A stretch of 35,188 nt of DNA from Actinomycetes bacterium (GCA_023336815.1 JAMBLJ010000134.1:1-35188), one strand, 5' to 3'; counted from the first letter of the stretch, positions 1 through 35,188 are shown. Numbers and translations are program-made. Notes: a model not told the origin generated them from the sequence alone.

Positions 1-455
1 CCGACGTGGTACATGATCTCGTCGTTGCGGTCCTCACGGATCGCTTTGCCCATACGGCCACCGATGTCTGCAAGAGCTTCCTCCCATGTGACACGCTCCC
101 ACCCCCCTCCGCCGCGCTCCCCCACACGTTTGAGCGGATAGAGGATGCGTTCGGGGTCGTCGACCTGGTTGATCGTTGCAGGGCCCTTGGCACAGTTGCG
201 GCCACGCGAACCCGGATGTTCGGGGTTGCCCTCGAACCGGCGGATCTTGCCTGTGTCCTTGTCGATGTACGCAAGGAGCCCGCAGGCAGACTCGCAGTTG
301 AAACACGTGGTCGGCACGAGGCGGTAGGTGTTCTTGACACGCTCGGGCCATGCCTTGGCGTCGTACTCCTCCCAGTCGTCCCACCGTTCAACAGGCGGAT
401 AGTTGACGAGCTCACCGTCGGTGACGATCTTGGGGATGTTGTCTTCGATCGTCAT
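1..455 (-). CDS. soeA-like: Molybdopterin oxidoreductase catalytic subunit, N-terminal fragment (SoeA/PsrA-like), truncated by window edge
   Basis: Not in the ORF track because it is open at the edge. My translation from ATG at 455: MTIEDNIPKIVTDGELVNYPPVERW...TTCFNCESACGLLAYIDKDTGKIRRFEGNPEHPGSRGRNCAKGPATINQVDDPERILYPLKRVG...; 4Fe-4S motif CX2CX3C...C plus the typical 'G(R)NCAKG...DPERILYPLKR' segment. No Tat signal at the N-terminus. Confidence 0.88.
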   Translation of the reverse strand, partial: MTIEDNIPKIVTDGELVNYPPVERWDDWEEYDAKAWPERVKNTYRLVPTTCFNCESACGLLAYIDKDTGKIRRFEGNPEHPGSRGRNCAKGPATINQVDDPERILYPLKRVGERGGGGWERVTWEEALADIGGRMGKAIREDRNDEIMYHV

Positions 456-492
456 ACAGATCTCTCTCTTGCCCTCGTACTCATGTTCCAGG

Positions 493-2109
493 TCATGTCA
501 GCGGCACGCTTTGTCCGGCCTTCACAAACGCATCGTCGACCATGAAGACACCAACCATCGCCACGGCACCCGCAGCTGCACCCACAACGGGTGGCGTGCC
601 AAGGAGGACCGCAACACCCGCAGCCACAGGACTCAACACACAGAAGACGAGACCGATGCGATATTCGAACGCAAAGGTCCCCTTCGTCATGTGGTGATAC
701 GCCGCTGCGGCATCTGCACCGTGGTTCGTTCTGTTCTCGAGGACCGCAAGGACACCAAGTCCTACAGCTCCGATGAGCATCGTCCACGTGAACGCCTCTG
801 TTCCCGCCGCAAGGTTGTTCGACACAAGCCGCGCCGTGGACCCGGTGAGTTCACGGGTTTCAGACACCAGCGACGCAATGAGCGACACACCGCCACCAAC
901 AGCGAACGCTGCAGCGATCATGTGCCATACGAGTAGTGGACTGTTCCACAGGGTGCGTCCCCGTGCCTGGCCGAACAGGAAGGCTGTGTAGCCAGCGGTT
1001 GCAAGACCGATCAGCGCCGACACCCAGATGGTCGCCACAGCTGCTCCTTCGAGCTGGAACGCACCGGCGAGGAACCACGCTGCAAACGCCAGGGCTTGTG
1101 CGGACAGGATCCACGCACCCCGGACCAGCCAGGACGATGGATTGCCTTTCGTGAGCAGGTAGTAGAAACGATCCGGCCGTTTGAGGTCCCACACCAGGAG
1201 CACACCGGTGAGCAATAGGAGCAGCCCTGCGAGGAACGGTGCGGTCACACGCATCCACATCGACTCGATATCGGCACCGAAAAGCAGTGCCATGGCGGCT
1301 GCGATAGCGATACCAGCGGAGGTTGCCTTCGTGAGGAAGTACGCGGACACACGCCATCCCCATGGCATTGGAAAATCGGTTGCGTAGACCACTCGCGGAT
1401 GACCGGCATCATTGTGGACCCTGCGCGATGGGGTCGTGGTATGACCGCCACCGCCCTTTCCATCCCCTGAGAGGTCGACATCGAGCCATGAGCGTTCGAT
1501 GCCAGGCGGGTCCCGCCAGATGCCACCGTCATCGGTACGTGTGGCAGCGAGCGGCTCGACGTTGGCGGGTTCCGCACCCTTGTACCAAAGGTTCGGCTTC
1601 GTTCCTCGTTCAACGGAGCGTTGGGTCAGACCACCTGCAGCCACCAGTGCAGCGATCTTCGTTGCCGGGTTGTCGAGGTCGCCTGCGATGATCGCCTGCT
1701 CCGGGCACACCACAACACAGGCCGGTTCGAGGCCAACCTCAACACGATGTACGCAGTAGTTGCACTTCTGCGCAGTGTTCTCGTCCGGGTCGATGTACAG
1801 GGCGTCATAGGGGCAGGCCTGCATACAGGACTTACACCCGATGCAGATACTCGTATCGAAATCGACGATGCCGTCGGACCGCTTGTGGAGGGCAGATGTG
1901 GGACAGATCGTGACACAGGGGGCGTCGGTGCAGTGGTTGCACCGCATGACAGAGAACGACCGGCTCGTATCGGGCCACGTGCCCTGCTCGACGTACTTCA
2001 CCCACGTCCGGTTCACACCGAGGGGCACCTGGTGTTCGGTCTTACACGCGACCGTACATGCGTGACATCCGATGCACGTCGTCTGATCGATCACGAATCC
2101 GTATCGCAG
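493..2109 (-). CDS. Fused 4x[4Fe-4S] ferredoxin subunit plus NrfD/DmsC-like membrane anchor (SoeB-SoeC-like)
   Basis: N-terminus CIGCHACTVACKTEH, CNHCTDAPCVTICP, CIGCKSCMQACP, CNYC...CVVVCP; C-terminal half is multi-TM (NrfD-like). Start extended from the track's 2094 to a CTG at 2109 giving LRYGFVIDQTTCIGC with an AGGAGGAG SD 5 nt upstream. Confidence 0.88.
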   Translation of the reverse strand: MRYGFVIDQTTCIGCHACTVACKTEHQVPLGVNRTWVKYVEQGTWPDTSRSFSVMRCNHCTDAPCVTICPTSALHKRSDGIVDFDTSICIGCKSCMQACPYDALYIDPDENTAQKCNYCVHRVEVGLEPACVVVCPEQAIIAGDLDNPATKIAALVAAGGLTQRSVERGTKPNLWYKGAEPANVEPLAATRTDDGGIWRDPPGIERSWLDVDLSGDGKGGGGHTTTPSRRVHNDAGHPRVVYATDFPMPWGWRVSAYFLTKATSAGIAIAAAMALLFGADIESMWMRVTAPFLAGLLLLLTGVLLVWDLKRPDRFYYLLTKGNPSSWLVRGAWILSAQALAFAAWFLAGAFQLEGAAVATIWVSALIGLATAGYTAFLFGQARGRTLWNSPLLVWHMIAAAFAVGGGVSLIASLVSETRELTGSTARLVSNNLAAGTEAFTWTMLIGAVGLGVLAVLENRTNHGADAAAAYHHMTKGTFAFEYRIGLVFCVLSPVAAGVAVLLGTPPVVGAAAGAVAMVGVFMVDDAFVKAGQSVPLT

Positions 2110-2154
2110 GGTGACTCCTCCTACCTGTTGTCCATATCTCTGTCGGCGCCTCGA

Positions 2155-3228
2155 TCAGGCCATCGCCTGTGGCTCTGCCATCACCGCCGTGGTGATATCA
2201 GTTGCGTCAAGTCCAGGGGCGTCAACCGTTGCCATGTGCGCCTTGACGACACCGAGCACCGAGTCGTCATCGTAGGCGATTCCCACAAGTGAGTCCTGAA
2301 GTCTGGCCAGTTCCTCCGCAGGCTCCATGAAGAAATCGCCAGACAGGACGATGCCGTCGATCACACCGTCACGCACCGCAACGGATGCCCGCACGAGGCC
2401 GCCGGGTGCCTTGTGCACTCCCTCGCGCACGTCGACACCTTCGGCGATCTTGGTGATCGTGCCAGATGGGGGCAGCCCATCGAGGTGGAGCCACTCTGGA
2501 GTTGCGATGCGCTCCTCCTGCTGCTCGATCGCCACAAGCTCATCCGGGCGTGGTTCATCGACCACCAGCTCGTCTTCAAGCGTCTCTGAGAAACACTCGA
2601 GCAGCACCCTGACACCCTGATCCCTTGTTGGAGCATCGTCACCGAGCTGCCGGTTGATGGTGGTGAGGTACTCCCTCATCGTCGAGTACATCTTGTCCCT
2701 GAACTTCTCCGACGGCACGTTGAGGACTCTGACCATCAACTCATAGTTGAAGTCGAACATGAGCGAGCCAGCAACGATCATCGATTCGCCGACGGTCGCT
2801 GCCCCTGTGCCACCGATCTTTCGACCCTCGACCTGTATGTCGTTGACGGGCCGATGCACCGCGGGGATCCCCATCCGGTTGAGGGCGAGGACAGGGCCCG
2901 CGAGGAACTTCGTGTAGACATTCATCAGCTTTGACGGAACCCGCGACTGGTGGAAGATCGTGTGCCAGAACGTCTGGCCCTCATCCAGGTACACAGCACC
3001 GCCACCGATCTCCCTGCGGTACACGGGGACACCAGCCTCGTCGCAGAACGCAAGATCAACTTCCGACTTCGCATCCTGGTGGTGACCGATGCTGACGAAC
3101 GGGTCGAGTGGACGTGTGATCGTGATCGTGTCTGGTGTGTTCTGCCGCATTGCGTACCCCACACCGTGGAAGATGGCGAGCGAGCGCAACGATTCAACCT
3201 GTCCGAAGTCCAGCAAACGAATGGTCAT
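2155..3228 (-). CDS. lplA-like: Lipoate-protein ligase A family protein
   Basis: MTIRLLDFGQVESLRSLAIFHGVGYAM...VSIGHHQD...VPVYRREIGGGAVYLDEGQTFWHTIF; RR-x-GGGAVY ligase motif; adjacent to two lipoyl-domain genes. Confidence 0.88.
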   Translation of the reverse strand: MTIRLLDFGQVESLRSLAIFHGVGYAMRQNTPDTITITRPLDPFVSIGHHQDAKSEVDLAFCDEAGVPVYRREIGGGAVYLDEGQTFWHTIFHQSRVPSKLMNVYTKFLAGPVLALNRMGIPAVHRPVNDIQVEGRKIGGTGAATVGESMIVAGSLMFDFNYELMVRVLNVPSEKFRDKMYSTMREYLTTINRQLGDDAPTRDQGVRVLLECFSETLEDELVVDEPRPDELVAIEQQEERIATPEWLHLDGLPPSGTITKIAEGVDVREGVHKAPGGLVRASVAVRDGVIDGIVLSGDFFMEPAEELARLQDSLVGIAYDDDSVLGVVKAHMATVDAPGLDATDITTAVMAEPQAMA

Positions 3229-3243
3229 TGGGTTCCCTTCTTG

Positions 3244-3693
3244 TCAGTCGGCACATCGGATACAGCTCATCTTGAGCTCATCGATACGGATCTTGTATGC
3301 CGCAACCGCCGCGTCATCGGTGAGCAGCCCAACAGGTGCGGTCTCGGGATCATCCGGACGAACCAGAGATATCCAGCCTGCAACGTACGGGTCACGGTTT
3401 GCGATGAGAATGTCGTCTGCGAAGGCTGCGTCGTTCGTTTCGATGACCTCGCCATCGAACGGGCTGTGGATGGGTCCAACCCATTTCGCCGATTCGACGG
3501 TTGCGATCGACTTGCCCGCAAGGACACGTTTGCCGACCTTCTTGAAACGGATCGACACCATCTTTCCCATGCGGGTCTGTGCGACATCGGTGAGTCCCAT
3601 ACGAGCGATGTCACCTTCGAACTCGACCCACAGGTCGCCCTCGACGTCGTAGGCAAGCCCATCAGGGATCGCACAACCCCGGTGGACGATCAT
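3244..3693 (-). CDS. lbpA-like: GcvH-like lipoate-binding protein (LbpA-like), copy 1
   Basis: LWVEFEGDIARMGLTDVAQTRMGKMVSIRFKKVGKRVLAGKSIATVESAKWVGPIHSPFDGEV; lipoyl-lysine motif ES(A)K; no glycine cleavage genes nearby. Confidence 0.85.
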   Translation of the reverse strand: MIVHRGCAIPDGLAYDVEGDLWVEFEGDIARMGLTDVAQTRMGKMVSIRFKKVGKRVLAGKSIATVESAKWVGPIHSPFDGEVIETNDAAFADDILIANRDPYVAGWISLVRPDDPETAPVGLLTDDAAVAAYKIRIDELKMSCIRCAD

Positions 3694-3697
3694 GGAC

Positions 3698-4135
3698 TCA
3701 CTCGCATGTGATCCCTTCGGCCTCCAGGAACGCTTGATACGCAGCGATCCCTTCCGCCCCCGTCACGAGGTCAGCAGAATCGGCATCCCAGTCAGACGGT
3801 TGGAGTTTCATGTACCAGCCCTCACCATAGGGATCGGTATTGATGATCCCGGGGTCAGACGACAGAAGCGGGTTCGTTTCGAGGATCTCACCGCTCACAG
3901 GCGCAGTCACAGGCCCAACCCACTTTCCGCTCTCTATGGTGCCGAGCGACCTGCCCTTCTTTGCCGCCCTGCCAACCTTCTTCGGGAGCGCGGAGATGAT
4001 GGCGTGTGCAAGGCTCTGCGCAACATCGGTGACACCGACCGTCACCGTTCCATCATCCTGTGGAGCCACCCACACGTGTTTCTCAGGCCAGTAATAGAGA
4101 TCGTCAGGCAGGTTGCATCCTTGTACTTCACTCAT
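3698..4135 (-). CDS. lbpA-like: GcvH-like lipoate-binding protein (LbpA-like), copy 2
   Basis: Internal ATG of track ORF 3698..4342: MSEVQGCNLPDDLYYWPEKHVWVAPQDDGTVTVGVTDVAQSLAHAIISALPKKVGRAAKKGRSLGTIESGKWVGPVTAPVSGEIL; lipoyl ES(G)K motif. Confidence 0.87.
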   Translation of the reverse strand: MSEVQGCNLPDDLYYWPEKHVWVAPQDDGTVTVGVTDVAQSLAHAIISALPKKVGRAAKKGRSLGTIESGKWVGPVTAPVSGEILETNPLLSSDPGIINTDPYGEGWYMKLQPSDWDADSADLVTGAEGIAAYQAFLEAEGITCE

Positions 4136-4409
4136 CGTTCGTCTCCTGGTCGTGCTGATCTTGCCAGTGATACAGGAACATATCGAAGGCGACCAGCCTG
4201 ATCTCCCGGTAATGCTCCTCGAGAAACGTCGGGTCGTTGTAGCGCGGCTTGACCTCGGTGCGGTGACCCTCGTCGCACTCGGGGCATTGCAGCTCCATGA
4301 ACCGTCTTCCCCATGTCGTGTCTGTGATGACCTTTTCGGCATGGTCGTCGGTCAGGTGCGCGTGGAGCTCCCGCCTGGACCCTGAACGCTCGCAATATGG
4401 ACATCTCAT
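4128..4409 (-). CDS. Small zinc-finger-like protein (CPYC...HxxxxxH and CPEC motifs), function unknown
   Basis: Internal start of track ORF 4128..4460: MRCPYCERSGSRRELHAHLTDDHAEKVITDTTWGRRFMELQCPECDEGHRTEVKPRYNDPTFLEEHYREIRLVAFDMFLYHWQDQHDQETNDE. Overlaps neighbours by a few nt on both sides (translational coupling). Confidence 0.7.
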   Translation of the reverse strand: MRCPYCERSGSRRELHAHLTDDHAEKVITDTTWGRRFMELQCPECDEGHRTEVKPRYNDPTFLEEHYREIRLVAFDMFLYHWQDQHDQETNDE

Positions 4410-4870
4410 TCGACCTTCCCAAGGTCCTTCACCGCCACCGTCACGGCTCTTCGAATCCACTCTACGACCGCAGCCCCTGCGGGGGCTACCGAAATCTGGT
4501 CAGCCTCGGGAACCTTCGAGACGAGACCTGCCGAGACGAGGTCAGATACACGTTCATGCAACGTGAGCGAACCGATCTCACACGCATGAGCGAGCTCCGT
4601 CGTCTTCATGTGACCTGGGCCAGACAGCACCACGAGGATCTTGTGGTAGTCCGGGTTGACGGCCATTTGTACCGTGCGCAGTACCGATTCCTGCACCGCC
4701 CGTTCCCGCTCTGAGCGGTCACTGAGAAACTCGGCCTTCCAGTCGCCGGTTCCCGACTCGAGCCTGTTCTCTCTGTCGAGCACGGAGATGTGATATCGCA
4801 GGACCCCTGCGACATCGAGGCCAACGGCACGTGCTGTTGGATCGTCCTCGACCGCACTCTGGATGCGCAC
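4406..4870 (-). CDS. Winged-helix-like small protein, possible regulator or accessory factor
   Basis: VRIQSAVEDDPTARAVGLDVAGVLRYHISVLDREN...HKILVVLSGPGHMKTTELAHACEIGSLTLHERVSDLVSAGLVSKVPEADQISVAPAGAAVVEWI; the HTH-like segment resembles winged-helix proteins. GTG start at 4870 chosen to avoid the upstream CDS; start uncertain. Confidence 0.6.
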   Translation of the reverse strand: MRIQSAVEDDPTARAVGLDVAGVLRYHISVLDRENRLESGTGDWKAEFLSDRSERERAVQESVLRTVQMAVNPDYHKILVVLSGPGHMKTTELAHACEIGSLTLHERVSDLVSAGLVSKVPEADQISVAPAGAAVVEWIRRAVTVAVKDLGKVE

Positions 4871-4889
4871 CGGTGTGGGGAGGGCAGAC

Positions 4890-6983
4890 TCACCCAACGG
4901 GGACCGCTTCCACAGCACGCTCGATCAGTTGAGCGATGTCGACGACTTCGAGTTGCTCTTCGTTGCCTGTCGTCTTGACGGCATCTGAATACATGATCAT
5001 GTCCTTTGGGCATGACACAACGAAGTACCGGACATCGGACCCGAGGGCAACTGCCTCACGTATCCGGTTCTCAGCCGGCCGTTCGTCGAGATCCGAGTCG
5101 TCCATCCATATCCTGCCGCCGCCAGCGCCACAGCAGAAGCTGTTCTCCCTACATCTGCCCATCTCGACCACATCGAGACCGACAGCACGGATCAGCCTTC
5201 TCGGCGCCTCGTACTCGTCCTGGTATCTCCCCAGATAACAGGGGTCGTGATACGTCGCCTGGCCCTCGAACTGGTTGAGCGTGATCTTGCCGCCAGACAC
5301 CAGCTCATCGAGTATGGCCGTGTAGTGCAACACGTCGTCGTCGGTCGGATACTCACCTCGCAGCGTGTTAAGCGAGTGCGGATCAGTTGTGAACATGCGC
5401 TGGTACGAAGCGGTCTCGAACGTTTCGACGTTCGCGTCGCGCAGCATCTCGAAGAGCCCCTCTTCGCCTGCCCTTCGCACATCGTTGCCTGCGTTGCGTT
5501 CCCCGTCGTACAGAATCCCGAAGTCGATGCCGCCGTCATGCATGAGCTTCGCAACGGTGCGCGACACCTCGGTCGCTCTCGGGTCGAACGATCCGTGGTC
5601 GCCAACGAACCAGAGGTAGTCGACCGATTCAGAGCGTGCGTCCTTGATCTTGAAGTCGAGGCCCTTCGTCCACCGGGCACGCTGCTTGGCTGACTTGCCG
5701 AAACTGTTGCCGCCTCGTGCCAGAGCCTGGAACGCCTTCTGGAGGCCAGGCTCGACATCACCGGTATCGACGAGACGTCTGCGGAGCTGGATGATGGTAG
5801 GCACATGTTCGATGCCCACAGGACACGCTTCGACACATGCCATACATGTCGTGCATGCCCACAGGGTGTCCGTTGCGATGACGGTGCCTGCGACCTCGGT
5901 GTCCTCGGCGTGACCCGGCGTGGCACCCGGTCCGTACCACATTTTGATGCCGGATCGAGCATCGGCGTACTCCCGAAGATCCAGGATGAGGTCCCTCGGT
6001 GACAGCGGGGACCCTGACGCCCTGGCTGGGCACACCTCATGGCACCGCCCGCATTTGGTGCAGGCATCGAAGTCGAGCAGGTCCTTCCAGGTGAAGTCCG
6101 CAAGGGTGGAATAGCCAGGAGACGTCGGGTCCTCGACAGGTGGCAGCACCGCAGACGAGCGCGGCTCGGTGAACGCCAGGTTGGCTGCGTCGTTGATAAC
6201 GTGCATACCCTTCGAGTACGGCAGGTACGCGACGAAGGTGAGTGCGGCGAGGCCGTGCACCCACCACGTGATCATGCGAGCGATGTCGTTGCCTTGCTCA
6301 CCGAGAGGCCCTGTGAGCAGGGCGATGACATACCCGCCAATCGAAACCACCTCGAAGTCGGGGTAGTCCGTTGCAGCGATCCGGAACCCTTCGAGGAGGA
6401 AACCCGTGATTCCGAGGAAAACAAGAATCAGCAAGAACGCCCTGTCGTCGAGCGAGTAGCCCTTCCTGTCCGCTTCGACGCCGTCGACTCGTGTGTAGTC
6501 GAGTTTCGGTGGTTCGCTTCTCCTGATCCGTGCAAGCACGATCAGTCCGACGATGAATCCGATACCGAACACATCCATTGCGAACGCGTACCCGACATAG
6601 AACGCGCCGTGCCAGAACTGCCACTCCGGCTTGTCCAGGATGAAGCCGATGATGTCCTCGTCGATGGCGATGATCGTGGTTCCGATGAGGAGCACCATGA
6701 AACCCCAGAACACGAAGAAGTGGGCAACACCGACCACCCTGTTGCGTTTTGCGATCGTCCGGTTCGAGCTGATGTCGCCAAGAGCCCTGATAAACCGTCC
6801 CCAGTTGAGGCGTGCCGATTGCCTCCCGCGTGTGTACTTGCGGATACGCCGGTAGAAGCCCCACAGAAAGATACCGACCGTGACCGTGGTCAGCACATAG
6901 AACAGGATGATGACGGCCGTGTTGAAACCTAAGAAGACCTCACGGCCGGCGGTTTCTGCTGCAAAGAGCATCCCGCCCATCAA
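4890..6983 (-). CDS. emo-like: Membrane Fe-S oxidoreductase: NarI-like TM domain + 2x[4Fe-4S] + CCG domains (EMO-like ETF:quinone oxidoreductase / HdrED-like)
   Basis: N-terminal TM helices; CTKCGRCHEVCP, CTTCMACVEACPVG; CCG motifs THDPCYLGR-type (TYHDPCYLGRYQDEYEAPRR) and ENSFCCGAGGGRIWM; directly downstream of etfBA. Confidence 0.85.
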   Translation of the reverse strand: MMGGMLFAAETAGREVFLGFNTAVIILFYVLTTVTVGIFLWGFYRRIRKYTRGRQSARLNWGRFIRALGDISSNRTIAKRNRVVGVAHFFVFWGFMVLLIGTTIIAIDEDIIGFILDKPEWQFWHGAFYVGYAFAMDVFGIGFIVGLIVLARIRRSEPPKLDYTRVDGVEADRKGYSLDDRAFLLILVFLGITGFLLEGFRIAATDYPDFEVVSIGGYVIALLTGPLGEQGNDIARMITWWVHGLAALTFVAYLPYSKGMHVINDAANLAFTEPRSSAVLPPVEDPTSPGYSTLADFTWKDLLDFDACTKCGRCHEVCPARASGSPLSPRDLILDLREYADARSGIKMWYGPGATPGHAEDTEVAGTVIATDTLWACTTCMACVEACPVGIEHVPTIIQLRRRLVDTGDVEPGLQKAFQALARGGNSFGKSAKQRARWTKGLDFKIKDARSESVDYLWFVGDHGSFDPRATEVSRTVAKLMHDGGIDFGILYDGERNAGNDVRRAGEEGLFEMLRDANVETFETASYQRMFTTDPHSLNTLRGEYPTDDDVLHYTAILDELVSGGKITLNQFEGQATYHDPCYLGRYQDEYEAPRRLIRAVGLDVVEMGRCRENSFCCGAGGGRIWMDDSDLDERPAENRIREAVALGSDVRYFVVSCPKDMIMYSDAVKTTGNEEQLEVVDIAQLIERAVEAVPVG

Positions 6984-7939
6984 CCTTCCAGACGATCCGT
7001 CAGCTCAGGAATGAAGTCGAAGAGATCTCCTGCCCACCCGTAGTGCGCCACACCGAAGATCGGAGCCTGGGGGTCCGAGTTCACTGCGATGATGACAGAC
7101 GAATCTCGCATCCCTTCCAGGTGTTCCGGTGCGCCAGATATGCCAAGAGCGAGATACACCTTCGGTTTGACTGCCAGCCCGGACTTGCCAACCTGGCGTG
7201 TCTTGGGCAACCATCCCTGGTCGATGATCGGCCGCGACGCTGCAAGGGCCGCACCGAGGGCATCGGCAAGTTCCTGTGCCTCCTCGATGTTGTCCTCAGA
7301 TTCGATGCCTCGTCCGATCGCAACGAGGATGTCCTCAGCGGTGATGTCTACATCGCCCGCTTCGGGCTCTGCGATGCCAACGAAGGACACCGCAAGGTCT
7401 GGCACTGTGGCGTCGATGGTCTCCACGGCGCCTGCACCACCAGAGCGGCCGCCGTCTGCCGGGGCTGCGCCTGCGAGCATGGCGAACACTGCGGTGTCGC
7501 CATCGACTCGTACATCTGCCTCGACCTTGCCCGAATACAGCTGGCAGGTTGCGGTGAGAGCGTCGCCTGCGTCGACCTTCAGGCAGTACGACACGAGTGG
7601 CTGGGAGGTGGCGGCAGCAACATGGTTGCCAACATCCATCCCGACAGACGTGTACGGAACCAGGGTCACCCTCGGCTGGCGCGACGTAACGAGTGATGCG
7701 AACATCTCGGCGTGGCCCTGGGGGTTGAAAGCGCCAAGAGCGTCGGTATCAGCGACGAGGATCTGGTCTGCACCACCGAGGCCGCCTGCAAGGCTTGCAG
7801 CGCCCGTTCCGATGACGGCAGCCGTAACGCTGCCCCCTGTCTGGCCTGCCAGTTTCCTTGCTGTTGCGAGCAGTTCGTAGGTTGCGTCTGTTACTTCACC
7901 GTTGAGGTGTTCTACGAATACGAGTACGTCGTTTGACAT
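6980..7939 (-). CDS. etfA: Electron transfer flavoprotein alpha subunit
   Basis: MSNDVLVFVEHLNGEVTDATYELLATARKLAG...; C-terminal FAD region LALGISGAPEHLEGMRDSSVIIAVNSDPQAPIFGVAHYGWAGDLFDFIPELTDRL. Confidence 0.93.
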   Translation of the reverse strand: MSNDVLVFVEHLNGEVTDATYELLATARKLAGQTGGSVTAAVIGTGAASLAGGLGGADQILVADTDALGAFNPQGHAEMFASLVTSRQPRVTLVPYTSVGMDVGNHVAAATSQPLVSYCLKVDAGDALTATCQLYSGKVEADVRVDGDTAVFAMLAGAAPADGGRSGGAGAVETIDATVPDLAVSFVGIAEPEAGDVDITAEDILVAIGRGIESEDNIEEAQELADALGAALAASRPIIDQGWLPKTRQVGKSGLAVKPKVYLALGISGAPEHLEGMRDSSVIIAVNSDPQAPIFGVAHYGWAGDLFDFIPELTDRLEG

Positions 7940-7947
7940 GGCGCCTC

Positions 7948-8706
7948 CTACCTCACACCTGCAGCCTGGAGGAGCTCAAGGACCTTGTCGGCCGCTGCTT
8001 CCTCATCACCTTCGATCATCTCAGCGCCTTCACCTTCGTCGGGAAGCCGCATGTCGGTGATCGTCACGCCCGACATGTTGTCAGGCTGGTCGATGTCGAC
8101 ATCTTCGAGTGCTCCGGACTCCTGTGCCTGACGGATCCTGGCAACCGCCACGTACCGTGGCGCTTCTCGTGCGGTCTGGATTCCGAGGACGGCTGGCAAC
8201 GCCACGTCGTAGTCGGCGGTGATACCCGCCCAGTACTCCTTCGTGACACGGACCGAGCCGTCGCCTGGCGTCGTGCCGACGACGACCGATACATGAGGAA
8301 GCCCGAGGCCAGCAGCAACGAGCATCGCAACCTGGCCATCGATCTCGTCAGACGCCTGCACACCTGAAAGCACGAGGTCGTAGTTGCCTTCGCCAAGAGC
8401 CTCAACGAAAACAGCAGCCTGGCCGTGGGCGTCAACGGGGTCGAGGTCGTCGCCCAGTTTCTTGCCTGCATCGGCACCCTTGGCAATTGCGGTATGGAGC
8501 ATCTGTTCCACTTCGTCTGCCATGCCGAGCGCATACACGGTGACGCTTCCGCCCGTTTCTTCCTTCAGGAGGAGACCTTCTTCGAGTGCGTGGTCGTCGA
8601 ACTCATTGAGCACGTATCCCAGGAAGTCTCTGTCGAGGTCGGCGCCGTCGAGCTCAAGTTCTTCGACCGGGTCGGGCACAGCCCGCAACAACACGGCAAT
8701 GTTCAT
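7948..8706 (-). CDS. etfB: Electron transfer flavoprotein beta subunit
   Basis: MNIAVLLRAVPDPVEELELDG...LNEFDDHALEEGLLLKEETGGSVTVYALG; upstream of etfA in the same operon. Confidence 0.92.
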   Translation of the reverse strand: MNIAVLLRAVPDPVEELELDGADLDRDFLGYVLNEFDDHALEEGLLLKEETGGSVTVYALGMADEVEQMLHTAIAKGADAGKKLGDDLDPVDAHGQAAVFVEALGEGNYDLVLSGVQASDEIDGQVAMLVAAGLGLPHVSVVVGTTPGDGSVRVTKEYWAGITADYDVALPAVLGIQTAREAPRYVAVARIRQAQESGALEDVDIDQPDNMSGVTITDMRLPDEGEGAEMIEGDEEAAADKVLELLQAAGVR

Positions 8707-8722
8707 TCATTCTCCTGTTCGA

Positions 8723-10018
8723 TCAGTCTGTTGGCAGTCCCATGGCCGCAGCCAGAAGCTCTGAAATATCCCTCACCTCGAGGGCACCATCGTTGTTCGT
8801 GGATTTCACTGCATCCTCGAACCGTGACACCTCGTACGGGCACACAACACACAACGTGTCTGCACCAGTCTCCACGGCTTCGATCACACGCTTCTCGGAA
8901 AGGCGCATGGTCTGATGCTCAGCAGCCTTGCCATCGAGCCACATACCGCCGCCACCACCACCACAGCAGTAGCCGTTCTCTTTGTTTCGCCACATCTCGA
9001 CGAACTCCGCACCAGGCAATGCCTCGATGAGATCACGCGGGGCGTCATATTCGCCGTTCTGACGGCCCAGATAACACGGGTCGTGGAACGTCACGGTGCC
9101 GAGCACTTCCTCGGAAAGACCGAGGTCGTCGATGCGATCGGCAAGGAAACGCGAGTAGTGCATCACGTTGTAGGTGCCACCTCGCTGCGGGTACTCGTGC
9201 AGGAAAGCGTTGAAGGCGTGCGGGTCGGTTGTGAGCAGAACATCGAACTCATACTTGTTGAGCGTCTCGATGTTCTGCTCGGCGAGCATCTCGAACAGAC
9301 CTTCTTCCCCTGCGCGTAGCATCGAATCACCATCGTGTCGCTCCTCAGCACCGAGGATCGCGAAGTCGATACCGAGCTTCGTGAGGACCCGCGCAAGACT
9401 GCGCGACGCTTCCATACCTCTCGGGTGATACGACGGGTAGTCGCTGACCCACCACAACACATCCACCTTGCGATCGAGGTCAGCAATGATCGGCACCTCG
9501 ACATCGAGGCCCTTCGTCCATGCAACCCTGCGCTTAGGGTTCTTGCCAAGCGGGTTTCCGTATCGGGCCGTCTTCTCGAAGACATCCTGGAGTTCGGCAG
9601 GTACATGACCTTCAAGGACCGCCTCCTTGCGGGCGGCAGGCATGATCTTGAGCATGTCGACTTCCTTGGGGCACACCCTCAGACAGTTCCCACATGTCGT
9701 GCAGAGCCACAGGTCGTCGCTCTGGAAGAAGTCCATACCGACCTGGAGCTTGCGGAAGATCTTGCGTGGTCCGTAGTCACCTACGTGGTCGACAGGGCAT
9801 ACACCAATGCACTGAGAGCACTGGTAACACCATCCCATCGATTCCCCGCCCGCGAGATCGGTTACCCGATCGAGCTGGGCGACGTCGTAGTCGAAGATGA
9901 CGCGCTGTTCGAACATCCGGTTCCAGTGGCCGGAGATATCGACACCTTCGAGCTCGTACGTCTCGTGCTCCATGACGGCACTCGGGTCGACCTTGGGACT
10001 GACATCTCTACCCATCAC
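8723..10018 (-). CDS. shdrB3-like: HdrD-like fused HdrC/HdrB protein (sHdrB3-type)
   Basis: CSQCIGVCPVDHVG and CTTCGNCLRVCPKEV [4Fe-4S] motifs; CCG motifs FHDPCYLGRQNGEYDAPRDLI and ENGYCCGGGGGGMW. Confidence 0.83.
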   Translation of the reverse strand: MMGRDVSPKVDPSAVMEHETYELEGVDISGHWNRMFEQRVIFDYDVAQLDRVTDLAGGESMGWCYQCSQCIGVCPVDHVGDYGPRKIFRKLQVGMDFFQSDDLWLCTTCGNCLRVCPKEVDMLKIMPAARKEAVLEGHVPAELQDVFEKTARYGNPLGKNPKRRVAWTKGLDVEVPIIADLDRKVDVLWWVSDYPSYHPRGMEASRSLARVLTKLGIDFAILGAEERHDGDSMLRAGEEGLFEMLAEQNIETLNKYEFDVLLTTDPHAFNAFLHEYPQRGGTYNVMHYSRFLADRIDDLGLSEEVLGTVTFHDPCYLGRQNGEYDAPRDLIEALPGAEFVEMWRNKENGYCCGGGGGGMWLDGKAAEHQTMRLSEKRVIEAVETGADTLCVVCPYEVSRFEDAVKSTNNDGALEVRDISELLAAAMGLPTD

Positions 10019-10794
10019 GTCACCTCCGCGACCGCTGGAAACTTGTTCACACCGAGAAGGCGCTTCACCAGATCACCGAGTTCTGGCACGATCCTGTTGA
10101 ACTCTTGAGTCATACGCATACGCAACGTTGTGTACATGTACACCGAGTACACCGCGGCGAGGAACACGTCCGTGCCAAATACGCCATGGCCTTCCGGTCT
10201 GAAACCTGCCTGTTCTCCGACGCCGTCGAGGAACGTCAGCGCCAGGTTGATCCGCCGGTACGTCTCAGAGACGGTTTCCCCATCGAGATCCACCTCCTCC
10301 ATCACGACGAGGGGCAACGCCCCGGTGCCGGTTACCGGGTTCCACATCCATCGTGTCCACAACCAGTAGCTTTCGGGATAGGTGAAATGGAGGATCTCGG
10401 AACCGAGATCGTGACCGGTGCCTTCGGGAACATCCCGTCCAATGCCGTCGATGAGTTCGGCGAACTCCTGGAGCCTGTCGCCGGGGCTCATGTCCGCGTA
10501 GAGCAAACCCCGCACCGCTCGGCGGAAGCCATCGAGGGTCAGGGACGTGAGGATGATGTTGGCTTTCCTCCTCGCCGAGAACACCGACTTGAGGACGGCG
10601 ATGACCGCCTCTTCACCGATGTCCATGACCCGCTCCTCAGCGAACGCATCGAAGAACATCGCTGACTTACGTTCGAGGCGGGCGGCCACATCGCCAAGAT
10701 CATGCTCGGACACCTTCTCGAGCGCCATGCGCGTGAACTCCTGCGCGGTGGGCGTGTCGATGACCTGCCCGTTGAGGACCGGATCCGGCTTCAC
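10015..10794 (-). CDS. Conserved hypothetical in sHdr cluster (sHdrH-like by position)
   Basis: MKPDPVLNGQVIDTPTAQEFTRMALEKVSEHDLGDVAARLERKS...; sits between HdrA-like and HdrB3-like genes with 4-nt overlaps. Assignment is positional. Confidence 0.65.
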   Translation of the reverse strand: MKPDPVLNGQVIDTPTAQEFTRMALEKVSEHDLGDVAARLERKSAMFFDAFAEERVMDIGEEAVIAVLKSVFSARRKANIILTSLTLDGFRRAVRGLLYADMSPGDRLQEFAELIDGIGRDVPEGTGHDLGSEILHFTYPESYWLWTRWMWNPVTGTGALPLVVMEEVDLDGETVSETYRRINLALTFLDGVGEQAGFRPEGHGVFGTDVFLAAVYSVYMYTTLRMRMTQEFNRIVPELGDLVKRLLGVNKFPAVAEVT

Positions 10795-11855
10795 ACCGGC
10801 ACCCCCGCAGAGCGGATAAGTGAGACAGCTTTCGCAGCGGCAGCTCCCGCAGAAGCGATCGAGTCGTCGAGATCTGCAGGGCCGACAGCGGCACCTGCAG
10901 CGAAGATGCCTGGCACTGTTGTGGTGACCGTATCGAGGATGTCATGTGCCGTCTCGACGAAACCGTACTTGTTCGTCGGCAGGTTGAGGATGCCTGACAT
11001 GGCCGTGGTGCCCTCGCTCGGCTCCATACCGACCGCCAGGATGACGACATCCATCTCGACCTCCATAGGTCTGCCCATCGTGGTGTCCTCTCCTCGCACA
11101 ACGAGGCGACCACCCTTCGGCAGGATCTCGGTGATAATCCCTTTGATGTAGTTGACCTTGTGTTCTTCCTGGGCGGGCCAGTAGATCTCGTTCTCCCAGT
11201 ACCCGTACATGCGCATGTCGATGTAGAAGATGAACACCCGTGCGTCCGGCACCATCTGACGGATCTCTATGGCTTGCTTTGAGGAGATACCACAGCACAC
11301 CTTCGAGCAGTACTCGTTGCCGATCTGACGATCCCGCGAGCCAACACACTGGATGAAGGCAACCCGCTCAGGCGTTTTTCCCGTCGATGGCGTGACGAAG
11401 CTGCCGGACTTGATCATCTTCTCAGCGTCAGCGATCGTGACAACGTCAGGCAGTTCGTAATATTGGTACTGCTGAGTCTCACGCCCCGGATCGAAGTGCT
11501 GGAAACCGGTTGCAAGGATGATCGCGCCGGCGTCGACCGATTCTGATGAACCGTTCGCCGCGAGTCCAACCGTGAACGCACCGGCTTCCCCATCAACAGC
11601 CGTGACCTCGGTGCCCGTCCGGATATCGATGAGATCATTGCTGGTAACAGCGTCGATCATCTCCGCCATCGCTTCAGATGCATCACGAAAGTGATGGGTG
11701 AGTGCGGCATAGTCCGCGTGGATGGGCATCCCGCCAGGAACATCTTTTTTCTCGATCAGCGTCACAGGACTCCCGAGTTCGGCAGCCAACCTGGCTGCCT
11801 CCAACCCGGTCGGCCCCGCGCCGATCACCACCACTCGATTACTAGGCATCCGCAT
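10791..11855 (-). CDS. shdrA-like: HdrA-like FAD/Fe-S oxidoreductase subunit (sHdrA)
   Basis: VVVIGAGPTGLEAARLAAELGSPVTLIEK (FAD-binding); FIQCVGSRDRQIGNEYCSKVCCGISSKQAIEI HdrA cysteine motif. Confidence 0.88.
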   Translation of the reverse strand: MRMPSNRVVVIGAGPTGLEAARLAAELGSPVTLIEKKDVPGGMPIHADYAALTHHFRDASEAMAEMIDAVTSNDLIDIRTGTEVTAVDGEAGAFTVGLAANGSSESVDAGAIILATGFQHFDPGRETQQYQYYELPDVVTIADAEKMIKSGSFVTPSTGKTPERVAFIQCVGSRDRQIGNEYCSKVCCGISSKQAIEIRQMVPDARVFIFYIDMRMYGYWENEIYWPAQEEHKVNYIKGIITEILPKGGRLVVRGEDTTMGRPMEVEMDVVILAVGMEPSEGTTAMSGILNLPTNKYGFVETAHDILDTVTTTVPGIFAAGAAVGPADLDDSIASAGAAAAKAVSLIRSAGVPV

Positions 11856-13041
11856 CCTCCCAACTCAGGTACTCGATCTCTCCACGCTCGAGACGACCAA
11901 GATCGACCTCGAATTCGGCCCACGCTGCCTCCCAGTCGATACCCATCTTCTCAAGCAGCGCCGTGTAGTCGGTAGCGTGCCAGTGCAGCTGGGCGATCCG
12001 GTACGGGTGTGCTCCCATTGCCAGTGCAGCGAACTGGGCATCAGAGAGCACTGGCACGCCAACGTTACGCTGATGCGCCTTGGCTGCGAACTGGCTCTTG
12101 TCGAGGGTCGTGACACAGCCCGTATCATGGGTGATCACAACGTCGGGGTTCGCCTCTTCTTTCATGACCTCAATCTTGCGTTGCGTTGCGAAGGATCGGG
12201 AGAAGTCTCTTTGGACAAGGATGTGCCTGAACCCGAACCCACAACAGTCGAAGAACGTGCTGTAGTCCCCGACGGTCGAACCAAGAGATTCAACGATGCC
12301 TGTAACGGTTGCGGTTCGCTGGCCGCCGTAGATGTCCGGGTCGTAGATGGCGTCCTCGGTGACGAGCTTGTAGTAATGACATGCGGGATGGATCGAAGCC
12401 GTGATCGACGAGAAGTCCCTCACCTGACGTTCGGCGATCCGGTCACGCATTGCGTGGATCCATTCGGAGTAGTGCACGATCTCTTCCGGCATCACGAGCG
12501 GCTTGTTAAGTTTGCCCATGATGTCGCGCACCTTGTGCCGCAGTTCCTCGTGGTGGACGATCTCGTGGCGGGTCTCTTTGTAGTGACCGTACGATGTGCC
12601 GCAGTGGATCATCGGGAAATAACCCGTGGCATACGCAGCAGCGAAGTTCCTCGATGCAACACCAGCCTGGGCAACAGCGTTGGATGTTGCAGAGGCGTAG
12701 TAGTTCCACGCGGTACATGACGTCTGGTCTGTGGGATCCATGTAGCTCATGCCGAACTGGCGGTTGAGCCAGAAGATGGATGTCGAGTAGCCGGGGATGT
12801 GACCACACTGTCCACAGGACTTGTGATGCCACGTCATCTGCTCAGGGATCTTCTTCGTCCGCCCGTACTTCGTCATCACCTCGATGTAGGGCTCAGGGAC
12901 ACGCTGGACGATCAGCTCGCCGGCATCTTCGAGTGCGAAGAGCTGTTCACGGATGTCTTCAGTTGGTGCCTTTGCAGGATCCGGAACGGGGGGTTTCCGG
13001 ATCTCGGACAGCGGGATGAACGTGTTGTCTGTGGTCGTCAC
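11842..13041 (-). CDS. shdrB1-like: HdrB-like subunit (sHdrB1)
   Basis: CCG-type motifs: HKSCGQCGHIPGY, IHPACHYYKLVTED, FFDCCGFGFRH, THDTGCVTTLDKSQF. Confidence 0.83.
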   Translation of the reverse strand: MTTTDNTFIPLSEIRKPPVPDPAKAPTEDIREQLFALEDAGELIVQRVPEPYIEVMTKYGRTKKIPEQMTWHHKSCGQCGHIPGYSTSIFWLNRQFGMSYMDPTDQTSCTAWNYYASATSNAVAQAGVASRNFAAAYATGYFPMIHCGTSYGHYKETRHEIVHHEELRHKVRDIMGKLNKPLVMPEEIVHYSEWIHAMRDRIAERQVRDFSSITASIHPACHYYKLVTEDAIYDPDIYGGQRTATVTGIVESLGSTVGDYSTFFDCCGFGFRHILVQRDFSRSFATQRKIEVMKEEANPDVVITHDTGCVTTLDKSQFAAKAHQRNVGVPVLSDAQFAALAMGAHPYRIAQLHWHATDYTALLEKMGIDWEAAWAEFEVDLGRLERGEIEYLSWEDADA

Positions 13042-13096
13042 GGTTTCTCTCTTCCCTGAGGTATTGCGATCGCTACTTTGTGTTGGGAACGCATCG

Positions 13097-13831
13097 CTAC
13101 ACCTCGTAGCCTGCGTCTTCGAGCGTTTCTTCCATCACATCGAGGATGATCATGTGCAGACCCTCGTCTGCTTGCTCAATCATGTCCATCACGTCTGAGT
13201 GCAGCCAGATGAGGTAGAGCTCGATCAACGTCTCGTCCGAGACCTGCCAGCTCATCTCCGTCGTGTGGAGCGTCTCTGGCGGGAGTGCCCTGCGCCACAG
13301 CTCGAGGTTGTCGGAGGTCTTCTCGACATCAGGACCCCAGTCGGGGAAGGCGTCAGGCTGGAGCATGTCGGGCGATATCTGGGTGCCTGTTGTCATGATC
13401 TTGTAGACGACTCGTCCGTAGCCCTCGAGGGCGTCCTTGGCAGTGGTGAGACCGTTGCGGACTGCGACCTCACGCAACAGCGTGATCAGCCCACCTGGTG
13501 AGTTCTGCCTCGGGCAACGGTTGCACGAGAAACACTGCGAGCAGTTCCATACGTCGTCGTTCATCTGCTCGAAGACGAGTTCAACATCCTCACGCGCGGC
13601 GGCTTGTGCGATCTTGCGCGGAGAGAAATCGTAGAAACGCGCCGAAGGGCAGGCAGCAACGCAGATGCCACATTCGTAACATCCGTACATGTAGTCGGGG
13701 AACCGAGCATCTGCCTTGACCTCCTCCCACAACGCGAGTTTGTCCTCGTAGGGGACGTCCGCGTAGCTGCCATGGGCGATGCCACCACCAGGTAGTGCGG
13801 TAAATTGAGAAGGTGGCGACGTGACCGTCAT
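13097..13831 (-). CDS. shdrC1-like: HdrC-like [4Fe-4S] subunit (sHdrC1)
   Basis: Internal start of track ORF: MTVTSPPSQFTALPGGG...YMYGCYECGICVAACPSARFYDFSPRKIAQ...WNCSQCFSCNRCPRQN. Confidence 0.85.
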   Translation of the reverse strand: MTVTSPPSQFTALPGGGIAHGSYADVPYEDKLALWEEVKADARFPDYMYGCYECGICVAACPSARFYDFSPRKIAQAAAREDVELVFEQMNDDVWNCSQCFSCNRCPRQNSPGGLITLLREVAVRNGLTTAKDALEGYGRVVYKIMTTGTQISPDMLQPDAFPDWGPDVEKTSDNLELWRRALPPETLHTTEMSWQVSDETLIELYLIWLHSDVMDMIEQADEGLHMIILDVMEETLEDAGYEV

Positions 13832-14211
13832 CAGAAACTGATCACTGCATCGGCCTCGGCTGCCATGTCGTTGAAGGCGGCCCCACCGATCATCTGGACA
13901 TCGTCGAGGAGTTGCTCGATCTCGAGATCGTTGAGGTCGAGCGATGGCTGGCACACGAGGAGATTCACGCCACTGTCTATGGCGAGGTCGATGAAACTCG
14001 ATAGGGGTGCTCCACCATCCTTGACGGTCAGGCCCTGGCTGTCCTTGCGCAGCAATGTTGGACCGTGCATCGTGAAGTAGATTGAAACGTCCATATCCAT
14101 GGCCGCTGCGGCCGTTGCGAGATAGAACGGTGTCGCAGCCTTCGATGGCTCATCGATGCCATGTGTCTGAACGTACAGAATCCTCGGGTCGTCTTCCACT
14201 CCCACCTCCAT
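13831..14211 (-). CDS. DsrE-family protein
   Basis: MEVGVEDDPRILYVQTHGIDEPSKAATPFYLATAAAAMDMDVSIYFTMHGPTLLRKDSQGL...VNLLVCQPSLDLNDLEIEQLLDDVQMIGGAAFNDMAAEADAVISF; DsrE fold signature, conserved Cys. Confidence 0.82.
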   Translation of the reverse strand: MEVGVEDDPRILYVQTHGIDEPSKAATPFYLATAAAAMDMDVSIYFTMHGPTLLRKDSQGLTVKDGGAPLSSFIDLAIDSGVNLLVCQPSLDLNDLEIEQLLDDVQMIGGAAFNDMAAEADAVISF

Positions 14212-14240
14212 GTCCTCGTAACCAGCTGACTCGATACGGG

Positions 14241-14798
14241 CTAGATGAACAGGGCCAGATCCGCCTCCGATGCGAAATCGAGAAAGGCTGCAGCGCCGAG
14301 ACACGTCGCCTGGGGCATGATGTCTTCCTGTTTCACGTTCATGACACCCATGGTCGTCGCACATGCGTAGAACTCGACGTCACCATCGAGGCACATCTCC
14401 ATCATGGAGTCGAAGTCAGGGATCTTGGAATCTTCCATCCATCCGCGCATCATCTTGGTCGCAACGGTGGTCATGCCTGGCAACATGCTGATGATGTTGG
14501 GGACACCCATCTCTTTGCCCTTGAGCGGCGGTGGTGCTGCTGCGTTGCCGAGCGGAGAGACCTTGAGGTCATGCATCCGCTTCGTGTTGACCATGTCGAG
14601 TCCATAGAACGTACAGAAGATGCCAACTTCCCAGTCGAGGGCGGCGGCCGTGCTGGCCATGATCAAGATGGGATACACCTCATCGAGACCACCTTTGGAG
14701 GCAACCAGTGCCATCCGCTTCCGCTGTGGTTCATCGGTCGTTTGGGCCACCTCGCCATCGTCGGTGACGGTGAATGGTTTCTCTCCTACGGTTGCCAT
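14241..14798 (-). CDS. dsrE3A-like: DsrE3A-like sulfur-transfer protein
   Basis: KRMALVASKGGLDEVYPILIMASTAAALDWEVGIFCTFYGLDMVN...VEFYACATTMGVMNVKQEDIM...ATCLGAAAFLDFASEADLALFI. Confidence 0.83.
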   Translation of the reverse strand: MATVGEKPFTVTDDGEVAQTTDEPQRKRMALVASKGGLDEVYPILIMASTAAALDWEVGIFCTFYGLDMVNTKRMHDLKVSPLGNAAAPPPLKGKEMGVPNIISMLPGMTTVATKMMRGWMEDSKIPDFDSMMEMCLDGDVEFYACATTMGVMNVKQEDIMPQATCLGAAAFLDFASEADLALFI

Positions 14799-14811
14799 CA
14801 GGCGACCTCCT

Positions 14812-15048
14812 TCACTTGGTCCGTCGGAACCAGAATCGGAAAATCCCGTCGTCGGCGCTCTGCTCGATCAGTTCATGGCCGGTCTGTTTGGCCCAGGCCA
14901 CCATGTCGGGTGGTGCCCCCGGATCATCGGCGATCATCTCGAGTACCTGCCCGACCTCGATCTGCTTGATCGCCTTTGAGGTCTTGACGACGGGGATGGG
15001 GCACAGAAGTCCGGTGCAGTCGAGTAACTCGTCAGAAGCTATTGCCAC
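14812..15048 (-). CDS. tusA: TusA-family sulfurtransferase
   Basis: ELLDCTGLLCPIPVVKTSKAIKQIEVGQVLEMIADDPGAPPDMVAWAKQTGHEL; CPxP active-site motif; GTG start with AAGGAG SD. Confidence 0.92.
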   Translation of the reverse strand: MAIASDELLDCTGLLCPIPVVKTSKAIKQIEVGQVLEMIADDPGAPPDMVAWAKQTGHELIEQSADDGIFRFWFRRTK

Positions 15049-15102
15049 GGCAGTTCTCCTTCCTAGGATGAGCCTGTTTCAGTGATGCGTCACAACCTCA
15101 TC

Positions 15103-15126
15103 AGATATTCGCATCTGCGCATATCT
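15103..15126. promoter_or_regulatory. Imperfect 10-bp inverted repeat AGATATTCGC-ATCT-GCGCATATCT, candidate ArsR-family operator
   Basis: 9/10 arm matches, 4-nt spacer; in the divergent intergenic region between tusA operon and arsR-like gene. Confidence 0.6.
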
Positions 15127-15318
15127 TCGTTGCATTATGTCTGTTGGCGTTGGCGGTTGCAAACGGATGTCTGAATTCCGACACAATCTTCGCCGGATCG
15201 AGTGCACACCAGGAACCCTGTGGCCCCACCACTTCCCGTACCTGACACGGGTGTACCACCCAACCGATGCAGGAAACTCATGTGGGCAAAACGCGGGATT
15301 CGTGCCATAGTTGCGTTC

Positions 15319-15639
15319 ATGTCACAGATCAGAGACGAGCTCTACCAGCTCCACGCAAGTGTGTGCAAAGGTTTCGCCGACCCGAAAAGACTCATACTCA
15401 TCAACGCTTTGCGCGATGGGCAGCGATCGGTTACCGAGCTGTGCGAGCTGACTGGCATCACACAATCGAACGCATCACAACACCTTGCGATCCTCAAGAG
15501 TAAGGGCCTCGTCACCAGCCACAGAGATGGTCAACGCGTGATCTACGCCGTCACCTCACCGAAGATCAACGAGGCCCTCGACCTGCTGCTGTCGGTCATG
15601 GCCGACCAGCTCCAGCTCCCCGCCACCGTCAAGGTCTGA
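15319..15639 (+). CDS. ArsR-family transcriptional regulator
   Basis: MSQIRDELYQLHASVCKGFADPKRLILINALRDGQRSVTELCELTGITQSNASQHLAILKSKGLVTSHRDGQRVIYAV; classic ArsR wHTH; divergent from sulfur operon. Confidence 0.9.
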   Translation: MSQIRDELYQLHASVCKGFADPKRLILINALRDGQRSVTELCELTGITQSNASQHLAILKSKGLVTSHRDGQRVIYAVTSPKINEALDLLLSVMADQLQLPATVKV

Positions 15640-15664
15640 AAGCCGAGCTGCTTCCACTACATGT

Positions 15665-15684
15665 ACATGCATAGGTATGCATGT
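15665..15684. repeat. Perfect 9-bp inverted repeat ACATGCATA-GG-TATGCATGT between convergent genes
   Basis: Read directly from sequence. Confidence 0.7.
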
Positions 15685-15718
15685 GTCCGACACACGCAGT
15701 TGTGACGGAGGGCATGTC

Positions 15719-16282
15719 TCAGGACTGATCGATCCAGTTGTCGGCTTGTTCGACGAGATGTATGGACACCTCGTGGACACGGTCGAGCACCTCACACAAC
15801 GAGTCCTGTCTGAACATGAGATCGACAAGGGACCGTTTCGCAGCTCCGACGACGCTCAAACGTCGGTCCTGGGCCGCGGCAAGTGCTCCCATCGATTCGA
15901 CGGAGCTGACCTCGATCGGCAGATCGATCCCGCCGATCCCCGCGACCTCAGCAGAGAGCACGATGAGATCCGGTGGGTTCTCGAGCGGAGGCAACGACCA
16001 GTTGAAATAGAACGTCACGATGTAGTCACCATCGGGATCCTCTGGGACGTCATCGGAAGCTGCGAGGGCATCTTCGAATTTCAGGAGGAGCCTGGGGTCG
16101 ACATCAACGGCGATATGCAGGTCGAGGGGACCAGCGCATGCCTCTGCCGGATGAACATCGATCTCCCACGACTGGCGGAGCGTGTACGTCTCGATGAAGT
16201 GGCGTTCGTCGTGGACGTGGAATCCGTGCTCGAGTGCGTGGTCCTTGAGATAGGTGATCGTCGAAGCTATATCAACGGGCAT
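15719..16282 (-). CDS. Hypothetical protein
   Basis: MPVDIASTITYLKDHALEHGFHVHDERHFIETYTLRQSW...; long ORF overlapping the next CDS stop by 1 nt. Confidence 0.65.
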   Translation of the reverse strand: MPVDIASTITYLKDHALEHGFHVHDERHFIETYTLRQSWEIDVHPAEACAGPLDLHIAVDVDPRLLLKFEDALAASDDVPEDPDGDYIVTFYFNWSLPPLENPPDLIVLSAEVAGIGGIDLPIEVSSVESMGALAAAQDRRLSVVGAAKRSLVDLMFRQDSLCEVLDRVHEVSIHLVEQADNWIDQS

Positions 16283-16734
16283 CAGGCCTCCTCCGATGCA
16301 TGGATTTCGATCCCTGCCATGACTGACTTCGCCCGCACCAGGAGGATCGGTGCGTCATCGGTCCCGAGGTCGGGGTCCGTGAGGTTGTTAACACCACCAA
16401 GGATGCTCTTCGAGAGAATCTCGACTCGCCAGTTCATGGGCACGATCACATCGATACCACCCATCACCGCGGTCAGGTCGAGGGTCGCTCCTTGCTCGAG
16501 CTCCGCATCGATGAGATCGAGCTCCACCCCACCCATGAGAGCGAGGATTCGGCCCTCTCTCAACCTGATCGATCGTGACTGGAAGTCCTTTTCTGCACCT
16601 GCGGCAACGATCGAGAACTCGTCATCATCCTCTGTGCCGTGTGCGCGGACAAGCTTGCGTGTCGCCACAACTGCCATCATCGCCACACAAGTGAGTGCTA
16701 CCCAGCCCACGATGATCCGCTTGATGATCCGCAT
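16282..16734 (-). CDS. LiaF-like / cell-wall-active antibiotics response domain protein
   Basis: N-terminal TM, then RILALMGGVELDLIDAELEQGATLDLTAVMGGIDVIVPMNWRVE, characteristic repeated 'MGG..DL' pattern. Confidence 0.75.
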   Translation of the reverse strand: MRIIKRIIVGWVALTCVAMMAVVATRKLVRAHGTEDDDEFSIVAAGAEKDFQSRSIRLREGRILALMGGVELDLIDAELEQGATLDLTAVMGGIDVIVPMNWRVEILSKSILGGVNNLTDPDLGTDDAPILLVRAKSVMAGIEIHASEEA

Positions 16735-16740
16735 GGTGTC

Positions 16741-16746
16741 ACACTA
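16741..16746 (-). promoter_or_regulatory. -10-like TAGTGT placed 6 nt before ATG (leaderless candidate)
   Basis: TAGTGT-gacacc-ATG on minus strand. Confidence 0.45.
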
Positions 16747-16809
16747 CAAGCGTGCAGCAGCCAATCCGGCCGGTCTCCGATACAGATCGTTGCGACGAAG
16801 AGCAGCGAT

Positions 16810-17700
16810 CTACGCGATGGCTGTCGGGCTTTTCACGTCGGACAGACCGAGTCGTTCGACGGAGGCAACGGCTACGACAACAACAACGACACCAACCCAT
16901 TGGATCGCTGCGAGTTCCTGACCGAGCAACACTGCAGCGGTAACAGCCGCAATGGCGGGTTCGGCGGTCGCAACGACACCAACGATGCCTGATGCGACCA
17001 TACGAAGGGCTTGGAACTCGATGATGAATGGAAGGGCTGTCCCGAATACGCCAATGATCAGTAGATCTCTCCATGCTGCGGCGGGGACGTCCGAAGGAAA
17101 CGTCCACGGCGGTAGCACGACGATCCAGATCATCGAAGCGAAGATGAACCCCCACGTCGCTATCTGGAGCGGCTTGTGTGACGATGCGAGGTGCTCCCCG
17201 TACAGAAGGTAGGTCGCAAACGTGACGGCCGACACGAGGCCCGCGGCAACTCCGAGCATGTCTGACGAGTCGAGTGTCCATGCTTGCGTTACAAGCGCAA
17301 CACCGGTCACGGCACCAACTGCAGCAACCCACACAACAGTTCGCACGACGTATCCCCGAACGAGGCTCATCCACACGAGAACCATGATCGGCGCCAGGAA
17401 CTGGATCGTGGCGCCCGGCCCAACGCCGAGGAGCTCGAGCGCCCAGTAGAACGTCACGTTGACCACGGCAAGGTTCATACCGAGCAGTACGAACTTCCAG
17501 AGCTGGGGAGGTGGCGCCAACACACCCTTGTACGCGGCGTAGGGAACAAGAAGGACCACGGTGACGATCGCACGAACCTGGGACACGTAGGCCGGGGGGA
17601 CTATGTCGAATACACCACCAGCGATCGCCCCGGTCACACCCCACAACGCTGCGGTGATGAGCGCGAGGAGAGCACCCTTGGTAGCCCGAGAAACTTCCAT
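16810..17700 (-). CDS. EamA/DMT-family transporter
   Basis: MEVSRATKGALLALITAALWGVTGAIAGGVFDIVPPAYVSQVRAIV...; ten-TM-like hydrophobic pattern, duplicated EamA halves. Confidence 0.88.
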   Translation of the reverse strand: MEVSRATKGALLALITAALWGVTGAIAGGVFDIVPPAYVSQVRAIVTVVLLVPYAAYKGVLAPPPQLWKFVLLGMNLAVVNVTFYWALELLGVGPGATIQFLAPIMVLVWMSLVRGYVVRTVVWVAAVGAVTGVALVTQAWTLDSSDMLGVAAGLVSAVTFATYLLYGEHLASSHKPLQIATWGFIFASMIWIVVLPPWTFPSDVPAAAWRDLLIIGVFGTALPFIIEFQALRMVASGIVGVVATAEPAIAAVTAAVLLGQELAAIQWVGVVVVVVAVASVERLGLSDVKSPTAIA

Positions 17701-17706
17701 CGTGGG

Positions 17707-17712
17707 ATGCTA
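17707..17712 (-). promoter_or_regulatory. -10-like TAGCAT placed 6 nt before ATG (leaderless candidate)
   Basis: TAGCAT-cccacg-ATG on minus strand. Confidence 0.45.
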
Positions 17713-17836
17713 CGGTCGCCTGGCACGTCTGGACGTCAGGCCCGAACGTCCCAGCAGGGCTTTCCAACACGCAGAGAATTTTCGTTATCAGGGATGTTCC
17801 TGCAACCGCAGCGCCACCCGATGGGTTCTCTAGGGT

Positions 17837-18382
17837 ATGGATGCGATGACCCTGCCCGAACAGAACGAGATCACACGTCTCTTGATGCACAATCTCGACG
17901 ATGGCTTCACCACGATGGTCGACCGATACCAGCCTGCCATCTACTCGGGTGCGGTCCGCCTCACACGCCATCATCATGATGCCCAGGATGTTGCCCAGGA
18001 CACCTTCGTCAGGGCGTACACAGCTCTCGAGGGGTTTAGCGACGAACGGATCGCCGCACTCGCGTTGCGACCATGGCTGTGGACCATCGCACTCAACCTG
18101 TGCCGCAACAGAGCAACACGCACGAAACAGACATCGCCTCTGTCCTCAGACGATGCCGTCCGGCACAACGACGAGGAACCGCTCGACTTCGATGCATGGA
18201 ACCAAAGATTCGACCGACTGTCGATCGATCAGCGAAGCGCCGTGGTTCTACGACACGTTGTTGGACTCTCCATAGCGGAGATCTCTTCGATCACGAACAG
18301 ACCAGACGGAACGGTAAAAACAGATATCTCGAGAGGCCTCGAAAGGCTGAAAGTCGCACTCACGGTGGAGGCACACACATGA
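17837..18382 (+). CDS. ECF-type RNA polymerase sigma factor
   Basis: FTTMVDRYQPAIYSGAVRLTRHHHDAQDVAQDTFVRAYTAL...LRPWLWTIALNLCRNRAT...LSIDQRSAVVLRHVVGLSIAEISSITNRPDGTVKTDISRGLERLK. Confidence 0.92.
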   Translation: MDAMTLPEQNEITRLLMHNLDDGFTTMVDRYQPAIYSGAVRLTRHHHDAQDVAQDTFVRAYTALEGFSDERIAALALRPWLWTIALNLCRNRATRTKQTSPLSSDDAVRHNDEEPLDFDAWNQRFDRLSIDQRSAVVLRHVVGLSIAEISSITNRPDGTVKTDISRGLERLKVALTVEAHT

Positions 18383-18960
18383 ACGACATCCCAACCGCAC
18401 TCAGGGACCTCGCTACACCCGCACCACGTGATCTCGGTCCATCTACGCTGTTCAGGGCGGGTGCTGTCGACCAAGTGGCATCGGTCGACAGTCCCTTCGG
18501 TCCGGTCTGGGTCGCATGGAGCTCTCGCGGTGTCACAGCTCTCACCCCCCGTTTCGTATGCGGCTCGCTCGATGATTTCGCAACAGAACACCGCAGACGC
18601 ACGCTCGAGGAAGGACATCTGCCGAATGACCTCGAGCGGCGCATCACCGACGCTCTCGAACGCGGCGACACGGTCGATGTCCCCGTCGACATGCGCGGAC
18701 TCGGTGAGTTCCAGGTATCGGTTCTCGAAGCGTGTGCAACGATCCGACCCGGAACGGTTCGCTCCTACGGATGGATCGCGGGCGAACTGTCCAACCCCGG
18801 AGCGGTGCGTGCGGTCGGCACCGCCCTTGGAAAGAACCCCATCCCCCTGATAGTTCCCTGCCACAGGGTTGTCCGATCAGACGGCGCCGTTGGCAACTAC
18901 GCCTTCGGTGCAGCAATGAAACACGAGCTCCTGGTCCGCGAAGGAGCGATACTTGCCTGA
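18379..18960 (+). CDS. ogt-like: Methylated-DNA--[protein]-cysteine S-methyltransferase family protein
   Basis: FQVSVLEACATIRPGTVRSYGWIAGELSNPGAVRAVGTALGKNPIPLIVPCHRVVRSDGAVGNYAFGAAMKHELLVREG; PCHR active site; ATGA overlap with the sigma gene. Confidence 0.92.
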   Translation: MNDIPTALRDLATPAPRDLGPSTLFRAGAVDQVASVDSPFGPVWVAWSSRGVTALTPRFVCGSLDDFATEHRRRTLEEGHLPNDLERRITDALERGDTVDVPVDMRGLGEFQVSVLEACATIRPGTVRSYGWIAGELSNPGAVRAVGTALGKNPIPLIVPCHRVVRSDGAVGNYAFGAAMKHELLVREGAILA

Positions 18961-18968
18961 GGAAGAGC

Positions 18969-19050
18969 ACAGACAGCAGACAGCAGACAGCAGAAACTGA
19001 ACTGTCCGTCTGTTGTCTGACAGCAAAGCGATCTGGTGTCTGCCGTCCGT
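18969..19050 (-). repeat. Dispersed hairpin-type intergenic repeat, copy 1 (inverted relative to copies 2 and 3)
   Basis: AGACAGC x3 tandem, then GTCTGTTGTCTGACAGCAAAGCGATCTGGTGTCTG; core CTGACAGCAAAGCGATCT is the reverse complement of the copy-3 core AGATCGCTTCGCTGTCAG with one mismatch. Confidence 0.75.
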
Positions 19051-19054
19051 TCGC

Positions 19055-19060
19055 TACTCT
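19055..19060 (+). promoter_or_regulatory. -10-like TACTCT placed 6 nt before ATG (leaderless candidate)
   Basis: TACTCT-tcccac-ATG. Confidence 0.45.
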
Positions 19061-19066
19061 TCCCAC

Positions 19067-20743
19067 ATGGACATCATCGAGACAGTACGCGAATCAGTCA
19101 TCGGATCGGAACACGTGGTCCCAGGCCCCTTCGGGCCCCGCCGATGTACGTACGCCGACTACACGGCGTCAGGACGATCCCTCACGTTCATCGAGGACTA
19201 CATTCGCGACATGGTGATGCCGTTGTACGCAAACACACACACCGAGTCATCCGGCACCGGTCTTCAGACAAGCAAGTTTCGGGAGGACGCACGGACGATT
19301 ATCCGAACGTGTGTGAACGCAACCGAAGAGCATGCGGTTCTGTTCGTCGGTTCCGGCTGTACGGGGGCGATCGACCGCATGATCCGCGTGCTCGGTCTCT
19401 CTATCCCCAAGGCCCTCGATGACAAGTACCACCTCACGAGCATCATCCCGGAGGCGGAGAGACCGGTGGTGTTTATCGGACCGTTCGAGCACCACTCGAA
19501 TGAACTCCCATGGCGAGAGTCGATCGCAGATGTCATCAAGATCGGCGAGGACCGCGACGGTCACATCGATCAAGCCCAGCTTGCTCAGGAACTTGCAAAA
19601 TACGCTGAACGGCCGCTACTCATCGGTTCCTTTTCAGCCGCATCGAACGTCACCGGAATCCTGTCGGATACTCGAGGAATCGCATCGCTGCTCCACAAGC
19701 ATGGTGCGCTCTCGTTCTGGGACTTCGCCGCCGCTGCACCGTATGTGAACATCGATATGTCTCCCGAGGAGCAGCCAGACGCTTACAAGGATGCGATATT
19801 CCTCTCAACGCACAAACTAATCGGTGGGCCAGGTACACCAGGATTGCTCATCGCCCGCAAGGAACTCTTTACGAACGAGGTGCCGGGAGTTCCTGGCGGC
19901 GGAACAGTTGCGTTCGTGCGACCGGATTCGCATGAGTATCTCGCCGATATCGAACATCGGGAAGAGGGAGGAACACCAGCGATCATCGAGTCCATCCGGG
20001 CGGGGTTGGTTTTCCAACTCAAAGATGCGGTCGGAACTGACCGCATACGGACCCTCGAAGAAGGCTTTATCGACAGAGCTATCACTTCATGGCAACAGAA
20101 TCCCGATATCGAGATCCTTGGGAATCCCGATGCTGATCGACTCAGCATCGTCTCATTCGTCGTCAAACACGAGGGCGAGTACCTTCATCACAACTACGTT
20201 GTATCGCTCTTGAACGATCTCTTCGGAATCCAATCGAGGGGTGGCTGTTCGTGTGCAGGTCCCTACGGTCATGCATTGCTCGGCATCGATGACGAGCACT
20301 CCGAGGAGATTGCGGACGAGGTCATCCTCGGCTGTGAAGGCATCAAGCCTGGATGGATCAGGGTAAACCTGAACTACTTCATCTCGGATGCGGTGTTCAA
20401 TTTCATCGTCGAGTCGGTACACCTCGTAGCAACACATGGATGGAAGCTGTTGCCGTGGTATCGATTCAATGTCGATACCGCTGGCTGGCAGCACGTCGAT
20501 GGCAGAGGCGCGACGCCGTTCTCGCTGTTCGACATCGACTACGACAATGGTTCGCTCACCTACGACGCCACGCCCGAGCGAGCGTCCGAACGAGACCTCT
20601 CGCGATACCTCGATGAGGCACAGAAGTTGTTCGCAACGATCGATCCGGCTACCGGCCCGATCGCAGGCCCCATCGATTCGACAGCGTCATTCGAAGACCT
20701 CCGCTGGTTCCTGCTCCCTGACGAGATCCGATCAGGTGACTGA
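19067..20743 (+). CDS. Class-V aminotransferase / cysteine desulfurase-like PLP enzyme
   Basis: TYADYTASGRSLTFIEDYI...GSGCTGAIDRMI...SFWDFAAAAPYVNIDM...AIFLSTHKLIGGPGTPGLLIARKELF (PLP Lys); C-terminal RGGCSCAGPYGHALLGI. Confidence 0.87.
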   Translation: MDIIETVRESVIGSEHVVPGPFGPRRCTYADYTASGRSLTFIEDYIRDMVMPLYANTHTESSGTGLQTSKFREDARTIIRTCVNATEEHAVLFVGSGCTGAIDRMIRVLGLSIPKALDDKYHLTSIIPEAERPVVFIGPFEHHSNELPWRESIADVIKIGEDRDGHIDQAQLAQELAKYAERPLLIGSFSAASNVTGILSDTRGIASLLHKHGALSFWDFAAAAPYVNIDMSPEEQPDAYKDAIFLSTHKLIGGPGTPGLLIARKELFTNEVPGVPGGGTVAFVRPDSHEYLADIEHREEGGTPAIIESIRAGLVFQLKDAVGTDRIRTLEEGFIDRAITSWQQNPDIEILGNPDADRLSIVSFVVKHEGEYLHHNYVVSLLNDLFGIQSRGGCSCAGPYGHALLGIDDEHSEEIADEVILGCEGIKPGWIRVNLNYFISDAVFNFIVESVHLVATHGWKLLPWYRFNVDTAGWQHVDGRGATPFSLFDIDYDNGSLTYDATPERASERDLSRYLDEAQKLFATIDPATGPIAGPIDSTASFEDLRWFLLPDEIRSGD

Positions 20744-21641
20744 AGCCTCCCCAAACTGGTTCCGCGCGGCGATCGACTCCGAGCCAGCGCGCCGCGAGGT
20801 GATGGTTGAGGGAACGCCTATCAGATACCTGTCATGGGGCGATGAAGGAAAACCGGGTCTCGTCTTCGTTCATGGTGGTGCTGCACACGCACAGTGGTGG
20901 TCCTTCCTGGCACCGATGTTCACCGAGAACTGGCACCCGGTCGCCCTTCACCTTTCGGGTCATGGGGACTCCGGTGTCAGAGATGTCTACTCCCACGAGA
21001 TGTGGGCGAAGGAAGTCATGGCGGTATCACGAGACGCTGGCTTCCCCGGACCTCCCGTTGTCGTCGGCCACAGCCTTGGCGGCATGGTGACCATTCAGAC
21101 TGCTGCCACCTACGGGGATGATCTCGCTGGAGCTGTCATAGTGGATGCACCGGTACGCCGACCCAGCCCCGAGACCGAAGAGGGTCGATCGGGGAGAGCG
21201 TTCAAGGCACCAGGCACGTATGCGACCGTCGATGAGGCGGTCGGCCACTTTCGACTCATTCCCCCACAGCCCTGTGACAACGACTACATCGTCGACTACA
21301 TCGCCCGGACTTCGATCAAAGAAACAGAAGATGGCTGGACCTGGAAGTTCGACCCTGCCCTGTTCAACGGCACGCTGGTGGCGCTGCGAGATCAACTCGC
21401 ATCGGTTCGGTGCAGGGTTGCTCTGTTCACAGGGGAGAATTCCGTCGTGGTCCCGCCCGACACCGCTGCCTACATGTACGACCTCATGGGACGGGTCGCC
21501 CCTGTCATCGCAATACCCGAAGCTCATCATCACCTCATGTTGGATCAACCGCTCGCGTTTGTGGCAGCGCTCAGAACACTGCTTGCAGATTGGAACCATT
21601 CGGTCGGATTCAACCGAGACTGGACACGAGGCGTAGACTGA
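20736..21641 (+). CDS. Alpha/beta hydrolase
   Basis: GTG start overlapping previous stop; GLVFVHGGAAHAQWWSFLAPMF, VVGHSLGGMVTIQTA (nucleophile elbow), PEAHHHLMLDQP. Confidence 0.87.
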   Translation: MTEASPNWFRAAIDSEPARREVMVEGTPIRYLSWGDEGKPGLVFVHGGAAHAQWWSFLAPMFTENWHPVALHLSGHGDSGVRDVYSHEMWAKEVMAVSRDAGFPGPPVVVGHSLGGMVTIQTAATYGDDLAGAVIVDAPVRRPSPETEEGRSGRAFKAPGTYATVDEAVGHFRLIPPQPCDNDYIVDYIARTSIKETEDGWTWKFDPALFNGTLVALRDQLASVRCRVALFTGENSVVVPPDTAAYMYDLMGRVAPVIAIPEAHHHLMLDQPLAFVAALRTLLADWNHSVGFNRDWTRGVD

Positions 21642-21649
21642 CAATCGGT

Positions 21650-22342
21650 ATGGGACGGCAATCACTCACTCTCGATCAGGCATATCAAGCTGCATATCTG
21701 TGGCTTGACCACGCAGGTGATCCACCCGTACAGATTTCGGAGCCGGCACACGGCTCTGTCGAACTCGTGACAGAAAAGTCATTCGTCCGCGTGCGATCGA
21801 GCGATGGACCTGTTGAGCAGTCTTCGGTACTCGCACTCCTACGCGCCGCCGAAGCTGGTAAGAAGCTCATCATCTTCTCGCCCTCAGGATTCTCCCCTGG
21901 TGCGATCTCCATTGCGGAAACGCAGGGCATCGCTCTGTTCGCCCTCGAGCAGAACGGCCGTGCCGTCTCGCAGACAACACACGCCAGGGTGATGAGTCCC
22001 GATACGGAACCGTTACCACCCTTCGGACCGATGGAACCCGAAGAGCCAAAGGACACCTTCTGGAATCCACAACCGTCAGAGGAGCCACAGCGCCGCACCG
22101 GTGAGGCCGATGAGGACGGGATCGATGCCGGTACCTTCGACTGGGCGGACTGTCCATCATGTGGCACCACACATCACCGTCATGCCAAGTTCTGTAGAGA
22201 ATGCGGAACGAACCTCCAGACTGGCGCCGCTGGAGTGAGCAGCTCCGATTCGGTTCATGTCACACCTGTACCACGTGACGGTGTGACACCAAAGCTGCGA
22301 TGTAGGACATGCGGCAGCCACGACATCGAGTTGCTGGAATAG
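21650..22342 (+). CDS. Protein with N-terminal restriction-endonuclease-like-looking domain and two C-terminal zinc ribbons, function unknown
   Basis: MGRQSLTLDQAYQAAYLWLDHAGD...; CPSCGTTHHRHAKFCRECG and CRTCGSHDIE zinc-ribbon motifs. Confidence 0.65.
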   Translation: MGRQSLTLDQAYQAAYLWLDHAGDPPVQISEPAHGSVELVTEKSFVRVRSSDGPVEQSSVLALLRAAEAGKKLIIFSPSGFSPGAISIAETQGIALFALEQNGRAVSQTTHARVMSPDTEPLPPFGPMEPEEPKDTFWNPQPSEEPQRRTGEADEDGIDAGTFDWADCPSCGTTHHRHAKFCRECGTNLQTGAAGVSSSDSVHVTPVPRDGVTPKLRCRTCGSHDIELLE

Positions 22343-22432
22343 CAGGAGCAGATACCAGACAACGGATCGCTGCGCTGCCTCAGAGCAGGATTGCCAGTCT
22401 GTCGTCTGCACTCTGCCGTCTGATATCTGGCC
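22343..22432 (+). repeat. Dispersed hairpin-type intergenic repeat, copy 2
   Basis: CAGATACCAGACAACGGATCGCTGCGCTG ... GTCTGTCGTCTGCACTCTGCCGTCTGATATCTGG; terminal arms pair (CAGATACCAGAC with GTCTGATATCTG, 11/12). Fills the gap between two convergent genes. Confidence 0.75.
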
Positions 22433-24124
22433 TCAGCCTGATTCCTGGACCCGGCGGATGTAGACGATCACGTCCTCGACCTGCTGTTCGGTGAGGACAC
22501 CCGGCATAGGCGGCATCGTGCCTATGCCTGCGAATACGACGGCTCCTATGAGCGTGTCTGACATCTCCTCAGAATCGGTTCCCGGTCCAAGCGCGGGACC
22601 GAAGATGCCCTCGAGACTCTCACCGTGGCACTGTGCACAGGCAGCGTCATACATCTGGAGCCCGGAAAGACCATTGTTCGCCTCCGCAGTCCAGGTCTCA
22701 GGGAGCGCTGGAGGTGATGGCTTGGAAAGAGATACATAGATGAAGAGAACTGAAACCGCCACGAGGACGAACGCGATCCTGAATTCCCATTTCGAGTGAC
22801 CGACCTTCGGAACGAATCCCTTGCCGCTCTTCTCTCGCTTGGCAATTCGTCGTCGCATCACAGACCGGCTGATGAAGAACACAGCGATCGGTAGCACGAT
22901 CGCGAGGAACTGAAGCATCCTGACCATGGAGTTCACCGAGATGTCAAGCCACACCGCGATCACATCATCTCCGCCGGCAACGAAAAGCACGCCGAAGAAC
23001 GCGATCGCAGCCAAACCGATCGAGGTTCGCGTTGGGCGCTCACTCGGCCGATCAAGCAGATGATGGATCTCATGGTCACCGGTCTTCCATGCCTCGAGCC
23101 ACGGCCAGGCATACAGCACGACGAACACTCCACCGGCCAGTACCAGAGACGGGTAAAAGGGGTTCGGTATTTCGAACGGTGCGAACCGCAGTTCCCATGC
23201 CGGCATGAGACGCAGTGCACCTTCAAGCCAGCCGACGTACCAGTCCGGCTGTGACGCAGAACTGACATCGGCCACCCGGAACGGACCGAACATCCAGATC
23301 GGATTGATCTGAATCAGTCCTCCCATACCTGCGAGGACCGCGCCTGTGAGGAAGAAGACACCAACGGCTTTCATCGCGTAAGTTGGCCAGAGTCGAAGAC
23401 CCGTGATCGTGTTCTCGGTCTTGTCCCTACCAGGGAACTGAGTGTGCTTCTGACGTACGAGAATCGCCATGTGTGCAGCGAGTAGAAGTGCGATCAACGT
23501 CGGGACGATCATCACATGAAGAACGAAGAGCCGCGACAGAATGTCAGCACCCGGGAACTCACCCCCGAGGAGTAGAGAAGACAGCCATGGGCCGATGAGA
23601 GGTATCGAGATGATGATCGAGTACCCGATCCGCAGACCGGTGCCCGATAGCTGATCGTCGATCATCGAGTAGCCGGTGAATCCATTGACCATCGCGAGGA
23701 TCAGAAGCGTTACGCCGACCGCCCAGTTCATCTCACGAGGTTTCCTGAAAGCCCCTGTGAAGAAGGTGCGCAAAAGATGGGTCACCATTGCAGCGGCGAA
23801 GATAAGCGCCGCCCAATGATGGACCTGTCTGATGACCAGACCCGACCGCACTGAGAACGAGATGTCGAGCGCGGAGGCATACGCGCGCGACATCTCGACA
23901 CCCTGGAGCGGGACATAGCTGCCCGCATACAGGACCTCTTGCTGGCTCGCATCGAAGAACAAGGTGAGGTATACGCCTGTGCCGACGAGGATAATGAACG
24001 TATACAGGATCACTTCACCGAGGAGGAACGACCAGTGATCCGGGAAGACCTTGTTCAGAACCTCCCTCGTCATACGCGCCGTGCCAAGACGCTCGTCGAC
24101 TCCTCTTATTATTCCGCGCATCAT
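22433..24124 (-). CDS. qcrB-like: Cytochrome b subunit of bc-type complex with fused C-terminal cytochrome c domain
   Basis: QVHHWAALIFAAAMVTHLLRTFFTGAFRKPREMNW; GYSMIDDQLSGTGLRIGYSI; PEWELRFAPFEIP-like segment; C-terminal YDAACAQCHGESLEGIFGPALG (CXXCH). Confidence 0.9.
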   Translation of the reverse strand: MMRGIIRGVDERLGTARMTREVLNKVFPDHWSFLLGEVILYTFIILVGTGVYLTLFFDASQQEVLYAGSYVPLQGVEMSRAYASALDISFSVRSGLVIRQVHHWAALIFAAAMVTHLLRTFFTGAFRKPREMNWAVGVTLLILAMVNGFTGYSMIDDQLSGTGLRIGYSIIISIPLIGPWLSSLLLGGEFPGADILSRLFVLHVMIVPTLIALLLAAHMAILVRQKHTQFPGRDKTENTITGLRLWPTYAMKAVGVFFLTGAVLAGMGGLIQINPIWMFGPFRVADVSSASQPDWYVGWLEGALRLMPAWELRFAPFEIPNPFYPSLVLAGGVFVVLYAWPWLEAWKTGDHEIHHLLDRPSERPTRTSIGLAAIAFFGVLFVAGGDDVIAVWLDISVNSMVRMLQFLAIVLPIAVFFISRSVMRRRIAKREKSGKGFVPKVGHSKWEFRIAFVLVAVSVLFIYVSLSKPSPPALPETWTAEANNGLSGLQMYDAACAQCHGESLEGIFGPALGPGTDSEEMSDTLIGAVVFAGIGTMPPMPGVLTEQQVEDVIVYIRRVQESG

Positions 24125-24987
24125 GTGTTGTTCGTCCTATCCCAGTATCCAGGACCTACCGGTTCGGGGTAGTCGGCCTGTGCCACCACGAATCCCTCGG
24201 AATCGATCGCGATCGGGAGTTGCGGGAGCGCCCTCGTGGCTGGACCAAAGCTCGGCCGGCAACCGTCGTTCACATCAAACGTGGATTGATGACAGGGACA
24301 CAGCAGCAGTCCCGTGACGTTCTGGTACAGACCTACACCACATGCAGCGTGTGTGCAGATCTTCGAGTACGCCACCATCCCTTCGGCTACCCAGTCCTCG
24401 CGTCCGCCGATCGGGATGAAGTTGTCCTCGTTGAAGCGGATCAAGAGCGTCGGCGAGTCGGCAGCGCGCGTATGGCCTTCGGGGAAGGCGGTAACGAGCT
24501 CTCCGACACCAAGTTGATCGCTCTTGATCGGGGAACCATCCACCGTGACGAGACGGACACCTTCAGCGAAGTCGGTCTCTCGCAGATCCTGCGATGGGTG
24601 AGGGCCGAGCGAACGGATCGGGAACAGGAGTGCTCCGCCAAGCGCTGCGAGGGCGCCAACGAGAAGCCGCAATACGGTGCGACGCTCTCCTGCGAGTTCT
24701 TCCTCCTCGTCTGAGCCGGTGCGGAAGAAGTCGGACCTGGCCGCGGCCATCTCGGCATCCGAGCTTGCGAGGGTATGGCGGTCTTCTACCGTTTCTTCGT
24801 TTGGCAGATACTTCTTCGTGCCTGTGATGATCCCTACACCGAGACCAGCCAGGGCGTAGAACCAGAGTAGTCCCTCGAGCTGCGGCTGGCCTCCGGTGCT
24901 GTAGACGACGAGCAAGCCAAGCCCTGAAACGATCGACACGATGAACGAGATCTGCGGTGCCTTCGATCTACGCACGACGGTCTCCAA
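24121..24987 (-). CDS. qcrA-like: Rieske [2Fe-2S] subunit (QcrA-like, 3 predicted TM)
   Basis: KICTHAACGVGLYQNVTGLLLCPCHQSTFDVNDGCRPSFGPATRALPQLPI; CTH...CPCH Rieske motifs. Confidence 0.93.
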   Translation of the reverse strand: METVVRRSKAPQISFIVSIVSGLGLLVVYSTGGQPQLEGLLWFYALAGLGVGIITGTKKYLPNEETVEDRHTLASSDAEMAAARSDFFRTGSDEEEELAGERRTVLRLLVGALAALGGALLFPIRSLGPHPSQDLRETDFAEGVRLVTVDGSPIKSDQLGVGELVTAFPEGHTRAADSPTLLIRFNEDNFIPIGGREDWVAEGMVAYSKICTHAACGVGLYQNVTGLLLCPCHQSTFDVNDGCRPSFGPATRALPQLPIAIDSEGFVVAQADYPEPVGPGYWDRTNNT

Positions 24988-25504
24988 TCCACATCAGCCC
25001 GAGCACGATGGCGCTCATGCCGACCGCCCACGCAACGAATCCTTCCACCACTGGCCCGACACGGCCGATGGGCGCACCGCCAGGATCATCTGGATTCTGG
25101 AGATACAGCGTGTAGGTCACGATCTGTTCCAGTTCCTCGTCCGAAATGCTTTGGGGTCCAAAGAACGGCATCTCTCCAGGACCCCCCCGAATCGCCGCAG
25201 CGATCTCAAGCGACGAGAAACCTGTGATCGGGGGCACGTTTCCCCGGAAACTGAGCGCACCGCCAAGACCGGTCGCAGCGTGGCAGGCCGAACATTCGGA
25301 TCGGTACAGCTCGCCGCCGATAGAGAGATCGTTGCGAGGGACAATCGGTTCCTCGAACGGCTCCGGCTCGGTGGACTCGACACCTTCACTTTCGGTGTTC
25401 CCCTCCGTTGCGAGAGCTGGCACCGCAACAAGAAGAACGACCACCAAGAACATCAATGCGGTGACGTAGCGGGTGGGGCGATGGTGATCACCTTCGGCTG
25501 ACAT
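24968..25504 (-). CDS. qcrC-like: Monoheme cytochrome c subunit (QcrC-like)
   Basis: LYRSECSACHAATGLGGALSFRGNVPPI; C-terminal TM helix; SD AGGAGGT. Confidence 0.87.
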   Translation of the reverse strand: MSAEGDHHRPTRYVTALMFLVVVLLVAVPALATEGNTESEGVESTEPEPFEEPIVPRNDLSIGGELYRSECSACHAATGLGGALSFRGNVPPITGFSSLEIAAAIRGGPGEMPFFGPQSISDEELEQIVTYTLYLQNPDDPGGAPIGRVGPVVEGFVAWAVGMSAIVLGLMWIGDRRA

Positions 25505-25550
25505 CACACCTCCTGTTCAAGCGTTTCATGCTGTCAGATCGTGTTCGATA

Positions 25551-25579
25551 ATTCTATAGTAGCTCACTGAGGAACTCAA
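25551..25579 (-). promoter_or_regulatory. Candidate sigma70-type promoter for the qcr-like operon: TTGAGT-17-TAGAAT
   Basis: Minus strand TTGAGT TCCTCAGTGAGCTACTA TAGAAT, about 50 nt upstream of the start codon. Confidence 0.5.
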
Positions 25580-25731
25580 CATTAGCTTCTCGATGGACGC
25601 GAGGCGAACGGCAAGTCAACGGCCACAACACATAGTTGCACTATTTCGAGTTGCCGAATTCCTTAGTAACGATGTAAACTTCTCGATGAAGCGGAATTAT
25701 TTTCCTCATCCACGATGGAGACGGAGGCGAA

Positions 25732-27870
25732 ATGGCAACCAGACTGCGCAGGATCACGTTCACCGGACCACTCTCCGTGGCGCTCCTCGCCATCCTCGTG
25801 ATGAGTCCGGCGCTTGGACAAACCAACACCAAACCGATCGCCGACATCACAGCTACACCGTCGTCGGGCGACGTTGGATCATTCATCTTCTTCGATGCAA
25901 CCGCATCGCGCGATGCCGATGGAACCATTGCCACGTACGTGTGGGACTTCGGCGACGGATCCCCGGTCGTGACAGTAAACGCGCTTGAAGCTGAGCAGAT
26001 ATATCACAGCTTCGGGACATCCGGCACCTACACCGTCAGCTTGATCGTGACCGACGACCAGGGCCTGGAGAGTGATCCTGCTGGCGCCTCGTCGAGCCTC
26101 TCTGTCTCCATTGGTGTTCCACCGACACCAACAACAACCACCCCACCGACCGTCAGCGGATCCTCGCTATTTGCAAGCACGTGTGCTGCGTGTCACACGA
26201 AGGCGAACCTCTCCGGTCGCGGTCTCAGCAGCGCCCAACTCGTCACCATCATGTCGAGCGGCGCAATGAAGAGCCAGGCATCGAGCCTCAACGCAACACA
26301 GATCAAAGCCGTCGCCGACTACATCTCACCCGGTGGCGCCACGCCGCCGACACCTGCCACGACAACAACAACGACACCTGCTGGAACCAACCCACCGACC
26401 GCCAGCGGATCTTCGTTGTTCGCAAGCAGCTGTGCTGCGTGTCATACGAAGGCGAACCTCTCCGGTCGCGGTCTCAGCAGCGCCCAGCTCGTCACCATCA
26501 TGTCGAGCGGCGCAATGAAGAGCCAGGCATCGAGCCTCAACGCAACACAGATCAAAGCCGTGGCGCGCTACCTCACTCCCGCATCGAGCGGTGGGACCAA
26601 CCCCACAACCACGACGACCACACCCGGTGCTGCTGCAAGCGGGAGTTCGGTGTACACAGCGAAGTGTGCTGCGTGCCACGGAAGTACCGGCGAAGGAGGT
26701 GTTGGCCCGTCACTCAGAACATCGACGTGGAGCAAGTCCGCAACGCTCGATGCGGTGGCCAACGGTGTTGGTTCGATGCCTGGGTTCTCAAGCGCTTTGA
26801 GCAGTGCGGAAGTCGATGCGGTGTCGAGCTACTCCGTGCGCCTTCAGTCGGCTACAACAACAGCCCCGACTGATTCGCCGCAGAACGTCGAAGGAAGCGA
26901 CATCTACACGTCCGAGTGCGCGGCGTGTCACGGCGCCTCGGGTGAGGGCGGTACCGGCTACGGACCGTCACTACGTACCTCATTCATGTCGCTAGCCCAA
27001 ACGACGAGTGCTATCACGAACGGCATAGGTGGAATGCCTTCATTCGATACCAAGCTGGACGAGAGCCAGATCGCATCCGTTGCGTCCTTCTCGGTTGCAT
27101 TCCAGACAGCAGAGCCACTCCCCGAGCCCGAAGTCGAGGTTCCAGGAGATGGATCTGAGGCCGCTGTTGCATACGATGCGAACTGTGCGGCATGTCACGG
27201 AGCGCAAGGCGAAGGCGGTATCGGACCATCACTTCAGACCTCGACGGCGGGGGTCGACGCCACCATCGGCGCGATCGCCCACGGCGTCGGCACCATGCCC
27301 GGGTTCTCTGCCGGACTCACTGAAGAGATGATCGCGGCACTCGCTGAGTACAGCGTTGGGTTCCAGAGTGGACAGCCAGGAGAGCCTGCCGAGACAGGAA
27401 CGACAGGGTCGGCGGGTGCGGTAACGGCCGAGGGTGCCCAGTTGTTCGCATCGAACTGTGCCATCTGCCACGGCGCGACGGGTGAAGGCGCCTCGGCTGC
27501 GCCGATCAACGTACCCTTCGCCAACGAGCAACTCGTAGAGATCATCCAGGTCGGCATCGCCGACATGCCCGGATTCGCATCAGCCCTCTCGGACGAACAA
27601 ATCGTCGTTCTTGCTGACTACGTCCACGCACTCGCGGCGGAAGCGGCGCCAACGACCACCGTTGCGGCGTCGGGAAACGAGTACATCGTGGCCATCCAGC
27701 CGAGTAAGTACGTCGAGTTCGACACGGATCGGACCTCGGTTCCTCTCGATGCGAACGCGAGAGTCGGTCTGGCACTCGCTTCGATCGCTTTGCTCGGAGC
27801 CATCGCCTACTGGCAGGTGCAGGAGGCCAAGGATCCCAACGACGTGGCTCCCGACGGCGCAGGTGACTAG
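25732..27870 (+). CDS. Cell-surface multi-domain cytochrome c: PKD-like domain, six CXXCH cytochrome c domains, C-terminal TM anchor
   Basis: PIADITATPSSGDVGSFIFFDATASRDADGTIATYVWDFGDG (PKD); CAACHTKANL x2, CAACHGSTG, CAACHGASG, CAACHGAQG, CAICHGATG; C-terminal VGLALASIALLGAIAYWQV; SD GGAGG. Confidence 0.92.
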   Translation: MATRLRRITFTGPLSVALLAILVMSPALGQTNTKPIADITATPSSGDVGSFIFFDATASRDADGTIATYVWDFGDGSPVVTVNALEAEQIYHSFGTSGTYTVSLIVTDDQGLESDPAGASSSLSVSIGVPPTPTTTTPPTVSGSSLFASTCAACHTKANLSGRGLSSAQLVTIMSSGAMKSQASSLNATQIKAVADYISPGGATPPTPATTTTTTPAGTNPPTASGSSLFASSCAACHTKANLSGRGLSSAQLVTIMSSGAMKSQASSLNATQIKAVARYLTPASSGGTNPTTTTTTPGAAASGSSVYTAKCAACHGSTGEGGVGPSLRTSTWSKSATLDAVANGVGSMPGFSSALSSAEVDAVSSYSVRLQSATTTAPTDSPQNVEGSDIYTSECAACHGASGEGGTGYGPSLRTSFMSLAQTTSAITNGIGGMPSFDTKLDESQIASVASFSVAFQTAEPLPEPEVEVPGDGSEAAVAYDANCAACHGAQGEGGIGPSLQTSTAGVDATIGAIAHGVGTMPGFSAGLTEEMIAALAEYSVGFQSGQPGEPAETGTTGSAGAVTAEGAQLFASNCAICHGATGEGASAAPINVPFANEQLVEIIQVGIADMPGFASALSDEQIVVLADYVHALAAEAAPTTTVAASGNEYIVAIQPSKYVEFDTDRTSVPLDANARVGLALASIALLGAIAYWQVQEAKDPNDVAPDGAGD
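26182..26561 (+). repeat. Tandem intragenic duplication: 131-bp units at 26182-26312 and 26431-26561
   Basis: Units differ at 2 positions (C/T and A/G, both synonymous); period 249 bp = 83 codons. Confidence 0.9.
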
Positions 27871-27905
27871 TGCTGCGGTGACGGGAACGAAGGTCAGAAA
27901 CCGAT

Positions 27906-27934
27906 TTGACATAGTTAGTTAGTAAGTATCTAAT
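27906..27934 (+). promoter_or_regulatory. Strong sigma70-type promoter TTGACA-17-TCTAAT
   Basis: TTGACA TAGTTAGTTAGTAAGTA TCTAAT immediately upstream of the second multi-cytochrome gene; spacer rich in TTAG repeats. Confidence 0.7.
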
Positions 27935-27964
27935 GATTAGCTAAGGGATGGAAAGGTGGAGAAG

Positions 27965-29479
27965 ATGAACAGACGGATTTCGGTACCAACGATCGTATCC
28001 GTACTGGCAGCGATGATCGTGGTGTACGGGGCCGTGTCAGGACTCGCCGCCGTTACGTCGACTCAGCCGCCGGCTCCGCCCTCCGCTGTCACTCCCCAAG
28101 CGATCACCACGGGCGTAGCCGCAGCACAGGCAACGACGCCTATTGCAAATGATGACTCCTACTCCGTGGCGCTCGGTGCCACGTTGACGGTTTCCGCTCC
28201 AGGTGTCCTCGCAAACGACGTGAACGCATCCCAGGCCATACCGCTAACCGCTCCCTCCAAGGGTTCGCTCACCCTCTTGCGCACCGGTCGCTTCGTCTAC
28301 GACCCGCAGGGGGCAACAGGAACGGTGACGTTCTCGTACAAGGCAAGCAATGGCTCAGCAATGTCCAACAACGCCGCCGTGACGATCACGATCTCTGGCG
28401 GCCCGGGAACCACTGCGGTCAACGCCCCCGGCTCGAACGGTGCTGCCCTCTACTCGGCGTCCTGCGCTGCGTGCCACGGGGCGGATGGCAACTCGATCGC
28501 GAAGGCGCCGCTCGGCCCCACGGGTCTCTCGAACGCACAACTCGTCAACGTTCTGTCCCCTGGCGGCAAGATGAGTTCGTACACATCAGCAATGTCCACG
28601 GCTGACATTCAGGCGGTTGCGGACTACGTCGGAACACTTGGTGTTTCAACACCAACACCAACACCAACCGTGCCGCCCGTGGTTACGACTCCGCCACCGC
28701 CCACAACCGCAACACCGAGCGCAGCAGCAACGCTGTTCGCCAACACGTGCGCCGGATGTCACTCGCAGTCCAACCTCGCAAGTCGAGGCATCTCCAACGC
28801 CAACCTCGTCGCCATCATGACTACGGGAGCGATGAAGACCCAGGCGGCGAACCTGAGCCCGTCCGATATCACAGCGGTTGCCGCCTTCATCAACGGACCA
28901 ACCCAAGGACCAACGACACCACAGGGAACACCTGCATCGGTGGCTCCCACCACCGGTGCATCGGCGTACGTCGCATTCTGCGGAGCCTGCCATGGTGCTA
29001 ACGGATCAGGTACGGCGCTCGGCCCCGACATCGTCGGCGAGAGCAGGTCGGAGATCATTGATGTCGTGAGGAAGGGCGACGGTACGATGCCGGCCTTCTC
29101 AGCGGCGGCGCTCAGCGACAAACTTCTTGCAGATCTCGCGACCTACATGGAAACATTCACATCGTCTGGCGGATCCGGCGACGATGATGGCCATGGAGCG
29201 ACCGTTGGCAGCGGAGATGGGCCGTCCGTGTACACGTCGTTCTGTGCAGCATGCCATGGACCGAACGGGCGGGGTACGTCGCTTGGCCCTGACATCGTGG
29301 GCGAAGAGTCTTCTGAGATCTTCAAGGTTGTGAGAAAGGGTGACGGCACGATGCCAGCCTTCTCCTTCCAGACCCTCAGCGACAAGCAGCTTGCGGCTCT
29401 TGCGGACTACATCGGATCGTGGAGCTCAAGCGATGACGACCACGACAAGGGTGATTCCAAGGACGAGGACGACCACTGA
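27965..29479 (+). CDS. Cell-surface multi-domain cytochrome c: signal/TM, cadherin/VCBS-like domain, four CXXCH domains, acidic His-containing tail
   Basis: PIANDDSYSVALGATLTVSAPGVLANDVNASQAIPLTAPSKGSLTLLRTGRFVYDPQGATGTVTFSYKASNG; CAACHGADG, CAGCHSQSN, CGACHGANG, CAACHGPNG; tail SSSDDDHDKGDSKDEDDH. Confidence 0.92.
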   Translation: MNRRISVPTIVSVLAAMIVVYGAVSGLAAVTSTQPPAPPSAVTPQAITTGVAAAQATTPIANDDSYSVALGATLTVSAPGVLANDVNASQAIPLTAPSKGSLTLLRTGRFVYDPQGATGTVTFSYKASNGSAMSNNAAVTITISGGPGTTAVNAPGSNGAALYSASCAACHGADGNSIAKAPLGPTGLSNAQLVNVLSPGGKMSSYTSAMSTADIQAVADYVGTLGVSTPTPTPTVPPVVTTPPPPTTATPSAAATLFANTCAGCHSQSNLASRGISNANLVAIMTTGAMKTQAANLSPSDITAVAAFINGPTQGPTTPQGTPASVAPTTGASAYVAFCGACHGANGSGTALGPDIVGESRSEIIDVVRKGDGTMPAFSAAALSDKLLADLATYMETFTSSGGSGDDDGHGATVGSGDGPSVYTSFCAACHGPNGRGTSLGPDIVGEESSEIFKVVRKGDGTMPAFSFQTLSDKQLAALADYIGSWSSSDDDHDKGDSKDEDDH

Positions 29480-29505
29480 CCTCCGTCGGGAACGTGCGAT
29501 CCAGT

Positions 29506-29540
29506 AAGAGGTGGGAGGCCCAAGAGGTCTCCCACCTCTT
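29506..29540 (+). terminator. Hairpin AAGAGGTGGGAG-(11 nt)-CTCCCACCTCTT
   Basis: Perfect 12-bp stem 26 nt after the stop codon; no extended T-tract. Confidence 0.75.
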
Positions 29541-29572
29541 TGTCAGACCCGGTCCCGAGTGACTCGAAACGT

Positions 29573-30157
29573 TCAGCGCGGTTGTGATCTCTTACGTTTG
29601 CCGCCGAGGGTCGATCGATCGGCAGCCTCAGCACCGGTGATCGAAAGCGATCCCCCGACCAGCTCCATTCTCCGTGTGATCGCATCCCGGAACCGCTTGG
29701 GAAAGGCACCGAATCCCGTCAATGGAACGGTTTCTCCTCGAGCGAACCTCATCCGCTCTTCGCCTTCCACGATCCCTGGCGGAGGCGGCATGAGAGGCTG
29801 CCCAGGCACATGTCCCGCCTCGAGCCGGGTGATCTCTCCCCCGGCGTCTGGATCTATCGCGATTCGGACATACCAAGGAAGAAAGTCGGCCGTCTCGTCG
29901 AAATCGAGACGGATCTCTACAACCGCCTCGAACGGCACCCGGTAGGCACTATCGGAATCGTCGGAACCCACAACGAGGAAGAGGGCGCTGTCGGAGAGAA
30001 GCCAGAAGATGACGGCGCGTTCACCGCTCCGTGAGTCCAACCCTGCCGCAGAACGATCCAGCGATTCGCCTCCGATCGTCAGGGGCTTTGCCTTCGTCTT
30101 GGCTTCCCCACGGCCGAGTTCGAGGACCGTCTGTTTGAAGGTGTGCAGGATGGGCAT
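29573..30157 (-). CDS. Hypothetical protein
   Basis: MPILHTFKQTVLELGRGEAKTKAKPLTIGGESLDRSAAGLDSRSGERAVIFWLLSDSALFLVVGSDDSDSAYRVPFEAVVEIRLDFDETADFLPWYVRIAID... Confidence 0.65.
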   Translation of the reverse strand: MPILHTFKQTVLELGRGEAKTKAKPLTIGGESLDRSAAGLDSRSGERAVIFWLLSDSALFLVVGSDDSDSAYRVPFEAVVEIRLDFDETADFLPWYVRIAIDPDAGGEITRLEAGHVPGQPLMPPPPGIVEGEERMRFARGETVPLTGFGAFPKRFRDAITRRMELVGGSLSITGAEAADRSTLGGKRKRSQPR

Positions 30158-30163
30158 GGAGAA

Positions 30164-30169
30164 AGGGTA
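30164..30169 (-). promoter_or_regulatory. -10-like TACCCT placed 6 nt before ATG (leaderless candidate)
   Basis: TACCCT-ttctcc-ATG on minus strand. Confidence 0.45.
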
Positions 30170-30222
30170 CCCGAGTCGGTGTGTGGCAACTTCAGCACCA
30201 CTTCGGTCTACCGTTCGGCGCG

Positions 30223-31032
30223 ATGTCGGACACACCCGCAAGCACGGGCAAAGAACACGCCTGGTCATGGCCGGTCGAAGACTGGGACGTGATGTGGAAG
30301 CCAAGCAATTGGTTGAAGAAGCCGCCGCGACCACACAAGGCTCACATCTTTCACCTTGTTGCGATCATCGCGCTCGCCTCCTATGCGAACATCATCGCCA
30401 ACGAGGTGCTCGACGACGCCTGGCACATTCCGTTCAACCTAGGTGTCCTCGGGGTCGCGCTCCTGCTTGCACGCCGGGCAGGAACGACATGGACCGCAAT
30501 GGGTCTTCGCACAGATCGGGTCAAGAAGGGTCTTGTCGTCGGTGGAGTTGTCATCGGGGTCATCGCTGCGGGTATTGCGATCGGTATCGCTATCCCAACC
30601 ACACGCGAACTCTTCGAAGATGCCCGGATCATCGAAAATTCAGTGGGTTGGGTGTTCTTCCAAGCGTTCGTTCGTATCCCGATCGCAACGGCGCTGTACG
30701 AGGAAGTTCTATTTCGCGGCATCGTCTTCGGAATGCTCGCCCGCAGACGGTCGCCACTGGTGGCCGCCATCGCTACGTCTGCACTGTTCGGCCTCTGGCA
30801 CATCCTCCCGACGATCGACACGCTCGATACGAGCCCCGCTGGCGGATTGTTTCAGGGTGCGATCGGGCTGGTCGTTGCGATCCTTGGTGCTGTTGGCGGC
30901 ACGATGATCGCTGGGCTCGGTTTCCTGTGGGTCAGGCTGTACGCCAACAGCACCTTTGCATCGGTACTCGCCCACATCGGCACCAATAGCACAGCAATGC
31001 TTGGGGCATTGGTTGTGGTGCACCTGTTGTAG
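30223..31032 (+). CDS. CPBP-family intramembrane metalloprotease
   Basis: TALYEEVLFRGIVFGMLARRRSPLVAAIATSALFGLWHILPT; EExxxR and HxxxP-like motifs, multi-TM. Confidence 0.88.
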   Translation: MSDTPASTGKEHAWSWPVEDWDVMWKPSNWLKKPPRPHKAHIFHLVAIIALASYANIIANEVLDDAWHIPFNLGVLGVALLLARRAGTTWTAMGLRTDRVKKGLVVGGVVIGVIAAGIAIGIAIPTTRELFEDARIIENSVGWVFFQAFVRIPIATALYEEVLFRGIVFGMLARRRSPLVAAIATSALFGLWHILPTIDTLDTSPAGGLFQGAIGLVVAILGAVGGTMIAGLGFLWVRLYANSTFASVLAHIGTNSTAMLGALVVVHLL

Positions 31033-31135
31033 TCAGATTCCAGACAGCAGACTGCAGATCGCTTCGCTGTCAGACCGGATGTCGATGGCCTCACCCTGTC
31101 GTCTGTTGTCTGGCATCTGTTGTCTGCTTCTTGAC
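31030..31135 (+). repeat. Dispersed hairpin-type intergenic repeat, copy 3
   Basis: CAGATTCCAGACAGCAGACTGCAGATCGCTTCGCTGTCAGAC ... GTCTGTTGTCTGGCATCTGTTGTCTG; arms CAGATTCCAGACAGCAGA / TCTGTTGTCTGGCATCTG pair 16/18. Confidence 0.78.
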
Positions 31136-31208
31136 TTCTTCCCCTACCGTGTGCCACCATGTGTCGTCTAGTCCTTTGCGGGGCTGGGAACGCGACCGAG
31201 GAGACGTG

Positions 31209-31274
31209 ATGAGAAGGCTTTCACCGCCATATCAGTCATCAGTCGCTCTCGCGCGCGCTCTTTTCAACGGGTAA
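31209..31274 (+). CDS. Possible 21-aa leader peptide upstream of ABC exporter genes
   Basis: GAGGAG SD then ATG: MRRLSPPYQSSVALARALFNG*. Too short to support on coding statistics. Confidence 0.3.
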   Translation: MRRLSPPYQSSVALARALFNG

Positions 31275-31366
31275 TCCAACCCACAGACCCGCTCCCGAGA
31301 CCAACCACCCAACGGTGATCGCTATGCGTTCTGCCTGCCTCGTCTCTGATCCTCCAAGGACAACCC

Positions 31367-33118
31367 ATGATTCCTGTACGTGCATATTTCACACTCTTTA
31401 CCGGCTACCTGCGGCCTCATCGCCGTACAGGTGTTCTTCTTGCTGCGATCATGCTCGCAACCATCGCCCTCCAACTGGCGAACCCCCAACTCATCCGGAT
31501 CTTCATCGACGAAGCGATAGCCGGTACGGCCGTCGGCAGCCTCGTCCCACTCGCGATCGCGTTCATGGTGATAGCAGTGCTCCATCAGTTGCTCATGGTG
31601 TGGGCAACCTACCTGGCTGAGCAGATCGGTTGGTCCGCAACGAATCAGCTGCGCGCTGATCTGACAGACCACGTTCTGCATCTCGACATGGGGTTCCATA
31701 AGTCGACGAGCCCCGGTGCGCTGATCGAAAGGATCGATGGCGATGTCACAGCGCTGTCGAACTTCTTCTCGTCGATGATCATCAAGATCATCGGCAACGG
31801 CGTGCTCCTTGTGGGGATCCTCGTTCTCTTGTGGATCGAGTCCTGGATCGTCGGTCTCAGCATCACGACCTTGATTCTCGTGACCTTCCTCGGGCTCTTC
31901 CGTCTCCATGGGGTGACCGTTCCCTGGCAGAAGGACATCAGAGCAACAAGCGCAGAGATGTACGGGTTCATCGGAGAGCAGATCGATGGGACGGAGGACG
32001 TCGAAGCGAACGGCGCAACGGGGTACATGCTGTCGCGCTTCGACGACATACAGCGCAGGTGGCTGCCACAGGTGGTTCTTGGCTGGACGGGATGGGCGCT
32101 CATGTGGGTCTCGTCCATGGCCCTGTACTTCGCTTCTCTCATGGTCGCCTACCTGCTCGGATCGTGGTTGTTCGGTGTCGGGACCCTGACCATCGGATCC
32201 GTCTACATCGTGTTCCAGTACATCGAGATGGCTCATCGACCGATCGAACAGATCAGGGAAGAACTGATCGATCTTCAGAAGGCTGGCGCCTCGATAGACC
32301 GCGTTCAGGAGCTGATGGATACACGAACCCGCCTCGTCCAGCGCTCCAACGCAACCCTCGCGATGGGGCCGCTTGACGTCACCTTCCAGGACGTTACGTT
32401 CACCTACGACGACGAGGCTGGAGATGAGATCGTCTTGGACGACGTCTCTTTCGTCATCCCGTCTGGTCGTGTCGTGGGTCTTCTCGGTAGGACAGGCAGC
32501 GGAAAGTCGACTATCGCTCGCCTGATCACGCGTCTCCATGAGCCACAGGTGGGATCGGTCAGCGTGGGTGGTCGCGCGACCTGGGACGTTGACATGACCG
32601 ATCTCCGCCGCCGCGTCGCGATGGTCACTCAGGATGTACAACTCTTCAGGGCAACGATCAGAGAGAATCTCACGTTCTTCGATCCGGATGTGCCGGACGA
32701 TCGTCTCTTCGAGGCGATCGAGCGGCTGGAACTCGACTCGTGGCTCGCAACGCTTCCGGACGGTCTCGATACCGTTCTCGACTCGGGCAGTGGAGGTCTC
32801 TCCGCAGGCCAGGCACAACTCCTGGCGTTCACCCGTGTATTCCTGCGCGATCCAGGTGTCGTCGTGCTCGATGAGGCGTCTTCACGTCTCGATCCAGCGA
32901 CCGAAGCTCTTCTGGAGCGTGCCGTTGACCATCTGCTTGAGGACCGAACGGCGATCCTCATCGCTCATCGACTCGAGACCATAACGAGGGCAGACGACAT
33001 CATCATCCTGGACGAAGGAAGGATCATCGAACAGGGGCAACGAACACGACTTGCGGGTGATCCGAACTCGAAGTTCTCCAAGCTTCTTGCTACCGGCATG
33101 GAGGAGGTGCTCGCATGA
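31367..33118 (+). CDS. ABC exporter, permease-ATPase half-transporter 1
   Basis: Walker A GRTGSGKST; signature LSAGQ; Walker B VVVLDEASSRLD; N-terminal exporter TM domain. Confidence 0.93.
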   Translation: MIPVRAYFTLFTGYLRPHRRTGVLLAAIMLATIALQLANPQLIRIFIDEAIAGTAVGSLVPLAIAFMVIAVLHQLLMVWATYLAEQIGWSATNQLRADLTDHVLHLDMGFHKSTSPGALIERIDGDVTALSNFFSSMIIKIIGNGVLLVGILVLLWIESWIVGLSITTLILVTFLGLFRLHGVTVPWQKDIRATSAEMYGFIGEQIDGTEDVEANGATGYMLSRFDDIQRRWLPQVVLGWTGWALMWVSSMALYFASLMVAYLLGSWLFGVGTLTIGSVYIVFQYIEMAHRPIEQIREELIDLQKAGASIDRVQELMDTRTRLVQRSNATLAMGPLDVTFQDVTFTYDDEAGDEIVLDDVSFVIPSGRVVGLLGRTGSGKSTIARLITRLHEPQVGSVSVGGRATWDVDMTDLRRRVAMVTQDVQLFRATIRENLTFFDPDVPDDRLFEAIERLELDSWLATLPDGLDTVLDSGSGGLSAGQAQLLAFTRVFLRDPGVVVLDEASSRLDPATEALLERAVDHLLEDRTAILIAHRLETITRADDIIILDEGRIIEQGQRTRLAGDPNSKFSKLLATGMEEVLA

Positions 33119-34929
33119 CCACGCAACGAACACCATGGTTCGGGCGTGTGCTGTGGGAGTTGATCCGACGCCAGCCGATCAGATACGCCTTTGCCTTGTT
33201 CCTCTGGATAGCTATCTGGACCATGCCGATCCTCGTTGGGTTGATCATCGCCCGGTTCTTCGACCTGCTTGTCGACGGAATCGAGGTCGATCAGTTGGCG
33301 TGGATCATCGCAGCGACGTTTGCCTATGCCCTCGGTCGGTCGGTGTTCATCTTCCTCGGCATGCGCAACCATGGATCGCTGCTGTTCCGCGCCGGAGCGC
33401 TCATGCGTCGGAACCTGCTCGAGCGTGTCTACGAGCTTCCTGGGGCAGCGGGCCTCGACGAGGCACCTGGCGAAGTCGTCAGCCGGTTCCGCGACGATGT
33501 CGAACACGTCGTCGAACCGTTCGATATCAGCGTCGACATCTTCGGCGCAGGGATCGCAGGTGTCATCTCATTCGTGATCTTGTGGAATATCGATCCGGTC
33601 ATCACGCTCGTCGTGTCGATCCCGGTGGTCGTCGTGGGTGTTGTTGCCAACCGCACAGGAGCGGTTGTGCGTCGATACCGAAGTGATGCCCGCGACGCCA
33701 CCGAAGCGATCACGGGGTTCCTTGGCGAGACCTTCGCCGCGGCCCAGTCCGTCAAGGTCGCGGGTGCGGAGCCACACATGCTGGAACGGTTCAAGACCCT
33801 CAACGATGTGCGGCGCACGATGATGGTCAAGGATCGCACACTCACAGCGGTGCTCGAGGCGACGTTCCGCAACACGGTCAACATCGGAACGGGACTCATC
33901 CTGCTGCTCGCTGCCGGACGTCTCGGTGCAACTGGGTCAGCGGGAATCTCGATCGGCCAGTTCGCCCTGTTCGTCTATTTGATAGCACAGGTGACGGATT
34001 CGGCTTACTTCTACGGCATGTTCATCGCGCGCGCCAAACAGGGCTCTGTGTCAGCGGAGCGTTTGACGAGGACGTTGTCCGGCGAACCCTGGGATCGGAT
34101 CCTTTCCCCGTCTCCGCTCTATCTCGAAACTGACGGTCGAACTCCGATCGTGCCGCTCGGAGACCCGGAACCGTTCACCGGGCTTTCTGTGCGCGGCATC
34201 ACGTATCGATATCCATCGTCTGGATTCGGAGTATCCGACGTCGACCTCGAAGTTGGACCAGGAGAATTCGTTGTCGTCACAGGAAAGATCGGATCTGGCA
34301 AGACGACGCTCCTTCGGAGTGTTCTCGGACTCCTCCCGGCCGATTCTGGTTCGGTCGCATGGAACGGTGTGGTCCTCGATGATCCTTCGATAGCGATGAC
34401 GCCTCCCCTGGTTGCCTACACACCCCAGGTGCCTCGTCTGTTCTCGATGTCGCTGCGCAACAACCTCGATCTTGGTGCCGACCTCTCATCGACACAACTC
34501 AACGAGTCGATCCATATCGCAACGATGACGCGAGATCTCGAGACGATGCCCGAAGGTCTCGAGACCCTCATCGGACCTCGCGGTGTGCGGCTATCGGGTG
34601 GTCAGGTGCAGCGTTCGGCGTCAGCTCGGATGTTCGCACGCGAGGCGCAGTTACTGGTTCTCGATGACGTGTCTTCTGCTCTCGATATCGAGACCGAACG
34701 TACGTTGTGGAGCAGGTTGTTCGACGCCCGTTCGGGAGTGGCCGCACTGGTGGTTTCGCACCGACACACCGCCCTGGCACGGGCTGATCGTGTCGTTGTT
34801 ATGGATGCGGGACGTGTTGTTGCCGTCGGAAAGGCGGTTGATCTGGAGCGAACATCAGAAATGTTCCGAGCGATCTGGGAGGGTGCCCTGGGCACCAACG
34901 GAGATGCGACCCGCGGCGTCAGCGGGTGA
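33115..34929 (+). CDS. ABC exporter, permease-ATPase half-transporter 2
   Basis: Walker A GKIGSGKTT; signature LSGGQ; Walker B LLVLDDVSSALD; ATGA overlap with gene 1. Confidence 0.93.
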   Translation: MTTQRTPWFGRVLWELIRRQPIRYAFALFLWIAIWTMPILVGLIIARFFDLLVDGIEVDQLAWIIAATFAYALGRSVFIFLGMRNHGSLLFRAGALMRRNLLERVYELPGAAGLDEAPGEVVSRFRDDVEHVVEPFDISVDIFGAGIAGVISFVILWNIDPVITLVVSIPVVVVGVVANRTGAVVRRYRSDARDATEAITGFLGETFAAAQSVKVAGAEPHMLERFKTLNDVRRTMMVKDRTLTAVLEATFRNTVNIGTGLILLLAAGRLGATGSAGISIGQFALFVYLIAQVTDSAYFYGMFIARAKQGSVSAERLTRTLSGEPWDRILSPSPLYLETDGRTPIVPLGDPEPFTGLSVRGITYRYPSSGFGVSDVDLEVGPGEFVVVTGKIGSGKTTLLRSVLGLLPADSGSVAWNGVVLDDPSIAMTPPLVAYTPQVPRLFSMSLRNNLDLGADLSSTQLNESIHIATMTRDLETMPEGLETLIGPRGVRLSGGQVQRSASARMFAREAQLLVLDDVSSALDIETERTLWSRLFDARSGVAALVVSHRHTALARADRVVVMDAGRVVAVGKAVDLERTSEMFRAIWEGALGTNGDATRGVSG

Positions 34930-35188
34930 TGCCGAGGATCTCGATCTCGAAGGTCAGAGCCTCACCAGCGAGAGGATGGTTCGCGTCGAGTGTGACAGTC
35001 TCGTCGGTCACCTCGAGCACCGTTGCTGGCTGCCCGCTCGTGAGAAATACCTCGTCGCCAGCCTTGACATCACCCTGCTCAGGGTTGAACGGAACCTCTA
35101 TGACGTTCGTGTCACTCCACTCGCCGTACGCATCGATTGGCTCCATGCGGACAGTGTTGACGTCGCCGATCTTGGCGCCAGTTACCGC
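34919..35188 (-). CDS. SlyD/FKBP-type peptidyl-prolyl isomerase, C-terminal part, truncated by window edge
   Basis: AVTGAKIGDVNTVRMEPIDAYGEWSDTNVIEVPFNPEQGDVKAGDEVFLTSGQPATVLEVTDETVTLDANHPLAGEALTFEIEILGITR*; 'ANHPLAGEALTFEIEI' SlyD signature. Open frame extends past the track's ATG to the window end. Confidence 0.88.
   Translation of the reverse strand, partial: AVTGAKIGDVNTVRMEPIDAYGEWSDTNVIEVPFNPEQGDVKAGDEVFLTSGQPATVLEVTDETVTLDANHPLAGEALTFEIEILGITR

Follow-up and report, generated by a model that had tools for sequence, protein, structure and literature searches.

Two adjacent genes on a contig of an uncultured actinobacterium encode secreted strings of separate monoheme cytochrome c domains ("beads"), six in Cyc6 and four in Cyc4, and stand beside a bcc complex whose QcrC has lost D1, one of its two heme domains. 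At a probability of about 0.6, the two strings take the place of D1 and form a tethered, extensible relay that leads out of this altered complex. The window, meaning the whole 35,188-nt stretch of DNA analysed, is one entire contig (C134) of a draft MAG (genome G000), the assembly of which amounts to 3.0 Mb in 299 contigs and is 94% complete.

Cyc6 (25732..27870, plus strand; 712 residues) is built of a signal peptide-like N-terminus, a PKD domain, six monoheme class-I beads and a C-terminal transmembrane anchor. The PKD domain, at residues about 32-130, scores 69.8 bits against PF18911 (cut-off 27), and its model matches the PKD-like domains of collagenases in the PDB with TM-scores of 0.77-0.81 over the target. 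It is followed by six separate Cytochrome_CBB3 stretches (PF13442; 269.8 bits summed), with CXXCH motifs at residues 151, 234, 312, 396, 485 and 576, at intervals of 83, 78, 84, 89 and 91 residues. Since the anchor (residues about 674-700, its hydrophobic helix at about 674-692) is at the C-terminus, bead 6 is the closest to the membrane and the PKD domain is outermost. Cyc4 (27956..29479, plus strand; 507 residues) contains a signal peptide, a Big_9/Cadherin_4 domain at residues 61-145 (42.4 and 28.1 bits, each above its cut-off), four beads, each a PF13442 stretch, with CXXCH at residues 170, 265, 342 and 430 (intervals of 95, 77 and 88 residues), and an acidic D/H-rich tail, and lacks a C-terminal anchor. 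Similar tails end the Cyc4 homologues (window 29407-29479; L183:4894-6084), are very long in G343, and could possibly bind metal or mineral. The sequence-only reading had described two neighbouring proteins with six and four monoheme domains, PKD or cadherin-like folds and a single C-terminal anchor, all of which the domain search bears out; the domain length of ~80-90 residues that it gave needs correcting for beads 1 and 2 of Cyc6, which are of a short type (~56 residues) and are 95% identical to each other in protein and 92% in DNA.

The number of motifs is far above chance: shuffled proteins contained a mean of 0.0045 (Cyc6) and 0 (Cyc4) CXXCH, against the six and four observed, and the window has 18 occurrences of the coding pattern for the motif, where 3.4 would be expected. 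Each bead has a downstream Met at the sixth-ligand position, as in class-I cytochromes c; its offset is about +36 to +39 for beads of the long type and about +28 for those of the short type. No complete bead among the strings of the five genomes with a D2-only QcrC described below lacks this residue. The hemes that the beads would carry are likely, judging from these motifs, to be of the His/Met type. Such ligation is usual for high-potential carriers, whereas bis-His hemes are usual in mineral-reducing multihemes.

AlphaFold models of Cyc6 (mean pLDDT 70, pTM 0.27) show confident beads, mostly at pLDDT 75-93, and those of Cyc4 (mean pLDDT 59, pTM 0.26) show beads without a reliable arrangement. 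Structure prediction, suggested earlier as a source of heme spacings, thus reproduced the beads but yielded no fixed arrangement of them, and fixed inter-heme distances were dropped because neither model places the beads dependably relative to one another. The flexible Pro/Thr linkers proposed between separate beads reappear in the Cyc6 model as predicted disordered segments of 27, 18, 9, 14, 19 and 35 residues. If each linker residue adds 0.36 nm and each bead 3 nm, the reach of a fully stretched Cyc6 has an upper bound of about 66 nm; cell walls are a few tens of nm thick. Electron transfer along such a chain would rely on collisions between tethered beads, with no rigid wire.

The adjacent operon, in the order qcrC-qcrA-qcrB-like, is on the minus strand and divergent from Cyc6, from which it is separated by an intergenic region (25508..25731) where promoter-like sites are no commoner than in shuffles. 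The QcrB-like cytochrome b (22433..24124) scores 594.8 bits against NF050120 (cut-off 500), which places it among the actinobacterial-type QcrB proteins, and it has an extra C-terminal cytochrome c domain, with CXXCH at residue 496, that is missing in all other QcrB examined outside this group. The QcrA-like Rieske protein (24121..24987) has three hydrophobic helices and scores 244.2 bits against NF050121 (cut-off 275). The QcrC-like protein (24968..25507), a cytochrome c with a C-terminal transmembrane segment, reaches 114.1 bits against NF050122 (cut-off 200) and aligns to positions 131-252 of the model only, its second half. Instead of two heme domains it has a single CXXCH and corresponds to D2 of the diheme actinobacterial QcrC, without D1: local alignments against four canonical QcrC proteins score 194-230 to D2 and 46-72 to D1. 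The description of this neighbour as a divergent bc-type complex with two more CXXCH was therefore right about the motifs, one in the QcrC-like and one in the QcrB-like protein, but too simple as to "divergent", the complex being of the QcrCAB type with D1 lost and a QcrB fusion gained. The possibility that the extra QcrB domain is a relocated D1 was rejected, its scores against D1 and D2 being similar. In the solved complex, D1 protrudes and D2 packs on QcrA and QcrB (PMC8616580). The diheme QcrC head is described as the connection between complexes III and IV of actinobacteria, tying bcc to the oxidase in bacteria that are without soluble cytochrome c (PMC8361435).

Linkage was assessed in 396 genomes of the class, of which 85 have QcrB matches at E <= 1e-100. 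The whole QcrB-cytochrome c fusion was matched in only four of the 396 (G000, G002, G038 and G343); the QcrB of a further genome, G154, is 78% identical and ends at a contig edge, and the accompanying QcrC is likewise monoheme. A one-heme QcrC is found in five of five loci, four complete and one truncated, and each of these has a PKD-heme-string gene in divergent orientation, the heme counts being 6, 5, 3, 2 and at least 2. Neither such a gene nor an ORF with at least three CXXCH was found in the 12 normal bcc loci used for comparison (10-20 kb of sequence each), several of which adjoin ctaC, ctaD or ctaE. The tie between string and bc complex that had been supposed from the window is therefore kept throughout loci of this type; these five, from three families of shared ancestry, are a small sample and point to an association, not to a proof. 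Homologues of Cyc4 of the Big_9 type come next in G002 and G343. The same locus type is present in a near relative of the same genus (L069, matching contig C416 of G002), a MAG from sample Dive96, the source of which is an active black-smoker chimney of the Southwest Indian Ridge (PMC9769843).

In a tree of beads, the membrane-proximal ones of G000, of both G002 copies and of G038 cluster together (support 97/89), and several outer beads pair within genomes, as expected of lineage-specific duplicates. Because the proximal beads are orthologous, the outer ones form within-genome pairs and beads 1 and 2 of Cyc6 are nearly identical, the string appears to lengthen by duplication at its outer end. 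Proximal beads are more acidic than outer beads in most homologues. The conserved proximal bead is missing from the G343 string, and is therefore dispensable to the design.

Strings were detected in 17 of 80 relatives at E <= 1e-20, some having 9-11 hemes, up to 1264 residues and several PKD domains. Several adjoin other quinol-oxidising modules, either b6/subunit IV or NrfD with ferredoxin, and others are distant from any quinol-oxidising gene. At the set cut-offs, matches were confined to the window's own order in a smaller draw of genomes and to its own genome among 199 genomes of the phylum, and plasmid records gave just generic ccoP-like matches. The architecture is undescribed in the literature searched, a scope outside which most subscription journals fall.

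Several variants of the design were observed in relatives. In members of the same order, cytochrome b subunit IV is fused to strings of seven or three beads at L042:9577-11784, L044:11422-13521, L050:3423-5528 and L051:10818-12149 (those of L042 and L051 checked with Pfam). Giant cytochromes encoded at L043:6058-9852 and L042:5024-8509 combine several PKD domains with eight or nine class-I beads and a C-terminal anchor, and carry an additional N-terminal CXXCH without a nearby Met. A Big_9 protein with 11 CXXCH (L046:5757-8765), which ends at a contig edge, contains class-I beads together with two stretches of doubled CXXCH, apparently of another heme type. By the ccm genes and D2-only locus of G038 are a NapC/NirT-type membrane protein with six CXXCH and a small tetraheme protein (L041:872-2488 and 3836-4414). 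A ccmF gene adjoins a string in G038 and G052; the 679-aa product with 14 transmembrane segments near the G038 string, read at one point as an oxidase, is CcmF.

The earlier remark that no terminal oxidase is visible in the window is correct, and the search beyond it located three COX1 homologues on other contigs of the assembly, two strong and one divergent. Every D2-only genome has at least one strong COX1. The CtaC encoded on C202 retains the CuA motif, the subunit II of G343 is of the caa3 type and includes a cytochrome domain, and in G154 a fragment with a cytochrome domain is ahead of COX1 at a contig edge. The genome also encodes cytochrome c assembly genes, a nitrate-reductase-like beta subunit and further small cytochromes c. 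On contig C54 (L062, 7199-16671) there is a divergent cbb3-like oxidase, in which a CcoO-like cytochrome domain is joined to subunit I, standing opposite a split b6/subunit IV/Rieske set, and on C164 (L063, 10064-12744) an NrfD/DsrP-like membrane protein is followed by a membrane-bound monoheme cytochrome in a quinol-linked unit. The window itself contains, at 493-14798 on the minus strand, an sHdr-like sulfur oxidation cluster, in an actinobacterium. It comprises a lipoate ligase, two GcvH-like lipoate-binding proteins, HdrB/HdrC/HdrA-like proteins, EtfAB, DsrE-like proteins, two CCG Fe-S proteins (one of them membrane-bound) and an Fe-S/NrfD fusion. This cluster would plausibly supply quinone with electrons, upstream of the bcc complex.

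We propose that electrons exit an altered menaquinol:cytochrome c oxidoreductase by way of Cyc6 and Cyc4. In the ordinary bcc complex of actinobacteria, D2 rests on the complex, D1 projects from it, and electrons pass through the diheme head to a docked aa3 oxidase; in the altered one, D1 is lost, a cytochrome domain is fused to QcrB, and an anchored Cyc6 and a secreted Cyc4 are encoded divergently. Loss of D1 together with the QcrB fusion thus gives a concrete reason for the strings. The most likely course is that electrons go from D2, or from the cytochrome domain of QcrB, to the acidic, membrane-proximal bead of Cyc6; they would then pass between colliding beads, as the flexible linkers permit, outward to the PKD tip and Cyc4, the string acting as a D1 substitute that could reach acceptors undocked from the complex. 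Against such a relay, several relatives have strings far from quinol-oxidising genes, the fused QcrB domain has no specific likeness to D1 or D2, and the other small cytochromes c of the genome could carry the same electrons.

Where the electrons would end up is a separate matter. A reach past the membrane is favoured by growth at the outer end, by modules of the surface type and by a Cyc4 without anchor, and an acceptor in or beyond the wall comes near to an even chance. His/Met-type hemes and oxidases elsewhere in the genome make delivery to an oxidase fit equally well, the strong COX1 of all D2-only genomes keeps that route in play, and a membrane oxidase as the acceptor is a tentative but serious candidate. 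The strings may then be a membrane-side shuttle or electron buffer between the D2-only bcc complex and aa3/caa3 oxidases of the same membrane, nothing leaving the cell. We hold this alternative to be possible, somewhat short of even odds: the two strong oxidases among three of the heme-copper type, the CuA motif of CtaC, the cytochrome domains found with oxidase genes in G343 and G154, and hemes that all look His/Met agree with it, and oxidase delivery is the normal task of the diheme head; however, the oxidase genes are away from the strings, unlike in many canonical loci, and a lateral shuttle would manage with a single bead instead of as many as ten and without a PKD/cadherin-type tip, nor would it call for expansion at the outer end. 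Those same features, an N-terminal PKD tip opposite a C-terminal anchor, a secreted Cyc4 with Big_9 domain and acidic tail, and duplication of outer beads, suit the conduit proposed in the sequence-only reading, which would cross the presumed monoderm wall and end at an acceptor that is insoluble or outside the cell. The stretched length, at most about 66 nm, exceeds the wall, the locus type recurs in the black-smoker MAG from Dive96 (PMC9769843), and compact NapC-type and tetraheme proteins adjoin the string in G038; yet the hemes are apparently not the bis-His ones usual in mineral reducers, and no terminal reductase or outer conduit protein was identified, so that we regard the wall conduit, too, as a tentative option below an even chance.

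Flow in the opposite direction, from an outside donor such as ferrous iron, a sulfide mineral or a partner cell to an oxidase, or in reverse through bcc, would agree with the vent-chimney relative, with hemes of the high-potential type and with the lithotrophic sulfur-oxidation-like cluster on the same contig. The bcc complex normally runs forward, though, and the sHdr-like cluster would feed quinone from inside, making an outside donor superfluous; we consider inward flow improbable. That the bead number is assembly or pseudogene noise around a generic cytochrome c, as a draft MAG in 299 contigs and the 92% DNA identity of beads 1 and 2 might suggest, is largely refuted by intact ORFs, Pfam-level beads throughout and a design shared by several other genomes, and has a very slim chance. 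The most far-reaching form of the relay model, in which loss of D1 uncouples bcc from its obligate oxidase and electrons are sent over the wall through monoheme strings of variable length, is rather doubtful. If true, an energy-conserving complex would be feeding a Gram-positive electron conduit that is modular and grows outward. The locus is in any case a natural one in which half of the QcrC head is missing and detachable, length-variable heme strings lie alongside, and it allows a test of whether a Gram-positive cell can move bcc electrons off the membrane, by what means, and where they go once supercomplex coupling is lost.

Regarding known systems, the closest is the actinobacterial QcrCAB complex with the obligate III2IV2 supercomplex of M. 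smegmatis, M. tuberculosis and C. glutamicum (PDB 6hwh, 7e1v, 7q21), with which the window shares a QcrB above cut-off, a QcrA-like Rieske protein, a D2 with C-terminal transmembrane segment and the qcrC-qcrA-qcrB order. It differs from it in a QcrC without D1, a QcrB with a cytochrome c domain, no ctaE upstream and the divergent heme strings. The menaquinol:cytochrome c reductase of Bacillus has a subunit IV-cytochrome c fusion and likewise bears a cytochrome c domain at the C-terminal end of its cytochrome b subunit, but here the fusion partner is a full-length actinobacterial QcrB, and a separate D2-type QcrC is present as well. Tandem Cytochrome_CBB3 domains also occur in CcoP of cbb3 oxidase, whose model TIGR00782 is the best in NCBIfam for the heme string; the score, 147.6 bits, is nevertheless below the cut-off of 179.95, Cyc6 has six beads and a PKD domain, and the window contains no ccoN or ccoO. 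GSU1996 of Geobacter is a dodecaheme string whose domains each have three hemes, mostly bis-His and packed as a wire (PMC10138318). Like Cyc6 and Cyc4, this proposed wire is a single chain of repeated cytochrome domains joined by linkers, whereas the beads described here have one CXXCH each and a Met at the ligand position, as monoheme His/Met-type domains rather than triheme c7-type ones, and they are joined by disordered linkers of some length and accompanied by a surface module and, in Cyc6, a membrane anchor. In Thermincola and Carboxydothermus, cell-wall multihemes have been proposed as an electron path through the monoderm wall (PMC7829351). These are differently built and no sequence relation to them is claimed; the likeness is in the proposed path of c-type hemes over the wall.
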